Source of the DNA: Tabrizicola piscis
Lineage (GTDB): Bacteria; Pseudomonadota; Alphaproteobacteria; Rhodobacterales; Rhodobacteraceae
Assembly: GCF_003940805.1 (NCBI RefSeq)
Contig: NZ_CP034328.1
Location: 3,906,001-3,970,000 of the forward strand
DNA: 64,000 nt
Reading direction: 5' to 3'
The position numbers were made by a program, and so were the translations under genes. Under the pieces are notes generated by a model. It had not been told where the DNA came from. It made no database searches and saw only the letters and a program-made list of their open reading frames with translations. Positions 1-64,000 of the stretch are shown in pieces (positions within the stretch are counted from its first letter, which is position 1; every line of letters starts with the position of its first letter).

Positions 1-109
1 GGCGGGCATCTGGGAAGGCGCGCCGAACCTGCGGCCAGATTATCGCGCGCTGCATCAGAAGAAGCTCGACAAGGCCGCGAAAGCCGCCAAGGCCGAGGAG
101 ATGATCTGA
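1..109 (+). CDS. bchY: Chlorophyllide reductase subunit BchY, C-terminal end (partial)
   Basis: Only the last 35 codons are inside the window; reading starts at base 2 and ends at the TGA at 107-109. The tail is lysine/alanine-rich and closes with EEMI. The stop overlaps the start of bchZ (TGATG), as expected for coupled translation of two subunits of one complex. BchY and BchZ form the catalytic component of chlorophyllide a oxidoreductase, which reduces ring B in bacteriochlorophyll a synthesis. Identification rests on position directly before bchZ in a bchZ-pufQ order; the fragment alone is too short to be diagnostic. Confidence 0.8.
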
Positions 110-1596
110 TGCTGATCCAGGATCATGACCGGGCAGGCGGCTACTGGGGGGCGATCTATGCCTTCTGTGCCGTGAAGGGCCTGCAGGTTGTCATCGACGG
201 GCCAGTGGGTTGTGAAAACCTGCCAGTGACCAGCGTGTTGCACTACACCGATGCGCTGCCGCCGCATGAACTGCCGATTGTCGTGACGGGGCTTGGCGAG
301 GATGAGATGACCTCGGGCACCGAAGCGTCGATGGCGCGGGCCTGGAAGACTTTGGACCCAGCCCTTCCCGCCGTCGTCGTGACCGGGTCGATTGCCGAGA
401 TGATCGGTGGCGGGGTCACCCCGCAGGGCACCAACATCCAGCGGTTTCTGCCGCGCACGATTGACGAAGACCAGTGGCAGTGTGCGGACCGCGCGATGAC
501 CTGGATCTTCACCGAATTCGGGATGACCAAAGGCCGGATGCCGCCGGAAAAGCCGCGTGAGCCGCAGGACAAGCCGCGCGTCAATATTCTGGGGCCGATG
601 TACGGCACCTTCAACATGGCGTCCGACCTGCATGAGATCCGCCGTCTGGTCGAAGGGATCGGGGCCGAGATCAACATGGTGATGCCGCTTGGCGCCCATT
701 TGGCTGAGATGCGGAATCTGGTGAATGCAGATGCCAACGTGGTGATGTACCGCGAGTTTGGCCGGGGTCTGGCCGAATGTCTGGGCAAGCCGTATCTGCA
801 AGCGCCGATTGGCCTTGAATCGACGACCAAGTTCCTGCGCCAGTTGGGCGAGATGCTGGGTCTGGACCCGGAGCCGTTCATCGCCAAGGAAAAACATTCG
901 ACGCTGAAGCCCCTGTGGGACCTGTGGCGTTCGGTGACGCAGGATTTCTTCGCGACCGCCAGCTTCGCCATTGTCGCGAATGAGACCTATACCCGCGGTA
1001 TCCGCAACTATCTGGAAACCGACCTTGGCCTGCCTTGTGCACTGGCTGTCGCTCGGGTGGCCGGGACCAAGACGAACAACGAAGCCGTGCGCGCGGGTTT
1101 GCGCCAGCATCGGCCGCTGATCGTCATGGGGTCGATCAACGAAAAGATGTATCTGGCGGAACTGAAGGGCGGGCATGGCCCCGCGCCCAGTTTCATTCCG
1201 GCAAGTTTCCCTGGTGCTGCGATCCGCCGCGCCACGGGCACGCCTTTCATGGGCTACGCCGGCGCGGTCTATCTTTTGCAAGAGGTCTGCAACGGCCTCT
1301 TTGACGCGCTGTTCCACATCCTGCCCTTGGGCACCGAGATGGACAGCACGGCGGCAACCCCGACCACGCTGCGCCGCGACTTCCCCTGGGATGTCGATGC
1401 GCAGGCCGAGCTGGACCGGATCGTGTCCGAGCACCCCATCCTGACGCGGATTTCCGCGGCCCGGACCCTGCGCGATGCGGCGGAGAAATCCGCGCTCGAC
1501 CAAGGGGCCGAACGGGTGGTCTTCGAATTCGTCGCCGCCCTGAGCCCCACGCGCAGCGCAGCGGCCCAAAAGACAAACAAGGGAGAGGTCCAATGA
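109..1596 (+). CDS. bchZ: Chlorophyllide a reductase subunit Z
   Basis: A 495-aa protein of the nitrogenase-like NifK/BchB/BchZ family. With BchY it forms the catalytic component that takes electrons from BchX and reduces the C7-C8 bond of chlorophyllide a. The N-terminal segment [10 protein letters not shown] carries a conserved cluster-ligand cysteine at residue 35. The C-terminus, with the FPWD segment and the helix that follows, is typical of light-independent (proto)chlorophyllide reductases. Start is fixed by the TGATG overlap with bchY. The 3' end overlaps pufQ by 4 bp, so pigment synthesis and the puf genes are probably read through on one message, as in the known Rhodobacter superoperon. 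Strong family match and full length. Confidence 0.97.
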
Positions 1597-1829
1597 GTGA
1601 TCACACTGCAGGCGGACACGATGACAGCCATGGCGCCAGCCACGGCCACCGCACGCCGCGGGCCGAATTCTATGTCTACTTTTCGCTGATCTTCATGGTG
1701 GCGATCCCGGTGGCAGCAATCGCCTGGGCCATCGCCCTGGTCCGCGACCGCCATCTGCCGGTGCATGGCCCCCTGGCCCGCGCCTGGCGGGAAGCCGGGG
1801 CGATCACCCCGGCGATCTTCCGGCCGTAA
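1593..1829 (+). CDS. pufQ: PufQ, bacteriochlorophyll-linked assembly factor
   Basis: A 78-aa protein with one transmembrane helix (about residues 25-49) and the family's conserved C-terminal segment [15 protein letters not shown] histidine/glycine-rich N-terminus ([13 protein letters not shown]) precedes [12 protein letters not shown]. In Rhodobacter PufQ is required for normal bacteriochlorophyll formation and is thought to carry tetrapyrrole intermediates or control their flow. It overlaps bchZ by 4 bp and is followed by a 223-bp leader before pufB. The length is close to the 74 aa of the R. capsulatus protein. The His-rich N-terminus is somewhat longer than I recall for other homologues. 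Confidence 0.93.
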
Positions 1830-1876
1830 GGCCGCCGAATTCCGCTTTCCGCCCCTTCGGGCGCGGGGAGTGCACT

Positions 1877-1899
1877 CTGCCGGACCCGGTACCCGGCAG
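1877..1899 (+). promoter_or_regulatory. Hairpin in the pufQ-pufB intergenic leader
   Basis: Inverted repeat CTGCCGG (1877-1883) / CCGGCAG (1893-1899) with a 9-base loop, inside the 223-bp gap between pufQ and pufB. In Rhodobacter, structured RNA upstream of pufB sets processing and stability of the puf message; this hairpin is a candidate for such a 5' element. No T-run follows, so it is not a standard terminator. I see no convincing pufK-like short gene in this gap. Confidence 0.45.
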
Positions 1900-2052
1900 C
1901 TCGATCCTCCGGTGGCATGTGCGCCCACGACCATCGGAATTGCCATTCACCGCAGCCTTTCGGGGGTGCGGAGAAACTCGGGAAGGCATGACGCCAACCC
2001 GTGAACCCAGCCGCAGGGTATGCGGCGTCAGTCAACCCCTTCGGAGGATAAC

Positions 2053-2202
2053 ATGGCTGATAAATCCGACCTGAGTTTCACAGGTCTTACCGACGAGCAG
2101 GCGCAAGAGTTGCACTCCGTCTACATGAGCGGGCTTATGCTTTTCACGGCCGTGGCCGTGATCGCTCATCTGGCGGTGTACATCTGGCGTCCGTGGCTTT
2201 GA
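2053..2202 (+). CDS. pufB: Light-harvesting 1 beta subunit
   Basis: A 49-aa antenna polypeptide of the core LH1 ring. One transmembrane helix ends in the conserved [11 protein letters not shown] segment. His39 is the axial ligand to bacteriochlorophyll and the polar N-terminus faces the cytoplasm. The start at 2053 is set by the ribosome-binding site GGAGG 8 bases upstream; an in-frame ATG 33 bases earlier would add residues absent from the family. The gene lies 12 bp before pufA. Confidence 0.98.
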
Positions 2203-2214
2203 GGAGATAGAAAA

Positions 2215-2400
2215 ATGTCCAAGTTCTACAAAATCTGGCTGATCTTCGATCCCCGCAGAGTCTTCGTTGCACAGGGCGTCTTCCTGTTCCTGCTGGCAGC
2301 AATGATCCACCTCGTTCTGCTTTCCACACCCGGCTACAACTGGCTTGAAGAAGCCGGTGCCCGTGCGTTGGCGGAACAAGGTGTTGTTGCGACCCAGTAG
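2215..2400 (+). CDS. pufA: Light-harvesting 1 alpha subunit
   Basis: A 61-aa LH1 alpha polypeptide beginning [17 protein letters not shown], the typical N-terminal cap, followed by one membrane helix in which His32 binds bacteriochlorophyll. The C-terminus (YNWLEE and onward) is periplasmic. Good ribosome-binding site GAGG in the pufB-pufA spacer. A GC-rich hairpin lies directly after the gene and is expected to stabilise the pufBA part of the message. Confidence 0.98.
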
Positions 2401-2418
2401 GCCCATGGCCATCGTTGT

Positions 2419-2444
2419 GGGCGGCGGACTGACCGCCGCCGCCC
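2419..2444 (+). promoter_or_regulatory. pufA-pufL intercistronic mRNA hairpin
   Basis: Perfect 9-bp GC stem GGGCGGCGG / CCGCCGCCC with an 8-base loop, 18 bp after the pufA stop. It is not followed by a T-run, so it should not terminate transcription efficiently. In R. capsulatus a hairpin in this position blocks 3'-5' decay and gives excess LH1 over reaction centre; the same role is inferred here from position and structure. Confidence 0.75.
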
Positions 2445-2529
2445 GCGACACCTAAAGGGACAGTCACATTCCGGCTGGCAGCGCGTCTCGCGCCCGATGC
2501 AAGCCCCCGGACTTAGCGGAGAAAGAAGC

Positions 2530-3378
2530 ATGGCACTGCTCAGCTTCGAACGAAAATACCGCGTGCCGGGTGGCACGCTGGTCGGAGGGAACCTGTTCGA
2601 CTTCTGGGTGGGTCCCTTTTACGTCGGCTTCTTTGGCGTAACGACCTTCTTCTTTGCCGCCCTCGGTACGATCCTGATCTTTTACGGGACGGCGCTTGAG
2701 GGGGTCTGGAACCCCTGGCTGATCTCGATCGATCCGCCGGCCGTGGAATACGGGCTGTCTTTTGCGCCGTTGCGCGAAGGCGGTCTTTGGCAGCTGGTCA
2801 CGATCTGCGCCATCGGCGCATTCGTCAGCTGGATGATGCGAGAGGTGGAAATCTGCCGCAAGCTGGGGATGGGATACCATGTGCCCTTCGCGTTCGGGGT
2901 GGCGATCTTCGCCTACATCACCCTGACCGTGATCCGGCCGATGCTGATGGGGGCCTGGGGCTATGCCTTCCCTTATGGCATCTGGACCCACCTCGATTGG
3001 GTGTCAAACACCGGCTACCAATATGGCAACTTCCACTACAACCCGGCGCATATGATCGCGGTGAGCTTCTTTTTCACCAACGCTCTGGCGCTTGCCTTGC
3101 ATGGCGCGCTGATCCTGTCGGCAGCCAACCCTGAAAAGGGCAAGGAAATGCGGACGCCGGACCATGAAGACACTTTCTTCCGCGACTTCATCGGCTACTC
3201 GGTCGGGACCCTTGGCATTCACCGCCTTGGCCTGCTCTTGGCGCTGAACGCGGGCTTCTGGAGCGCGGTCTGTATCGTGATCTCTGGCACGGTCTGGTTC
3301 GACCAGTGGGTCGTCTGGTGGGATTGGTGGCTGCAGCTGCCGTGGTGGGCCGACATTCCGGGAGGCGTAAATGGCTGA
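2530..3378 (+). CDS. pufL: Photosynthetic reaction centre L subunit
   Basis: A 282-aa membrane protein with five transmembrane helices, the same length as the Rhodobacter L subunit. With M it binds the special pair, accessory bacteriochlorophylls, bacteriopheophytins and quinones. Conserved segments are present: the chlorophyll-ligand histidines in THLDWVSN and NPAHM, and the iron-ligand histidines in LALHGALIL and GIHRLGLLL. The start at 2530 ([15 protein letters not shown]) matches the family; an ATG at 2497 would add 11 foreign residues. The stop overlaps pufM by 8 bp, which couples synthesis of the two subunits 1:1. Confidence 0.98.
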
Positions 3379-4294
3379 GTATCAGAACATCTTTACCCAG
3401 GTGCAGGTTCGCGGCGCCCCTGAAATGGGGTTGGTCGAGGGCGTGGATCTGGCAAACCGGACCCGGGGCGCCACCTTCTCGACGCTGGCGGGCTGGTTCG
3501 GAAACGCCCAGCTTGGCCCGGTCTACCTTGGCACCATGGGCACGATCTCGCTCTTTGCCGGGGCGGTGTGGTTCTTCATGGTCGGGGCCTGGTTCTGGGA
3601 TCAGGCCGGCTACAACCCGGCCGTCTTCCTGCGTGACCTGTTCTGGCTGTCGCTGGACCCGCCATCGCCGGAATATGGCCTGCGCTTCCCGCCGATGGCG
3701 GAAGGTGGGTACTTCCTGATCGCTTCGTTCTTCCTTCTGGTCAGCGTGCTGGCCTGGTGGGTGCGCAGCTATCTTCGGGCGCAAGCCCTTGGCATGGGCA
3801 AGCATGTGTGCTGGGCCTTTGCATCGGCCATCTGGCTGTTCCTGGTTCTGGGCCTCTTCCGTCCCATCCTGATGGGATCGTGGAGCGAGGCGGTGCCCTA
3901 CGGCATCTTCACGCACCTCGACTGGACCAACAACTTCAGCCTGACCTACGGCAACCTGTTCTATAACCCCTTCCACGCGCTGAGCATCGCCTTCCTCTAC
4001 GGATCGGCCCTGCTGTTTGCGATGCATGGGGCGACGATCCTGGCCGTCAGCCGCTTTGGTGGCGACCGGGAACTTGAGCAGATCGCCGACCGGGGCACTG
4101 CCTCGGAACGTGCCGCTTTGTTCTGGCGCTGGACCATGGGGTTCAACGCCACGATGGAGGGGATTCACCGCTGGGCCTGGTGGTTCGCGATCCTGGTGAC
4201 GCTGACTGGCGGCATTGGTATCCTGTTGACCGGCACTGTTGTGGACAACTGGTATGTCTGGGCACAGGAACACGGCTACGCGCCGCTGAACTGA
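3371..4294 (+). CDS. pufM: Photosynthetic reaction centre M subunit
   Basis: A 307-aa partner of PufL with five membrane helices. Characteristic segments are [36 protein letters not shown] with an iron-ligand histidine, and [10 protein letters not shown] with another. The ERAALFWRW segment holds the glutamate that completes the non-haem iron site. It overlaps pufL by 8 bp and is followed 10 bp later by pufX. No tetrahaem cytochrome gene (pufC) follows, so electrons must come from a soluble or membrane-anchored cytochrome. Confidence 0.98.
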
Positions 4295-4304
4295 GGGAAA
4301 AGCG

Positions 4305-4538
4305 ATGTCTGATAAACTCTACTTCCACGAGCCGAACCATATCATCCACCTGCGGGTCTGGGCCCTTGGGCAGATGGTCTGGGGGGCGTTCCTTGCAGGA
4401 CTGTTCCTGCTGGCGATCGCGATCTTTGCCGGCGTGCTTTACGGGATCAGCCTGTTCCTGCCGGAAGACAGCAAGACCGCGCCTGACCCGAACACCTGGA
4501 GCAATCTTGTCCAGGTCGAAGTGACGGCCAAGGTCTGA
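4305..4538 (+). CDS. pufX: Reaction-centre/LH1 accessory protein PufX
   Basis: A 77-aa protein with one transmembrane helix (about residues 22-53) in the family's fixed position right after pufM. It shares the pattern of an N-terminal amphipathic part, a QM..GAFLAG segment and LFLPE followed by a proline-containing tail. PufX opens the LH1 ring for quinone exchange and organises dimeric core complexes in Rhodobacter. The sequence diverges quickly between species, so identification uses length, topology and location as well as the short motifs. Its presence narrows the host to the Rhodobacter-like clade. Confidence 0.92.
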   Translation: MSDKLYFHEPNHIIHLRVWALGQMVWGAFLAGLFLLAIAIFAGVLYGISLFLPEDSKTAPDPNTWSNLVQVEVTAKV

Positions 4539-4654
4539 CACGACACGTCGGGGGGCGGGGTGCTGCCCTCCGACTTTCCATCCGGGCAAATGCCAGCCCG
4601 GTTCCGGGGCGCGACCATGAGCCCGGTTCCCTTCCTGTTGGCGACAGGGACCTG

Positions 4655-4690
4655 GTGCCGTGTGGGTCACCTCCGCACGGCACTTTTTTC
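4655..4690 (+). terminator. Rho-independent terminator of the puf operon
   Basis: Stem GTGCCGTGTGG (4655-4665) with CCGCACGGCAC (4673-4683), one T-G wobble, a 7-base loop and a run of six T from 4684. It lies 117 bp after pufX and 19 bp before dxs, so it should end the puf message; dxs then needs its own promoter or read-through. Confidence 0.9.
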
Positions 4691-4708
4691 GTTTAGCAGG
4701 AGGCGACG

Positions 4709-6643
4709 ATGACCCCCGACAGCCGCACCCCCACCCTTGACCGCGTGGCTTGCCCCGCCGATCTGAAACGCCTGAACGATGCCGAGTTGACGCTTCTGGC
4801 CGATGAGTTGCGGCACGAGACGATCGAGACGGTCAGCCGTACCGGCGGGCATCTGGGGTCCTCCCTCGGGGTTGTCGAACTGACGGTGGCGATCCATTCC
4901 GTCTTCACCACGCCGTTTGACAAGCTGATCTGGGACGTGGGGCACCAGTGCTATCCGCACAAGATCCTGACCGGGCGGCGCGAGCAGATGGGGACCTTGC
5001 GGCAGAAGGGGGGCCTCAGCGGTTTCACCAAACGGTCCGAAAGCGACTACGACGCCTTTGGCGCGGCGCATAGCTCTACCTCGATCTCGGCGGCCTTGGG
5101 CTTTGCCATGGGGCGGCAGATGGGGATGCCGGTGGGGGATACGATTGCCGTCATCGGCGACGGGGCGATCACGGCGGGCATGGCCTATGAGGCGATGAAC
5201 CATGCCGGGCACCTGAAGGAGCGGCTGTTTGTCATCCTGAATGATAATGACATGTCGATTGCCCCTCCGGTGGGCGCGATGTCGGCCTATCTGAACGGAA
5301 TTGCGGAAAAAGGCCCGCTGGCTGTGCTGCGCGCGGCTGCCGAGGGGATTGAGGCGGCGCTTCCCGGCCCGGTGCGCGATGGCGCGCGGCGGGCGCGGGC
5401 GCTGGTGACCGGCATGCCCGGCGGCGGCACGCTGTTCGAGCAGTTCGGCTTTGAATACATCGGCCCGATTGACGGCCATGACATGGGCCAGCTTCTGGCA
5501 ACGCTGCGGGCGGCCAAGGCGCGGGCCTCGGGGCCGGTGCTCATTCACTGTGTCACGGTCAAGGGCAAGGGCTATGCCCCCGCCGAAGGGGCGGATGACA
5601 AGTATCACGGTGTGGCAAAGTTCGACGTGGCGACGGGCGCGCAGGTGAAGTCAAAGTCGAATGCGCCCAGCTATACTCAGGTGTTCGGGGATCGGTTGAC
5701 GGCGATGGCCGCGCGCGACCCGAAGATCGTGGCGATCACTGCCGCGATGCCGGGTGGCACGGGGCTGGACGTGATGGCCCGCCGGTTCCCGGCGCGGGTG
5801 TTTGACGTAGGCATTGCCGAACAGCATGGCGTGACCTTTGCCGCGGGCCTTGCCGCATCGGGGATGCGACCGTTCTGCGCGATCTATTCCAGCTTCCTGC
5901 AGCGCGGCTATGACCAGATCGTGCATGATGTGGCCTTGCAGAACCTGCCGGTCCGCTTTGCCATCGACCGGGCGGGGCTGGTGGGGCAGGACGGGGCAAC
6001 GCATGCCGGGGCCTTCGACATCGGGTTCTTGGCCAGCCTGCCAAACATGACCGTGATGGCTGCCGGGGATGAGGCGGAGCTTGTCCACATGATGGCCACT
6101 GCCGCCGCGCATGACCAAGGGCCAATCGCGTTCCGCTATCCGCGTGGGGAAGGCGTGGGGGTCGAGATCCCGGCCGAAGGGCAGGTGCTGGAGATTGGCA
6201 AGGGCCGCGTCGTCCGCGAGGGCGAGGCGCTGGCGATCCTGTCGTTCGGCGCGCATCTGTCCGAAGCGCTGCTGGCGGCTGACCTTCTGGCCGAGGAGGG
6301 GATCATGGTCACCGTGGCCGATGCCCGCTTTGCCAAGCCGCTGGACACCGCGCTGATCGACCGGCTGATCGCCGACCATGGCGCGCTGGTCACGCTGGAA
6401 CAGGGGGCTGTCGGCGGGTTTGGCGCGCAGGTGCTGCAGTATCTGGCCGGGTCGGGCGGGCTTGACCGCGGGCGGCTGATCCGCACGATGACCCTGCCGG
6501 ACAAGTTCATCGATCAGGCCAGCCCGGCGCAAATGTATGCCGAGGCGGGGCTGACGGCTGCCGACATTGCCGCCACCCTGCGTGGCCTTGCGGCAAAGCT
6601 GGAGCATCGGCCCCTACCGCTGGCGCGTCCGCGGCTGATCTGA
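4709..6643 (+). CDS. dxs: 1-deoxy-D-xylulose-5-phosphate synthase
   Basis: A 644-aa thiamine-diphosphate enzyme that condenses pyruvate and glyceraldehyde-3-phosphate, the first step of the MEP isoprenoid pathway. Domain order is typical: TPP-binding domain with GHxGSSLG-like start, [17 protein letters not shown] and ND motifs, the central pyrimidine-binding domain ([15 protein letters not shown]), and a C-terminal transketolase domain. Ribosome-binding site AGGAGG is 7 bases upstream. A dxs gene directly after puf is a known Rhodobacter arrangement, so the copy probably supplies phytol/geranylgeranyl and carotenoid synthesis. Confidence 0.97.
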
Positions 6644-6701
6644 CGCTTGATTTTCCACGGTACTGCCGTCAGGTTGCCCTTGGGTGACTTGGGATATTGG
6701 T

Positions 6702-7679
6702 ATGTGGGATTTCAGCGTTTTCAAGGCTTTGGGGCTGATGGCGCGGACTGCGCCTTTCGTGATCTTTCGCGCGGTCGTCTATTTCGGGATCACCGCGGCC
6801 CTCATCATCGTGACCGGCACGGGCGCTGGTGTCGGCTACGGGGTGGGGCTGTTTGGCGACGCCGATTTCCAGACCACCAGCACGTTCTGGGGTGGGGCTG
6901 TGGGCTTTGGCCTGACGGTCGGGGTGATCTCCTTTTTCCGCGATTACCTGCTTTATCTTGTGAAGGCCGGCCACATCGCCGTGATGGTGGAACTGCTGGA
7001 CGGCAGGCCCGTGCCGGGCGGGCAGGGCCAGATCGCCTATGCCAAGGCCGTGGTGACCGAACGCTTTGGCCAGACCTCGGCCCTGTTTGCGCTGGATCAG
7101 TTGATCAAGGGGGTGATCAACGTGATCACCGGCCTGCTGGAAGGGTTGATGTCGATCCTGCCCATTCCGGGGCTGGACCGGGTCATGGGGGCGTTCCGGG
7201 CCTATCTGCGGCTTGCCGTCGGGCTGGTCGATGAGGTGATCCTGGGCCACGCGATCCGCACCCGGTCGGAAAACGCGTGGGAGGCGGCGCATGACGGTCT
7301 GGTGCTTTATGCGCAGAACGCGCGGCCGATGCTGGTCAACGCGGCCTGGCTGACGTTGATCAGCTGGCTTTTGGCAGCGGTGGTCTTTCTGGTGATGCTG
7401 GCCCCCGCAGCGGCGGTGGTCTGGCTGTTGCCGGGGGAAAGCAGCGCGGGAATGTTCGTCTTTGCCATCGTCTTCGCATGGGCCGTCAAGGCCGCGCTGA
7501 TCGAGCCTTTTGCCCTTGCCTGCATGCTGCAGGTCTTCTTCAAGGTGACGGAAGGGCAGGTGCCGAATGCCGAATGGCGCGGGCGGTTGACGCAAGCGTC
7601 GGACAAGTTCCGCAAGCTGGGCGAAAAGGCCGTGGGGTGGCGCCCCGGCCCCGCCGCCGACCCCGCTGACGAGGTTTGA
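6702..7679 (+). CDS. Polytopic membrane protein of unknown function
   Basis: A 325-aa protein with several hydrophobic segments: residues about 20-45, 60-85, a weaker amphipathic pair near 130-160, then strong helices near 220-245 and 255-280. No catalytic motif is visible. The ATG at 6702 has GGGA 7 bases upstream and is preferred; a GTG at 6684 would add six residues. It stands alone between dxs and pcm, same strand, 58 bp after dxs. I recognise it only as a conserved-looking hypothetical of Rhodobacterales; no role is proposed. Confidence 0.8.
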   Translation: MWDFSVFKALGLMARTAPFVIFRAVVYFGITAALIIVTGTGAGVGYGVGLFGDADFQTTSTFWGGAVGFGLTVGVISFFRDYLLYLVKAGHIAVMVELLDGRPVPGGQGQIAYAKAVVTERFGQTSALFALDQLIKGVINVITGLLEGLMSILPIPGLDRVMGAFRAYLRLAVGLVDEVILGHAIRTRSENAWEAAHDGLVLYAQNARPMLVNAAWLTLISWLLAAVVFLVMLAPAAAVVWLLPGESSAGMFVFAIVFAWAVKAALIEPFALACMLQVFFKVTEGQVPNAEWRGRLTQASDKFRKLGEKAVGWRPGPAADPADEV

Positions 7680-7794
7680 GGCAACCACCCGCCCAACTGC
7701 AGCCAAATCCATGCATTTGGCTTGATCGCCCGTTGCGACGGTTTCGGTTCTGTGGCAAGACAATCAAAGAGCCAAGCAGACCGATGAGTTCAGA

Positions 7795-8448
7795 ATGAGT
7801 GACTTTGCCAGCCGCCGCGTGATGATGGTGGACACGCAAGTCCGCCCCTCCGACGTCACCAAGTTCCCGATCATCGATGCGATGCTGTCGGTCCCGCGTG
7901 AGCTTTACGTTCCCAGTGACCGGCGTGAGGCGGCTTATGTCGGCGAAAATCTGGACATTGGTCCCGGGCGTGTCGTGCTTGAGGCGCGGACGCTGGCCAA
8001 GCTGCTGGACGCGCTGGACATTCAACCGGATGAACTGGTTCTGGATCTGGGCTGCGGACTTGGCTATTCGGCCGCCGTCATCGCGCGGCTGGCGGATACC
8101 GTCGTTGCGGTCGAGGAAGATGCGACACAGGCGGCGGATGCACAGCGCCTGCTGTCGGAAGAAGGCGTGGACAACGCGCTTGTGATTGCCGGGCCGCTGG
8201 TCAACGGCGCGGCAAAACATGCACCCTATGACGTGATGACCGTGCAAGGTGGGGTGGAAACCATTCCGCAACCGCTGCTGGACCAGCTGAAGGACGGCGG
8301 TCGCGTGGGCGCCGTGTTCATGGACGGGGTTCTTGGCACCGCGATGGTTGGGTTCAAGGCCGATGGCCACATCAGCTGGCGCCCGGTCTTCAACGCGACG
8401 GCCCCGGTGCTTGACGGCTTTCGCAAGGCGCGCGGCTTTACCCTTTAG
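7795..8448 (+). CDS. pcm: Protein-L-isoaspartate O-methyltransferase family protein
   Basis: A 217-aa SAM-dependent methyltransferase. The glycine-rich SAM loop LDLGCGLGYSAAVIARL follows the family's N-terminal helix (RRVMMVDTQVRPSDV) and the acidic strand end VVAVEED. The classic enzyme methylates isoaspartyl residues for protein repair. This alphaproteobacterial clade, found next to tolC, is divergent from E. coli Pcm, so repair activity is likely but not certain. It begins the pcm-tolC-PopZ-like block, with 99 bp before tolC. Confidence 0.88.
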   Translation: MSDFASRRVMMVDTQVRPSDVTKFPIIDAMLSVPRELYVPSDRREAAYVGENLDIGPGRVVLEARTLAKLLDALDIQPDELVLDLGCGLGYSAAVIARLADTVVAVEEDATQAADAQRLLSEEGVDNALVIAGPLVNGAAKHAPYDVMTVQGGVETIPQPLLDQLKDGGRVGAVFMDGVLGTAMVGFKADGHISWRPVFNATAPVLDGFRKARGFTL

Positions 8449-8547
8449 GGGCAGCGCACCCTGTCCGACCCGGGCCTGTGACCCGTCCGGACCTCTGGTG
8501 AATGGAACGCCCGTGCTGTGCGCGCGGGTCTTGGAAAGGCAGATGGC

Positions 8548-9921
8548 ATGCGTAGTTGGTGTCGGGCGATGGTGGTGATGGTGGCGGGCGTCCTTGCCGC
8601 GCCGATGGCCGGGGCTGAGACCCTGACCGATGCCCTGATTGCCGCCTATCGGAATTCCAACCTGCTGGATCAGAACCGCGCAGTGCTGCGCGCCGCGGAT
8701 GAGGATGTGGCCCTTGCCGTGTCAAGCCTGCGGCCGGTCGTGGCGTTTTCCGGCCAGGCGGGTTGGCGGCGGGCTGAGGTGGATACGCTTGCCGGTCCGT
8801 CGGTGTCCGAGGGGCTGAGTTCATCCCTGTCGCTGAGCGCCGATCTGACCTTGCTTGACTTCGGGCGCAATCGTCTTGGGATCGAGATTGCCCGGGAAAG
8901 CGTGCTGGCAACCCGGCAGGCGTTGATTGACGTGGAACAGCAAGTGCTTCTGGGCGCGGTGTCGGCCTATGTCGACGTCCGGCTGGCGCAAGAGGTTGTG
9001 GCGCTGCGGCAAAGCAACCTTCGGCTGATCACTCAGGAACTGCGCGCTGCCGAAGCCCGCTTTGAGGTGGGCGAGACGACGCGCACGGATGTGGCAATTG
9101 CCCAGGCACGGCTGGCCGCGTCACGTTCGGCGCTGGCGGCGGCTGAAGGGGACCTGTTGATCGCGCGTGAGTCCTACAAGGCCGCGACCGGGGCCTATCC
9201 GGGCCGTCTGGCACCCTTGCCACGGTCTCCGGCCCTGCCGCGCACTCTGGAAGAGGCCCAAAGCGTAGCGCGCGCGACGCACCCGCTGATCCTGCAGGGT
9301 CAGCGTCTGGTCACCATTGCCGACCTGCAGCTGCAGCTGGCCGAGGCTGCGACCAAACCCACGGTCGGCGTTGGTGCAACCCTTGGGCTGGATCAGGATG
9401 GCAACGATTCACAATCCTTTGGTCTGACGCTGAACCAGACGATCTATGCCGGTGGCCGGTTGTCGGCGCTGCTGCGGCAGGCCATTGCCGGTAAGGACCG
9501 GTCGAGGGCGGCTCTGCAGCAGACTGCAGTCGGCATCTTGCAGAACGTCGGTGTGGCATGGGCGAACCTGGCGGTGTCGGCGGCGTCGATCCAGGCGTCG
9601 GACGAACAGATCCGCGCCGCGCAGACCGCGTTTGACGGCGTGCGTGAAGAGGCGGCTGCCGGTGCGCGGACCACCTTGGACGTCCTTGACGCCGAACAGG
9701 AACTGCTGGACGCGCGCAATGCCCGCCTGCAGGCCGAAGCGCAGCGCTATGTCGGTGTCTATCAGGTGCTGTCGACCATGGGCCTGTTGACCGTGGACCA
9801 TCTGCAACTGGGCATCGCGACCTATGATCCGGAAGCCTATTTCGACGCGGTAAAGACCGCCCCGTCGCATTCCGTTCAGGGCAAGAAGCTTGACCGCATT
9901 CTGGAAAAGATCGGCAACTAA
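8548..9921 (+). CDS. tolC: TolC family outer-membrane channel protein
   Basis: A 457-aa precursor with a signal peptide (MRSWCRAMVVMVAGVLAAPMAGA) followed by two OEP repeats rich in Ala, Gln and Glu, the pattern of TolC's coiled alpha-barrel. Segments such as VGETTRTDVAIAQARLAASRSALAAAEG and the equivalent in the second half (GARTTLDVLDAEQELLDARNA) are typical. The start at 8548 has GGAAAGG 9 bases upstream and gives a correct signal peptide; an earlier GTG (8518) would not. It probably serves several exporters, and could complete the type I protease secretion system at 46988-49998, which lacks its own outer-membrane gene, and the RND pump at 62280. Confidence 0.93.
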   Translation: MRSWCRAMVVMVAGVLAAPMAGAETLTDALIAAYRNSNLLDQNRAVLRAADEDVALAVSSLRPVVAFSGQAGWRRAEVDTLAGPSVSEGLSSSLSLSADLTLLDFGRNRLGIEIARESVLATRQALIDVEQQVLLGAVSAYVDVRLAQEVVALRQSNLRLITQELRAAEARFEVGETTRTDVAIAQARLAASRSALAAAEGDLLIARESYKAATGAYPGRLAPLPRSPALPRTLEEAQSVARATHPLILQGQRLVTIADLQLQLAEAATKPTVGVGATLGLDQDGNDSQSFGLTLNQTIYAGGRLSALLRQAIAGKDRSRAALQQTAVGILQNVGVAWANLAVSAASIQASDEQIRAAQTAFDGVREEAAAGARTTLDVLDAEQELLDARNARLQAEAQRYVGVYQVLSTMGLLTVDHLQLGIATYDPEAYFDAVKTAPSHSVQGKKLDRILEKIGN

Positions 9922-10021
9922 AGCTTCCCGACGGTGGATTTCAAGAAATTCGTTGCTCTGCATGGGGTTGGCGGGTTAAGCTGATCCATGGGGAATGCGC
10001 GGACGATAACGGAAGGCGCAG

Positions 10022-10924
10022 ATGGCAGAGCCTTTAAGCACCGATGACATCGAGGATGTGGTCTCCTCGGTCCGCAGGCTTGTCTCGCCGGATGCCCGCC
10101 CGCGGACTGTGTCGCGCGATCTTGGCATGGAAAAGCTGCTGCTGACCCCCGCCCTGCGCGTGATGCCGGAGGCGGAGATAAAGCCCGACACGCTTGTTCT
10201 GACCCAGTTTGTGGCCGAGACCGCCCCTGAGGTTGAAGACGTGTTGGCCGACGTCCTGACAGACCCGATGCCTGCCGAAGCCGCCGAGGTGATCGCGGAT
10301 GTCCAGGCAGAGGCACCGCTGCATGTGGTGGAGGGCGAGTGGGAAGATGCCTTCTGGAGCGAGCCTGAGCCGGACCTTGCAGAACTGGCGCTGGAGGTGG
10401 AGGAGGCGGAACTCGTTGCGCCTCAGGTCGGTACGGAAGTCCCGGCTGATGTCATGGTCGAGGCTGCGCCCGAGGCTGCCGCGGTAGTGATTCCTGATCT
10501 TGCCGAAGATGCCCTTGAAGGCCTGCACACAGCCGCCGCGCCAGAGCCTGAACCCGAGCTTGCCCCTGAGGCTGCGCCAGATGTGGCGGCTGAGGCGGAT
10601 ACAGATGCACCTGCGGATGCTGCACCTTGGGAGCAGGATGCAGAGAACTGGCCTGACGGGGATATGGACACGGCCCCGGAAGAGGCAGCGATCCTGCCGT
10701 TCCCGAAAGCGGTGTCGACGGGCGTTCCGGATGGTCTTGCAAGCTTGACCGACGCGGATGGCAACCCGGTGACTGTGCTGGACGAGGCGGCCTTGAACGA
10801 GATTGTCCGCAACCTGATCCGTGAGGAATTGCAGGGTGTTCTGGGCGAGCGGATCACGCATAACGTCCGCAAACTGGTGCGGGCCGAGATCAACCGCGCC
10901 CTGACGGCACGGTCTTTGGACTGA
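10022..10924 (+). CDS. Acidic PopZ-like (DUF2497-type) protein
   Basis: A 300-aa protein: a short N-terminal helix (LSTDDIEDVVSSVRRLVSPD), a long acidic Ala/Glu/Pro-rich linker (about residues 55-225), and a conserved basic C-terminal helical bundle (LNEIVRNLIREELQGVLGE and following helix with R/K repeats). This three-part plan is that of PopZ, the polar organising protein of alphaproteobacteria. In Caulobacter popZ sits immediately after pcm and a tolC homologue, as here. Sequence identity cannot be measured without a search, so the name is inference from architecture and synteny. A terminator follows. Confidence 0.65.
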   Translation: MAEPLSTDDIEDVVSSVRRLVSPDARPRTVSRDLGMEKLLLTPALRVMPEAEIKPDTLVLTQFVAETAPEVEDVLADVLTDPMPAEAAEVIADVQAEAPLHVVEGEWEDAFWSEPEPDLAELALEVEEAELVAPQVGTEVPADVMVEAAPEAAAVVIPDLAEDALEGLHTAAAPEPEPELAPEAAPDVAAEADTDAPADAAPWEQDAENWPDGDMDTAPEEAAILPFPKAVSTGVPDGLASLTDADGNPVTVLDEAALNEIVRNLIREELQGVLGERITHNVRKLVRAEINRALTARSLD

Positions 10925-10954
10925 CCCGGTCGCAACCCTTTGCCCGGAAATGAC

Positions 10955-10981
10955 AACGCGCCCCGGTGGGGCGCGTTTTTC
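10955..10981 (+). terminator. Rho-independent terminator after the PopZ-like gene
   Basis: Stem AACGCGCCCC (10955-10964) / GGGGCGCGTT (10968-10977), three-base loop, continuing T-run to 10980. It lies between convergent genes and has A residues before the 5' arm, so it may act for both strands. Confidence 0.9.
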
Positions 10982-11000
10982 ATAACGGTGAGGCGCCGGT

Positions 11001-11327
11001 TCAGGCGGCTTCGGCGGTCTCAGCCTCAAGCGCGTGACGGCGTTCGGATTCTTCGCGGCTGAGGGCGACCGAGGTGCGCACGCCTTTCGAGACGAACTCC
11101 ATCAGCCCCTTCACGACCCGTTCGTTCGGATCGATGCCAGCGCAGGACAGCACTTCGCGCCCGTCGCGCGACCGGGCCCAACGGGCGATCTGGTCAGGGC
11201 CGTTGCCGTATTTCTTGTCATCTGCGATCGCATCATCCAGCGCAGCCAGAACCACGGCGGCAAAAAGTTTGCGCGCGCGCTGTCCTTGCTCGAAGTTGAA
11301 GGCGGTGCTGTCGATGGTATCCAGCAT
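11001..11327 (-). CDS. Conserved small Rhodobacterales protein (possibly DUF6280)
   Basis: A 108-aa soluble, mainly helical protein, with conserved-looking segments FNxEQGxRARKLFAAVVLAALDDAIADDKKYGNG and WARSRDGREVLSCAGIDPNERV. I associate this pattern with a small family of uncharacterised Rhodobacterales proteins, tentatively DUF6280. No signal peptide, metal site or nucleotide motif is visible. It is transcribed alone, convergent to the PopZ-like gene and divergent from efp; the 219-bp gap towards efp must hold both promoters. Confidence 0.8.
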   Translation of the reverse strand: MLDTIDSTAFNFEQGQRARKLFAAVVLAALDDAIADDKKYGNGPDQIARWARSRDGREVLSCAGIDPNERVVKGLMEFVSKGVRTSVALSREESERRHALEAETAEAA

Positions 11328-11546
11328 CGGACGTTCCTTTATTCTTGCTCTTGTCTTTCGCGGTGTTCGAGCGTTGTAACGATTTGAACACGATTCGGGG
11401 GTTCAGCTTTCGAATAACCGCTATGCACTGGGCGCATGGCTGAACGCATCCCCTACCGTATCTAGTCGTCTTGCTGACCCTACACTGGCAAGATATAGGA
11501 CCCGTTAAGGCCAATTCAACCATTTTACGAAGGTTCCGCGCGCGCC

Positions 11547-12110
11547 ATGCCAAAGATCAACGGAAACGAAATCCGCCCCGGGACGATCGTCGAACATGAC
11601 GGGGGGCTTTGGGCCTCGGTCAAGGTGAACCACGTCAAGCCCGGCAAGGGGGGCGCATTTGCGCAGGTGGAGTTGAAGAACCTGCGCGACGGCAGGAAGC
11701 TGAACGAACGCTTCCGGTCGGAAGACAAGGTGGAGCAGGTCGAGCTTGAGATGAAGGATCAGCAGTTTCTTTATGAAACCGACGGGCGGCTGGTGTTCAT
11801 GGACAACGAGACCTACGAGCAGATCGAACTGGACGCCGAATTGCTGGGCGATCGTCGGCCGTTCCTGCAGGATGGGATGACCGTGTCAGTCCAGTATTTC
11901 GGCGATGAGCCGTTGAACGTGACCATCCCGCAGAAGGTGACCTGCAAGGTGGTCGAGACGGAGCCGGTGCAGAACGGCCAGACCGCCAGCAAATCCTACA
12001 AGCCTGCGGTGCTGGACAATGGCGTGCGCATCATGGTGCCGCCGTTCATCAACGTCGATGAGATGATCATCGTCCACACCGAGTTGATGGAATACAGCGA
12101 GCGGGCCTGA
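11547..12110 (+). CDS. efp: Translation elongation factor P
   Basis: A 187-aa, three-domain protein of normal length. EF-P enters stalled ribosomes at polyproline stretches and promotes peptide-bond formation. Domain I carries the modification loop with Lys34 in [10 protein letters not shown]; domains II and III are OB folds, with the C-terminal signature [21 protein letters not shown]. No epmA-like gene is in the window, so how Lys34 is modified is not shown here. Confidence 0.97.
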
Positions 12111-12124
12111 GCGTTCGCGCCGAC

Positions 12125-12143
12125 GAATTTTCTGCGAAAATTC
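12125..12143. terminator. Short hairpin between convergent efp and ygfZ
   Basis: Perfect inverted repeat GAATTTTC / GAAAATTC around a TGC loop, 14 bp after the efp stop and directly against the ygfZ stop. Being between convergent genes it may serve as a two-way terminator, but the stem is AT-rich and no T-run follows. Confidence 0.35.
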
Positions 12144-12932
12144 TTAGGTTTCGGTGGTCGGGCTGACGGTCGCCGTGCCTGCCTGCATGATCGGGGTGAC
12201 CCAGTCATGCCGCAGGTAGGCGATGCCAAAGCCGTTGCTTTGGGTGTAAAGGCGGCCCACGGTTCTTTCCCCGGCGGTGATTTCGGTTCCCACCGGTGCG
12301 CTGCCCTGAACGCTGACCCGGGCAAGGCCCTTGCGCAATTCGGTCTTGTGTTTCATCCGGGCGGTGACTTCCTGACCGACATAGCAGCCCTTGCGGAAGT
12401 CGACGCCGTGCAGCGGCTCAAAGCCCATTTCAAGGATGTAGCTGTCATCCGGCACCAGCTCGACCCCGCTTTCGGGGATCAGATGCGCCACGCGGATCGC
12501 GTCCCAGTCGACCGTTGGGGATGCGCCTTCGCTGTCCGTCCAGGCCCGCCAACCAAGGGCTGGGTGGCGCGAGTCGGGCAGGGCGCCTTGCGGCGGAACC
12601 CCTAGGCCGCGCTGGACCTGCAGCGGCGAGGGGGCGATCTGCACAGCCGCGCGCAGCCGGTACATGGTCAGGCGGCGTAGGGTGGCGGGGGCGAGTGCGG
12701 TGGCGATGTCGATCAGGAGGGCGTTGTCCGGCAGGGCCTCAGGCGGGCGGACCACGAAGAAATCGGCCAGATACTTGCCTTGCGGGGTCAGGAGCGCGCA
12801 CCAGACGATACCCGGCGCGGTTTCCAATGGGCGCAGGTCGTTGGAGACAAGGCCCTGCAGAAAGGTCAGTGCGTCGGGGCCAGTCACGGCCCAGACGGTG
12901 CGGTCGGGTGCTGCTTCGCCATGGATGTTCAT
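12144..12932 (-). CDS. ygfZ: YgfZ/GcvT-domain folate-binding protein
   Basis: A 262-aa protein of the tRNA-modifying/iron-sulfur repair group (YgfZ, human IBA57). The signature KGCYVGQE is present in FRKGCYVGQEVTARMKHK, with the essential cysteine. The N-terminal aminomethyltransferase-like domain (TGPDALTFLQGLVSND) binds folate. These proteins help maintain some [4Fe-4S] enzymes such as MiaB. The ATG at 12932 has AAGG upstream; an ORF extension to 12953 adds seven residues. Convergent with efp and 18 bp upstream of the ABC exporter stop region. Confidence 0.9.
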   Translation of the reverse strand: MNIHGEAAPDRTVWAVTGPDALTFLQGLVSNDLRPLETAPGIVWCALLTPQGKYLADFFVVRPPEALPDNALLIDIATALAPATLRRLTMYRLRAAVQIAPSPLQVQRGLGVPPQGALPDSRHPALGWRAWTDSEGASPTVDWDAIRVAHLIPESGVELVPDDSYILEMGFEPLHGVDFRKGCYVGQEVTARMKHKTELRKGLARVSVQGSAPVGTEITAGERTVGRLYTQSNGFGIAYLRHDWVTPIMQAGTATVSPTTET

Positions 12933-12970
12933 CTGCGGGACCTTATGGCGCATCCGGGGCGGGGAAAAGA

Positions 12971-14722
<1,752 letters not shown>

Positions 14723-14849
14723 GGAGATAAGGCCTTTCGGGCAGGTCTGCAGCGCGTTTAGCCGGAAAGTGGCCCTGCCTCAAGCAGGCCGCGCATTGAC
14801 GCTGGCGCCCGGCAAGCCTAGCCATTGCGCAACAGCGATGGAGAGACGC

Positions 14850-16052
14850 ATGAGCCTTGCCCACGGCCGCCCCTATCTGGCCATTCCCGGCCCCTCGGTC
14901 ATCCCCGACCGGGTGTTGCGCGCGATGCATCAGGGTTCGCCCAACATCTATGAGGGTCACCTGATCGAGATGGTCGCGGGGCTGTTCCCCGATCTGCGGG
15001 TGGTGGCGGGGACCACGGGCCATGTCGCGATGTATATCGGCAACGGCCACGCGGGCTGGGAGGCGGCGAATGCCAACCTTTTCAGCCGCGGCGACAAGGC
15101 GCTGGTGCTGGCGGTGGGCCAATTCGGCCTGAGCTGGGCCAACAGCGCCCGCGCCATGGGGATCGAGGTCGAGGTGCTGGATTTCGGCAAATCCACCCCG
15201 GCGGACATGGGGCAGGTCGAGGCGGCGTTGCGGGCTGACACGGGCCACAAGATCAAGGCGGTGCTGACCACGCATGTCGATACCGCGAGTTCGATCAAGA
15301 CCGACATCCCGGCCCTGCGCAAGGCGATGGATGCGGCGGGGCATCCCGCACTTCTGGCGGTGGATTGCATCGCCAGCCTTGGCTGCGATGAATACCGGAT
15401 GGACGATTGGGGTGTCGATGTCACGGTGGCCGCCTGCCAGAAGGGGCTGATGACACCGCCCGGCATGGCCTTTGTCTGGTTCTCGGAAGCTGCGCGCCAG
15501 CGCTGTGCCGGGTCTGACCTTGCCAGCCCCTACTGGGCTTGGGGGCCAAGGGCCGAACCGACTGAGTTCTGGCAGATCTGGGACGGCACTGCGCCCACCA
15601 GCCATCTCTACGGGTTGCGGGCAGCGCTGGACATGATCCGTGAAGAAGGTCTGCCGCAGGTCTGGGCCCGCCACCGGGTGCTGGCCGGCGCCGTCTGGGC
15701 GGCTTTTGACGCGTGGGGCGCGGGCAATCCTGCCATCGGGATGAACGTGGCCGATCCGGCGCACCGGGGCTGGTCGGTCACCGCTGCCCGGCTGGGCGCG
15801 CCCCACGCCACACGCTTGCGCGAATGGTGCGAGACGAAGGCGGGCGTGACGCTGGGGATCGGCCTTGGCATGGCGCCGTCAACGGACCCGGCCTATCACG
15901 GCTTTCTTCGCGTAGCACACATGGGGCATGTGAACGCGCATATGACCTTGGGCGCGCTTGCGGTGATGGAGGCGGGGATGGTCGCTTTGGAGATCCCGCA
16001 TGGGCCGGGGGCGCTGGCGGCGGCGACGCAGGTTGTGGCCAAAGGCGCCTGA
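14850..16052 (+). CDS. Class V PLP aminotransferase (alanine/serine-glyoxylate type)
   Basis: A 400-aa fold-type I aminotransferase. The PLP-binding lysine is in AACQKGLMTPPGM, the N-terminal PGPSVIP motif and the GTTGHVAMYIG phosphate-binding loop are typical of serine-pyruvate/alanine-glyoxylate enzymes. Likely substrates are glyoxylate with serine, alanine or aspartate; exact specificity is unknown. ATG at 14850 has GGAGAG upstream; an in-frame ATG at 14838 is possible. The stop overlaps the following hydrolase start (TGATG), so the two genes are coupled. Confidence 0.85.
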   Translation: MSLAHGRPYLAIPGPSVIPDRVLRAMHQGSPNIYEGHLIEMVAGLFPDLRVVAGTTGHVAMYIGNGHAGWEAANANLFSRGDKALVLAVGQFGLSWANSARAMGIEVEVLDFGKSTPADMGQVEAALRADTGHKIKAVLTTHVDTASSIKTDIPALRKAMDAAGHPALLAVDCIASLGCDEYRMDDWGVDVTVAACQKGLMTPPGMAFVWFSEAARQRCAGSDLASPYWAWGPRAEPTEFWQIWDGTAPTSHLYGLRAALDMIREEGLPQVWARHRVLAGAVWAAFDAWGAGNPAIGMNVADPAHRGWSVTAARLGAPHATRLREWCETKAGVTLGIGLGMAPSTDPAYHGFLRVAHMGHVNAHMTLGALAVMEAGMVALEIPHGPGALAAATQVVAKGA

Positions 16053-16759
16053 TGGGCTGGTTCCAGACGCGTGAGGTCGCGCCCGGCGTTTTCGTAACGC
16101 TTGAGCCTGCCGTGGCCGAGATGTTTCGCGCCGCGATGGTTACCGTCCGGGGCAGGGATCGCGACCTGCAGTTCGATTTCGGCTGTGGCTTGGTGGCCTT
16201 GCGGCCCTGTCTGCCTTTGTCGGGTGGCCCGGTGCTTGCCGTGGCCAGCCATGCCCATGTCGACCATATCGGCGGGCTTCACGAATTCACCGACCGAATG
16301 GGCCATGCCGCCGAAGCTGCGGGCTTCGCGGGCCTGCCGGGGGTGGAGACCTTCGCCGAGGAATTTCGGGACTGGCCTGACCTCGTCGCAAAGGACCCCG
16401 CGCCGGGGTGGCTGCCTGCTGACTGGCAACTGCGCCCGGCGCTCCTGACCGGCACTTTGGATGAGGGGGACCGGATTGACCTTGGTGACCGCCAGTTCAC
16501 CGTGTTGCACCTGCCAGGCCATTCCCCCGGCGGGATCGGCCTGCTGGATGAAGCGAGCGGGCTGTTTCTGTCCGGTGACGCGATCTATGACGACGATATT
16601 CTCGACGATCTTCCGGGCGCCTCGATCCCTGATTACGTGGCAACGATGGACCGCCTGCGCCATCTGGACTGCCGGCTGGTCATCGGGGGGCATGGGCCAG
16701 AGATGGACCGCCCCCGCATGGTGGCGATTGCCGAGGCCTACCTGAGGAAACGTGGCTGA
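16052..16759 (+). CDS. Metallo-beta-lactamase fold hydrolase
   Basis: A 235-aa zinc hydrolase of the glyoxalase II-like superfamily. The metal motif HAHVDHIGG is at about residues 67-75, further histidine HLPGHSPGG near 150, aspartate in LSGDAIYDDD and a final GGHGPEMDR. The start at 16052 is set by the overlap with the aminotransferase stop. No signal peptide. The partner gene suggests a metabolic thioester or lactone hydrolase, but substrate is unknown. Confidence 0.85.
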   Translation: MGWFQTREVAPGVFVTLEPAVAEMFRAAMVTVRGRDRDLQFDFGCGLVALRPCLPLSGGPVLAVASHAHVDHIGGLHEFTDRMGHAAEAAGFAGLPGVETFAEEFRDWPDLVAKDPAPGWLPADWQLRPALLTGTLDEGDRIDLGDRQFTVLHLPGHSPGGIGLLDEASGLFLSGDAIYDDDILDDLPGASIPDYVATMDRLRHLDCRLVIGGHGPEMDRPRMVAIAEAYLRKRG

Positions 16760-16891
16760 TCGTTGATCGCTGGGTGAAGGCCCGCCATTTCGGCCTGAGC
16801 CTGCCCGTCTTCCGGGCATTGTGCAGCGGTGAAGCCGGGTTGTGCGCGTCGGCAAGGCCCAAGGGCTTTGCGCCGGAGCGGATGCGGCGCT

Positions 16892-17728
16892 ATGGTAGGG
16901 CCGGAATATTGCACAGGTGGACAGGTGGACGGTGCAGGAAATCGGGGCAGACGCCCCGTCGTGGGGATCATCGGCAACAGCTTTCTGCTGAATGACCATT
17001 ACCCGGTGCATTCCGGCGGCACGATGAATTCTGCCGCCGTGGCCGAGGTTGCGGGCTGCTTGCCCCTGATCATTCCCACCGACCCAAGACTGGTGTCGGT
17101 GCAGGATTTGCTTGATCTGTGTGACGGGTTCCTGCTGACCGGCGGCCGCCCCAACGTCCACCCCAGCGAGTATGGCGAGGATGAGACGCCTGCGCATGGC
17201 TGCTTTGACCGCTGCCGTGATGCGATCACGCTGCCCCTGATCCGCGCCTGCGTTGACCGGGGCCAGCCGTTCCTTGGCATCTGCCGTGGCTTTCAAGAGG
17301 TGAACGTGGCCCTTGGCGGCACGCTATACCCCGAAATCCGCGATCTGCCGGGCCGGATGAACCACCGCATGCCGCCCGATGGCACGCTTGAGGAAAAGTT
17401 TGCCCTGCGCCACCCGGTGACCTTCACCGAAGACGGGCCGTTCCACCGCCTGCTGGGCGCGCGCGAAGTGATGACGAACACGCTGCATGGCCAAGGCATT
17501 GCGCGGGCTGCGGCGCAAGTGGTGATCGACGGCCACGCGCCCGATGGCACGCCCGAGGCGATCTACGTCAAGGACGCGCCGGGCTTTACCCTGTCGGTGC
17601 AGTGGCACCCTGAATGGAACGCGGCGAACGACCCCGTGTCGCGCCCGTTGTTCCAGGCCTTCGGTGCTGCCGTCGCCGCTTGGGCCGACCAGCGCTATGC
17701 AAGCGCCACCCCGCACCTGACGGCCTGA
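16892..17728 (+). CDS. Class I glutamine amidotransferase-like hydrolase (gamma-glutamyl-GABA hydrolase family)
   Basis: A protein of up to 278 aa with the family C26 nucleophile elbow GICRGFQEVNVALGGTL, catalytic His in VQWHPEWN and Glu two residues later. The N-terminal part (PVVGIIGNSFLLN and HSGGTMN) matches PuuD-like enzymes that hydrolyse gamma-glutamyl amides. The start is uncertain: ATG at 16892 or GTG at 16925, the second closer to the conserved core. There are 132 bp between the hydrolase and this gene, so they may be separate units. Confidence 0.85.
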   Translation: MVGPEYCTGGQVDGAGNRGRRPVVGIIGNSFLLNDHYPVHSGGTMNSAAVAEVAGCLPLIIPTDPRLVSVQDLLDLCDGFLLTGGRPNVHPSEYGEDETPAHGCFDRCRDAITLPLIRACVDRGQPFLGICRGFQEVNVALGGTLYPEIRDLPGRMNHRMPPDGTLEEKFALRHPVTFTEDGPFHRLLGAREVMTNTLHGQGIARAAAQVVIDGHAPDGTPEAIYVKDAPGFTLSVQWHPEWNAANDPVSRPLFQAFGAAVAAWADQRYASATPHLTA

Positions 17729-17840
17729 GGCTTTCTTTCTGCCCAAATATCCCCCCGCGGAGCGGACGGAGCCAAGCGGGCCCCGGCCCGCGCCGGCGAC
17801 CTGAAAAACTTGCGGCGCAAGCCGCTCAATTTGATAGGGC

Positions 17841-19154
17841 CTAAAGCGGGCGCAGTTTCAATCGGGTGATCCGGTTTTCGCGGCGAGAAACGACCTCGAA
17901 GCGGAAGCCGTGGAAACTGAAGACCTGGCCTTCGTTCGGGATCATCTGCGCTTCGTGGATCACAAGGCCTGCGACCGTGTTCGCTTCTTCGTCCGGCAGA
18001 CGCCAGTCGGTGGCGCGGTTCAGGTCACGGATCGTCATTGCGCCGTCGATCAGATAGGCCCCGTCCTCGCTGCGGCTCAGGCCGGAATCCTTTAGGACAA
18101 CGTCGAATTCATCGGTGATGTCGCCCACGATTTCCTCAAGGATGTCTTCAAGCGTGATCAACCCCTGCAAGGTGCCATATTCGTCCACGACCAGCGCAAA
18201 ATGGGTGCGCCGGGTCAGAAACTCGCGCATCTGTTCGTCAAGGCTGGTGGTGTCGGGGATGAAATACGGCTTCATCGCCACTTTCACGATATCCAGCTTC
18301 TGGATCCCCTCGACGGATCCTTCCTCGCCCCGGACCAGGCGGTCCACCTCGCGCAGCAGGTCCTTGGCATGGACAACGCCCAGAATGTTGTCATCGCTGT
18401 CGCGATAGATCGGCAACCGGGTGTGGGGCGAGGCCAGGACGCGGGTGATGATCTCACCTGGGTCAAGGTCGGCATCGATCATCTCGATCTGGCGGCGATG
18501 GCGCATGATCTCGTCCACCGTGCGGTGCGACAGGTCAAGCGCGCCCAGCAGACGGTCGCGATCTTCTTTCTCCACCGCGCCTTCGGAATGGCCAAGGGCG
18601 ATGGCCCCGGCGATTTCTTCACGCAGGGCCAGCATTTCGCCCCCCGGGTTCGGGCGCACACCGCAGAGGTAGAGGAGGCCGCGTACAAGGGTGCGGACCA
18701 AGGACACCACCGGGGTGAACAGCACGATCAGCACTCGGATGATCGGGGCCACGCGGGTGGCCACCGCTTCGGGATAGGTGATGGCAAGCGTCTTTGGCAT
18801 GACTTCGCCGAACACCAGAACCAGCGCGGTCATTGCAAGCGTTGCCAGTGCCACCCCGCTGTCCCCGAACATCCGCGTCAAGAGGGCGGTGGCCAAGGAC
18901 GCAGACAGGATGTTGACGATGTTGTTGCCCAGCAAAAGCGCGCCGATCATACGCTCGCGGTCTTCGGTCACGTTCATCGCGCTTGCCGCCCCGCGTGAGC
19001 CCTTGTCGGCCTGCGCCTTCAGTTTTGACCGCGACGAGGCGGTCAGCGCCGTTTCGGAGCCAGAGAAGAAGGCCGACATGACCAAGAGCGCCAGAATGGC
19101 GGCGACGGTCAGCCAGAAGACGGTATCAAGTGCGGCAGAAGGGTCAGCGTCCAT
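17841..19154 (-). CDS. CorC/HlyC-type membrane protein with CBS pair
   Basis: A 437-aa protein with an N-terminal DUF21/CNNM membrane domain (four hydrophobic segments, including FFSGSETALTASS), a tandem CBS domain (about residues 215-345, with VDEYGTLQGLITLEDILEEIVG) and a C-terminal CorC_HlyC domain. Members act in magnesium or cobalt resistance and efflux rather than haemolysis. It is the last gene of a minus-strand operon and starts 24 bp after xerD. Confidence 0.9.
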   Translation of the reverse strand: MDADPSAALDTVFWLTVAAILALLVMSAFFSGSETALTASSRSKLKAQADKGSRGAASAMNVTEDRERMIGALLLGNNIVNILSASLATALLTRMFGDSGVALATLAMTALVLVFGEVMPKTLAITYPEAVATRVAPIIRVLIVLFTPVVSLVRTLVRGLLYLCGVRPNPGGEMLALREEIAGAIALGHSEGAVEKEDRDRLLGALDLSHRTVDEIMRHRRQIEMIDADLDPGEIITRVLASPHTRLPIYRDSDDNILGVVHAKDLLREVDRLVRGEEGSVEGIQKLDIVKVAMKPYFIPDTTSLDEQMREFLTRRTHFALVVDEYGTLQGLITLEDILEEIVGDITDEFDVVLKDSGLSRSEDGAYLIDGAMTIRDLNRATDWRLPDEEANTVAGLVIHEAQMIPNEGQVFSFHGFRFEVVSRRENRITRLKLRPL

Positions 19155-19178
19155 TGGGTGTCTTTGGTCCTTCGGGAA

Positions 19179-20117
19179 TCAGGCCTTCTTGGCCAGCGGA
19201 TGATGGGTCAGAACCAGATGCTTCAGATGGTCGTCAAGCACATGGGTATAAATCTCGGTCGTGGCGACATCGGCATGGCCCAGGAGCGTCTGGATCACCC
19301 GCAGATCGGCCCCGCCCGCCAGCAGATGCGTGGCAAAGGCATGGCGCAGCACATGCGGTGTCACCCGCGCCGGGGACAGGCCCGCAAGCACGGCAATATC
19401 CTTCAGCATCAGGTGAAAATGCTGCCGTGTCATGTGGCCGTCGCGCCCGTCGCCGGGAAAGAGGAAGCGGGACGGCGGCCGTCCGCTTTTGCGGGCGAGG
19501 TCATCGTCGGCATCGCGGCAGGCCAGCCAGTCCGACAGCGCCGCGCGGGCGGGGCCTGACATGGGCACCATCCGTTCCTTGTCGCCCTTGCCGCGCACCA
19601 GAACCATCCTTGGGTTGCCGCGCACGGCGGCGATGGGCAGGCCCACCAGCTCGCTCACGCGCATTCCGGTGGCGTATACCAGTTCCAGCAAGGCCGTGTT
19701 GCGCATCCGGTCAGAGGCGCTGCGGCCCTTGGTGCGTGCCGCGTCGATCAGGCGGACGATTTCTTCCCGGGTCAGGGTCTTTGGCAGGTTTTGCGCCTTG
19801 CCGGGGCCCGAGATCCGCAGGGCCGGATTGTCGCTGCGCCAGCCTTCGTCGAAGGCAAAGCGGAACAGCTGGCGAATTGCCGACAGCCGACGAGCGCGGG
19901 TGGCTTTTGACAGGCCCTGGGCGTCACAGTGGATCAGGTAATCCTCGACCGCGTCACGCCCGGCGGTGGCAAGGCTGCCGCCCCGTGCAGTCAGCCAGTC
20001 GGTGAAGTCCAGCAGATCGCGGGCATAGGCAAGCTGGGTGTTGCGCGCGGCCCCAGCTTCTGCGCTGCGCGCGTCAAGGAAGGTTGAAATCCAGCGCCTT
20101 GGGTCTGCGTCAGGCAT
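19179..20117 (-). CDS. xerD: Tyrosine recombinase XerD
   Basis: A 312-aa tyrosine recombinase of housekeeping length. N-terminal SAM-like core-binding domain (NTQLAYARDLLDFTDWL) and C-terminal catalytic domain with Arg in ATGMRVSELVGL, HVLRHAFATHLL, LLGHADVATTEIYTHV: the R-H-R-H-Y set is complete. XerD with XerC resolves chromosome dimers at dif near the terminus. It lies between the 519-aa exported protein (4 bp gap) and the corC-like gene, not within a mobile element. Confidence 0.92.
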   Translation of the reverse strand: MPDADPRRWISTFLDARSAEAGAARNTQLAYARDLLDFTDWLTARGGSLATAGRDAVEDYLIHCDAQGLSKATRARRLSAIRQLFRFAFDEGWRSDNPALRISGPGKAQNLPKTLTREEIVRLIDAARTKGRSASDRMRNTALLELVYATGMRVSELVGLPIAAVRGNPRMVLVRGKGDKERMVPMSGPARAALSDWLACRDADDDLARKSGRPPSRFLFPGDGRDGHMTRQHFHLMLKDIAVLAGLSPARVTPHVLRHAFATHLLAGGADLRVIQTLLGHADVATTEIYTHVLDDHLKHLVLTHHPLAKKA

Positions 20118-20121
20118 CCCC

Positions 20122-21681
20122 TTAGCCCCTGCGTTCCAGGATCATCAACTCCAGCGCGGTGCGGCGGGCCATGCCATCCAGCCCCACCTTCCGCAGGAGC
20201 GACAGGCCTTCAGTCACGCCGCGCAGATCGCCCTGCACGCCGCGGCCGATGTTTTCGATGGCGACCACGATCGCCTCACCCTGCCGGTTGCCGTCAAGCA
20301 GGGCCTGCGCTTCGACCGACGGGGCCGGGTCGCGGAACGCAGTGGCAATGGCGCGGCCCAGACTGTCGGGTGGCACCAGCCCGGTCAGATCGCCCTTGGC
20401 CAGCCCGGCCAGAAACGCCTCTTCTACGTCGGCGGGCGTGTGGCGGCGCGCGGCAAGGTCGAGATAGGGCGACAACAGCGCCACGCGAAAGGCGATGGCG
20501 CGGGCTTCGCCGGTAAGCTGTCTATCCATCAGCGATTTGCCGAAGAGTACGGCAAAGGGCACCTCAAGCTCGGCCTCCTGCATCCGGGTCCAGACTTCCG
20601 GCAGGGCCTGCCCGATCCGGGCTGCATCGCCAGAGGTCAGCGCCGATTCGAACCGCTGGAAGGCGGCGGCGCGGTCCCAGACCCCACCCGAGGCGGCGGG
20701 ATTGCGTTCGGTGTAAAGCCCAAGGATCACGTTGGGCGGGATGGTCCCGCCGCGCGTCAACCGCTCGGCTGCCTCGATCTGCGCCTTCCATCCGGCTTTC
20801 GGGCCGATTTCGGCATAAGAAAACGCCACCGGCAGGCCTTCGGTTGGCAAAGGCTCACCGATGGCTTCGAACATCTTCCAGTCAAGCGGTGTGACCGGGC
20901 TGGGGGCAGGGGGCGGCGGTTCGCCTTCGAACAGATCGGGGTCAAGGAAACGGGCCAGCAAGGCGGCCTGATCTGCGGTGATCTGGCCTAGGGCTTCCGA
21001 GGTGTGCAGCGTCAGCGCGGCGGTGTCCCAGTCGCCGGATCGCGCCTGACAGAAGATCCGGGCAGGAACGGTCGGCGCAAGATGCGGAGTGGCGGCCATC
21101 GCGTCACAGGCACGGTCTTCGGCCCCTGTCAGCAGGGCCACGTCGAAAGCTCGGCGGAACATCTCGGGCGTCGTCGCCCCGGCCGCGTCGATCAGCGCGG
21201 CGGCTTGTTCCAATGCGCCAAGGGCCAGCAATTTGTCGATGCGAACCTGCAGCAGGTCGCCGCGCCCTGCGGCATCATCCGGGGCTTCGACTTCGGCCAG
21301 AAGGATCGTCAGGAACAATTGCCGCAACGCAGGCAAGGCGTCGTCGCTATGCCCGACCAGACGGGTTGCAATTTCGGCCGTCAGTCCGACGCCCCACAGA
21401 TCACGGGGCAGGCCCGACACGGCGGGAGGGATCAGACCCACGGCGTCAGGCGACGGGCCGTCCAGCGCCGTGGTCGCCACGGGTTCGGGCAGTGCGCCGC
21501 CCTGACCGGTCACCGGGGGTTCGTCGATCGCGACAGGAAGGCCGCCCGTATCCTGCATCGCCGGCGTGGCCACCGATTGCGACAGCCAGTCAATGGCGGA
21601 AAGCGGGCTGGCCCCGTCTTGCGCGGCAAGCGGGCCCGACCCGACAAGAAGCACGAGAAGACCCGCCGTCTTAATCCGCAT
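20122..21681 (-). CDS. Exported hypothetical protein, 519 aa
   Basis: Begins with a signal peptide (MRIKTAGLLVLLVGSGPLAAQ) and continues as an Ala/Leu-rich, probably all-helical periplasmic protein resembling a degenerate repeat (TPR/HEAT-like) solenoid; no enzyme motif seen. A proline-rich linker (PPPPAPSP) splits it near residue 250. It overlaps the 44-aa membrane protein gene by 11 bp and is 4 bp before xerD. I recognise it only as an uncharacterised Rhodobacterales protein. Confidence 0.8.
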   Translation of the reverse strand: MRIKTAGLLVLLVGSGPLAAQDGASPLSAIDWLSQSVATPAMQDTGGLPVAIDEPPVTGQGGALPEPVATTALDGPSPDAVGLIPPAVSGLPRDLWGVGLTAEIATRLVGHSDDALPALRQLFLTILLAEVEAPDDAAGRGDLLQVRIDKLLALGALEQAAALIDAAGATTPEMFRRAFDVALLTGAEDRACDAMAATPHLAPTVPARIFCQARSGDWDTAALTLHTSEALGQITADQAALLARFLDPDLFEGEPPPPAPSPVTPLDWKMFEAIGEPLPTEGLPVAFSYAEIGPKAGWKAQIEAAERLTRGGTIPPNVILGLYTERNPAASGGVWDRAAAFQRFESALTSGDAARIGQALPEVWTRMQEAELEVPFAVLFGKSLMDRQLTGEARAIAFRVALLSPYLDLAARRHTPADVEEAFLAGLAKGDLTGLVPPDSLGRAIATAFRDPAPSVEAQALLDGNRQGEAIVVAIENIGRGVQGDLRGVTEGLSLLRKVGLDGMARRTALELMILERRG

Positions 21682-21805
21682 TCAGCACCACAGGCTTTGT
21701 CACTTCGCCCTGTTCGGGCGTCAGATCGCCAAGATAGGCATAGCCAGACAGACCGATGAATCCCAAGATCACCAGCAGAACCAAAGCTTTGATGATCCGA
21801 CCCAT
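21671..21805 (-). CDS. 44-aa single-span membrane protein
   Basis: A very short gene easily missed by annotation: MGRIIKALVLLVILGFIGL, one transmembrane helix (about residues 5-25), then a polar tail ending KPVVLNAD. AGGGCAA lies upstream as a plausible ribosome site (complement of 21807-21816). Its 3' end overlaps the start of the 519-aa exported protein by 11 bp, which implies translational coupling. The clean helix-plus-tail composition supports a true gene. Function unknown. Confidence 0.72.
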   Translation of the reverse strand: MGRIIKALVLLVILGFIGLSGYAYLGDLTPEQGEVTKPVVLNAD

Positions 21806-21992
21806 AGCGTTGCCCTTCCTCGATATTGCGTCGTGCGGCTTGATCCGCCCGACTTTTCTTGCCGCTGTGACAGGCGATTGGCCCCCCACGGCGGGTGTGA
21901 TGCACAATCTATATAGCATTCCGGAAAACTTCACGCCATTCAGGGGGGAATATTTCCCGCTTGTTCCGGAAAGGTCATGCGGGCCCGGACAG

Positions 21993-22541
21993 ATGGACGC
22001 AATGGCACAGTTGACGAAAACCGTGGTCATGGTCGGGATGATGGGGGCGGGCAAAACCGCCGTCGGCACCGCGCTTGCGCGGCTTCTGGGGGTGGAATTC
22101 CGCGATTCAGACGAGGAAATCACCCGCGCCGCCAACCGCAGCATCGCCGAAATCTTCGAGCGGGACGGAGAGGCGTTCTTTCGCGCGCGGGAGACCGAGG
22201 TGATCTCTCGCCTGCTTCGCGGCAACCCTTGCGTGCTGTCCACCGGCGGTGGGGCCTTCCTGTCGGCGGCGAATCGCAGCCTGATCCATGATGTCGGCGT
22301 GTCCGTCTGGTTGCGGGCCGACCTTGATCTTTTGTGGCAGCGCGTCCGCCACAAGACCACCCGCCCGCTTTTGCGCACCCCGAACCCTCGGGAGACCCTG
22401 CGCACGCTTTACGAAGCCCGGCTTCCCTTTTATGCCGAGGCGGATCTGGCCGTGGACAGTGCCGCTGACCTTTCGGTCGACGACATGGCCCTGCGCGTGC
22501 GCGAAGCCTTGCGCACCCGGCCGGATGTGCTGGAGGGATAA
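21993..22541 (+). CDS. aroK: Shikimate kinase
   Basis: A 182-aa kinase that phosphorylates shikimate at O3 with ATP in the chorismate pathway. Walker A GMMGAGKTAVG, the shikimate-binding RDSDEEI, STGGGAF and lid RPLL are all present. Starts at 21993 or 22002 are both possible. The gene is divergent from the 44-aa gene (about 187 bp between them) and is followed 2 bp later by aroB, the common alphaproteobacterial arrangement. Confidence 0.95.
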   Translation: MDAMAQLTKTVVMVGMMGAGKTAVGTALARLLGVEFRDSDEEITRAANRSIAEIFERDGEAFFRARETEVISRLLRGNPCVLSTGGGAFLSAANRSLIHDVGVSVWLRADLDLLWQRVRHKTTRPLLRTPNPRETLRTLYEARLPFYAEADLAVDSAADLSVDDMALRVREALRTRPDVLEG

Positions 22542-22543
22542 TT

Positions 22544-23653
22544 GTGAACATTGTGGCTGTCGACCTTGGGGCCCGCTCCTACGAGGTACGGATCGGTGGT
22601 GACCTGATCGCCCGCGCCGGGACGGAGATTGCGCCCCTGCTGCGCCGCAAGCGTGTGGCCATCGTCACCGATGAAACCGTGGCTGCAGCCCATCTGCCCG
22701 CCCTGACCGCAGCCCTTGAGGCCGAAGGGATTGCCACCGCTGCGCTGGCCCTGCCGGCGGGTGAGGGAACCAAGGGATGGGAAAACCTTGCCCGCTGTAC
22801 GGAATGGCTGCTGGAGCAGAAGGTTGAACGGCGCGACGTGGTGGTCGCCTTCGGCGGTGGGGTGATCGGCGACCTTGTGGGGTTTTCCGCCGCCATCCTG
22901 CGGCGTGGCGTGCGGTTCGTGCAGTTGCCGACCACGCTTCTGGCGCAGGTCGACAGTTCCGTGGGCGGCAAGACCGGGATCAACACCGCGCAGGGCAAGA
23001 ATCTTGTCGGTGCGTTCCACCAGCCCAGCCTTGTGCTGGCCGATATCGATGTGCTTGGCACGTTGCCCGACCGCGACCTGCTGTCGGGCTATGGCGAGGT
23101 GGTGAAGTACGGACTTCTCGGCGATGCCGCCTTCTTCGACTGGCTGGAAGATCACGGACCGGCCCTGCGCCAGGGCGATGCCGACGCGCGCCTGCGGGCG
23201 GTGACCCGGTCGGTCGAGATGAAGGCAGGCATCGTGTCGCGCGATGAGACTGAAGAGGGTGAGCGCGCGCTGCTGAACCTTGGCCACACCTTCTGCCATG
23301 CGCTTGAAAAGGCAACGGGATATTCCGACCGTCTGCTGCATGGCGAAGGCGTTGCCATCGGCTGCGCGCTTGCGTTTGAACTGTCGTCGCGGATGGGGCT
23401 TTGTTCGCAGGAAGACCCCAGCCGCGTGCGCGCCCATCTGCGCAGCATGGGGATGAAGGTCGATCTGGCCGACATCCACGGCGATCTTCCGGGGGCCGAG
23501 GCCCTTGTCACGCTGATGGGGCAGGACAAGAAGGTGATCGACGGCCGCCTTCGCTTTATCCTTGCTCGCGGGATCGGTCAGGCCTTCGTTGCCGAAGATG
23601 TGCCGGGCGATGCGGTCCTGAGGCTGTTGCAGGACGCATTGGCCGGGCGCTAG
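22544..23653 (+). CDS. aroB: 3-dehydroquinate synthase
   Basis: A 369-aa NAD- and zinc-dependent enzyme converting DAHP to 3-dehydroquinate. Motifs: FGGGVIGDLVGF (NAD), SSVGGKTGIN, EVVKYG, and the zinc histidine in LNLGHTFCHA. An operon with aroK with a 2-bp gap. The stop overlaps the convergent hydrolase stop by 4 bp. Confidence 0.97.
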   Translation: MNIVAVDLGARSYEVRIGGDLIARAGTEIAPLLRRKRVAIVTDETVAAAHLPALTAALEAEGIATAALALPAGEGTKGWENLARCTEWLLEQKVERRDVVVAFGGGVIGDLVGFSAAILRRGVRFVQLPTTLLAQVDSSVGGKTGINTAQGKNLVGAFHQPSLVLADIDVLGTLPDRDLLSGYGEVVKYGLLGDAAFFDWLEDHGPALRQGDADARLRAVTRSVEMKAGIVSRDETEEGERALLNLGHTFCHALEKATGYSDRLLHGEGVAIGCALAFELSSRMGLCSQEDPSRVRAHLRSMGMKVDLADIHGDLPGAEALVTLMGQDKKVIDGRLRFILARGIGQAFVAEDVPGDAVLRLLQDALAGR

Positions 23654-24591
23654 TCCAGAAACTCCAGCACCGGGGCGAGGCTTTCGTCGGGCGCCTCTTC
23701 CTGTGGCACATGGCCAACGCCCGGCAGGGTCACCAGCCGGGCATCGGGCAGTTCGGCCAGATAGTCCTGTGCGTTGGCGACGGGGATCATCGCATCCTCT
23801 TGCCCCCACAGCAGCAGGACCGGGACCGTGATGCCGCGCAAGAATGGCTCTGGCGGGACAAGTACGGTCTGGCGCATCCGGTCCAGCATCGCCGCCCGGT
23901 TGCCGGGTGCCAGAAGCAGGGCGTGATACCGCTCCAGCACCGCGTCGGTCAGCCTTGCGGGGTCGGCATAGGCGGCGGCGATGTTTGGCCGCAGCGCCCA
24001 TTTCGGCAGGGCAAAGCGCATGGCCTCCAGCACCGCCGGGACAGCGGGCGGTTTGCCATAGTCGAAGCCGGGACTGGCATAACCATCGGGCGCAATCAGG
24101 ATCAGGCCCTCCACCCGGTCAGGATGCGCTGCGGCAAAGCGCCAGGCCAGCCGCCCACCGATGGAATTGCCCGCCAAAGTGGCACGAGCGACCCCAAGGT
24201 GATCGAGAACCGCCAGCAGTTGTGCGACCGCACGCTCATCGCTGTAAAGGGCCTCTGGGTCCGGCCCGGAGAGGCCCGCCCCCGGCAGATCGTAGCGGAT
24301 CACCCGGTAGCGCGGGACCAGACCCTTGGCCCAGTCATCAAACGTGTGCAGGCTTGACCCGATGCCGTGCAGCAACACGACAGCGCGCGCGGTCTTTGGT
24401 CCTTCATCGCGCAGATGCAGCCGGACGCCCGCCACGTCGACCAGATCAGCGGGCGCGCGCAGATAGGCCGCCTCCAGCGCCGCGCGGGGGCGGTCGGGCG
24501 TGTAAAGCCACAGGGCCAGCGCGGCCAGCCCAAGGACAAGGATCGCAAGGCCCCACATCATCATCCGTTTCACGCTCGGCCCCCTGCCCAT
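23650..24591 (-). CDS. Membrane-anchored alpha/beta hydrolase
   Basis: A 313-aa protein with an N-terminal membrane helix (about residues 10-30) then an alpha/beta-hydrolase core: oxyanion region LLHGIGSS, nucleophile elbow GNSIGG (Ser), acid in WGQEDAMIP and catalytic His in GVGHVPQEE. The active site should face the periplasm or sit at the membrane. Substrate unknown; esterase or lipase-like. The start could be 24591 or one of the ATGs near 24564. Confidence 0.85.
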   Translation of the reverse strand: MGRGPSVKRMMMWGLAILVLGLAALALWLYTPDRPRAALEAAYLRAPADLVDVAGVRLHLRDEGPKTARAVVLLHGIGSSLHTFDDWAKGLVPRYRVIRYDLPGAGLSGPDPEALYSDERAVAQLLAVLDHLGVARATLAGNSIGGRLAWRFAAAHPDRVEGLILIAPDGYASPGFDYGKPPAVPAVLEAMRFALPKWALRPNIAAAYADPARLTDAVLERYHALLLAPGNRAAMLDRMRQTVLVPPEPFLRGITVPVLLLWGQEDAMIPVANAQDYLAELPDARLVTLPGVGHVPQEEAPDESLAPVLEFLD

Positions 24592-24863
24592 GCCAGCGCC
24601 TCACCGGCCCGGGCACCATGCAGGACGGGCAGGGGCTGCGGCAAGGGCCAGACCGGAGCATCGCAGCCAAAAGACGGCCGACACCGAGGTGTTGACAGAA
24701 ATTGTCCCACGACGGCAACAATTGCCCCTTGAAACAATCGCATGCGTCAATGACACTCTGACTGTAAGGTTACTCGCAGTGGCGACCTGATCTGCCTCGG
24801 GGCCTTCCGACGGTCGGCGCTTTCGCGCAATCCCGTGGGACACGAACAGGAACCAAGGAGACG

Positions 24864-25955
24864 ATGCGAGACATGCCAAGCCCCCTGAGTATCAGCTTCG
24901 TGGTGCCTGTGTACTCGGGAGAGGACTACCTCGAACGCCTTGTCATGTCCGTCGAAAGCATTCGTGACGACTGGGAACGGGAAGGGGCGCCGGTTAGGCT
25001 TAGTGAACTGCTTTTGGTGGATGACGCTGCGATTGACGGTTCGCCCGCCAAGATCGACGATCTGGCGGCAGCAAGGCCTTGGATCGTGGCGCTTCATCTG
25101 TCGCGGAACTACGGGCAGCACGCGGCCACCATCGGCGGGATACTGCATTCATCCGGTGACTGGGTGGTGACGCTGGATGAAGACCTGCAGCACCCACCGG
25201 AGCGGGTTGAGGAGTTGCTGCTTCACGCAGTGCGGCACCAATGCGATGTCGTCTACGCACGCCCGATCGCAGGCAAGGTGCACGGAAAACGCTGGCGAGA
25301 CGGCTCGTCGCGTCAGGTCAAACGGCTGACGGAATGGCTGACAGGCACCCCCACGCTGCATCTGGTGAACAGCTTCCGGTTGATCCGGGGGCCAATTGCC
25401 CGGGCGACGGCGAGCGTCTGTACGCACAACACCTATTTCGACATCGCGCTGACCTGGTTTACGCAACGCGTCTCTGGGATTGAGATGAACCTTTCCGACA
25501 AACGGTTCATGCAGACGGGGAGAAGCGGGTACAACCTCAAGAAACTGGTCGTCCATGCACAAAAGATGCTGTTTTCAGGTCAGCTGCGCTTTTTGCCGCT
25601 TGGTCTGTGGATCGGGGCCGCCCTGTTCCTGTTTTCGGTGATTGCCGGCATTTACGTCTTCATGCTGCGCCTGTTCATGCCGGAAACGATCAGCGTCGAA
25701 GGCTGGACATCGCTGTTTGTGGCAGTGTGCATGTCCACCGGCCTCATCTCGATCATGATGGGGATCTGTCTTCAATATCTGTCCACCCTTGTCCTGAAGG
25801 CGCATGGCCATCCCACCTTCTTCACGATCGACAGGTCAGGGGACCGCCAGATTGTCGATTGGCTTGAAAACCGCACTGCAATTGCGGAGAGGCCGGTCGC
25901 CGAGATTCCGCACATCAGCGACCTTGCAATGGCAGAGAGGAGCGGGGTTGCATGA
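24864..25955 (+). CDS. GtrB-like family 2 glycosyltransferase
   Basis: A 363-aa enzyme: GT2 domain (SFVVPVYSGEDYLE, LVDDAAID, acceptor-phosphate motif DEDLQHPPE) followed by two C-terminal membrane helices (about residues 250-310). This is the plan of bactoprenol glucosyltransferases such as GtrB that load sugars on undecaprenyl phosphate. GGAG at 24858 gives a strong ribosome site. It overlaps the next gene by 4 bp and probably supplies the lipid-linked sugar used by the 514-aa membrane protein. Confidence 0.88.
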   Translation: MRDMPSPLSISFVVPVYSGEDYLERLVMSVESIRDDWEREGAPVRLSELLLVDDAAIDGSPAKIDDLAAARPWIVALHLSRNYGQHAATIGGILHSSGDWVVTLDEDLQHPPERVEELLLHAVRHQCDVVYARPIAGKVHGKRWRDGSSRQVKRLTEWLTGTPTLHLVNSFRLIRGPIARATASVCTHNTYFDIALTWFTQRVSGIEMNLSDKRFMQTGRSGYNLKKLVVHAQKMLFSGQLRFLPLGLWIGAALFLFSVIAGIYVFMLRLFMPETISVEGWTSLFVAVCMSTGLISIMMGICLQYLSTLVLKAHGHPTFFTIDRSGDRQIVDWLENRTAIAERPVAEIPHISDLAMAERSGVA

Positions 25956-26914
25956 TCGTTCTGGACTGGGGCCGAACGCCCACTGCTGCTCCGGAAGTCG
26001 TGCTGCTTTTCGGTTCGGGCCTGATTGGGGGCGCGATCGCAAGCGTGGTGCAGCGCGTTGGCGTGGGGGTGGTCGCGCGACGGTTCGACTGGAGCTGGCC
26101 ACGCCCTGATCCTGCCCAGGTGCGGGCCGTTGAGGCCGCCGTGACGACAACACTAGCGGCGAGCGAGGGCGCGGGTGTCACGGTGATATGGGCGGCAGGC
26201 CGCAGCGGATTCGGATCGGGTCCGGACGACATGGCGGGGGAATTCGTTGCCCTGGAACACGTCTTACAGACCGCAAGGCGGGTTGGGGCGACGCTGCCTG
26301 TCGATCAAAGAGCCTTCGTCCATGTCAGCTCTGCCGGCGGTCTGTTCGAGGGGCAGGTAGCCTGCGGTCTTGACACAGAGCCTGTACCGCTGCGCCCCTA
26401 CGGCCATGGCAAGCTCGCTCAGGAAGACCGTGTCAGGGCGGATGAGGACCTTGGGCGGCGCCTTATTCTGCGCCCCAGCAGTGTCTACGGATACACGCCG
26501 GGTGCCCGGCGCGGTCTGGTTGCGGCTTTCGTCACTGCGGCAGTCCAGCAGCGCCACGCGACGATTTTTGGCTCGCTCACGACCCTCCGCGACTATGTTT
26601 ACGCGCCTGACGTTGGGCACTTTGTTGCAACGCGCCTGCTGCGGCCAGCGAACGACAGGTCTGGCGTCTCGACCGAAACCTGCTTTCTTGCCTCGGCTCG
26701 GCCGGCTTCGATCTTCGAGATCGTCCGCCTTGTCGAGGGGTGTCTTGGCAAGACACTCACTTTAAGAATTGACCCGCGTCCGGACAATGCGCGCAACACG
26801 TCCTTCCTGCCCTCGGTCTTGCCGGAAGGCTTTCGGCCGACGCGTCTGCAAGAGGGCGTGGCGCTGACGGCGGGCACGATCATTCGGGAGCATTTGATGG
26901 GGGTCGCATCGTGA
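25952..26914 (+). CDS. NAD-dependent epimerase/dehydratase
   Basis: A 320-aa extended SDR. Rossmann motif LLFGSGLIGGAIASV near residue 16 and active site Y-x-x-x-K in RPYGHGKLAQ, with serine in HVSSAGG. Such enzymes remodel nucleotide sugars. The 4-bp overlaps on both sides place it in one operon with the two glycosyltransferase-like genes, so it may make the sugar they transfer. The glycine motif is GSGxIGG rather than the usual GxxGxxG, which leaves the cofactor preference open. Confidence 0.83.
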   Translation: MIVLDWGRTPTAAPEVVLLFGSGLIGGAIASVVQRVGVGVVARRFDWSWPRPDPAQVRAVEAAVTTTLAASEGAGVTVIWAAGRSGFGSGPDDMAGEFVALEHVLQTARRVGATLPVDQRAFVHVSSAGGLFEGQVACGLDTEPVPLRPYGHGKLAQEDRVRADEDLGRRLILRPSSVYGYTPGARRGLVAAFVTAAVQQRHATIFGSLTTLRDYVYAPDVGHFVATRLLRPANDRSGVSTETCFLASARPASIFEIVRLVEGCLGKTLTLRIDPRPDNARNTSFLPSVLPEGFRPTRLQEGVALTAGTIIREHLMGVAS

Positions 26915-28455
26915 GCGGCTTTGCCCTTCGCGCTATCGTGCTGGTGGTCTGGCTGCCGATGATGGTGGTGCTTGCGCTTCTCTACATGACCCTTTCCCCC
27001 TCGCCGGACCAGTCCCAGTTCGACTGGATGGCCTTCATTGCGACCCAAGGTCAGCCCTATTACGCCGGAAGTTTCGATATGAACTGGCCAGGCGCGATGT
27101 GGCTGCACGAGGCTGGGATCCGGCTTTTCGGCGTGCATGCCTGGACATGGCGGCTTACCGACTTCCTTATGCTGGCCGGGTACACCGCCGCGGGTGCGGC
27201 CTTCCTGTTCCGCGCTGGCTGGCGGACGGCCCCGATCGTCTTTCTGTTTCTCTATCCGCCGCTTTATGTGACGGCTGGGGGGTGGATGGCGGGCCAGCGT
27301 GACATGTACGCGGCCGGTTTTCTGCTGGTTGCCTGCGCCCTGGCAATGCCCGGTCGGCGGTGGGAGTTCAGTGCGGTCTTCGCTGCCGGTGTTTTCGTGG
27401 CAGCCGCTGTGCTTGTAAGGCCCACGTTTCTTACCTTCATCGCGGGTTTGATCCTGCTTGAGGCTCTGCCGCTGAAAGTGCCACACCCACGCAGCCTGAG
27501 CCGCATTGGGCGGGCCATAGGCTTTGCGCTTGGCCTTGCGGCGGGCATTGGGGCGGCGGTGATGGCTGGGCTGATGCTGGGAATTCTTGACGACTGGTAT
27601 CAGCAAAGCATCGAGTTTTCCCTGTTGGTCTACTTCGGCGAACCACCGCAGGACTGGCGCGTGACCCTCGACACGCTTTTTGTTCGGTCATGGCACTGGA
27701 TTTGCTTTCTCGCCCTCATCGGGTTCGGCTTCTGGGCTTGGCGCGATCGGTTCGGTTACGCCCTTGTTCTAACGGTCGGTTTGGCGGCGACTTCGGCAGT
27801 ATCCTTCGCCGTGCAGAACAAGGGTTTTGGCTATCACCTTGCTGGTGTGCTGCCCGTTCTGGTGCTTTTCGCGGCGGTCGCCTTCGACGGCCTTGACCAG
27901 TGGCGCCGCACGTCGGGGTCCCGCGCCGGTTCAAGGGCAGCCGTCGCGGCCCTTGCGCTGATCGGGCTGCTCGCCTTCGCTGGAACCGCGAAAAAGCTGA
28001 TGACGTTCGAGACGGGATTACGGCTGCTGTTGTCCGGCACGATCGGGCCGGCGGCAGACCATGGCCTTACGGAAGCGGAACGCCGCGAGATCGTCGACAC
28101 GATCAAAGCTGGTAGCAGCCCTGACGAAACTGTCGTCGTCTATGGAACGAATTTTGACCTTGCCTACCGCGCTGAACGGCTGCCTAGCCACCGGTTCACG
28201 AATATCGTGATTGACCAAGCCGACGCCAGTTTCCCTTACTATGACGCGTGGATGGCCGAGATCGACGCCTCGCTTGCGAAAACTCCGCCGGCATACATGA
28301 TTTTCGACAGGAGTTTTCTGGCCGGACCGACCGAGAGGCCCAGCCCGGCTTTGCAGAAAAGGCCTGTTCTCAACCGGTTGGTCGACCTCATCGCAGATGG
28401 CTATGTGCCGGTGTTCAGCAATGAGACTGTCGTCGTTTACGGGAAAACCGGGTAG
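26911..28455 (+). CDS. Polytopic membrane glycosyltransferase-like protein (GT-C type)
   Basis: A 514-aa protein with about ten membrane helices and a soluble C-terminal domain from residue 385. An acidic pair after the first helix (SQFDWMAF) and the loop GSFDMNWPGAMW match the expected catalytic loop of GT-C enzymes such as ArnT or serotype-converting Gtr proteins. Starts with GTG overlapping the previous stop. It probably transfers the sugar from undecaprenyl phosphate to a surface glycan outside. Specific function is inference. Confidence 0.7.
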   Translation: MSGFALRAIVLVVWLPMMVVLALLYMTLSPSPDQSQFDWMAFIATQGQPYYAGSFDMNWPGAMWLHEAGIRLFGVHAWTWRLTDFLMLAGYTAAGAAFLFRAGWRTAPIVFLFLYPPLYVTAGGWMAGQRDMYAAGFLLVACALAMPGRRWEFSAVFAAGVFVAAAVLVRPTFLTFIAGLILLEALPLKVPHPRSLSRIGRAIGFALGLAAGIGAAVMAGLMLGILDDWYQQSIEFSLLVYFGEPPQDWRVTLDTLFVRSWHWICFLALIGFGFWAWRDRFGYALVLTVGLAATSAVSFAVQNKGFGYHLAGVLPVLVLFAAVAFDGLDQWRRTSGSRAGSRAAVAALALIGLLAFAGTAKKLMTFETGLRLLLSGTIGPAADHGLTEAERREIVDTIKAGSSPDETVVVYGTNFDLAYRAERLPSHRFTNIVIDQADASFPYYDAWMAEIDASLAKTPPAYMIFDRSFLAGPTERPSPALQKRPVLNRLVDLIADGYVPVFSNETVVVYGKTG

Positions 28456-28477
28456 CTCGGCTGGGGCTGCGCGATCC

Positions 28478-28873
28478 CTATCGTTTGAACGCCCAGATCC
28501 GGCAGAAAAAGAAGAACGAAACCGTATAGGTCAGCATTCCTGCGATCTGCAGCAGATAGGGCGAAATTTCCGTCAACTGCAAACCCGTCCAGACGACCGA
28601 GATGTTCAGAAGCCACGATGCGAGGAAAGCAGCGGCGAAGCGGGTCATGTCCGACAGGACGGTGGGCGCGCCCTCTTGCCCGTCATCGCGGCGAAACGTC
28701 CAGTTGCGATTGAGGCTGAATGAAACGACAAGACCGATTGCATAGCCGATGGCGTTGCTTAGGATTGGGGAGATGCCGACCCACATCGCAAGCCAGATCG
28801 CGCCAAGGCCTATGCCGGTGTTCAGCACGCCAACTGCGCCGAAGCGCAGCGCCTGTCGTGCAATGCCGTTCAT
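28478..28873 (-). CDS. GtrA-like flippase
   Basis: A 131-aa protein with four membrane helices and the GtrA family pattern: FGAVGVLNTGIGLG at the first helix, FSLNRNWTFR in the middle loop and a short basic tail WAFKR. GtrA proteins flip undecaprenyl-phosphate-linked sugars. It sits on the opposite strand to the GtrB-like gene, but only 22 bp away from its convergent neighbour. The start overlaps the methyltransferase stop by 4 bp (ATGA). Confidence 0.9.
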   Translation of the reverse strand: MNGIARQALRFGAVGVLNTGIGLGAIWLAMWVGISPILSNAIGYAIGLVVSFSLNRNWTFRRDDGQEGAPTVLSDMTRFAAAFLASWLLNISVVWTGLQLTEISPYLLQIAGMLTYTVSFFFFCRIWAFKR

Positions 28874-29568
28874 GCAGAGCCGACAGCCCGGTATTGCGCG
28901 CCGAGCGGGAGCCATTCCAGCCAGCGCTCTACGGGTCTGATGGCGCGCAAAGCCCCGGGGACGAAGATCCGCCAAGCCACGTCCACCTTTGCAAAACCGG
29001 CGTTCTTCATTCTGCGGCGGAGTTCCGGGCCGGTGATCAGAACGGCGTTCTCGTCAAACGGGCAGTTGTCCACCACTTTGCGGGTGAGAGGATTCCAGGG
29101 GTTATGTTCAAAAATGAAGAACAATCCCTTTGGTTTTAGCACCCGGCGGATCTCGGCCATTAGTGCGATGTGTTCGGTTTCGGGGATATGGTGAAACACA
29201 CAGGCCGCAATGACCGCATCGAAGTGATTGTCCGGCAAGGGTAGCCGCTTGCCGTCGAAATGCAGGATGCTGACCCGCGGAATCTCGCGCCGCGCTGCGT
29301 ATTCCAGGCTGCGACGCGACACATCCGCAAGCGTGATATCGGCCTGGGGAAAATATTCCGACAGATAGGGAAGCGACGCGCCGACACCACCGCCGAAATC
29401 CAGAACGCTGGTGACGCTCAGGTCGGGGCTCTGACGACTGAAGACGTCCGCCATGTCCTTGACCTTGTAGCGCGCGAAATATTCCGGGCCCTCACCCGAT
29501 GCACCAATGCTGTCTCGAAGCAGCGCATCGTATTCTTGGGCAAACTGGTCGAACTCCTGCTCGTCCAT
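28870..29568 (-). CDS. Class I SAM-dependent methyltransferase
   Basis: A 232-aa Methyltransf_11-type enzyme. Motif I VLDFGGGVGASLPYL, acidic motif II ITLADVS, motif III region LPLPDNHFDAVIAACVFHHIP. It shares an operon with gtrA-like, which suggests methylation of a lipid-linked or surface glycan. No motif defines the acceptor. The start is ATG at 29568, before a 357-bp gene-free gap. Confidence 0.87.
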   Translation of the reverse strand: MDEQEFDQFAQEYDALLRDSIGASGEGPEYFARYKVKDMADVFSRQSPDLSVTSVLDFGGGVGASLPYLSEYFPQADITLADVSRRSLEYAARREIPRVSILHFDGKRLPLPDNHFDAVIAACVFHHIPETEHIALMAEIRRVLKPKGLFFIFEHNPWNPLTRKVVDNCPFDENAVLITGPELRRRMKNAGFAKVDVAWRIFVPGALRAIRPVERWLEWLPLGAQYRAVGSA

Positions 29569-29925
29569 CTACTTGGTCAACTCCTTTGCGGAACCGGAAC
29601 AGAAGGCTGGCAAAAGCCTCATGGGGTGCTCTACAACTCCCTACAGGCGTTCGGCCAAATATTCAACTTTCTGTGGCGAATGCTTTGAAACCAGAGCGGA
29701 CGGCTAATCTTCGTTGGCTGGGAGAAGAGGTGACTAGCATTAGGACGAAGGTTCAGTGCAACCAGCATTGTGCAGCAACACGGACTTGCGGATGCCATTC
29801 ACCAGAATTGAATTCTGTGTGGAAACATACTGTGTCTTTTCCCGGGCATTTTCGTGTCGACCGTTCATCCCCGGTTTATCGAATATGTGCTTACCCTTGG
29901 GGACACTTTTGGTGGGAGGGAAAAG
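29569..29925. other. Gene-free intergenic region
   Basis: 357 bp between divergent genes. Lower GC than its flanks, with no coding frame that continues a known family. It should hold promoters for the methyltransferase/gtrA operon and for the small exported protein; no clear sigma-70 boxes or operators were found. Confidence 0.5.
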
Positions 29926-30201
29926 ATGATTTTCAGGAATATCGGGCTGATGATTTCAGCGTTTGCCGTGTCGCTTTCGGCAGCTTCGGCCGTCTTCGCA
30001 GAAGATGATGGCGGAGAGCCGCCGTCGGAATGTCTTTGCGAACCACCGGAGCCGGACCCGGAGCCGACCAAAGGCAACAATGGCTGGGGCAATGGCATAG
30101 ACGGCGTGAACCCTGGTACTGAAAAGGGTGGCACGAAAGAAACCAAGGCAAATCGTGAAGGTTGGCCGGGCAGCCCGAGCGACAAGTTCGACGGTCGGTA
30201 A
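29926..30201 (+). CDS. Small exported Gly/Asn/Pro-rich protein
   Basis: A 91-aa precursor: signal peptide MIFRNIGLMISAFAVSLSAASAVFA (residues 1-25), then an acidic/proline stretch with two cysteines (ECLCEPPEPDPEP) and a GNNGWGNG...NPGTEKGG tail. The start is set by GGGAGGG 6 bases before 29926. The GNNGxGNG-like tail resembles linkers in small alphaproteobacterial secreted proteins of unknown role. The two cysteines are spaced CLC, too close for a normal disulfide. No function proposed. Confidence 0.7.
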   Translation: MIFRNIGLMISAFAVSLSAASAVFAEDDGGEPPSECLCEPPEPDPEPTKGNNGWGNGIDGVNPGTEKGGTKETKANREGWPGSPSDKFDGR

Positions 30202-30583
30202 CAGGATCGGCTAGAGTAACTCATTCTGACCGAGTCTGGCGATCAGCCCATGCTGGTCGCCATTCTTGTTCTTGAAATCAAGTCTCAGAACAACAGCCTG
30301 TGCTCGTTCCCATTGGTATCCGTCGCGTGCCCTGTGCCGCTGGCGGTGCCGTCCGCTGCCCAAAACTCAACGCTATGCAATCGTCGATGGTCGTATTCTG
30401 GTGCTGGACCGAGAGTCATTTAGAATGCAGCAAATCATTCGGCTGCTGACAGCGCTTGGTTGAAGAAGGGCTCAGGTCGCAAGCCGTTGACCGCTGCAAA
30501 AGACCCCCCTCTCCGCCGTCGCACGCGCCGGATTAACCTGTCCTCGGTTTGGGGACTAATGGGCCCAGACCTTGGCTTACTGG
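30202..30583. other. Intergenic region with a possible gene remnant
   Basis: 382 bp without an intact gene. A short plus-strand frame at about 30360-30463 reads RYAIVDGRILVLDRESFRM and stops, resembling the C-terminal end of small exported DUF-type proteins; no matching start or signal peptide lies upstream in frame. It may be a decayed gene. The rest shows nothing recognisable. Confidence 0.35.
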
Positions 30584-31720
30584 CTACCTGGTGGTGAGGT
30601 GAGAAGATCCCACGTCTCCAAATGATCGTGTCCCAAGCTGCCCGAGCGCGCGGACCAGTTCGAGTTTGAGAATTGCAAAGGCGCGGTCGGCGCCTTGAGC
30701 CCCACCGGCACCAACGCCATATGCCAAGGCCCGACCCGCGAAAGCGAAATCGGCACCAAGTGCTTTCGCACGGATCAGATCCGCGCCTCGGCGGATGCCG
30801 CTATCGAGGATGATCTTCATCCGATCGCGTACCGCTGCGGCGATTGGTGGCAAGGCTTCAATCGTGGGCGGACCGAAGGCCACCTGACGCCCGCCGTGGT
30901 TCGATACGACGATTGCGTCGCAGCCGATGTCCGCGCAGCGCAGCGCATCATCGGGATGCAGGACGCCCTTCACCAACAGGTGGCCTTTCCAGCGCTCGCG
31001 CAGGCGTTTGAGATCATCCCATGTAAACCCGGGGGTAATGAGGGTCTTTTGGACATCGGCGTAGGATGTCGCGCCTTTCAGAAGATCGGCATAGTTCGCG
31101 ATGTTCGGCTTTCCGTGCCGAAGACTTGCCAGCGACCATGTCGGGTTGGCGATCAGCTGAAGCAGGACGTCCGGGGTGAATCGGAACGGCACGCTGAGTT
31201 GGTTGCGGATGTCGCGGTCGCGCTTGCCTGCAGCTGGAACATCCGCCGTTACCAGCAACACGTCGTAGCCAGCCTTTTCGGCGCGCGAGATCAGGCTTTC
31301 GGTGACGCTGGTGTCACTGGAGACATAAAGCTGGAACCACCCATTCCCGTCGGCAGCCTCTGCAAGGCGTTCAAGCGTCGTCGAGGCCGCGGAACTGGCC
31401 ACATAGGGAATGTTCTCGCGCTTGCACATCCGGGCCAGTATAAGGTCGGCATTTGGCCAGAACGCGTTCAGCATGCCGATTGGGGCCGCTCCGAAAGGCT
31501 GATCGTAGGTCTGACCGAAAAGCATGGCGCACGTGTCGATCTGTGAGACATCGACCATGTAGCGCGGTGTCAGTTCCACCTCTTCGAAGGCTTCGACATT
31601 GCGCCGCATGTTCCGTTCGGATTCCGCCCCGCCATCGACAAGGTCGAAGGCGAAACGGGGAACCCGGCGCTTGGCCATGGCGCGCAGATCATCGATGGAG
31701 GCCGCACGGTCCAGGCGCAT
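30584..31720 (-). CDS. FMN-dependent alpha-hydroxy-acid oxidase/dehydrogenase
   Basis: A 378-aa TIM-barrel enzyme of the L-lactate/glycolate/mandelate oxidase family. N-terminal RVPRFAFDLVDGGAE, FMN-binding FGAAPIGMLNAFWP, FQLYVSSD, active-site VSNHGGRQ with the catalytic His, and DSGIRRGADLIRAKALGA. It oxidises a 2-hydroxyacid to the 2-oxoacid. In this locus it may act on an acid made by the neighbouring dehydrogenases. The ATG overlaps the stop of the next gene upstream (31720), so it is the last gene of the minus-strand operon. Confidence 0.9.
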   Translation of the reverse strand: MRLDRAASIDDLRAMAKRRVPRFAFDLVDGGAESERNMRRNVEAFEEVELTPRYMVDVSQIDTCAMLFGQTYDQPFGAAPIGMLNAFWPNADLILARMCKRENIPYVASSAASTTLERLAEAADGNGWFQLYVSSDTSVTESLISRAEKAGYDVLLVTADVPAAGKRDRDIRNQLSVPFRFTPDVLLQLIANPTWSLASLRHGKPNIANYADLLKGATSYADVQKTLITPGFTWDDLKRLRERWKGHLLVKGVLHPDDALRCADIGCDAIVVSNHGGRQVAFGPPTIEALPPIAAAVRDRMKIILDSGIRRGADLIRAKALGADFAFAGRALAYGVGAGGAQGADRAFAILKLELVRALGQLGTRSFGDVGSSHLTTR

Positions 31721-32463
31721 CAGATCGACCAGCCGCCGTCGATAGCGAAGGTTTGCCCGGTCGTAAACGCCGCTAGATCGTCCGCCAGATAGCAGACCAT
31801 CGCGGCGATTTCCTCGGGCATTCCAAGGCGACCCATCGGCTGACGGGCCCTGAAATCGGACAGTGCCTTGTCAAAATCACCCGTGGCTGCAAGCCTTTGC
31901 CTAAGCGACGGGCTTTCCACTGTTCCCGGACAGATGGCGTTGCAGCGGATGCCATCCTTCACGAAATCGGCGGCAATGGATTTGGTCATGCCGATGATCG
32001 CCGCCTTTGACGCGCCATAGGCGAAGCGTCGCGGCGCTCCCTTCAGGCTGGAGACGATGGACGCGATGTTGATGATCGTGCCCGACTTTCGTTCCAGCAT
32101 CGCGGGCAGAACCGCCTTGGTCAGCCGGAACATCGCCTTGGCGTTCAGGTCAAACGACCGATCCCATGCCGCGTCGTCGCAATCGAGGATCGAGCCGTCA
32201 TGTACCCAGCCCGCGCAGTTCACAAGAATGTCGACCGAGGGGCTGCCACTGACCATCGCGGCAACGGCTGCCGCATCCAGCACATCCAGCGGCAGGGCTG
32301 TGATCCGGTCGGTTCCGGCGGCAACGGCGCTGGCCGCCGCACCGTCGATATCGGTGGCAATGACCATGGCGCCCCGCCGGGCCAGAGCCTCGGCCGAAGC
32401 GCGACCGATGCCGTTGCCGGCGGCGGTCACAAGGGCGGTTTTTCCGTGAAGCGGGTGTTCCAT
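31720..32463 (-). CDS. SDR family oxidoreductase
   Basis: A 247-aa classical SDR. Cofactor loop TAAGNGIGRASAEAL (glycine motif shifted to AAGNGIG), NCAG motif, catalytic Ser in NIASIVSS and YGASK. The C-terminus ends with the usual FAIDGGW segment. The acidic residue after strand 2 (ATDIDG) points to NAD(H). Likely oxidises a sugar-derived alcohol; overlaps the oxidase gene by one base. Confidence 0.88.
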   Translation of the reverse strand: MEHPLHGKTALVTAAGNGIGRASAEALARRGAMVIATDIDGAAASAVAAGTDRITALPLDVLDAAAVAAMVSGSPSVDILVNCAGWVHDGSILDCDDAAWDRSFDLNAKAMFRLTKAVLPAMLERKSGTIINIASIVSSLKGAPRRFAYGASKAAIIGMTKSIAADFVKDGIRCNAICPGTVESPSLRQRLAATGDFDKALSDFRARQPMGRLGMPEEIAAMVCYLADDLAAFTTGQTFAIDGGWSI

Positions 32464-32472
32464 GATGTCCTT

Positions 32473-33237
32473 TCAGCGGGCAAGCCAACCGCCATCCACC
32501 GTCACGACGCTGCCGTGGCAATAGGCGGATGCGTCAGAGGCGAGGAAGACGGCGGCACCCGCAATCTCATGCGGTTCGGCGAAGCGACCGGCCGGGATGC
32601 GTTCAAGCAGGGCCTTTGATCGTTCCTGATCGTCCCGCAAGGCTTGTGTGTTGTCGGTAGCGGTGTAACCGGGGGCGATCGCGTTCACGTTCACGCCGTG
32701 GGGTGCCCATTCGTTGCAGAGCGCGCGGGTCAGGCCGATCACGCCATGCTTGCTGGAGGCATAGGCGGGCACGCGCAGACCGCCTTGGGTGCCCAGAACC
32801 GAAGTCACGATGACGATCTTGCCCGATCCTTGCGCGACCATGCGCTTTCCAGCCGCCTGTGACAGCAGCCAGACGGAGTCGAGGTTCACCGCCATCACGT
32901 GCCGCCAGTCGGCCAGAGGCATGTCCACCGATGCCTCGCGGTGGATGATGCCCGCGTTGTTGACGAGGATATCCAGCCCCCCCAGGGCCTTGGCGGCAAA
33001 ACCAATCACCCGCTCAGCCGCTGCTTCGTCCATCCCGGCGAAGTCGGCTTTCACCGCGGCGCCCCTGCGCCCCATTGCCTCGATCTTCGCAATGGTTTCG
33101 TCGGGCTGATGGCTGCGATAGGTCAGCGCCACATCGGCCCCGGCTTGGGCAAGGGCAAGGGCGATGCCTTCGCCAATGCCGGTTGCACCGCCGGTGACGA
33201 GGGCCTTGCGGCCTGTCAGGTCGAACGGATTGCCCAT
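32473..33237 (-). CDS. SDR family oxidoreductase (gluconate/deoxygluconate dehydrogenase type)
   Basis: A 254-aa classical SDR: TGGATGIGEGIAL, NNAG, VTSVLGTQGGLRVPAYASSK with catalytic Ser and YxxxK, C-terminal VTVDGGWLAR. It looks like the KduD/gluconate 5-dehydrogenase subgroup. The basic/Tyr-Arg residues after strand 2 (ALTYRSHQ) may suit NADP(H). It lies 9 bp from the next SDR and 2 bp from the M24 gene, all in one operon. Confidence 0.88.
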   Translation of the reverse strand: MGNPFDLTGRKALVTGGATGIGEGIALALAQAGADVALTYRSHQPDETIAKIEAMGRRGAAVKADFAGMDEAAAERVIGFAAKALGGLDILVNNAGIIHREASVDMPLADWRHVMAVNLDSVWLLSQAAGKRMVAQGSGKIVIVTSVLGTQGGLRVPAYASSKHGVIGLTRALCNEWAPHGVNVNAIAPGYTATDNTQALRDDQERSKALLERIPAGRFAEPHEIAGAAVFLASDASAYCHGSVVTVDGGWLAR

Positions 33238-33239
33238 TG

Positions 33240-34538
33240 TCAGTACCGGTTCGCGATGGGCAGCTCTTCTGCCGGAAAGAGGCTGATCACCTCACAGCCG
33301 GTTTCCGTCACGACCACCTCTTCCTCGATCCGGGCGGCGGAATAGCCGTCCGTCGCCGGGCAATAGGTTTCCAGCGCAAAAACCATGCCGGTCTTGATCT
33401 CCATCGGGTGGTCCATGCTGATCGCCCGGCTGATGATCGGGCGTTCGTGCAGGGCAAGGCCAAGACCGTGCCCGAACTGAAGCCCGAAGGCCTGATCTTC
33501 GTTCGCGAATCCAAGGCTTTCTGCAGTCGGCCAGACAGCGGCCACCTTGTCCGTGGTCACGCCCGGTTTGATCATGGCGATGGAAGCGTCGATCCATTCG
33601 CGCGCCTTCACATAGGCGTCGTTCTGCGACGGGGTCGCCCGGCCCACGTTGAACGTGCGGTAGTAGCAGGTGCGATAGCCCTGATAGGATTGCAGAATGT
33701 CGAAAAACGCCTGATCGCCGGGCCGGATCAGCCTGTCGGTAAAGTTGTGCGGATGCGGATTGCAGCGTTCGCCGGAAATGGCATTGATCGCCTCGACGTC
33801 GTCCGAGCCCATTTCGTAGAGCATCTTGTTCGAGAGGGCGACGATGTCGTTCTCGCGCACGCCCGGTTTCAGCTCTTCATAGATCATGTGGTAAACGCCA
33901 TCGACCATGGCTGCCGCCTGGGTCAGCAACTGGATTTCGTCCCAATTCTTGATCTCGCGCGCGGCCAGCATGATCTGCTGCCCATCGACGACATTGATGC
34001 CTTCTTCCCGCAGCGCGTGGAACATCGCCGTTTCGGCATAGTCCACACCGACCGGCATGCCAGCCATTCCAGCATCGCGGATCAGGCCGGCGATCTGCTT
34101 GGCGTATTTCTGCATCAAGCCGAATTCGGGGGGGATCGTGCCGCGCATGCCGACGACACCGGCAAGGCAGTGATCGGGTTCCAGCCAGTCCGCATGCCGC
34201 TTGTGATGCATCGCAGCCGACCCGAAGTCCCAGACATAGGGGCTGTCATCGCCGGTCAGCAGACAGAACCGGCACATCTTGTCCCGTTCCCATTCACCGA
34301 TCTTGGTGGACGACACATAGCGGATGTTGTTCACATCAAAGAGCAGCAGCGTGCCTGCGTTGGACGCCTGCAAGGCCTGTCTGGTCCGCGCCAGACGATA
34401 GCGGCGCAAACGGTCGTGATCGATGCGGCGTTCGAAATCCACCGTCGTATGGCCCCAGGCTGGAAGACGTTCCCGCCATTCCCAATTGGGTTCCAGATCC
34501 TGAGGCGTCAGCAGGTTTGGCATGAGTGCGCGAGACAT
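33240..34538 (-). CDS. M24-fold (pita-bread) hydrolase/lyase with altered metal site
   Basis: A 432-aa protein with an N-terminal creatinase-like domain and C-terminal pita-bread fold. M24 enzymes use Asp, Asp, His, Glu, Glu as metal ligands. Here Asp280 (FFD), His357 (GHGLG), Glu390 (ALE) and Glu405 (RIE) are present, but the second aspartate, expected 11 residues after the first, is Cys291 (YRTCYYRTF). The family includes aminopeptidase P, creatinase (no metals) and the DMSP lyase DddP; overall segment order resembles DddP. Its company of sugar dehydrogenases argues against a plain peptidase. Reaction unknown. Confidence 0.85.
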   Translation of the reverse strand: MSRALMPNLLTPQDLEPNWEWRERLPAWGHTTVDFERRIDHDRLRRYRLARTRQALQASNAGTLLLFDVNNIRYVSSTKIGEWERDKMCRFCLLTGDDSPYVWDFGSAAMHHKRHADWLEPDHCLAGVVGMRGTIPPEFGLMQKYAKQIAGLIRDAGMAGMPVGVDYAETAMFHALREEGINVVDGQQIMLAAREIKNWDEIQLLTQAAAMVDGVYHMIYEELKPGVRENDIVALSNKMLYEMGSDDVEAINAISGERCNPHPHNFTDRLIRPGDQAFFDILQSYQGYRTCYYRTFNVGRATPSQNDAYVKAREWIDASIAMIKPGVTTDKVAAVWPTAESLGFANEDQAFGLQFGHGLGLALHERPIISRAISMDHPMEIKTGMVFALETYCPATDGYSAARIEEEVVVTETGCEVISLFPAEELPIANRY

Positions 34539-34603
34539 TGGATTCTCCTTCGGAGGCGCGAAACGCTCCCGTCAAGTGTTTGAATTTATTGGAAGGCGGC
34601 GCT

Positions 34604-35413
34604 TTACTGGATGCACCAGCCGCCGTCGATGTGGACCATCTGGCCGGTCATGTAGTCACTGTCGTCGCTGGCCAGGAAAGACGCCGTGCCAACGATGTCC
34701 TTGGGATAGGACACGCGCTTGATCTGCAGTGCGTCGCGGACGATGTCGTCATAGGCCTGACCCTCGCGCTGCTTGAAACCGATGTCGACGAGGTCCTTGT
34801 CGAGCTGCTGCCACAAGGGGGTGACGACCACGCCGGGTGCGTAGCCATTGACGGTTATGTTGTGCTGGGCCAGTCCGATCGCGCCACAATGGGTCAGCGC
34901 AAGGCAGCCATATTTCGACGTGCAATAGACGGTCACGTCCACCAAGGGCTTGCGCGATGCGATGCTGCCCACATTGATCAGCTTGTAGGGATGATCCGCC
35001 ATCGGACCCTGGGCGATCATCTGGCGGGCAGTTTCCTGCATGCCCAGCCACATCGCCTTGGTGTTGACGTTCATGATCATGTCCCAGTTGTCTTCATCGA
35101 TATCCATGAAGAACCGGGGCTTGTTCAGCCCGGCATTGAAGACCCCCACGTTGATCGATCCGAACGCCTTGGTCGTGGCAGCCACGGCGGCGGCGTTGTC
35201 TTCGCGCTTGGTGACGTCCATCCGGACCGCGATGGCCTTGCCATTTCCGGCAGCGTTGATCCGGTCGGCTGTCTTCTGGGCCTCGTCAAGATCAAGGTCA
35301 CCAAGGCACACATTGGCACCCTGCGCTGCAAAGGCTTCGGCATTGGCCGCACCCATGCCGCGAGCGGCACCGGTGATCAGGATGTTCTTACCTTTCAGAC
35401 GATTGGGGTGCAT
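34604..35413 (-). CDS. SDR oxidoreductase, polyol-dehydrogenase-like
   Basis: A 269-aa classical SDR: TGAARGMGAANAEAF, LGDLDLDE (acidic, NAD-type), FNAGLNKP in place of the usual NNAG, GSIASRK and VYCTSK (Tyr, Lys). It is a close paralogue of the SDR at 38517: both share ARQMIAQG, APGVV.T, and DSDYMTGQ segments. It is the first enzyme gene transcribed after the regulator gene on this strand, separated from the M24 gene by 65 bp. Substrate probably a polyol or sugar imported by the adjacent ABC transporter. Confidence 0.88.
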   Translation of the reverse strand: MHPNRLKGKNILITGAARGMGAANAEAFAAQGANVCLGDLDLDEAQKTADRINAAGNGKAIAVRMDVTKREDNAAAVAATTKAFGSINVGVFNAGLNKPRFFMDIDEDNWDMIMNVNTKAMWLGMQETARQMIAQGPMADHPYKLINVGSIASRKPLVDVTVYCTSKYGCLALTHCGAIGLAQHNITVNGYAPGVVVTPLWQQLDKDLVDIGFKQREGQAYDDIVRDALQIKRVSYPKDIVGTASFLASDDSDYMTGQMVHIDGGWCIQ

Positions 35414-35426
35414 TGTGTTCTCCTCC

Positions 35427-37181
35427 TCAGATCACGTTTGTCCTGGATTGTCGGATCAGCGCATCGGCCCGGTCCTGAGCCTGGCTCAACGCTTCGCGCG
35501 GGGTCACGATGCCGCGCAGCATGTCGTGGAATTCCTCGCCGCAGATCTGGATGATGTCGCAAATCTCGGGCACTGGCGGCCTAGGCCAGAACTGCAGTTC
35601 GTCGCGCCATGCCATCCCATCCACCGCCTCGAAGATCGATGAGGTGCGGCGCACTTCCGGGTCAGAACTGACCGAGTAGCGAGGGTTGGTCCGGCTGCCA
35701 TTCTGCACGAAAAGCTTCTGCGCTTCGGGCGAGGTGAAAACGGTCAAGGCCTCGACCGCTGCAGGTATCCGATCCGGCGCCAGATTTGCCGGTATGCCCA
35801 TGACATAGCCACCAACCGGCGCGACAGGGCTGCCGCCCGGACCGGCGGGGTGGGGCAGGTAGCCGGTCTGACCGTAGGCGGGCGAGCTTTCATCCAGTTC
35901 GAAATACGGGGCCAGCAGCGTATAGCCGTATGCCATCGCGATCGTCCCGGCGGCATAGGGGCGAACCCGTTCGTACCAGGACATCGACAGGATGTCGGGG
36001 GGGGAATACTTCAGCAGCTCCATCAGGAATTCGGCCGCCTGCAGGCCCGCTTCGGTATCGATGGTCGCGCGATAATCGCCTTCGGCCAGATGATCCGTAT
36101 CAAATCCGCCCGCGATCCTGGGCAGGTTCAGGATCGGTTGCCCGAAATCCGCGAGGGTCATCAGCACGGTGTGGCCAAGCGCGGTTCCCCGCGCGGCATT
36201 CCAGCCAATGCCATAGCGTCCGCGGCGCGGGTCATGCAGCGTTCTTGCCGCGTGAAGCAGCGCATCGGTTGTGGCAGGCGGTTCCAGCCCGGCCTCGGCA
36301 AAGAGATCGCGGCGGTAGAACAACAGCTCGGGCGTGGTTTGAGCCGGCACGCCAAAAGCGCGACCACCCCAATGGCCGCCTTTCCAACCCGCAGTGTGGA
36401 AATCGGAAGGGTCAAGCCGCGACAGATCCATGACCTGTTCAAGCGGCATCAGAATGCCCTTTTCGGCAAACTCGCCAATCCACGGCAGGTCAACCGCGAT
36501 GATGTCATAGCGGCTGCGATCACGCTTGGCGTTCCGCAATGCCTCTTCCCGCAGACGGTCGATCGAGAAGGCGCGCTGGCTGATGTCCGAGCCGATGACC
36601 TGCTCGAACTGGCGCTTGAGGTTGTCCATGACCATGAAAGTCGGGTCGCCGTGTACAAGAACACGAATGCCGCCCGGCACCTTCAGAGGTTCGGGGAGCA
36701 CGCGCAGCGGCGGAATCGACTGGGCAGCCGCGTAGCTGCCGCCAAAGTAGTAGTCTCGACTGTCCTGGGTTTCCGGCTGGCCACCGAACCGCGACGCGGC
36801 AAGGCGGCGCAGACGTCCGGACAGCTGCATCCATTGCGCCAGAAGCTTTTCGCTTGGATGCATCGAAAAGCTTTTGCCCGTCCGGGTTCTGGCCCGCATC
36901 TCGATCAGGCCATCGTCGATCATCTCTTTCATGCGGCGGTTCGCTGTTGCATAGGGCACGCGACTTGCGCTGATCAGCGAGGTCGGTGTCACGGTCTTGG
37001 CTGCGAAATTGCCCTGCAGCAGGTGCAGCACCATACGGAGGTGCGCATTGGGTGCGAGAATGTCCAAGGCATCTTCCAGCTCGTCGCTGAACTCATCCAG
37101 AAAGGACAGAATCTCAAGCGTATCGGTCTGCGCCTGGGGCGAGACGAGGTTGCCTTGATTATGTCGTCCCACGGCGTTCAT
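35427..37181 (-). CDS. Winged-helix regulator fused to a family-1 solute-binding domain
   Basis: A 584-aa protein with no signal peptide. Residues about 45-115 look like a MarR-type winged helix (LRMVLHLLQGNFAAKT, TSLISASRVPYATANRRMKEMIDDGLIEMRART). From about residue 165 to 560 follows an SBP_bac_1-type domain (IRVLVHGDPTFMVMDNLKRQFEQ, FGVPAQTTPELLFYRRDLFAEAGL, TSPEAQKLFVQNG), normally periplasmic. The lack of an export signal and the attached DNA-binding domain suggest a cytoplasmic one-component sensor for the sugar. A GTG start at 37271 would add 30 low-complexity residues; ATG at 37181 is preferred. It is divergent from the transporter operon. Confidence 0.8.
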   Translation of the reverse strand: MNAVGRHNQGNLVSPQAQTDTLEILSFLDEFSDELEDALDILAPNAHLRMVLHLLQGNFAAKTVTPTSLISASRVPYATANRRMKEMIDDGLIEMRARTRTGKSFSMHPSEKLLAQWMQLSGRLRRLAASRFGGQPETQDSRDYYFGGSYAAAQSIPPLRVLPEPLKVPGGIRVLVHGDPTFMVMDNLKRQFEQVIGSDISQRAFSIDRLREEALRNAKRDRSRYDIIAVDLPWIGEFAEKGILMPLEQVMDLSRLDPSDFHTAGWKGGHWGGRAFGVPAQTTPELLFYRRDLFAEAGLEPPATTDALLHAARTLHDPRRGRYGIGWNAARGTALGHTVLMTLADFGQPILNLPRIAGGFDTDHLAEGDYRATIDTEAGLQAAEFLMELLKYSPPDILSMSWYERVRPYAAGTIAMAYGYTLLAPYFELDESSPAYGQTGYLPHPAGPGGSPVAPVGGYVMGIPANLAPDRIPAAVEALTVFTSPEAQKLFVQNGSRTNPRYSVSSDPEVRRTSSIFEAVDGMAWRDELQFWPRPPVPEICDIIQICGEEFHDMLRGIVTPREALSQAQDRADALIRQSRTNVI

Positions 37182-37485
37182 TGTGGCTGTGTGCCTTTTG
37201 GTTGGGTGGCGCTTGTCAGGCCCTGCGGGATTGTCTGAATTGGAGGAAATGGGTTCGCTCACTGGGCTCACTCCCGAAGATGTTCAGATTGATGTTCGAA
37301 ACATATCGGGAAAATATCCATTATGGTTGAAAAAATATCCGAAATGGATGTATTTGCTGCAGTCCGGGGCTGGGCAAATCGGCAGACTGCTGGTCAATCG
37401 TTCGGTGAGCCGAGTGATGCGTAGGCGTCCAGGCGGGGCGTCTTGGAATTCGAGGAGAACCGCCATCAATCGGGAGGAGACCCAA
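37182..37485. promoter_or_regulatory. Divergent control region with palindrome and direct repeats
   Basis: 304 bp between the regulator and the substrate-binding protein gene, with an AT-rich core at 37290-37350 in a GC-rich genome. It holds the palindrome ATGTTCGAAACAT (37292-37304), two direct repeats AAAATATCC (37311-37319 and 37332-37340, 21 bp apart, two helical turns) and an inverted pair ATCCATT (37316-37322) / AATGGAT (37343-37349). These are candidate operators for the wHTH-SBP regulator; promoters for both strands should be here. Confidence 0.6.
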
Positions 37486-38436
37486 ATGAAAGTCCGCAAC
37501 CTGCTCGCAGCATCCACGGCCGTTCTGGCACTGGCCGGAACCGCTTCAGCCGAGACGATGAAAATCGGCATCACGCAGAACAATGTCGGTGTCGACAGCT
37601 ATCAGACGACTTATGAAAAGGCGTTCATCGCAGCAGCAGAAGCCAATGCCGACGTCGAGGCCGTCGTGTTGGACGCGGGTGGAGATGTGGCGCGCCAGAT
37701 CGCGCAGGTCGAAGATCTGATCCAGCAGGATGTCGACGCCATCATCATCTGGCCGACCAACGGCGAGGCGGTCATTCCCGCCGTCCGCAAGGCGCATGGG
37801 GCGGGCATTCCGGTCATCGTGACCAACTCGAACATCGCGGAAGCGGGCTTTGACTTCGTCAAGTCGTTTTCGGGGCCTGACAACATCACCCAAGGCGCCC
37901 GTGCGGCCGAGATCATGTGTGACAAGTTCATCGCCATGGGCATCGAGAACGAGGCCAAGGTTGTCCACATCACGGGCCAGCCGGGCTACACCACCGCCAT
38001 CGAGCGCGCCAAGGGTTTCGAGGACCGTCTTCCCGAAGTCTGCCCCAATGTGACCGTGGTCGATACCCAACCCGGCGACTGGAACCGCGAGAAGTCACAG
38101 CAGGTCATGGAAGCCTTCCTCGTCAAGTATGACGACATCGACGGCGTCTATGCCGGGGACGACAACATGGGCGTGGGCGCGCTGAATGCCGCCAAAGCGG
38201 CAGGGCGCGAAGGGATCATCTTCGTTGGTGCTACGAACTTTGCCGTCGGATACGAGGCGATGGCTGCCGGTGAATACTGGGGTTCGATCTACCAGTCGCC
38301 GGTGGACGATGCGGAAGCGGCGCTGAAAACGGCAATTGACGTTCTCAGCGGGAAGGAAGTGCCGTTCCTGAACTACTTCGACACGCCGAAGATCACCCAG
38401 GACAACATGGGCGATTACACCAAACCGGTGTTCTAA
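37486..38436 (+). CDS. Sugar ABC transporter periplasmic binding protein (RbsB-like)
   Basis: A 316-aa precursor with a signal peptide (MKVRNLLAASTAVLALAGTASA) and a type I periplasmic binding fold, class of ribose/galactose binding proteins (IGITQNNVGVDSYQTTYEKAFIAAA, VDAIIIWPTNGEAVIPAV, DGVYAGDDNMGVGALNA). GGGAGGAGA is 6 bases before the ATG. First gene of the transporter operon (SBP-SDR-permease-permease-ATPase). The bound ligand is likely a sugar or polyol; residues alone do not identify it. Confidence 0.92.
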   Translation: MKVRNLLAASTAVLALAGTASAETMKIGITQNNVGVDSYQTTYEKAFIAAAEANADVEAVVLDAGGDVARQIAQVEDLIQQDVDAIIIWPTNGEAVIPAVRKAHGAGIPVIVTNSNIAEAGFDFVKSFSGPDNITQGARAAEIMCDKFIAMGIENEAKVVHITGQPGYTTAIERAKGFEDRLPEVCPNVTVVDTQPGDWNREKSQQVMEAFLVKYDDIDGVYAGDDNMGVGALNAAKAAGREGIIFVGATNFAVGYEAMAAGEYWGSIYQSPVDDAEAALKTAIDVLSGKEVPFLNYFDTPKITQDNMGDYTKPVF

Positions 38437-38516
38437 GACACGCCCATCCAGCGGGGTGCGCCACGGGTGCATCCCGCATGTCCTTGTTTCAGGCAATTTG
38501 CAGAATGGGGTGGAGA

Positions 38517-39314
38517 ATGGGTCGTGTTTCTGACCGCGTCTGCATTGTGACAGGCGCAGCCCAAGGCATCGGGCGCGCCATTGGCGAGGCGCTGTTGGAT
38601 GAAGGTGCAATGGTCTGTTTTGCCGACATAAACGGTGCGAAAGTGGCCGAAGTCGCCGAGGCCAACCTTCGCCGTCTGAATGGCCCCCGCGATGCCGTCA
38701 CCTCGGTGCAGGTCGATGTCACTGATCGGGAACAGGTGCGCGCCATGATTGCCCACACCGTCGCAACGTTCGGCCGTCTGGACGTGAAGTTCAACAACGC
38801 CGGCGTGAACAAGCCGATGAACTTCATGGACGTGACCGAGGCGAACTGGAATTTCATCATGGGCGTGAACGGGCTGGGCTGCCTGATCGGCATGCAGGAA
38901 GCCGCGCGCCAGATGATCGCGCAGGGCACGGGCGGCAAGATCATCAACACGGCCTCGATCGCCAGTCGGCAGGGATTTGACAATGTGGCACCCTATTGCG
39001 CTTCGAAATTCGCCGTTGTGTCGTTGACGCAATCGGGTGCGCGCGATCTGGCCAAGCATGATATCACGGTAACTGGTTTCGCGCCCGGTGTGGTGGCCAC
39101 CGAAATGTGGGATCAGGTCGATCAGGATCTGCTCGCCATCGGGGCGTCCCAAAGACCGGGTCAGGCGATGGAAGAGTTTTCCGCTGAGATCCTGAAAGGC
39201 CGCGTTGCAACGCCACAGGACATCACGGGAACGACGACATTCCTTGCCTCACGGGACAGCGACTACATGACCGGCCAGATTGTCATGATCGACGGAGGCA
39301 TGACCTTGGTCTGA
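38517..39314 (+). CDS. SDR oxidoreductase, paralogue of the 34604 gene
   Basis: A 265-aa classical SDR inserted between the binding protein and the permease genes. TGAAQGIGRAIGEAL, FADING (NAD-type acid), FNNAGVNKP, TASIASRQ, YCASK, IDGGMTLV. Near-identical segment order to the 34604 enzyme suggests duplication and divergence, one copy on each side of the regulator. ATG at 38517 has GGTGGAGA upstream. Probably oxidises the imported compound or its product. Confidence 0.88.
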   Translation: MGRVSDRVCIVTGAAQGIGRAIGEALLDEGAMVCFADINGAKVAEVAEANLRRLNGPRDAVTSVQVDVTDREQVRAMIAHTVATFGRLDVKFNNAGVNKPMNFMDVTEANWNFIMGVNGLGCLIGMQEAARQMIAQGTGGKIINTASIASRQGFDNVAPYCASKFAVVSLTQSGARDLAKHDITVTGFAPGVVATEMWDQVDQDLLAIGASQRPGQAMEEFSAEILKGRVATPQDITGTTTFLASRDSDYMTGQIVMIDGGMTLV

Positions 39315-39381
39315 CCTTCAGCGCAGGGGAGGAGCACCGGAGCACACGCCAAGAAACGCCAGCGGCCTTAGGGAGGGGATC

Positions 39382-40356
39382 ATGGCTACATTGACCAAAC
39401 AACAGATCGGCAGCGTTCTGGCCAAACAAGGCATCCTGATCGCCTTTGCGGTCTTCATGATTGCCTTCACCGTTGCCAACCCAAAGTTCCTTTCGGTCGA
39501 TAACGTCTCCAGCGTTGTGCGATCATCGGCCATCCTGGGGGTCATGGCATTGGGTGTGACCTTCGTCGTCATCAGCGGCAATCTGGACCTTTCGGTCGGT
39601 TCCATGATGTCTTTCTCGACCATCGTGGTGCTGGACCTGCATGACCGTATTGGCCCGTTTCTCGCCATTCCCGCGATGTTTGTCATGACGCTTTGCCTGG
39701 GGGCGTTCATCGGGTTTCTGGTCGGCTACCTCCGGCTCAATTCCCTGATCGTGACACTTGGGATGCTTTCAGCGATCCACGGGCTGACGCTGACTTATTC
39801 GGGCGGCAAGAACATGGACATTGCCGACAAGGAAGGCACTTGGTTCAGCGTGTTCGGTCAGGGCACTGCGTTTGGTATCCCGTTGCCAATCCTGATTCTG
39901 GGGGCACTGGCGACCTTCCTTGGGATCGTTCTTTCCAAAACCGCATTTGGGCGCAAGGTCTATGCGGTGGGTGGAAACGGAACCGCAGCGACCTTTTCAG
40001 GCATTCCGCGGGCGAGGACGGTTTTCACCTGCTACCTCATCTCCTCGGCCTGCGTGGCGACTGCGGGATTGATCCAGGCCAGCCGTTCGCTTGGATCACA
40101 GAATACCGTCGGCCAAGGGCTGGAACTTGGGGTTCTGGCCGCCGTCATCCTTGGTGGTGCGTCGCTATTGGGCGGGTCTGGCACAATCTTCAAGACCTTT
40201 GTCGGCGTGCTGATCCTTGGGTTCATCCAGAACGGCCTGCTGCTGGTAGGAATGCAATTCTACGTCCAGTTCGTGGTGACCTGGGTCATCATCATCCTTG
40301 CTGTCTGGCTCGATATCGCAGCCAAACGCGGCAAGCTCTGGTCACCTTTGGCTTGA
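39382..40356 (+). CDS. Sugar ABC transporter permease (RbsC-like), first copy
   Basis: A 324-aa permease with eight to ten membrane helices. The BPD_transp_2 signature region VISGNLDLSVGSMMSF near residue 65 and GLELGVLAAVILGGASLLGG near residue 250 are typical of ribose-type permeases. GGGAGGGGA is 6 bases upstream of the ATG. Pairs with the second permease gene 7 bp downstream as a heterodimer. Confidence 0.92.
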   Translation: MATLTKQQIGSVLAKQGILIAFAVFMIAFTVANPKFLSVDNVSSVVRSSAILGVMALGVTFVVISGNLDLSVGSMMSFSTIVVLDLHDRIGPFLAIPAMFVMTLCLGAFIGFLVGYLRLNSLIVTLGMLSAIHGLTLTYSGGKNMDIADKEGTWFSVFGQGTAFGIPLPILILGALATFLGIVLSKTAFGRKVYAVGGNGTAATFSGIPRARTVFTCYLISSACVATAGLIQASRSLGSQNTVGQGLELGVLAAVILGGASLLGGSGTIFKTFVGVLILGFIQNGLLLVGMQFYVQFVVTWVIIILAVWLDIAAKRGKLWSPLA

Positions 40357-40363
40357 GGGAGGG

Positions 40364-41371
40364 GTGGCCTTGCAATCAGGTAGAGTGTCAAACGCACTGA
40401 AGAACGGCGCGATTTGGGGATTCATCGTCCTTGAGCTGGTCTTCTTCTCCGTCGCGGGCGAGTTTCTGTCGCTTTCCGACAAGGCATTCATGGATAGCGA
40501 AAACATGCTGCTGCTGCTCAAGCAGTCGGCCCCGATCGGGATCATCGCTATGGGCATGACCCTTGTGATGGTGAACGGCAACATCGACCTTTCCGTCGGC
40601 GCCAGCTTTGCCATCGCGGCGTTCATCCTGCTGGACAGCATGACCTGGCCGATCTTCGCGGGTTTGGGTGACTGGGTGATCCCGGTGGCGTGGCTCTTGT
40701 CGCTGTTGGCTGGCACTTTTCTTGGTGCGCTCAACGGGCTGATCGTGTGGAAAACCGGCGTTGATGCCTTCATTGTCACATTGGGATCCATGCTTGGGTT
40801 CCGCGGCATCGTCTTCATGTTCAATGGCGAGAACCCGACAAGCCATCTGAATTGGACGCTCGTCGATATCGCCGAATCCGAATTTCTGGGCCTTGCCACA
40901 GCGTCCTGGGTCTTTCTGATCGTGACTCTGGTCATCTGGTTCGTCATGGCCAAGACGGTGCATGGCCGCAACGCTTATGCCATTGGCGACAACCGCGAGG
41001 CGGCCGTCAACGCAGGGATCCGGGTCGGTCCCCACATGATGATCAATTTCGCGATCATCGGCTTTCTGGCGGCGCTGTCTGCGGTGGTGTTCTATTCCGA
41101 AAGCGGTTCCGTGAATCCCAATGACGGCCGGCTTTACGAATTGTGGGTGATCACCGCCGTCGTGCTGGGCGGCACCAAGATCACCGGTGGGGCGGGCAAC
41201 GTGATCGGGACCTTTGGCGGCGTGATCGCGATCCAGCTTCTGCGCAAGGGGCTGGGCCATATCGGCGCGGACACGTCGACGGTCAACCTTGTCATCGGTC
41301 TGATCCTGATCGCCGTTCTCATCCTGGACCGCCAGCTGAACGCTAAGGGCAAAGAGGAGTTGAAGGTATGA
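40364..41371 (+). CDS. Sugar ABC transporter permease (RbsC-like), second copy
   Basis: A permease of up to 335 aa, with VNGNIDLSVGASFAIAAF and LWVITAVVLGGTKITGGAGN as the diagnostic regions. Several starts are possible: GTG at 40364, TTG at 40370 or GTG at 40385; the second or third leaves better spacing to the GAGGGAGGGG ribosome site. The stop overlaps the ATPase gene by 4 bp. Two different permeases make this a heterodimeric channel, less common than the RbsC homodimer. Confidence 0.9.
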   Translation: MALQSGRVSNALKNGAIWGFIVLELVFFSVAGEFLSLSDKAFMDSENMLLLLKQSAPIGIIAMGMTLVMVNGNIDLSVGASFAIAAFILLDSMTWPIFAGLGDWVIPVAWLLSLLAGTFLGALNGLIVWKTGVDAFIVTLGSMLGFRGIVFMFNGENPTSHLNWTLVDIAESEFLGLATASWVFLIVTLVIWFVMAKTVHGRNAYAIGDNREAAVNAGIRVGPHMMINFAIIGFLAALSAVVFYSESGSVNPNDGRLYELWVITAVVLGGTKITGGAGNVIGTFGGVIAIQLLRKGLGHIGADTSTVNLVIGLILIAVLILDRQLNAKGKEELKV

Positions 41372-42873
41372 CTGAACCGGTTCTGCGGCTCGACAATATC
41401 GTCAAGACCTTCCCTGGCGTGCGCGCCCTTGATGGAGTGTCACTTTCGGTGATGCCCGGAGAAGTCCACGCCCTGATGGGCGAAAATGGCGCCGGGAAAT
41501 CCACGTTGATGAAGGTGCTGGGCGGAATACACCAACCGGACAGTGGCAACATCTTCATGGGTACCAAGAGGGTTACCATGTCCGGCCCGCTGGAAGCCAA
41601 GGGCATGGGGATCGTGTTCATTCATCAGGAACTGTCGCTGGCCGAAGAGCTGAGCGTCGCCGAAAACATCTATCTTGGCGAGCTGCCCCGCAAGAGTTTC
41701 GGCCGCGTTGACTGGGCCAGATTGGACGAACAGACCAGCGCTATTCTGAAAAAACTGAATGTCGGTTTTGATGCCAAGACGCGGGTGGGCGACCTTTCGA
41801 TTGCGAACCAGCAGATGGTGGAAATCGCCCGCGCCCTGACGGTGGATGCAAAGGCGGTGATCTTCGATGAACCGACCGCGTCCCTGACCGACGCGGAAAA
41901 GGTGGTCCTGTTCGACGTGATCGCCGATCTGAAGGCCGATGGCGTCGGGATCATCTACATCTCGCACCGCATGGAAGAGATCTTCAAGATCACCGACCGC
42001 ATCACCATCCTGCGCGACGGGCAGTATCAGGGCACGCTTGCAACCGCCGAGACGAACGAGGAAGCCGTCACCCAGATGATGATCGGCCGAAAACTCGACC
42101 TCAGCCGCAACGCCGTGCATCACGAACTGGGCGATGTCGCACTGGAAGTGCGCGGCCTGAGCTGTGGGAAGCTTTATCAGGACGTAAGTTTCCAGGTTCG
42201 CCGGGGCGAGGTCGTTGGCTTCTACGGCCTAGTCGGGGCCGGTAGAACCGAGATTGCCGAGACGCTATTTGGTCTGCGCGACCCTTCCTCCGGTCAAATC
42301 CTGCTGGATGGCGAGGTGATCCGTATCCATTCCCCCGCGGACGCCATTGCCCGCGGAGTCAGTCTTGTGCCCGAAGACCGCAAGGGTCAGGGCCTTATCC
42401 TGGGCATGAGTTGCCGTGACAACATGACCCTGCCGCAGGTGGATGATCTGAAAGCCGGCCCTTTCGTCGCCGAGGGTGCGGAAATCGCGATCTTCGACAA
42501 GTATCGCGACCGTCTTGATATTCGGACGCCCAGTTGGAAGACCCGGGTGGGCAACCTGTCTGGTGGAAACCAACAGAAGATCGTCATCGGCAAATGGCTG
42601 TCGATGCACCCGAAGGTCCTAATCGTGGACGAACCAACGCGTGGCATTGACGTGGGCAGCAAGTCAGAGATCCACAAACTGCTGCGCGAGCTTGCGGCGC
42701 AGGGCTATGCGGTGATGGTCATAAGTTCGGAAATGCCCGAGGTATTGCATGTCTCGGACAGGATCATAGCCATGTATTCGGGCCGCATCATGCGCACGTT
42801 CACGTCTGAGGAAGTGACCGAAGACAACCTCATTCAGGCCATTTCCGGGATCAAGTCCGGCAAGGCAGCCTGA
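41368..42873 (+). CDS. Sugar ABC transporter ATP-binding protein (RbsA/MglA-like)
   Basis: A 501-aa protein with two ABC domains, as in ribose/galactose importers. Domain 1: Walker A GENGAGKSTLMK, Walker B VIFDEPTASLTD, with a degenerate signature (LSIANQQ). Domain 2: degenerate Walker A GLVGAGRTEIAE, signature LSGGNQQK, Walker B LIVDEPTRGIDVGSK. This asymmetry is normal for the CUT2 family. It completes the transporter and ends the operon, with a candidate terminator downstream. Confidence 0.95.
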   Translation: MTEPVLRLDNIVKTFPGVRALDGVSLSVMPGEVHALMGENGAGKSTLMKVLGGIHQPDSGNIFMGTKRVTMSGPLEAKGMGIVFIHQELSLAEELSVAENIYLGELPRKSFGRVDWARLDEQTSAILKKLNVGFDAKTRVGDLSIANQQMVEIARALTVDAKAVIFDEPTASLTDAEKVVLFDVIADLKADGVGIIYISHRMEEIFKITDRITILRDGQYQGTLATAETNEEAVTQMMIGRKLDLSRNAVHHELGDVALEVRGLSCGKLYQDVSFQVRRGEVVGFYGLVGAGRTEIAETLFGLRDPSSGQILLDGEVIRIHSPADAIARGVSLVPEDRKGQGLILGMSCRDNMTLPQVDDLKAGPFVAEGAEIAIFDKYRDRLDIRTPSWKTRVGNLSGGNQQKIVIGKWLSMHPKVLIVDEPTRGIDVGSKSEIHKLLRELAAQGYAVMVISSEMPEVLHVSDRIIAMYSGRIMRTFTSEEVTEDNLIQAISGIKSGKAA

Positions 42874-42892
42874 CGCGCGGCCATTCGCTGAT

Positions 42893-42947
42893 CCCCGGCG
42901 GATGGCTGCGCCAGAGTCATGCAGCGCATCATGAAAGCCGGGGTTTT
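42893..42947 (+). terminator. Possible terminator after the sugar transporter operon
   Basis: CCCCGGC (42893-42899) can pair with GCCGGGG (42937-42943), followed by TTTT. The loop is large (37 bases) but contains an inner pair GCTGC/GCAGC. Position 20 bp after the last gene fits termination; the structure is only moderate. Confidence 0.45.
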
Positions 42948-43082
42948 GTCCCCAACACATTTCCAATGATAGGACGATCTGATGAACTGCTTCGGTACGG
43001 TGCGCCATCGCGGGTCTTGGTGAAAAATCCAGTGTCGTTCTGCCAGCCCCGAGGATGTGAACGGCAAGATGCGCATTCCGTC

Positions 43083-43556
43083 TCAGGGCATGAAGTACTG
43101 AATTTGTGCAGTGAGAGGGTGCCCACCATGCAGCTTCATGAAAGCATCCCAACCCTCGCGTGTCCCTGCAAGTCGGGCCGCGTCAAAAGCGCGGACCACG
43201 TCTGCATCCGTGTAAGCCACCGCTTCGGTGACCTGACTACTGTCCGGCGCCCGACGTGCGGCCAAGAGCTGCCGTGCTTCAGTTGCTTGCTTCGCTTCGG
43301 GATTGCGCGCAAGGAACATGATGAGGGCTGCGCTGCTGCCTGCGGCGACGGCTTGCTCAAAGGCAAGCTGGTCAGACATTTCAGGCGTTAAAAAGTATGG
43401 CGGCGACGCTGCGGGTTGGTCGCCTTGATTCTGAGCCACCTCGGGGTTTTCCTCGACTGTTGCCGCCTTGGCAGTGGACGCAAATCCAGCCACGGCGGAC
43501 AATGCCAAACCGGCAGACAGGGTCAGCAAAGGCAAGTTGACGAACCTGACCGACAT
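43083..43556 (-). CDS. Exported hypothetical protein, 157 aa
   Basis: A short precursor with a signal peptide (LPLLTLSAGLALSAVAGFASTAKA) and a mature helical, Ala-rich region with two segments: EQAVAAGSSAALIMFLARNPEAKQATEARQLL and AFDAARLAGTREGWDAFMKLHGGHPLTAQ. These look like two related helical repeats (an Ala/Gly-small domain ending in leucine-rich turns). The start is ATG at 43556, giving a clean signal peptide; ATG at 43577 is possible. It faces away from the protease gene. No known function. Confidence 0.72.
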   Translation of the reverse strand: MSVRFVNLPLLTLSAGLALSAVAGFASTAKAATVEENPEVAQNQGDQPAASPPYFLTPEMSDQLAFEQAVAAGSSAALIMFLARNPEAKQATEARQLLAARRAPDSSQVTEAVAYTDADVVRAFDAARLAGTREGWDAFMKLHGGHPLTAQIQYFMP

Positions 43557-44075
43557 CTGGAATCCCGCCCGCTGCATCGTTGGGTGGGATAATGCCGGTC
43601 GTGGGCACAATCGGCAAGCCGATTGCCGGACCAGCAACACGAGAATCGTGGTCTTGTTCGGGTTCAAGTCATCGCCAGAAGCTGCTCGGGGTGCGACTGC
43701 CTTTTTTCATAGCGTCGCGCAGGCTGGGCAAGTCCGACTGCTTCGGCATCGGTTTGGCCCCCTGCGGGGCCGCCAAAATCTGGCAGATCAAGCCGAATTT
43801 CGCAGGTCTGTAGACAATTGCGAGACAATGCGCGTAGTGCCAGACCCAACCGGCTTTAACTTTCCAATTGCCAAACTTTCTGGCTGCAAATAACGATAGG
43901 TAACGGCAAGCAGTAGTGCAAAGTGAACAGGCATTATGTCAAACAGTTACAGCGAATGTTTCCAGCAATTTCCGTTTGATGAAAGCCTGCCAGAACACCC
44001 TGCAAGTACAGGGTAATCCCTTCTGAAAGACAACAACAGTCCTGCCGGCTTCAAGCTGGGAATTAATGGTGAGCC
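43557..44075. other. Gene-free region upstream of the RTX protease
   Basis: 519 bp between divergent genes, notably AT-richer than the genome. No coding frame of interest. A small inverted repeat CCCTG/CAGGG around six bases lies at 43998-44013, 63 bp before the protease start; it could be part of a leader or operator. Promoters are expected but not clear. Confidence 0.5.
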
Positions 44076-46691
44076 ATGTCGAAGCACTTCTCCGCTACCC
44101 GCAACAATATCGCCGTGCCGATGCCCGTCCTTGAGACCTGGACATTGCCGGCAGCCTTGGATGACCCAGGGCTTACCATGGCCGACTTCGGGCCTGTCGC
44201 CGCGCCCAGCGTCACTGTAGAGGCAACCTTCGCCACTTCCCCCGGCTGCGGCTGCGTTGGCTGCTCGATCGGGACGACAACTGAAACCAGCTCCTCCGAT
44301 ACCAGCGGTTACGCCGAGAATGGCAGCCTGGCGACTACCACCTCGGTCGGGCTGTCGGGTAACGCAGGCATCGACGCGCTGCTCTCCGGCATCCGCTGGG
44401 CTTCGACGATCAGCTACAGCGATCCGGACAGCAGGTTCGATTATCAGTCCGGATATTACGTGGACTCCAACGGCAATGGGTCCAGCGCGCAGTCCGAAGG
44501 CTTCTCGCAGATCAGCCCCGCAATGCTTGCCGCGCTGCGATTTGCACTTGATGCCGACGCAGGCGTAAGCGCCGCTCGGGGCTTTGCGATCGAAGGCTTC
44601 ACAAACATCAAGATCGACTACGCGGGCTCGGGTTCGGGTGCAGGAACGATCCGGGTCGCAAACTCGTCAGATGCGCCGACCGCCTATGCATTTTATCCGG
44701 ACGGGTCGATGTATGGCGGTGATTCATTTTTTGGAACCTTCGCACGCAGCCCGACGGCGGCCGGCAACTACAGCTGGCATACGATGCTTCACGAGATGGG
44801 CCATTCGCTTGGCCTGAAGCATGGGCATGAGTTTTCCTTCGGAGGCGCGCTGCCCGCAAACATCGACTCGAACGAATATTCGGTGATGACCTACCGCAGT
44901 TTCGTCGGTGGCACGACCCAATACGCGACGTGGGAAACCTGGGGCGCGCCTCAGACCTACATGATGTATGACATTGCAGCGCTTCAGCACATGTATGGCG
45001 CCGATTTCTCGACCAACTCTGGCAATACAACCTACACGTGGAACCCGACCAACGGGCAAACCTTGATCAATGGTGCCGTGGCGATCAACCCCGGCGCAAA
45101 CCGGATCTTCGCGACAATCTGGGACGGTGGTGGGATCGACACCTACAACCTGTCGAATTACAGCACCAACCTGCTCATTGACCTCACTCCCGGCGGGCAT
45201 TCGGTCTTTTCCAGCGCACAGCTGGCAGACCTCAATGATACAAACTGGATCGGGCTTGGGCCGCAGTATGCCCGCGGCAATATCTTCAACGCGCTGCAGT
45301 TCAATGGGGATTCCCGGTCGTTGATCGAGAACGCGAACGGCGGATCGGGGAACGACATGCTGCTTGGCAATACTGCCAACAACCTGCTGAACGGGGGTGC
45401 AGGGAACGATACGCTGGTGGGCGGAGCAGGCAACGACACCTACGTTGTCTCCTCGGGCGGTGACCAGGTGTTTGAGACGACGACGACCACGAGCACCACC
45501 GACGCGGGCGGCATCGACACGGTGCAAAGCTCGATCAGTTTCAGGCTGGACACCACTGACGGGATCCGCTTCGTCGAGAATCTGACACTGACCGGGTCCG
45601 GCAACCTCAGCGGCACCGGCAACTCGCTTGCCAACATCCTGACCGGCAATGCTGGCAACAACACCCTATTCGGCGGGCTTGGCAATGACACGCTGAACGG
45701 CGGTGCGGGCAACGACACGCTGAACGGCGGTGAAGACGGCGATACGATGGTTGGCGGCGCAGGCAACGACCTTTACGTGGTCAGTTCCACTGGCGACCTA
45801 GTATTCGAGACGACGACGACCACCAGCACCACCGACGCGGGTGGCATCGACACGGTGGAAAGTTCGGTCAGCTTCAACCTGAACGCCAATGCCGGGGTCC
45901 GCTTTGTCGAGAATCTGACGCTGACCGGGACTAGCGCCGTTGAGGGCACCGGCAATTCCCGCGCCAACATCCTGACCGGCAACTCAGGGGACAATATACT
46001 GCGCGGCGCTGCAGGAAACGACACGCTGTACGGCCTTGACGGTAACGACACGCTGAACGGTGGCGCCGACAGCGATACGATGGTCGGTGGGGCGGGCAAT
46101 GACTACTATTTGGTCAACTCGACCGGTGACCGGGTATTCGAAACCACGACGACCACCAGCACGATCAACGCGGGCGGCATCGACACGGTGCAAAGCTCGG
46201 TCACTTTCAGCCTGAACACCAATGCCGGGGTACGCTTTGTCGAGAATCTGACGCTGTCCGGGGCTAGCGCAGTCAACGGCACCGGCAATTCGCTTGCCAA
46301 TACGATCACCGGGAACACGGGGGCGAACCAGCTGAATGGCGGGCTTGGCAGCGATATACTGACGGGTGGCCGTGGAGCGGACAGCTTTGTCTTCAACACT
46401 GCGCTCGGTTCCGGAAATGTTGACAGGATCACCGACTTCGACGTTCTGGCCGACTCGATCCGGCTGGAGAATGCGATCTTCATCGGTTTGTCCGGCGGAA
46501 CCCTTGCCGCATCGGCTTTCGCTGCCAACATGACAGGCGATGCGACGGATGCGAGAGACCGGATCATCTATGAAAGCGATACCGGGAATCTCTACTTTGA
46601 TAGCGACGGAACCGGTTCGGCAGCGAAGGTGCACTTTGCAACTGTGGACACGCGTGTTGCACTGACAAACGCGGATTTCTTCGTGTTCTGA
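44076..46691 (+). CDS. Serralysin-like M10 metalloprotease with RTX repeats
   Basis: An 871-aa secreted protease. No signal peptide, as expected for type I export. The zinc motif HEMGHSLGLKH (His239, Glu240, His243, His249) is followed by the Met-turn YSVMTYRSF; then Peptidase_M10_C and RTX nonapeptides (GGxGxDxLx) with calcium sites (GGAGNDTL). From residue 465 three repeat units start at 45468, 45801 and 46134, exactly 333 bp apart, each opening with VFETTTTTST. A CGCVGC motif lies near residue 58. Ends in the hydrophobic VTNADFFVF-like tail typical of type I signals. The secretion genes follow after a strong hairpin. Confidence 0.93.
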   Translation: MSKHFSATRNNIAVPMPVLETWTLPAALDDPGLTMADFGPVAAPSVTVEATFATSPGCGCVGCSIGTTTETSSSDTSGYAENGSLATTTSVGLSGNAGIDALLSGIRWASTISYSDPDSRFDYQSGYYVDSNGNGSSAQSEGFSQISPAMLAALRFALDADAGVSAARGFAIEGFTNIKIDYAGSGSGAGTIRVANSSDAPTAYAFYPDGSMYGGDSFFGTFARSPTAAGNYSWHTMLHEMGHSLGLKHGHEFSFGGALPANIDSNEYSVMTYRSFVGGTTQYATWETWGAPQTYMMYDIAALQHMYGADFSTNSGNTTYTWNPTNGQTLINGAVAINPGANRIFATIWDGGGIDTYNLSNYSTNLLIDLTPGGHSVFSSAQLADLNDTNWIGLGPQYARGNIFNALQFNGDSRSLIENANGGSGNDMLLGNTANNLLNGGAGNDTLVGGAGNDTYVVSSGGDQVFETTTTTSTTDAGGIDTVQSSISFRLDTTDGIRFVENLTLTGSGNLSGTGNSLANILTGNAGNNTLFGGLGNDTLNGGAGNDTLNGGEDGDTMVGGAGNDLYVVSSTGDLVFETTTTTSTTDAGGIDTVESSVSFNLNANAGVRFVENLTLTGTSAVEGTGNSRANILTGNSGDNILRGAAGNDTLYGLDGNDTLNGGADSDTMVGGAGNDYYLVNSTGDRVFETTTTTSTINAGGIDTVQSSVTFSLNTNAGVRFVENLTLSGASAVNGTGNSLANTITGNTGANQLNGGLGSDILTGGRGADSFVFNTALGSGNVDRITDFDVLADSIRLENAIFIGLSGGTLAASAFAANMTGDATDARDRIIYESDTGNLYFDSDGTGSAAKVHFATVDTRVALTNADFFVF
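45468..46466 (+). repeat. Three tandem 333-bp repeats within the protease gene
   Basis: Unit starts at 45468, 45801 and 46134, each 111 codons after the last. Each begins VFETTTTTST.(N/D)AGGIDTV, runs through a strand-rich segment (RFVENLTLTG or variant, GTGNS.AN) and ends with RTX nonapeptides; the third loses most of its nonapeptides and joins the C-terminal domain. Nucleotide conservation within the opening 60-70 bases is high, so recombination may vary the copy number. Confidence 0.85.
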
Positions 46692-46697
46692 CGTGAA

Positions 46698-46740
46698 TTG
46701 GCCGACGTGCGCGCGGCTGCGTCGCGCGCGCGTCGGCCAA
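46698..46740 (+). promoter_or_regulatory. 18-bp stem hairpin after the protease gene
   Basis: Arms 46698-46715 and 46723-46740, opening TTGGCCGACG and closing CGTCGGCCAA, with one T-G wobble and the 7-base loop GCTGCGT. It begins 6 bp after the protease stop and has no T-run. It may protect the protease mRNA 3' end or reduce expression of the downstream secretion genes relative to the protease, as puf hairpins do. Confidence 0.8.
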
Positions 46741-46987
46741 CGGCTGCTCTGGTGGGGGGGCGGTACAGTCGCCGAACTTGGCGAGTGCGCTTGCAGCCGG
46801 GTTTCCGACAATTCCGCGGCCAAGCCTCGGGCAGTCAGGTTCTTGTTGATGCAAACGGGGATGGCGTGGCAAAGATCACACTGCCTTCAACCGGCCTGAC
46901 AAACGCCATCTAGATGACGACAGATGTTTAACAGTTCCGATGTACCTTCGGGGAGCAGTATAGGATCGAGGTAGTACTATCCCGGAC

Positions 46988-48697
46988 GTGAGTGAACTCA
47001 GATCGGCACGTCGCGAATCCACCAGCCTTGCTCTGGCGGCGCTGTTGTTCAGCATGTTTGTGAACGCGCTCATGCTGACTGGCCCCCTTTATATGCTTCA
47101 GGTCTATGATCGGGTGCTGGGCAGCGGGTCGGAGGCCACGCTGGTGGCGCTTTCCGTCCTTGTCGTGGGGTTGTTCGTGGCCATGGGCGTGCTGGAATAC
47201 GCCCGAAGCAAAGTCATGGCCATCGTGGGCGCCCGCTTTCAGGAGCGGCTGGACCGTCGGGTCTTTACCGCAGCGATGAAGCGGTCAGCAGTCGTACCGA
47301 ACGACACAGCAGCGATCACCGCGCAGCGCGACCTTGAGGCTATCCGCACATTTCTTGCCTCACCCATCCTCCTCGCCCTGATGGACCTGCCTTGGACCCC
47401 CTTGTTCATCGCTGCGATCTTCATATTCCACCCGCTTCTGGGTTGGTTGGCGGTTGTGGGCGGCGCGACGCTGATCGCGGTGACCGTTCTGAACCAGATC
47501 CTGTCCAAGGCCCCGCAAAAAGAAGCGGGTTTGGCTTCCGTCCAATCCGAGCGGATCGCTGACCAGTTGAAGGCCGAGGCTGAAACCTTACAGGCGCTTG
47601 GCATGTCTGGCGCTGGCTTTGACCGTTGGCAAAGTGCGCGAACAACGTCTTTGGCCAAGGGAATGGTGGCTGCAGGTGTGGCTGGTGGTTTCGGCGCCTT
47701 GACCAAGACATTTCGGCTTTTCCTTCAGTCGGCCATGCTGGGCCTTGGGGCCTGGCTCGTCCTGCAGGACCAGTTGACAGCGGGGGCGATGATTGCAGGA
47801 TCCATTCTGATGGGCCGTGCGCTGGCACCGATCGAAACTGCCGTCGGACAATGGTCTTTGGCGCAGCGTGCAAACGAGGCCTGGCACAGGCTGGCGGAAC
47901 TTCTGAAGAGGGAGCCAATACCGCAGCCGCGCACGGCACTGCCGCGGCCAAGGGCCATTCTGGAGGTTGAGGGCGTCAGCATCGGTCCTCCGGGTGAACA
48001 GGTAGCCCTCTTGCGTATGGTGAGTTTCCAACTTGCGCCCGGACAAGCCCTTGGCGTGATCGGCCCCTCAGGTGCGGGGAAGTCGACACTCGCCAAGGCA
48101 TTGACCGGGGTCTGGCGACCGCTGGTTGGCAAGATCCGACTGGACGGTGCCGCGATCGACCAGTACGACCCGGATGTTCTGGGCCGTCTGATCGGCTACT
48201 TGCCACAGCGGATCACGCTGTTCGACGGAACAATTGCCGAAAACATCGCGCGGCTGGACATACAGCCCGACAGTGCACGGGTCGTGGAAGCTGCCAAGAA
48301 GGCGGATGCCCATGACATGATCGTCCGATTGCCGCAAGGCTATGATACACGCGTGTCCGCTTCGGGTGGGCGGCTATCCGGCGGTCAGATGCAGCGGATC
48401 GGCCTTGCAAGGGCACTTTATGGCGATCCGGTCCTTCTGATCCTGGACGAGCCGAATTCGAACCTCGACAACACCGGCTCCATCGCTCTGAACGCAGCAA
48501 TTCGGACGATGAAGGCCGAGGGGAAGTCGGTCTTGATCATGGCGCACCGGCCAGCGGCGATTCAGGAATGTGATCTGCTTTTGGTTCTGGAAGATGGGCT
48601 GCGTAAGGCCTTTGGTCCGCGTGACCAGGTGTTGCGCGATCAGGTGAAGAACCATACCGAGATCCTGAAGCCCGTCGCCCCGGGAGTTGCGCCGTGA
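46988..48697 (+). CDS. Type I secretion ABC transporter (PrtD-like)
   Basis: A 569-aa inner-membrane ABC protein. N-terminal membrane domain (LALAALLFSMFVNALMLTGPLYMLQVYDRVL) typical of PrtD/HasD-type exporters without a C39 peptidase, then ATPase with GPSGAGKSTLAK, LSGGQMQR and ILDEPNSNLD. Starts with GTG. It should energise export of the upstream M10 protease. It overlaps the next gene by 4 bp. Confidence 0.92.
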   Translation: MSELRSARRESTSLALAALLFSMFVNALMLTGPLYMLQVYDRVLGSGSEATLVALSVLVVGLFVAMGVLEYARSKVMAIVGARFQERLDRRVFTAAMKRSAVVPNDTAAITAQRDLEAIRTFLASPILLALMDLPWTPLFIAAIFIFHPLLGWLAVVGGATLIAVTVLNQILSKAPQKEAGLASVQSERIADQLKAEAETLQALGMSGAGFDRWQSARTTSLAKGMVAAGVAGGFGALTKTFRLFLQSAMLGLGAWLVLQDQLTAGAMIAGSILMGRALAPIETAVGQWSLAQRANEAWHRLAELLKREPIPQPRTALPRPRAILEVEGVSIGPPGEQVALLRMVSFQLAPGQALGVIGPSGAGKSTLAKALTGVWRPLVGKIRLDGAAIDQYDPDVLGRLIGYLPQRITLFDGTIAENIARLDIQPDSARVVEAAKKADAHDMIVRLPQGYDTRVSASGGRLSGGQMQRIGLARALYGDPVLLILDEPNSNLDNTGSIALNAAIRTMKAEGKSVLIMAHRPAAIQECDLLLVLEDGLRKAFGPRDQVLRDQVKNHTEILKPVAPGVAP

Positions 48698-49998
48698 GCG
48701 CGCCATACGCGCAGTGGTCAGCAACACGGCCGCTGTTCTGGGGCTTTCTTACATTGACACTTCTGGTGGCGGGGCTTGGTGTCTGGTCGATCTTCACCAC
48801 CCTGGCCGGTGCGATCATCGCTCCCGGCCGGATCGAAGTTTCCCTTAACCGACAGGTGGTGCAGCACCCGGACGGTGGCGTTGTCGAAGAGATTCTCGTC
48901 CAGGACGGCGCGGACGTCTCTGCAGGGGATGTCCTTTTGCGACTGGATGGCAGCGCGCTGCGGTCCGAGCTGGCCATTGTCGAAAACCAGCTTCTGGAAC
49001 TGGGTGCGCGACGGGCGCGGCTGGAAGCGCAGCGCGACGAGTCGGATACCGTCGTTTTTCCCGAAATCCTGCTGGCCGCGGCGACCGGCCGCCCTTACGC
49101 CGCCGAAATTCTGGCTGGTCAGGCAAGTCTGTTCACCAAACAAGCCGAGGCCCTGATCCAGGCACGTGAGCAGCGGCAGACGAGGATCGAACAGATCGAA
49201 AGCCAGATGACCGGGCTTGCGGCACAACAAGAAGCAATCGCGACCCAGACAAGGCTTCTCGAGGCGGATCTGGTGACACAGCAAGACCTGTTGGCAAAGG
49301 GGTTGACGCAAGCGACCCGGGTTTCGGGGCTTGAACGCGAACTCGCCCAACTGAAGGGCAGGATGGGAGAGTTGATCTCGGCGCAGGCGGAGGCAGCGGG
49401 GCGGATCACCGAAATCGACATCGAGATCACCGCGCTGACCACCCAGCAGCGTGAAAAGGCCGAGGCGGAGTTGCGCGATGTTGCAGCCCGTCAACTGGAA
49501 CTGCAGGAGCGTGAAGGGGCCTTGGCCGAACGTATCGCACGTCTTGATGTCAGGGCACCTTCCTCAGGTCTTGTCCTTGGGCTGACGGTCACCACGCCGC
49601 GATCCGTCATCCGTCCGGCGGATGACTTGATGTTCATCGTCCCTCAGGATCGTCCGCTCCTTGTGGCTGCGCGGGTACCGGTCACGCATGTCGACGAGGT
49701 TCGCCCCGGCCAGGATGTTCGCCTGGTCTTTTCTTCTCTGCCCTCCCGCACGACGCCGGAGGTGACAGGGAAAATCACGCTTGTTTCGGCCGATGCCCTA
49801 TCCGATGAGCGGACCGGGATAACCTATTTCAGAGTCGAGATCGCTTTGGATGCGGCAGCCTTGCAGCAACTGGGTGAGGTGGACATCATTCCTGGCATGC
49901 CGGTTGATGCTTTCATTCTCACCACAGACCGAACGCCGCTATCCTATCTGCTTAAGCCGTTCACGGACTATTTTCGCAGCGCCTTCCGGGAAACATGA
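48694..49998 (+). CDS. Type I secretion membrane-fusion protein (PrtE/HlyD-like)
   Basis: A 434-aa protein: one N-terminal membrane helix (WGFLTLTLLVAGLGVWSIFTTLAG), lipoyl half-motifs (VVQHPDGGVVEEILVQDG and the RLDVRAPSSGLVLGL part), long coiled coils between, and a beta-barrel C-terminus. It bridges the ABC transporter and an outer-membrane TolC channel. No TolC gene is beside it; the tolC at 8548 is the obvious partner in the window. Confidence 0.92.
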   Translation: MSAPYAQWSATRPLFWGFLTLTLLVAGLGVWSIFTTLAGAIIAPGRIEVSLNRQVVQHPDGGVVEEILVQDGADVSAGDVLLRLDGSALRSELAIVENQLLELGARRARLEAQRDESDTVVFPEILLAAATGRPYAAEILAGQASLFTKQAEALIQAREQRQTRIEQIESQMTGLAAQQEAIATQTRLLEADLVTQQDLLAKGLTQATRVSGLERELAQLKGRMGELISAQAEAAGRITEIDIEITALTTQQREKAEAELRDVAARQLELQEREGALAERIARLDVRAPSSGLVLGLTVTTPRSVIRPADDLMFIVPQDRPLLVAARVPVTHVDEVRPGQDVRLVFSSLPSRTTPEVTGKITLVSADALSDERTGITYFRVEIALDAAALQQLGEVDIIPGMPVDAFILTTDRTPLSYLLKPFTDYFRSAFRET

Positions 49999-50037
49999 AA
50001 CCGGCCACGCACCAATCAGCTTCGGCCGGCTCGCTTC

Positions 50038-50121
50038 AGTCACAGACCTTCCGGTGATGAACTGCGCGCCATTGTCGGACTTGATGAACCTCAGGGGGCC
50101 CCTTTGATGGGCCGCCCGGCG
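50038..50121 (-). pseudogene. Transposase (rve integrase core) remnant
   Basis: In one minus-strand frame the sequence reads RAAHQRGPLRFIKSDNGAQFITG, matching the catalytic-core segment (SDNGxxF) of IS3/IS481-type integrases. It has no start, no preceding domain and no inverted repeats that I can see; the frame runs on into unrelated residues. It is a decayed insertion-sequence fragment at the boundary between the secretion genes and the next accessory block. Confidence 0.65.
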
Positions 50122-50317
50122 TGTCGGGTTGCTGACCCTGTGCCGGCAGCAGTCATGGCCATTGTCAAAGACAAATACCGTGATATTGATATGTTTGTTG
50201 AAGGCTTGTCGTCATTCTGTGGATAAAGGCCTGCTGTTTCAGAGCAGTTGAGGTCTTTGCGGCCTGATTGCTTTGAAGGGTCGGCCGAATTCGGTTGAAC
50301 GCCTTGGGGGGTCTGCG
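50122..50317. other. Gap before the cyclase gene
   Basis: About 196 bp after the transposase remnant. AT-rich stretches at 50171-50200 (CCGTGATATTGATATG) could hold a promoter. No gene is seen. A run of G (GGGGGG near 50305) serves as the ribosome site for a TTG start at 50318. Confidence 0.45.
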
Positions 50318-53300
50318 TTGCTGTGCCCGAATTGCGCTACAGACAATCTTCCGAATGCAAAGTTTTGTCAGGAGTGTGGAAACAAGCTTGCCCGCGTTTG
50401 CATGACCTGTGGTGCGGAAGCCAAGCCTGAAGCGAAGTTCTGCATAGACTGCGGCGCGCCCTTCAATCCCGATGCAAGGTACAATTTGCCCGACGCCGCA
50501 GCTTCTTCCGAGAAGGCCTTGGCGTCGAGCCGTGAACAAACGGACCCTGCCGATGTCCATGCCGAGCGGCGCCAAGTCACCGTGTTGTTCAGCGATCTTG
50601 TCGGATCGACTGCGATTTCCGGGCTGCTTGATCCCGAAGACTACCGCGAGCTGATCGCGCAATACCGCATACTCGTTACCGACATAGTGGCAAGGTACGA
50701 TGGAAGCGTTGCGAATTTTGTTGGCGACGGAGTCGTTGTCTATTTTGGCTATCCGGCCGCGCATGAAAGCAGCGCCTATGCCGCTGCCCTTGCAGGGCTG
50801 GACATCGTCGATGCGGCACCCGGTATCGGACGTCTTTTCAAGGACTATGATCTGCAAACCGAGGTGCGCGTCGGTTTGCATACTGGGTTTGTGGTTATCG
50901 GACAGACCGGCTCTGGCATCCATGAAGAGAAACGTTCGCTGTTTGGCGATACCCCGAACATTGCCGCCCGCATTCAAGCCCATGCCAAAGCGGGGCAGAC
51001 CTTGGCGTCAGCATCGACGCGGCGGCTGATCGGGTCGCAATTGGTGTTCAAATCGCTTGGTCTGCAAGCGCTGAACGGAGTGCGCGAGCCGATCGAACTG
51101 TTTCAGGCGCATCGGCCGACGACGGCATCGGCCTTTATCGAGAGCCACACCCTACATCCAAAGACACCGACGATCGGCCGCCATGCCGAGATAGCCCTCG
51201 TCGCAACCCGCTGGAATGACGCGATCGAGGGTGACGGGCAGGTCATGGTGATCTCCGGCGAGGCGGGGATAGGCAAGTCGCGGATTGTCTTCGCGATGGA
51301 CCAGGAGTTGGCCGAGGGGACCACCAGCCGATTGGCGCTGTTCGGATCGGTGATCCATAAGAATAGCGCCTTCTACTCGGTCCGATTGGCGTTCGAGGCC
51401 TTGCTGGGCTTGGCGGACTCGGATTCGATCGAGTTCAAGCGCGAAAAGCTGTTGGTCTATCTCGCCGACCTGAAGCTTGATCCGGTTCTGGTTGGCGAAC
51501 CGATCTTGGAACTTCTGGGCGTTCCGGATGCTACGGGCATGGTCCGGCCGCCGTCATTCCCAGAACGCGAGAAGACCAAGATCATAAAGGCGCTCTTGCA
51601 GCTTTGTGCTGCGATGTCAGAGCGCAAGCCCCTGTTGATGCTCATCGACGACGTGCATTGGATCGATCCTTCAACGCTGGAATTTCTGTCGCGCTGGATC
51701 GAAGCCATGCCATTGCGGCGCTGTCTGATGTTGATCACCGCACGCCCGGAGTTCGAGTCGCCCTGGAAAAACCTGGCGCATGTCTCGGCACTGGAACTTA
51801 ACCGGTTGGGCCGCCGCGAGTCGATAAAGCTGATTGAAAGCATTGTTGGCAGGCCCATGCCCGAGCCGTTGATGCAGCAGATTGTTTCAAGAACGGACGG
51901 CGTGCCGCTGTTCATCGAAGAATTGACCAAGATGATCGTTGAGGCAGGCTTTCTGGAAGGCACTGCCGATTTCAGAGAGGATCTGTTGCATTCCATCCCT
52001 GAATCGCTGCAGGCCTCGCTTCTGGCACGCCTTGACCGCATGTCCGAAGTCAAGGAGGTGGCGCAAGTCGCTGCCGCCATAGGCCGAACCTTTCAGCGTC
52101 CACTGTTGGCGCGCGTTCAAGGCGGAAGCGACGCGCTGGTTCAGGCCGCACTTACAAAACTGATTGATGCTGACCTGGTAGTGCCGGTTGGCGACCATGG
52201 GGACGAACCGACCTACCGCTTTCGCCATGCCCTTGTGCAAGAGGCGGCCTATCAGTCGATGTTGCGTGTCTCGCAAGTCAAATGGCACGGCAAGATTGCC
52301 GAGGTGCTTGAACGCGATTTCCCGGACACGGCCGAACGCGAGCCAGAGCTGCTGGCGCATCATTTCACGTTGGCCCGCAACCATCTGAAGGCTGAGACAT
52401 ACTGGTTCACCGCGGCGCGCGTGGCCATGTCGCGGTCAGCTTCGGTGGAGGCAATCGAACATCTGCGTCAAGCGCTGGCAAATCTTGCACACAGCCCGGC
52501 CACAGCTGAACGCGACCGTCGTGAATTGGACCTTCAAATTGCGGTCGCAGTTCCGCTGGCCTCGGTGCACGGCTACGCCCAGGAGAAAGTCCGAACCGCC
52601 TATGCCCGGGCCCGCGATCTTTGCGGCCAGTACGGCGAGACCGAAAAACTGTTCATGGTCGTTTATGGCCAGTTCCGTTCGGCCTTGATCGGGGGGGAAT
52701 ATGCAAGTGCCCTCGAACATGCCGAACTCCTCGTGTCGCTCCTCGATGGTCCGGACAACCCCGTTCTGACGGCTGCCTCTCTGCGTTCATTGGGGTCGGT
52801 ACTGATCTACCTGGGTCGGCCGCATGACGCGATGATCCATCTTGAGCGTGGTCTGAAAATCGAACTGACGATGGAAGATCGTCGGCACAGTCTTGGCTTC
52901 GATGTCGTGGATCTGCCGGTCGCTCTGCACGCCTATTCGGCCATCGGGCACTGGCTTGCAGGATCCAGCCATGCCGCGCGGACTGCAATCGAGAAAGCGC
53001 TCGTGCTTGCGCATGAAACGGACCATCCGTTCTCCATTTCATTCTCGTCAGCATTTGCCAGTTGGGTCTATCAATTCCTGGGCGACGAAGCGGCGCTCAA
53101 GAAATGCTCGGCAGATCTGATTGCCTTGTCGGAATCGAACACGTTTCATTTCTGGCTTGGCTGGGGACGCATCATGAATGGCTGGGCGAGGCGGGAGGAA
53201 CTGGGTGACACTACGCTGGACGTCATTGAACAGGGCCTAGCAGAATGGCACGGCACGGCTTCGGGTGTCGGCTCAAGCTACTTTGCATACCTGCATGCCG

Positions 53301-53686
53301 ATGCAGCGCTTTATCTGAATCAGTTTGACAAAGCCCGTGAATTGATCGGCGCGGCTCAGTCCTTTGAAAGAACCAGTGGCGAGGCGTTCTGGCGCCCTGA
53401 ATTGATCCGCCTGAACGGCGAAATTGCAAATCGAAGTGGAGACTTAGACTCCGCGCAGCAATTCTGGCAGCAGGCCCATGACATCGCGGCAGAAACTGGC
53501 ATGCGATTTCCGCAGCTTCGGGCTGCGGTCAGCATCGCCCGTGCAGCCGATGGACCGTCAGGCCGCACTCATGCGGTCGAACTGCTGGGGAAGGTGTTGT
53601 CGGAACTCGAGGAAGACAGTCAGGCCGCCACCGATGCGAAAGCGCTGCTGCGGGCTTTGGAACAACAGGGGAGTGGACCGGAATGA
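50318..53686 (+). CDS. Zinc-ribbon/adenylate cyclase/AAA-ATPase/TPR signalling protein
   Basis: A 1122-aa multidomain protein. Two zinc ribbons (CPNC...CQEC and CMTC...CIDC) at residues 3-45, a class III cyclase (VTVLFSDLVGST with metal Asp, FVGDGVVVYFG, DTPNIAARIQ; about residues 85-265), an AAA ATPase (Walker A GEAGIGKS, Walker B LLMLIDDVHWID; about residues 280-500), then TPR-like helical repeats to the end. The start is TTG at 50318 with a G-run ribosome site and CPNC close to the N-terminus, as in relatives; a TTG at 50273 is the longer alternative. Likely makes cAMP in response to a signal sensed by the ATPase/TPR part. Confidence 0.88.
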   Translation: MLCPNCATDNLPNAKFCQECGNKLARVCMTCGAEAKPEAKFCIDCGAPFNPDARYNLPDAAASSEKALASSREQTDPADVHAERRQVTVLFSDLVGSTAISGLLDPEDYRELIAQYRILVTDIVARYDGSVANFVGDGVVVYFGYPAAHESSAYAAALAGLDIVDAAPGIGRLFKDYDLQTEVRVGLHTGFVVIGQTGSGIHEEKRSLFGDTPNIAARIQAHAKAGQTLASASTRRLIGSQLVFKSLGLQALNGVREPIELFQAHRPTTASAFIESHTLHPKTPTIGRHAEIALVATRWNDAIEGDGQVMVISGEAGIGKSRIVFAMDQELAEGTTSRLALFGSVIHKNSAFYSVRLAFEALLGLADSDSIEFKREKLLVYLADLKLDPVLVGEPILELLGVPDATGMVRPPSFPEREKTKIIKALLQLCAAMSERKPLLMLIDDVHWIDPSTLEFLSRWIEAMPLRRCLMLITARPEFESPWKNLAHVSALELNRLGRRESIKLIESIVGRPMPEPLMQQIVSRTDGVPLFIEELTKMIVEAGFLEGTADFREDLLHSIPESLQASLLARLDRMSEVKEVAQVAAAIGRTFQRPLLARVQGGSDALVQAALTKLIDADLVVPVGDHGDEPTYRFRHALVQEAAYQSMLRVSQVKWHGKIAEVLERDFPDTAEREPELLAHHFTLARNHLKAETYWFTAARVAMSRSASVEAIEHLRQALANLAHSPATAERDRRELDLQIAVAVPLASVHGYAQEKVRTAYARARDLCGQYGETEKLFMVVYGQFRSALIGGEYASALEHAELLVSLLDGPDNPVLTAASLRSLGSVLIYLGRPHDAMIHLERGLKIELTMEDRRHSLGFDVVDLPVALHAYSAIGHWLAGSSHAARTAIEKALVLAHETDHPFSISFSSAFASWVYQFLGDEAALKKCSADLIALSESNTFHFWLGWGRIMNGWARREELGDTTLDVIEQGLAEWHGTASGVGSSYFAYLHADAALYLNQFDKARELIGAAQSFERTSGEAFWRPELIRLNGEIANRSGDLDSAQQFWQQAHDIAAETGMRFPQLRAAVSIARAADGPSGRTHAVELLGKVLSELEEDSQAATDAKALLRALEQQGSGPE

Positions 53687-53789
53687 CTTATCAAGTTGCA
53701 ACCTGTCTGGGGAACGCAAGCACGACCAAACGCCGCATGCGTCTTCGATACGTCAAAGCGGCCGGAAATTGGTTTAGCAAGGGGCACAT

Positions 53790-54728
53790 GTGATGACCAA
53801 GCCAAAAGAGAGTCCGGGTAGGGGTCAATTGCCAGAGTCTGGCATTATGCCGAAGTTGCCACAGCAATTCAGTTCGTTTCCATTCTATTACGCCTCCCTG
53901 CAATGCCAATGGATCTACTGGTACACCTCCGTGGAAGCGGCAGAGCCCTACGTAAAGGGCACTGGACTGCGCGTTGCCCGCTTCCCCGTCAAGAATGAGA
54001 AGGGTGAAGATGAGGACCGTGCCGTCATTGTCCTCAATTTTCAACGCTACACGTCGCACTACAGCAACGGCCTTGGCACAACAAACGAGGTTGAATTCAA
54101 CCTTTTGGCCTACCCTGCCAATCGGGTTCCGGGCGTACCAAAGATGCCGCTGTGGGAATATCTGTATGGCAATGACCAGACTGAGACGATCGGCCACCTA
54201 AGGCTGCATGTGGCCGCAGACAACAAAGTTGCCGTCGAAGCCGGGCGCGAAGTGTTTGGTGAGCCGAAGTTCTATGGGGTCTTCAACTACGAAGTTCCAT
54301 CGCTCAATGCCCCAATGTCGACCGGAATTCCGCCAACGCAAATACAGAAGTGGCGGATACAACTTGTCAGCCCCGACGACCCAGATGATTTCGTGTACCG
54401 ATTGCAGTCGGACTTCACCGGGTATCAGTGGACCAAGACCGACTCCACGCCGATTCCGGAGTTTGCAACTGGGCTTGGTCGAACCGTTTGGACGCGATGG
54501 ACCATTGTGGGGTTGTTCGACACAGCAATTCTGACAGGCGCGCAGGCAGCTGGCATAAGGCTTGAGATCGGCAAGAACGATTTTCCAATGACCAAGGACA
54601 TGCGCGCTTTGTTCAAGGATATGACGCCGGTTGCTGCGCAGATTTTTGAAAGTCCTCCCGCCTGCATAGAGCCGCGAGGTTTCTATATGGATGTATTGGA
54701 TCAGGATCACAATGATGACCGCACCTGA
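53790..54728 (+). CDS. Acetoacetate-decarboxylase-like protein
   Basis: A 312-aa soluble protein. The middle segment AGREVFGEPKFYGVFNYEV resembles the acetoacetate decarboxylase superfamily, where GREIWGFPKK carries the Schiff-base lysine; here a lysine is at the matching FGEPKF place. No signal peptide. First of a four-gene operon; its end overlaps the next gene by 17 bp. Superfamily membership is an inference; activity may differ, as many ADC-like proteins are not decarboxylases. Confidence 0.6.
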   Translation: MMTKPKESPGRGQLPESGIMPKLPQQFSSFPFYYASLQCQWIYWYTSVEAAEPYVKGTGLRVARFPVKNEKGEDEDRAVIVLNFQRYTSHYSNGLGTTNEVEFNLLAYPANRVPGVPKMPLWEYLYGNDQTETIGHLRLHVAADNKVAVEAGREVFGEPKFYGVFNYEVPSLNAPMSTGIPPTQIQKWRIQLVSPDDPDDFVYRLQSDFTGYQWTKTDSTPIPEFATGLGRTVWTRWTIVGLFDTAILTGAQAAGIRLEIGKNDFPMTKDMRALFKDMTPVAAQIFESPPACIEPRGFYMDVLDQDHNDDRT

Positions 54729-55200
54729 ATTCGAGTATGGCATCGATGACTTTGTCGCGATCAGTACTGTCCTTACCGGCTACTCAAGGGCGGAGCTGTT
54801 CGGAACTGGCTGCGCAGATGAGTACTGGCATCAATTCCGTCGCGTCGTACCGGACCATATCCTGATCGAATTTTTTAATGGTGCGGCGAAACTTGAGCGG
54901 TTGCAGGAAACCGATCCACAGGCTGTCGCGTTGGAGATAAGATCCCGCTACCTATCAAGCGAAAAGCTCGGGCCTCTTGCGCGGACCTTGATTCAGCTTT
55001 GGTATCTCGGTCAATGGGTTCCATTGCCACCTTCATGGCGCAGCCGGTTTGGGGCGTCACGGTTTGATGTAGCAAGAGTCATTTCCGTGCTCGCCTACAA
55101 GGAAGGGTTGGTCTGGGATGCAATTGGCGCGCATCCAATGGGTGCCAAACAGCAGGGATTTGGATCGTGGGCGGAAGCGCCGCCAAAAGGTGGGGTTTAG
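54712..55200 (+). CDS. Small subunit-like protein of an FAD sugar/polyol dehydrogenase
   Basis: A 162-aa helical protein similar to the small subunit of membrane-bound FAD dehydrogenases (sorbitol or glucose dehydrogenase gamma type): FVAISTVLTGYS, LIQLWYLGQW and YKEGLVWDAIGAHPMGAKQQGFGSWAEAPP. The last segment is the family's most conserved part. Unlike its relatives it has no Tat or Sec signal, so this complex may be cytoplasmic. It overlaps the ADC-like gene by 17 bp and is 3 bp before the GMC flavoprotein. Confidence 0.72.
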   Translation: MMTAPEFEYGIDDFVAISTVLTGYSRAELFGTGCADEYWHQFRRVVPDHILIEFFNGAAKLERLQETDPQAVALEIRSRYLSSEKLGPLARTLIQLWYLGQWVPLPPSWRSRFGASRFDVARVISVLAYKEGLVWDAIGAHPMGAKQQGFGSWAEAPPKGGV

Positions 55201-55203
55201 ACC

Positions 55204-57195
55204 ATGAATGTACCTCTGGATGACGAAGAGACCTATGACGTGGTCATCGTCGGCGCCGGGATTGCCGGGGGCATCCTGTCCAAGCAGTTGCTTGCAAAGG
55301 GGCGCCGCGTCCTGATCTTGGAGGCGGGCGCTGATCATGGCGATGATTGGCAAACCTACCGTGGCTATCTTGACCAATTCTACCTGAGCCTGGCAAAGGT
55401 TCCGAATTCGCCTTACCCGAATCTTCCCACTGTGCCTTCGCCTACGGTGCTTGATATTTCTTCCGTGCATGGCACCGCGCCGGACAGCAACGGCTATTTT
55501 GTTCAACGCGGGCCAATCCCATTTGGCAGCGATTACCTGCGTGCCTATGGCGGCACGACACTTCATTGGCTTGGAACATCTCTGCGCATGTTGCCCGCAG
55601 ATTTTGAGACTGCAACCCGCTACGGCCAAGGTCTTGATTGGCCCATCACCTACAAGGATTTGCTTCCATATTACGAAAAGGCCGAGTGGGAGATCGGAGT
55701 ATCGGCGGAGGTTGAAGACCAGACCCCGGAGGCTTTGGGTATCCATCTGGCGCGTCCAAGTGACGCCCATGGCTATTTCTCGGAAGACTACAAGTTTCCG
55801 ATGCATGCGATTCCGTGCTCCTACAGTGACACATATTTTGCGAAGGGTGTTGATGGTACCCCGATTGCGACGGGCTATCGACCCGATTTCGCCGATGAAG
55901 CGGAACCAGGTCTGGATTTCGTGAAAATCAGAGTTGCAAGTACTCCGCAGGGTCGCAATTCGGTTCCGCGCGTCCCAGTCCAAGAGGATGATGGGTTCAA
56001 TGTAGGCGGTGAGCGCGTAGAGCCCTTTCAGCCACGCGGGGCAACCGGATCCTTTGCATTCAAGGGGCAACGCTGCGAGGGCAATTCTGCCTGTATTCCG
56101 ATCTGTCCGATTCAGGCCAAGTATAACGCCATGAAAACCTTGGCAGATGCCCGGGCATTGGCAGAGACCAAGACTAGAAAACCCACTGATTCAGACGATA
56201 CAGACAAGTCTCCAGCGCGGATCGCTGAGATCGAGAAGAGTTTCAAGATCCGGACGCAAGCCATTGCAACACGCGTCGAGTTGGACGTGAACGGCCGGGT
56301 TAGCGGTATTGTCTACAAGTCGTACCTGTTCCCGGGCGTGCCGCAGTATGAATTGCGACGGGCGCGTGGGAAAACTTATGTTCTTGCAGGCGGTGCGATC
56401 GAAAACAGCACCTTGGCGCTGGCCTCGGGACTATGCCGATCAAGTCAGGAACTTGGCCGCAATCTCATGGACCATCCCTACATGATGGCCTGGGGGCTGG
56501 CGCGAGAACCGATTGGCGCCTTCCGTGGGCCCGGTTCAACCGCTGGGATCGAGTCGTTCCGCGATGGTGCGTTCCGTGACCAGAAGGCTGCGTTCCGCTT
56601 GGAACTTGGAAACTCTGGTTGGGATTTCGCAGCAGGCGCCCCGTACTCTGATGTAAAGAATCTGGTTGAGGGAGACAATCTTTTCGGGCCGGAGTTGCGG
56701 AAGAAACTCTATCACGATGTGCAACGTCAGGTTCGAATTGGCGTGCTGGTCGAACAGATGCCGGATGCTTCCAACAAGGTGACCATTGATCCGGCCTATG
56801 TCGACGCCATGGGTGAGTTTCGCCCCGTGATCAGCTACGACATCTCGGATTACTCTCGCGCAGGCTTGGCCTTCGGGCACAGCGCCTGCATGCAGATTTT
56901 TCAGCGGCTTGGTATAAAGAACTTCACAAACTATAACCCGTCTGACAACGGCTATCTGACATATGATGGCAGTGGCTACACAGTTTATGGTGCCGGGCAT
57001 CTGGTAGGCACCCACAGGATTGGCAACAATCCCAAGACGTCAGTGACCCGCCCCGATATGCGCACTCATGACCATGACAATTTGTGGATGGTGGGCTGCG
57101 GATCAATGCCGACGGCGGCAACGTCCAATCCGACTTTGACCATGGCCGCTATGGCTTTTCAGGCAGCCGAAGCAATAGACAGGGCGCTCGCATGA
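55204..57195 (+). CDS. GMC-family flavoprotein oxidoreductase with cysteine cluster
   Basis: A 663-aa FAD enzyme. FAD-binding VVIVGAGIAGGILSKQ near residue 15 and LILEAG; GMC signature regions YGGTTLHWLGTS and GAIENSTLALASG; C-terminal catalytic His in GAGHLVGTH and Asn in TSNPTLT. A cysteine motif C-x5-C-x3-C (CEGNSACIPIC near residue 295) matches the position where FAD-glucose dehydrogenases bind a [3Fe-4S] cluster. No signal peptide and no cytochrome c gene nearby. Acts with the small subunit gene and the ferritin-like gene with a 4-bp overlap. Substrate unknown. Confidence 0.87.
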   Translation: MNVPLDDEETYDVVIVGAGIAGGILSKQLLAKGRRVLILEAGADHGDDWQTYRGYLDQFYLSLAKVPNSPYPNLPTVPSPTVLDISSVHGTAPDSNGYFVQRGPIPFGSDYLRAYGGTTLHWLGTSLRMLPADFETATRYGQGLDWPITYKDLLPYYEKAEWEIGVSAEVEDQTPEALGIHLARPSDAHGYFSEDYKFPMHAIPCSYSDTYFAKGVDGTPIATGYRPDFADEAEPGLDFVKIRVASTPQGRNSVPRVPVQEDDGFNVGGERVEPFQPRGATGSFAFKGQRCEGNSACIPICPIQAKYNAMKTLADARALAETKTRKPTDSDDTDKSPARIAEIEKSFKIRTQAIATRVELDVNGRVSGIVYKSYLFPGVPQYELRRARGKTYVLAGGAIENSTLALASGLCRSSQELGRNLMDHPYMMAWGLAREPIGAFRGPGSTAGIESFRDGAFRDQKAAFRLELGNSGWDFAAGAPYSDVKNLVEGDNLFGPELRKKLYHDVQRQVRIGVLVEQMPDASNKVTIDPAYVDAMGEFRPVISYDISDYSRAGLAFGHSACMQIFQRLGIKNFTNYNPSDNGYLTYDGSGYTVYGAGHLVGTHRIGNNPKTSVTRPDMRTHDHDNLWMVGCGSMPTAATSNPTLTMAAMAFQAAEAIDRALA

Positions 57196-58286
57196 CCGGA
57201 GACAAGGCATTCAAAGAGGATCGTCAAGAACTTTGCGACCTGCTGCAGTTTGCGCTGATGGTAGAGCTTTCGACGATACCCCCCTATGCAACCGCCTGCT
57301 ATTCAATCAAGGAACAGGGGCAGTATGACCGAAGTTCACCCCAGATTGTGAACGCCGAGCCCATCGAGGTGATCCGGCAGGTCATGGTTGAGGAAATGCT
57401 TCATATGGTGCTGGTGGCAAATGTCATGAATGCAATCGGATGTTCTCCGATCATGACTGATCCGAAGCAGTTGCCAAGGTATCCGCAAAAGCTTTTGCGC
57501 GACAAGGGCCCGGAACTCAGGTTGCGTCGCTTTGATCGTGCGCAGGTCAAGTCCTTTAGGGAAGTGGAACGGGCTGTCGAAGATCCTGCCAAGGCACGGA
57601 AAGGCCAGTATGATACGATTGGTGGGTTTTACATTTTCGTCAAGGAACGCCTGAAGGCCGCAATCAAGACACATGGTGAAGGTTCGATCTTCATTGGCAA
57701 TGCCGACCTTCAGATCGGTGCAAGTGACTATTATGGGGCAGGTGGCACGATCATTCGGGTCATAAACGAGGAATCGGCCCTACGCGCTATCGACAAGATC
57801 ATGGACGAGGGCGAGGGGGCCAATCTTGGCGGGATGGCGGGCGACGGCGACCGGATCCCAGGCCCGATCGGGGAAGACCGAATGGACGTTGCCCATTATT
57901 TCAAGTTCAACGAAATCCTACACAGCCGATACTACCGGCCGGATGATCTTCATGACGCTCTGCCAAGCGGCGAAGATATGGTTGTGGACTGGAGCGCTGT
58001 CTGTCCGATGCGAGATGATCCAAGCTCACAGGATTATGTTGGACTTCCCGACATCCAGGCGCTGTCTGACAGCTTCAATGCAAGCTACAGCGCCTTGCTG
58101 CATGGGTTGGAGGCAGCTTTCAGCGGGAACAAGGATCAACTGCGCTCCCTTGTGCCCGTGATGTATCAGTTGCGCGACCGGGCGCAGAAACTTATGCGTG
58201 TCCCCTTGCCTGGCGTGGTTCCGACGGCAATGGCTGGGCCCACCTGGGAATACGTCGCGCCGCAAAAGACGACTGTGCAGGATTGA
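57192..58286 (+). CDS. Ferritin-like protein of the VioB/RebD (iminophenyl-pyruvate dimer synthase) type
   Basis: A 364-aa protein. The N-terminal 200 residues carry a ferritin-like four-helix di-metal plan: Glu25 in MVELSTIPPY and E-E-x-x-H in VEEMLHMVLVANVMNAIG, a pattern shared with the ferritin-like domain of VioB and RebD, enzymes that couple imines in indole alkaloid synthesis. Here that domain stands alone, without the other half of VioB. It overlaps the GMC gene by 4 bp, so it most likely oxidises or couples a product of that flavoprotein. Confidence 0.72.
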   Translation: MTGDKAFKEDRQELCDLLQFALMVELSTIPPYATACYSIKEQGQYDRSSPQIVNAEPIEVIRQVMVEEMLHMVLVANVMNAIGCSPIMTDPKQLPRYPQKLLRDKGPELRLRRFDRAQVKSFREVERAVEDPAKARKGQYDTIGGFYIFVKERLKAAIKTHGEGSIFIGNADLQIGASDYYGAGGTIIRVINEESALRAIDKIMDEGEGANLGGMAGDGDRIPGPIGEDRMDVAHYFKFNEILHSRYYRPDDLHDALPSGEDMVVDWSAVCPMRDDPSSQDYVGLPDIQALSDSFNASYSALLHGLEAAFSGNKDQLRSLVPVMYQLRDRAQKLMRVPLPGVVPTAMAGPTWEYVAPQKTTVQD

Positions 58287-58629
58287 GGACGGCAAGAGCC
58301 ACTAAGGCTGACGATCTGACTTCGTGGTTCTGGAAGGGATTACCGTCAGGTCAGATAGTTACGGAAAGGTCGCCGTCCGTCTCATTCGCTGCGGTGTGGC
58401 AAGGACGCAGTTTATCAGGTGCAGCAGGTACCACACCAGTCTACCCCGCATCTGCAGCAATCTGCATGGCAGCTCGCCCGTGTCTGGGTTGACCGGGCTG
58501 TCGCTGAAATTCATACTCGGGGATGCGTCCGTTTCCGAGCTGCGAAATCCAATCTAGGTAGAACGATGGACGAAATGATCGCCGATAGGTTGCGGCCTGT
58601 TTTTCGCTGATCAAAGAGGAAGGCCCGCC
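58287..58629. other. Gene-free region before the glycosidase-like gene
   Basis: 343 bp. A plus-strand frame (58324-58557) is open but shows no family pattern or signal. A ribosome site AGAGGAAGG lies directly before the ATG at 58630. No terminator was found after the ferritin-like gene, so read-through to the glycosidase-like gene is possible. Confidence 0.5.
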
Positions 58630-60858
58630 ATGAAGCTTTGTTTCATTGTCCTGTTTAGCTCTCTTTGCGCAACAATGGCAACGGCTGATACTGTCGGGAC
58701 TTGGCCCTTCCAACCTGAAGAAGATACATTTGAAGACAGCGCCGCTTTGGACCTTTCTTACCTGAACGAGGAAGTGGCAGGCCAAAGCGGCTTTGTCGGT
58801 CGGTCTCCGGATGGCGCTTCGTTTGTGCGGGGCGACGGCACTCCGATCCGGTTCTGGGCGGTAAATACCGATGTCGCCAGAAAGGGACTGGACGAACTCC
58901 GGCAGCATGCGCGCTTCCTTGCGAAGCGCGGCGTCAACATGGTCCGGCTGCATGGCCAGATAGCGCTGCAGGGTCAAGCGGGCAGTCAGATTGCGGCGAT
59001 TGACTTGGCCGAGCGCGACCGATTGTGGCAACTGGTCGCGGCCATGAAGGAGGAGGGAATTTACACCACCTTCAGTCCCTACTATCCCCATGCGGTCCAA
59101 ACGGAGACGGCCCAGGACTGGGGTGTTCCAAGGGATAGCGGTGGGCTGACTGGGCTGATCTACTTCGAACCAGCCTTGCAGGAAGCGTACAAGAACTGGC
59201 TGCGTGAGACGCTTATCCCTGTAAACCCCTACACCGGTCTTGCGCTCAAGGATGACCCTTCGCTCGCCATCGTTCAGATGCAGAATGAAGACTCGCTTCT
59301 TTTTTGGACTTTTGGGGGCATAAAGGGGCACGAGGCATCGTTGCTGGGCACTTTGTTTGGACAGTTTCTTGAAAAGAAATATGGCTCTTTGGCCGTCGCA
59401 AGAGACGCCTGGAATTGGAGCGAGGCTCCGGGACCGATTGATGGAATGCAAGACGACTGGGACAAGGGTGTTATCGCCCTTTCAGACATCTGGTATCTGA
59501 CGTCTGACGGCGACGTTGGGTCTGCAGAGGTTAGGCTTCGTGACCAAGCCCAATTTCTGACCGAAACAATGCGAGAGTGGCATGCCGAGATTGCACGCTT
59601 CTTGCGCGACGATATTGGCGCCCGGCAATTGTTCAATGCTGGAAATTGGCGGACAGCAGACGACGTCGCGATGGACGATCTGGAACGCTATGCCTACACC
59701 GCTGGTGACGTCATTGGTGTGAATCGCTATGTCAGTGCTCTGCACGAGGGCGAGCATCAGGGCTGGGCGATTGTCGCTGGGGATGTCTTTCGCGAAGACG
59801 GTTTGCTCACCCGACCCTTGGACCTTCCCACAACGCTCCGACAGCCGGTTGGTCATCCTTACATGATCAGCGAAACCCTTTGGGTGCCGCCAATGTGGCA
59901 ACAGTCAGAAGGCCCGATCCTGATGGCGGCATATCAGGCGCTGACAGGCATGGATATCAGCTATTGGTTTTCCATCGACGAGACCCAATGGAGCCCCCCG
60001 CAAAGTGCAAATGGCTATTTGCCCAGCGTTGGCAAATGGGAGGTGGCGACACCCCAGCAAATCGGCGCTTTTCCCGCCGCTGCCTTGATCTTTCGCCTTG
60101 GGCTGATCGATGAGGCGCTGCCGGTCGTCATCGAGCACCGCAGTCTGGATGACCTTTGGTCGCGGGCAGGGCCACTGGTTGTCGCGCGGCAAGGCTATGA
60201 TCCGAACCGCGATTTCAGTCTTCGTGAGACTGATTTGCTTTCACGGTTTTTGGGGGCCTCACAAGTCAGTGCTTACAGTTTTCTCGTTGGTCCAGTTCAG
60301 GTCGCATTCGGCAGCGAGACTCCGGATTTTATCCACCCGGAGCTGGAAGGCCTTGTCGACAGCGAAAATCGTGTTGTCACTAGCCTTACGCGACAGTTGA
60401 TCTGGGATTGGGGGCAGGGTGTCGTGACGCTTGATGCACCGCGCGCGCAAGGCGTTTTGGGGGCGTTGTCCGCGCGACCTCGGATCGAATTGCAGGACGT
60501 GACGTTTGACAGCAAGGCGCCATACGCAAGCGTCGTCGTCGTCCCGCTGGATGGTGAACCGATTGCACGGTCTTCTCGCCTGCTGGTTCAGATCGGTAGC
60601 ATTGCGCGACCGACAGGCTGGCGAGCATCACCCGTGCAACACGAAGGGGGCCCGGCACTCGTCGTCGAAGAATTTGGTGGCGCGCCCTGGCAAGTTGACA
60701 CGATCGAGATGAGCCTGGCGGTCCGCAATCCCGGCCTGTCGCAGGCCACCGCGCTGGATGCGAACGGCATGGCGATGGGTGCGGTGGAAGTATCAAGAGC
60801 TGGTGGTTCCCTGACGTTAAACCTGCCGTCAGGCGCTCTCTACGTCTTGCTTAAATGA
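58630..60858 (+). CDS. Secreted GH-A-clan glycosidase-like protein
   Basis: A 742-aa precursor with a signal peptide (MKLCFIVLFSSLCATMATA). A TIM-barrel core (residues about 60-450) has the features of retaining glycosidases of clan GH-A: FWAVNTD, HARFLAKRGVNMVRLHGQ, the acid/base NE motif QMQNEDS (Glu220) and a nucleophile candidate in MISETLW (Glu415). The C-terminal 280 residues are beta-rich. Family (GH5, GH42 or other) cannot be set. It may degrade a glycan whose sugars feed the operon upstream; that link is inference. Confidence 0.75.
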   Translation: MKLCFIVLFSSLCATMATADTVGTWPFQPEEDTFEDSAALDLSYLNEEVAGQSGFVGRSPDGASFVRGDGTPIRFWAVNTDVARKGLDELRQHARFLAKRGVNMVRLHGQIALQGQAGSQIAAIDLAERDRLWQLVAAMKEEGIYTTFSPYYPHAVQTETAQDWGVPRDSGGLTGLIYFEPALQEAYKNWLRETLIPVNPYTGLALKDDPSLAIVQMQNEDSLLFWTFGGIKGHEASLLGTLFGQFLEKKYGSLAVARDAWNWSEAPGPIDGMQDDWDKGVIALSDIWYLTSDGDVGSAEVRLRDQAQFLTETMREWHAEIARFLRDDIGARQLFNAGNWRTADDVAMDDLERYAYTAGDVIGVNRYVSALHEGEHQGWAIVAGDVFREDGLLTRPLDLPTTLRQPVGHPYMISETLWVPPMWQQSEGPILMAAYQALTGMDISYWFSIDETQWSPPQSANGYLPSVGKWEVATPQQIGAFPAAALIFRLGLIDEALPVVIEHRSLDDLWSRAGPLVVARQGYDPNRDFSLRETDLLSRFLGASQVSAYSFLVGPVQVAFGSETPDFIHPELEGLVDSENRVVTSLTRQLIWDWGQGVVTLDAPRAQGVLGALSARPRIELQDVTFDSKAPYASVVVVPLDGEPIARSSRLLVQIGSIARPTGWRASPVQHEGGPALVVEEFGGAPWQVDTIEMSLAVRNPGLSQATALDANGMAMGAVEVSRAGGSLTLNLPSGALYVLLK

Positions 60859-61162
60859 CGCAGTCTGCCTCTGCCCTTGAGCCGTGCGGCTGCCCAGACG
60901 CCGGATGTAGGCCATCTGCCTCGGCTCGCCGGGCCGGATGCAGATCAGCCTGTGACCCTGCTTCTTTGAGCAGCTCATCAGCGGCCAAGGCCGCCAACCA
61001 ATGAACGGATGATCGGTTCCGGGAAGGTAACGATCTTTTGTTGCCCTCGGCGACTTTCCGATCATTGCGCTTTTGGCGCGTCGATTTTGGAACCAACCGT
61101 CGCTGGCAACGTTCTTTCTCCGAGTGCCCCAATTGGGCGCTGTTCTGATAATCATGGAGAGT
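60859..61162. other. Gene-free intergenic region
   Basis: 304 bp between the glycosidase-like gene and the PRC-barrel gene. Open frames exist on both strands but show no protein pattern. The ribosome site GGAGAG lies at 61156-61161 before the PRC-barrel gene. Confidence 0.45.
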
Positions 61163-62002
61163 ATGATGAAAAATCTGCTACTTGGGACCGCAATGGCAAT
61201 GGCGCTTGGCACTGCCGCGTCGGCACAAGACATGTTCCGTGCCGAAATGGACCCAGTTGCTATTGCCGCGTCTGATTTCATTGGCAAGCGTGTTTATGCA
61301 GCCGAAACAGCAATTGACGCTGCGGAATATGCCGGTGTGCAAGATGGCTGGAATGACATTGGTGAGATCAATGACGTCATTCTGACCCGCGACGGCAATG
61401 TCGATGCGGTTCTGGTCGATATCGGCGGCTTTCTCGGCATGGGCGAACGTCAAGTCGCGCTTGGCATGGAGAACATCCGTTTTGTCGCTGACAGTGCAAC
61501 GGCCGACGCAGCGAACGACTACTTCCTCGTGATCAACGCCGATCGTACGGTTATCGAAGGAGCGCCGGAATACATGCGCTCGGCCGACATGGGGACCGAT
61601 CCAGCCGCCGCCCCGATGACGGATGGTGCAGCGGTCGATCAAGGGCAGGTTGTGGCGGCAGAGGGCACGACCGATGGTGCCGTTGAAGGTGGCATGGCGC
61701 CGATGGATGGCTATGCCAACGTCGATGCTGCGGGCATCACCGGCGACCAGCTGCGCGGCGTGCGCGTCTATGGTCCGAACGAAGAAGACTTGGGCGAAAT
61801 CTCGGACATCGTGCTGACCGAGACGGGCGCTCCTGCCCAAGTCATCGTGGATGTCGGGGGATTCCTTGGCATTGGCCAAAAGCCGGTTGCGCTTGAAGTG
61901 ACCGACTTGCAGCTTGTTCAGGCGACTGACGGCAGTGACCTTCGTGCCTATGTGCAGATGACGCAGGAACAGCTTGAAGGTCTGCCCAACGCGGAAATGT
62001 GA
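61163..62002 (+). CDS. Exported protein with two PRC-barrel domains
   Basis: A 279-aa precursor with a signal peptide (KNLLLGTAMAMALGTAASA). Two PRC-barrels follow, around residues 40-130 (IGEINDVILTRDG, VLVDIGGFLGMGERQVAL) and 190-260 (LGEISDIVLTETG, VIVDVGGFLGIGQKPVAL), joined by a proline/alanine/glutamate-rich linker. These barrels mediate protein contacts, as in reaction centre H subunit PuhA and RimM. The near-identical central segments show internal duplication. Start at 61163 or 61166. Confidence 0.85.
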   Translation: MMKNLLLGTAMAMALGTAASAQDMFRAEMDPVAIAASDFIGKRVYAAETAIDAAEYAGVQDGWNDIGEINDVILTRDGNVDAVLVDIGGFLGMGERQVALGMENIRFVADSATADAANDYFLVINADRTVIEGAPEYMRSADMGTDPAAAPMTDGAAVDQGQVVAAEGTTDGAVEGGMAPMDGYANVDAAGITGDQLRGVRVYGPNEEDLGEISDIVLTETGAPAQVIVDVGGFLGIGQKPVALEVTDLQLVQATDGSDLRAYVQMTQEQLEGLPNAEM

Positions 62003-62021
62003 TCCGTGTCATGACTTGCAG

Positions 62022-62049
62022 AAAGGCCCGCAACTTGCGGGCCTTTTTC
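62022..62049 (+). terminator. Rho-independent terminator after the PRC-barrel gene
   Basis: Stem AAAGGCCCGCAA / TTGCGGGCCTTT almost back to back (inner pairs open to form the loop), continuing into TTTTT. Ends the PRC-barrel transcript. Confidence 0.9.
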
Positions 62050-62191
62050 ACATGGGCGCTTGGGGAAGGGCAGGGCATCCAAGACCTTTAGGTTTGATCT
62101 CCGGGGCTGCCCTTTCCGCCAATACCGCAAATCAAATGCGCGCCGAGGGAAAAATTTGGCTCTGACTAGTGCAGATCGCGCATTCGACGAT

Positions 62192-62219
62192 TGACTGTCT
62201 GAACTCTCCAGTCCAGTCA
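62192..62219 (+). promoter_or_regulatory. Possible operator upstream of the RND pump genes
   Basis: Inverted repeat TGACTG (62192-62197) / CAGTCA (62214-62219) with 16 bases between, about 60 bp before the efflux operon. The spacing would suit a dimeric repressor such as a TetR-type protein, but no regulator gene is visible beside it. Weak evidence. Confidence 0.3.
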
Positions 62220-62279
62220 GGACGTTGAATCCAAGATCACAATCCCGGTCCGCAGCGACTGCAGAAACGGAGCCAGTCC

Positions 62280-63380
62280 ATGTTCAAGCGACTTGTCATC
62301 GCGGTCGTCGTTCTGGGGATCGTGGTCGGCGGCATTGTATGGTTCAAGTACTTCCGCGATGGGATGATCGCGCAGTTCCTCTCGGGGATGACGCCACCTC
62401 CGGTGCCTGTGACCGCCGAAACGGTTGAAGCGGTGACCTGGCAGCCTGGGGTCGACGCCATCGGCACGGCGCTGGCCGCACGCGGGGTTGATCTGGCGAT
62501 TGAATCCGGTGGGCTGGTCCGCGAAATCCTGTTCGCGGCAAACGACGCCGTGACGGAAGGTCAGCCGCTGGTTCAGATCGACGATGACAGCGAAAAGGCA
62601 TCGCTCGCTGCGGCGCAGGCTGCTCTGGGCGTCGCGCAGACCGAATTGCGCCGCACCGAAACGCTGACAGCGCGCGGGGTCAATGCCGCCAACACCATGG
62701 AAAACGCCGAAGCGCAGACCGTAAGTGCGCGCGCCGAAGTGGCACAGGTGCAGACCGCGCTCGACAGCAAACGGATGACCGCGCCGTTTGCAGGCGTCAT
62801 CGGCATCTCGCGGATCGAGGTTGGCCAGTATGTGACGCCCGGCACGATCTATGCCACCCTGCAGGATCTAAGCCAGATGCAGGTCGACTTTGCCGTGCCG
62901 GAACAGCAGATCAGCGCTCTCGTTCTGGGCCGCGAGATCACCGTCGCCACCGAGGTCGGCGAGTTCAGCGCTACGGGCCGGATCATCGCCATCGAACCGC
63001 GGATCGACCCGAACTCGCGCCTCGTGTCAGTCCGGGCCGAGGTCGACAATCAGGCCGGCAACCTTTTCCCCGGCCAGTTTCTGCGCGTCCGTATTGCCCT
63101 GCCGGTCGAGGATGGCGTGATCGCCGTGCCGCAAACGGCCGTCACATCAACGCTCTACGGCGATTCAATCTATGTTGTGCAGCCAGGAGAGGCAGATGAC
63201 GAGCTGGTCGTCGATCAGGTGTTCGTCAAACTTGGCCGCCGGTCCGGTGCGCGGATTGAAGTGGTCGAAGGCATTGCGGCGGGCCAGCAGATCGTCACCT
63301 CGGGCCAGAACCGGCTGATCGACGGGGCAAAGGTCGTGGTCGACACGTCGGTCACCCTTGACGCCCCCGCCGACGAATAG
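62280..63380 (+). CDS. RND efflux membrane-fusion protein (MexA/AcrA type)
   Basis: A 366-aa periplasmic adaptor with one N-terminal membrane helix (MFKRLVIAVVVLGIVVGG), two halves of a lipoyl domain (VDLAIESGGLVREILFAAND and MTAPFAGVIGISRIEVGQ), a helical hairpin and a beta-barrel. It connects the inner-membrane RND pump to a TolC channel. Followed 10 bp later by the pump gene. The tolC at 8548 could be the third part. Confidence 0.93.
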   Translation: MFKRLVIAVVVLGIVVGGIVWFKYFRDGMIAQFLSGMTPPPVPVTAETVEAVTWQPGVDAIGTALAARGVDLAIESGGLVREILFAANDAVTEGQPLVQIDDDSEKASLAAAQAALGVAQTELRRTETLTARGVNAANTMENAEAQTVSARAEVAQVQTALDSKRMTAPFAGVIGISRIEVGQYVTPGTIYATLQDLSQMQVDFAVPEQQISALVLGREITVATEVGEFSATGRIIAIEPRIDPNSRLVSVRAEVDNQAGNLFPGQFLRVRIALPVEDGVIAVPQTAVTSTLYGDSIYVVQPGEADDELVVDQVFVKLGRRSGARIEVVEGIAAGQQIVTSGQNRLIDGAKVVVDTSVTLDAPADE

Positions 63381-63390
63381 GACCCGGATC

Positions 63391-64000
63391 ATGCATTTTT
63401 CGGAAATCTTCATTCGCCGACCCGTCCTGTCGACCGTGCTGGCGGCGCTGATCCTGTTTCTGGGTCTGGCATCGGTTCTGAACCTGCCGGTACGCCAGTA
63501 CCCCGAAGTCGAAGAGACGGTGGTGACCATCACCACCGTCTATCCCGGCGCTGCCCCTGACCTTATTCAGGGGTTCATCACGTCACCCATCGCGGCGGCG
63601 GTGTCGACGACGGAAAACATCGACTACATTACCAGCCAATCGCGGCCGTCGGCATCGGTCGTCACGGTCCAGATGAAGTTGGGCGCCGACCCAGACATCG
63701 CACTGACCGAGGTATTGTCGAAGGTTCAGCAAGTCCGCGGGCAACTGCCGTCCGAATCTGATGATCCGGTGATCGCCAAGGGCACAGGCGAAAGCTTTGC
63801 CCTGATGTACCTTGCCGTGCAGAACCCCAACATGACGCCGGAACAGCTGACCGAATATCTGGAACGGGTCGTACGGCCACGGATCACCAACATCGACGGC
63901 GTCGCGCAGATGGAAATCCTTGGCGCGTCACAATTTGCGATGCGCGTCTGGCTGGATCCTCTGGAACTGTCGGCGCGCGGCGTGACCGCGTCCGAAGTGC
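63391..64000 (+). CDS. RND efflux pump permease, N-terminal part (cut by window edge)
   Basis: The first 203 codons of an HAE1-type RND transporter: MHFSEIFIRRPVLSTVLAALI with the first membrane helix, then PVRQYPEVEETVVTITTVYPGA and the porter region (TENIDYITSQS, LSKVQQVRGQLP). About 80% of the protein (normally around 1030 aa) lies beyond the window. Substrate range cannot be judged. Confidence 0.92.
   Translation, partial: MHFSEIFIRRPVLSTVLAALILFLGLASVLNLPVRQYPEVEETVVTITTVYPGAAPDLIQGFITSPIAAAVSTTENIDYITSQSRPSASVVTVQMKLGADPDIALTEVLSKVQQVRGQLPSESDDPVIAKGTGESFALMYLAVQNPNMTPEQLTEYLERVVRPRITNIDGVAQMEILGASQFAMRVWLDPLELSARGVTASEV

Follow-up and report, generated by a model that had tools for sequence, protein, structure and literature searches.

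The window, a stretch of 64,000 nucleotides from Tabrizicola piscis, carries five consecutive genes on the forward strand. The genes, with the abbreviations used below, and the sites within them are:

50273..53686, + strand: CYC, zinc-ribbon/class III cyclase/AAA/TPR protein, 1137 aa from a TTG that is a candidate start
53793..54728, + strand: ADC-like gene (ADC), 311 aa
54267-54269, + strand: codon of K159 of ADC
54715..55200, + strand: SSU, small ('hitchhiker') subunit of the FAD sugar-dehydrogenase type
55204..57195, + strand: GMC flavoprotein, 663 aa, of the glucose/fructose dehydrogenase catalytic-subunit type
55564..55566, + strand: codon of His121 (GGTTLHW), aligned with an FAD-binding His
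56074..56106, + strand: predicted [3Fe-4S] motif CEGNSACIPIC (C291/C297/C301)
56998..57129, + strand: stretch with His599 and Asn642, a probable catalytic pair
57192..58286, + strand: FER, PF12902 ferritin-like protein, 364 aa

Conservation of the five-gene unit

The first-pass annotation described a four-gene operon, ADC-SSU-GMC-FER. Its four open reading frames are present, and the gaps it gave (-17, +3 and -4) are right for the starts it had chosen, which were a GTG at 53790 for ADC, one codon 5' of the ATG, and position 54712 for SSU. The operon is real and its genes are kept together, but CYC had been missed upstream: the unit comprises five genes, CYC-ADC-SSU-GMC-FER, and not four. In all eight relatives the ADC and SSU genes overlap by 14 nucleotides (-14), a spacing that favours the second ATG (54715) as the start of SSU. 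Promoter-like sites occur at background level (5 found, 4.0 expected), and of the terminator-like sites (14 against 8.3 expected, sd 3.0) none is useful at the gene ends.

The five genes have one order and one strand in all nine loci with a close FER (at least 58% identity, window counted), CYC lying just upstream in each, whereas a tenth locus (FER 51% identity) is without CYC. A search across genomes for the order ADC-SSU-GMC-FER, which had been proposed as a check, recovered it with overlapping junctions in 8/8 close loci, and also in the more distant G101, which has the last four cassette genes and no class III cyclase within 5 kb. The co-occurrence of these four genes exceeds chance; as most loci were located via FER searches, the FER-GMC link is over-sampled. 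The pairwise identities of CYC track those of the other four genes (r 0.92-0.98). The cassette is patchy, FER being found at 1e-10 in 4 of 295 genomes of the family, the window's own counted. No published description of it was found in a full-text literature search, with most subscription journals outside its coverage.

In a search for the empty site, a HlyD homologue was found at 1e-40 in 20 of the 21 genomes of the genus (own counted), and five relatives with 69-81% HlyD identity also keep the neighbouring ABC gene. None of the window's reading frames beyond HlyD was found in the stretches compared from those five, and an insertion site could not be delineated; the test is weak, since two of the five contigs stop about 1-3 kb further on. 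For the 742-aa downstream gene, none of the other 20 genomes in the genus, several of which are incomplete, gave a match at 1e-40.

Families and motifs of the encoded proteins

The families proposed in the first pass were borne out: an ADC-like protein (weak in Pfam), a dehydrogenase small subunit, a GMC flavoprotein with an Fe-S motif and a PF12902 protein. GMC contains the Pfam domains PF05199/PF00732 and matches PDB entry 6a2u (E 2.7e-54) as well as the large subunit of fructose dehydrogenase. Its His121 aligns with the FAD-binding His of BcGDH, given as His105 in excerpts of PMC6719666, and the C-x5-C-x3-C motif noticed earlier, located at residues 291-301, aligns with the BcGDH cluster cysteines. 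Motifs and alignment likewise place His599 and Asn642 as the probable counterpart of the His/Asn pair described for an FAD-GDH-type enzyme in the same excerpts. By its sequence, GMC is a glucose/fructose dehydrogenase-type catalytic subunit with the FAD-His, the predicted cluster cysteines and the His/Asn pair. The C-x5-C-x3-C spacing is found in 24 of the 29 GMC proteins in our tree; the other five (the GMC' group, paired with FER in L036, L043, L054, L057 and L066) have C-x5-C-x2-C, which is not the 3Fe-4S spacing.

The assignment of SSU comes from profile comparisons. The protein matched no Pfam family, and hence not PF12318 directly, and as a lone sequence it retrieved from the PDB only an unrelated chain (E 0.74). 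Its profile, on the other hand, had the small subunit of fructose dehydrogenase as sole PDB match at E<=1 (E 0.055) and aligned with four small subunits encoded in cytochrome-type operons (Prob 92.6 and E 4.4e-7 in hhalign); PF12318 proteins of L108 (4.2e-11) and L105 (1.3e-5) form a bridge to it. G149 and W153 are invariant in 20/20 aligned sequences.

That these are cytosolic forms of proteins with exported relatives, as suggested earlier, is supported by N-terminal scans. ADC, SSU and FER have no twin-arginine within their N-terminal 40 residues, and the SSU N-termini of all nine cassettes show neither an RR signal nor a strongly hydrophobic stretch; the only RR of the window SSU (residues 43-44, counted from the 54715 start) lies inside the fold. 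The motif C-x-x-C-H is absent from every window reading frame scanned, and occurs just once in L002-L008 and L033, in an L006 reading frame outside the cassette.

FER matches PF12902 at 1e-42 from residue 18 of its 364 residues. The putative metal ligands E25, E68, H71, E126, E208 and H235 are identical in 52/52 aligned relatives, chosen from 120 listed matches. Its profile matches 3hl1 (2.1e-23) and bacterioferritin 1nf4 (7.7e-4), the latter with only E25/E68/H71 in register; FER is a ferritin-like, probably di-iron protein. The earlier assignment to a VioB/RebD-type enzyme stands as far as the shared PF12902 domain is concerned, and not beyond it. The NCBIfam VioB model TIGR04492 did not match the window FER at E<=0.1, whereas it touches two of four other PF12902 proteins tested (0.0018, 0.0058) and a VioB-N-like gene in L035 (1.1e-6). 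The VioB N-terminal half of about 600 residues is neither fused to FER nor encoded next to it, the preceding gene being GMC. The partner enzyme of VioB/RebD is an amino-acid oxidase (VioA/RebO). Common to these systems and the window are PF12902 and an operon-encoded flavoprotein that acts as oxidant; in the window FER stands alone, and GMC is found in place of the amino-acid oxidase.

ADC falls below the Pfam cut-off for PF06314 (26 bits against 29.8, E 7.9e-6), and no solved relative was found by sequence in the PDB. P0121, a protein of identical sequence, has PF06314.17 as its precomputed label; such a PF06314 label is found on 13 of 105 ADC relatives, and 28 of the 48 aligned relatives match the family at E<=0.01. 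E101, E157 and K159 (GEPK) are invariant, K159 in 48/48. Counted along the Pfam match, K159 appears to stand where the Schiff-base lysine of acetoacetate decarboxylase is expected.

CYC combines a double zinc ribbon (18-61), a class III nucleotide cyclase (99-274), an AAA_16/STAND-like ATPase (301-484) and a TPR region, with the motifs FSDLVGS, NIAAR, P-loop GEAGIGKS and LMLIDD. It shares the cyclase-AAA-TPR architecture with the TOMM kinase-cyclase model TIGR03903, which it matches below the cut-off (451.4 bits against 705.75); unlike those proteins it has N-terminal zinc ribbons and no kinase domain match in Pfam.

Cytochrome or ferritin-like partner in related loci

FAD dehydrogenases of the DET type, used in direct-electron-transfer biosensors, include Burkholderia FAD-GDH, fructose and sorbitol dehydrogenase. 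They share with the window a GMC protein with the FAD-His, the [3Fe-4S] motif and the His/Asn pair, and a small subunit gene directly upstream of it. The window differs in having no Tat signal and no cytochrome c, PF12902 as the third component, and ADC and CYC in addition. In the complexes described in excerpts of PMC6719666, a cytochrome subunit located outside the cytoplasm receives the electrons.

Of eight related GMC regions that were opened (L102-L109), four (L102, L103, L104, L109) have the order small subunit-GMC-cytochrome c, with 2-3 C-x-x-C-H motifs each and no FER found within 3 kb on each side; L108 has cytochrome C-small subunit-GMC. The small subunit carries an N-terminal RR signal in L102, L103 and L104, but not at the annotated start in L109. 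In two regions, L105 and L107, GMC is found with PF12902, and L106 (SSU-GMC) has neither cytochrome nor FER. L105, on plasmid pMOC1 of Methylobacterium oryzae, has a 3Fe-4S-type GMC and the order small subunit-GMC-PF12902 as in the window, but no ADC or cyclase match in the 11.6 kb region compared, and its FER is just 27% identical to the window FER over 209 residues. In L056 the order is SSU-GMC-ADC without FER. GMC and FER also occur as a natural fusion, P0265 (1008 aa, 44.8% identity to GMC and 34.1% to FER), a single sequence on a single contig and one among the 120 matches listed out of 1497. In our tree of 29 GMC sequences, four changes are needed to account for the FER label, two of them forced by well-supported branches; with the long rows L056, L036 and L106 removed (26 rows) two changes remain, one of them forced. 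Repeated exchange of the partner during the history of GMC is possible. The one-haem-motif protein X of L054 showed no relation to the cytochrome of L108.

Elsewhere PF12902 is found in other company. Two cases favour the electron-acceptor role proposed below: P0078 joins PF12902 with the Fe-S domains CDGSH and Fer4_19, and in Streptomyces a PF12902 gene is followed by a CDGSH gene. Neighbours of another kind are VioB-N-like genes, a FIST-GAF-cyclase and LodA/LodB-like genes, the latter by annotation in L064 and by our reading only in L045 and L048. Since neighbours of this second kind occur, electron uptake from a cluster cannot be the sole role of PF12902. To our knowledge, roles for this family are known only in violacein/rebeccamycin-type coupling.

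Proposed function and alternative explanations

We propose, with a probability of about one half, that the cassette encodes a cytosolic FAD sugar/alcohol dehydrogenase of the three-subunit type, in which the cytochrome is replaced by a ferritin-like partner. The sequences themselves show the gene unit, the families and motifs, the missing signals and the one GMC-FER fusion. Speaking against the proposal are L056 and L106 with no FER beside SSU-GMC, the cysteine spacing of the GMC' group, the other neighbours of PF12902, the low identity of the L105 FER and the failure of ADC to retrieve any PDB relative. SSU and GMC, equipped with FAD and [3Fe-4S], would together be the catalytic part, with a substrate of the alcohol, polyol or sugar type; neither Tat signal nor cytochrome c subunit would have been retained. 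FER, in the cytochrome's place, would take electrons from the surface cluster to a di-iron-type site and on to O2, acting as a plain oxidase or carrying out a second oxidation of the product. ADC is probably a lysine enzyme that processes the carbonyl product; it could act via Lys159 in a decarboxylation or an aldol-type step. The zinc-ribbon/cyclase/STAND-like protein may respond to an internal cue by producing a cyclic nucleotide, which would regulate the pathway or report on it. If so, a soluble cytosolic dehydrogenase with a ferritin-like acceptor would be a new route of electron disposal, PF12902 would gain a testable function, and through its link with the STAND-like cyclase a redox enzyme would acquire an output in signalling.

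More tentatively, PF12902 might include a class of cytosolic, di-iron, O2-using acceptor subunits that replace cytochrome c in FAD/[3Fe-4S] dehydrogenases and, in at least one protein, are fused to such a dehydrogenase. Here the oxidase would be wired to a zinc-ribbon/STAND-like cyclase, by which a redox or metabolic event would become a cyclic-nucleotide signal. A class III cyclase lies within 5 kb of PF12902 in 3 of 17 unrelated genomes (G453/L036, G570/L046, G532/L049) against 0.33 expected (P about 0.003), a lead only, as the count was made after the pattern had been seen.

Several other explanations can be weighed against the cytosolic dehydrogenase. The cassette could be a small natural-product operon, in which GMC oxidises an amine or alcohol, FER joins two molecules of the product in the manner of VioB/RebD and ADC trims the result. 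ADC-fold enzymes do occur in natural-product pathways, FER and VioB/RebD have PF12902 in common, and elsewhere PF12902 lies beside VioB-N-like genes or, in Mycetohabitans (L064), near LodA/GoxA-family and tryptophan-halogenase-annotated genes. The unmatched TIGR04492, the sugar-dehydrogenase type of GMC and a conserved unit in which no VioB N-half, amino-acid oxidase, NRPS/PKS, tailoring or export gene was found make such imine coupling unlikely, and weaker than the dehydrogenase proposal. A purely catabolic sugar or polyol oxidation, with FER a mere accessory subunit and the dehydrogenase feeding a keto-sugar pathway, is suggested by the rhizobial/Agrobacterium loci L059 and L060 (GH15-SSU-GMC-GMC-FER-SSU-iolE-sugar isomerase/epimerase; a single GMC in L061 and L062) and by the cyanobacterial L107, where GMC-FER-SSU and a glucan glucosidase are about 1.3 kb apart. 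It appears distinctly unlikely for the window, whose conserved unit contains no GH15, IolE-like, transporter or isomerase gene, and it leaves CYC and ADC unexplained.

The least probable explanation is that FER serves as a maturase or iron donor that installs the covalent FAD, the cluster or another modification in GMC. Excerpts of PMC4417212 describe fungal PF12902 genes near lodA- and lodB-like genes as unexplained neighbours, and state that LodB-like proteins may modify their LodA partner; the LodA/GoxA-family neighbour in L064 is in line with this. Against it, L102, L103, L104 and L109 keep the His and cluster motifs with no FER found within 3 kb on each side, and a permanent fusion such as P0265 is more easily reconciled with a working subunit than with a maturase.

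Finally, a defence system as the main reading was checked against PADLOC models, phage records and viral contigs, and is retained only as a rival. In such a conflict or anti-phage system of the Pycsar-like kind, the cyclase/STAND-like protein would detect invasion, with the redox module or a cyclic-nucleotide receptor as effector. CYC matches the PADLOC PycC models (2e-15), which may match any class III cyclase. In two Defluviimonas loci a further protein has a cNMP-binding domain (PF00027, 2.1e-11), and over its receptor half it matches the PADLOC models TIR-effector (5.3e-10, 7.8e-11) and PycTIR (3.7e-9, 4e-10); this protein is found in only 2/9 loci, both from Defluviimonas. SSU'-GMC'-FER relatives on rhizobial and Methylorubrum plasmids adjoin IetA/IetS, TIR genes or SIR2 and PLD genes, and the patchy occurrence of FER would also suit defence. 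Yet no effector gene was recognised within the window, no cassette match was found in phage records, and among the 55 flanking reading frames of eight cassettes only three matched mad3 and one mad8 at 1e-10, a limit that the cNMP protein of L002 just missed, its twin in L003 lying outside the 55. We regard a defence role as quite improbable. Viral contigs gave four partial matches (33-36%), covering at most residues 10-91. A second PF00027 member was counted among the 55 flanking reading frames.

Composition and conservation of the five-gene cassette

The four genes that the first-pass annotation had read as an operon (ADC-like protein, dehydrogenase small subunit, GMC flavoprotein and ferritin-like protein) were located correctly, as ORF calls in the window confirm. 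A fifth gene had been overlooked. It lies on the same strand, 106 bases upstream of the ADC-like gene, and its product of 1137 residues carries, according to Pfam, a double zinc ribbon, a class III cyclase domain, an AAA_16 ATPase domain and a TPR region; its cyclase and P-loop motifs appear intact in a motif scan. Pfam also identifies the GMC oxidoreductase and assigns the ferritin-like protein to PF12902. The small subunit received no Pfam label, and the ADC-like protein scored 26 bits with PF06314 (ADC), below the cut-off of 29.8; a protein identical to it (P0121) is labelled PF06314 in precomputed annotation.

All five genes were found in the same order in seven named loci (two of Defluviimonas, three of Ruegeria and two of Shimia) and on one Ruegeria plasmid. 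Counting the window, the five genes stand together in this order in 9/9 of these loci. The distance from the cyclase gene to the ADC-like gene varies between 42 and 106 bases across the cassettes, and in the eight relatives the ADC-like and small subunit genes always overlap by 14 bases, the junction of small subunit and GMC ranges from -17 to +2 and that of GMC and ferritin-like gene is always -4. A more distant genome (G101, ferritin-like protein 51% identical) has the last four genes and lacks the cyclase. Over 36 cassette pairs the pairwise identity of the cyclase tracks that of the ADC-like protein (r 0.97), the small subunit (0.92), the GMC (0.98) and the ferritin-like protein (0.96). 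The ORF clusters outside the cassette that are common to different genera look like broad families, namely short-chain dehydrogenases (cluster 6; loci L006, L008, L033 and the window) and ABC ATPases (cluster 5; L004 and the window), and specific neighbours are common only within Shimia, within Ruegeria and within Defluviimonas.

The unit is rare, conserved and patchily spread. Of 295 genomes of the family, 4 have the ferritin-like protein at 1e-10; of 292 genomes of the order, 9 have it at 1e-6, four of these with at least 50% identity (own genome included in both fours); it was absent from four other genomes of the same genus in the order-wide search. Cyclases of similar type had a match at 1e-30 in 10 of 60 other family genomes, with at most 35% identity to that of the window, whereas the cassette cyclases are 47-61% identical to it.

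At 44076-49998 of the window an 871-aa ORF is followed by an ABC gene and an HlyD gene of type I secretion; both transport genes are kept in the five relatives of the genus that were fetched, but not what follows them in the window. At 58630-60858 a 742-aa protein with a signal-like N-terminus is encoded, for which no Pfam or NCBIfam match was found at E<=0.1 and no match at 1e-40 in the 20 other genus genomes searched.

The dehydrogenase pair and its proposed third partner

The window GMC aligned with the catalytic subunit of the Burkholderia FAD glucose dehydrogenase (2.7e-54), and with that of fructose dehydrogenase as well. The Burkholderia enzyme is described (PMC6719666) as having FAD bound to a His, a surface [3Fe-4S] cluster on three Cys and a His/Asn pair; its other subunits are a small Tat "hitchhiker" protein and a cytochrome c with three haems. 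His121, C291/C297/C301, H599 and N642 of the window GMC are shared with it in a motif scan. The profile of the small subunit aligned with four counterparts encoded in cytochrome-type operons (Prob 92.6, E 4.4e-7); its sole solved-structure match at E<=1, a weak one (E 0.055), was the small subunit of fructose dehydrogenase. Unlike the Burkholderia system, the window has no Tat-type RR signal on the small subunit, a signal absent from the N-termini of all nine cassette small subunits, and no C-x-x-C-H protein among the ORFs scanned. The cassette is read as a putative FAD sugar-dehydrogenase complex in a new variant.

Eight of the GMC regions located on plasmids were opened. Four of the eight have the order small subunit, GMC, cytochrome c (Gluconobacter, Ketogulonicigenium, Pantoea and Thioclava), with no match to the ferritin-like protein in the stretches fetched. 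In Methylobacterium oryzae pMOC1 a PF12318 small subunit and a GMC are followed by PF12902, where these four have cytochrome c, and in Gloeothece the order is GMC, PF12902, small subunit. The GMC of Azospirillum ramasamyi, 40% identical to that of the window, is accompanied by a gene annotated as cytochrome C with one C-x-x-C-H; the Roseibium region has neither cytochrome nor ferritin-like protein.

A search with the window GMC and ferritin-like protein joined yielded, among 120 matches listed of 1497, one natural GMC-PF12902 fusion (P0265; 1008 residues, 642-kb contig). Its identity to the GMC is 44.8% (residues 5-662) and to the ferritin-like protein 34.1% (residues 12-356), and it keeps the FAD-His, cluster, NPTLT, EEMLH and GEG motifs. 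In another PF12902 protein (P0078) the fusion partners are the Fe-S domains CDGSH and Fer4_19, and in Streptomyces (L055:7830-9730) a CDGSH gene that matches Fer4_19 below threshold comes after the PF12902 gene. Residues E25, E67, E68, H71, E126, E208 and H235 are identical in 52/52 aligned proteins drawn from the matches listed, and the profile matched bacterioferritin (7.7e-4) with E25, E68 and H71 in register. The locus partners, the fusions, the invariant residues and the bacterioferritin match together support, without proving, a role of the ferritin-like protein as a metal-binding, electron-accepting partner that would stand in for the cytochrome and dock on the cluster face of the GMC.

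Breadth of the PF12902 family

A VioB/RebD-type reading of the ferritin-like protein is the weaker one: the PF12902 domain is shared, but the protein fails the VioB model, which two of four ferritin-like proteins from other loci match weakly, and it groups with those beside a 3Fe-4S-type GMC. PF12902 is wider than VioB. Its partners in the loci examined include the 3Fe-4S-type GMC, a second GMC group (GMC', with small subunit SSU'), FIST-GAF-cyclase and CDGSH proteins, VioB-N-like proteins (L035; by relation L042, L063 and L064) and LodA/GoxA-family proteins (L064 by annotation; L045 and L048 by our reading).

In the split VioB-like pairs of L035, L042, L063 and L064 a VioB-N-like protein of 611-671 aa adjoins the PF12902 protein, and the pair of L064 (Mycetohabitans) lies near LodA/GoxA-family and tryptophan-halogenase-annotated genes. 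These are possible unstudied natural-product loci. A related SSU'-GMC'-PF12902 block occurs on plasmids typed conjugative or mobilizable, next to IetA/IetS in R. johnstonii pRlX3 (L054), TIR-domain genes in Rhizobium sp. NZLR1 p3 (L066) and SIR2 and PLD-like genes in Methylorubrum pME152 (L057); ahead of the block in L054 and L066 stands a protein that has a single C-x-x-C-H and an N-terminus resembling a signal. In the rhizobial/Agrobacterium operons of L059, L060, L061 and L062, GH15, GMC and PF12902 genes are joined with small subunit genes, one annotated iolE and one for a sugar isomerase/epimerase; they may form a keto-sugar route that has gone unrecognised.

Cyclase and ADC-like protein

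The cyclase is unlikely to stand next to these genes by chance: it is present in 9/9 cassettes, and a gene of this type recurs with a different GMC group in L036, where a 186-aa ORF in the small subunit position, GMC', the PF12902 gene, DUF3237 and a zinc ribbon/cyclase/AAA/TPR gene follow each other on one strand. In both Defluviimonas loci a cNMP-binding-domain protein with N-terminal hydrophobic stretches, recognised by eye, precedes the cyclase:

L002:236-946, upstream of the cassette cyclase, hydrophobic N-terminus and cNMP-binding protein
L003:235-945, upstream of the cassette cyclase, hydrophobic N-terminus and cNMP-binding protein

With such a protein ahead of the cyclase, a functional second messenger becomes more probable in the Defluviimonas loci. 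A divergent second copy of the protein lies at L031:10482-11208, apparently in the same genome as L003.

The Lys in the GEPK motif of the ADC-like protein is invariant (48/48) and, by residue counting, putatively occupies the place of the Schiff-base Lys of the Pfam match. A natural guess would be that the GMC oxidises its substrate to a carbonyl, on which Lys chemistry by the ADC-like protein would follow. An ADC-like gene also stands beside small subunit and GMC genes in Cupriavidus (with the ferritin-like gene) and Streptomyces (without it), and in genome G846 it accompanies a small subunit gene, two GMC genes and a ferritin-like gene. The two Cupriavidus GMC genes (L051:5121-7883) are read as pieces in different frames.
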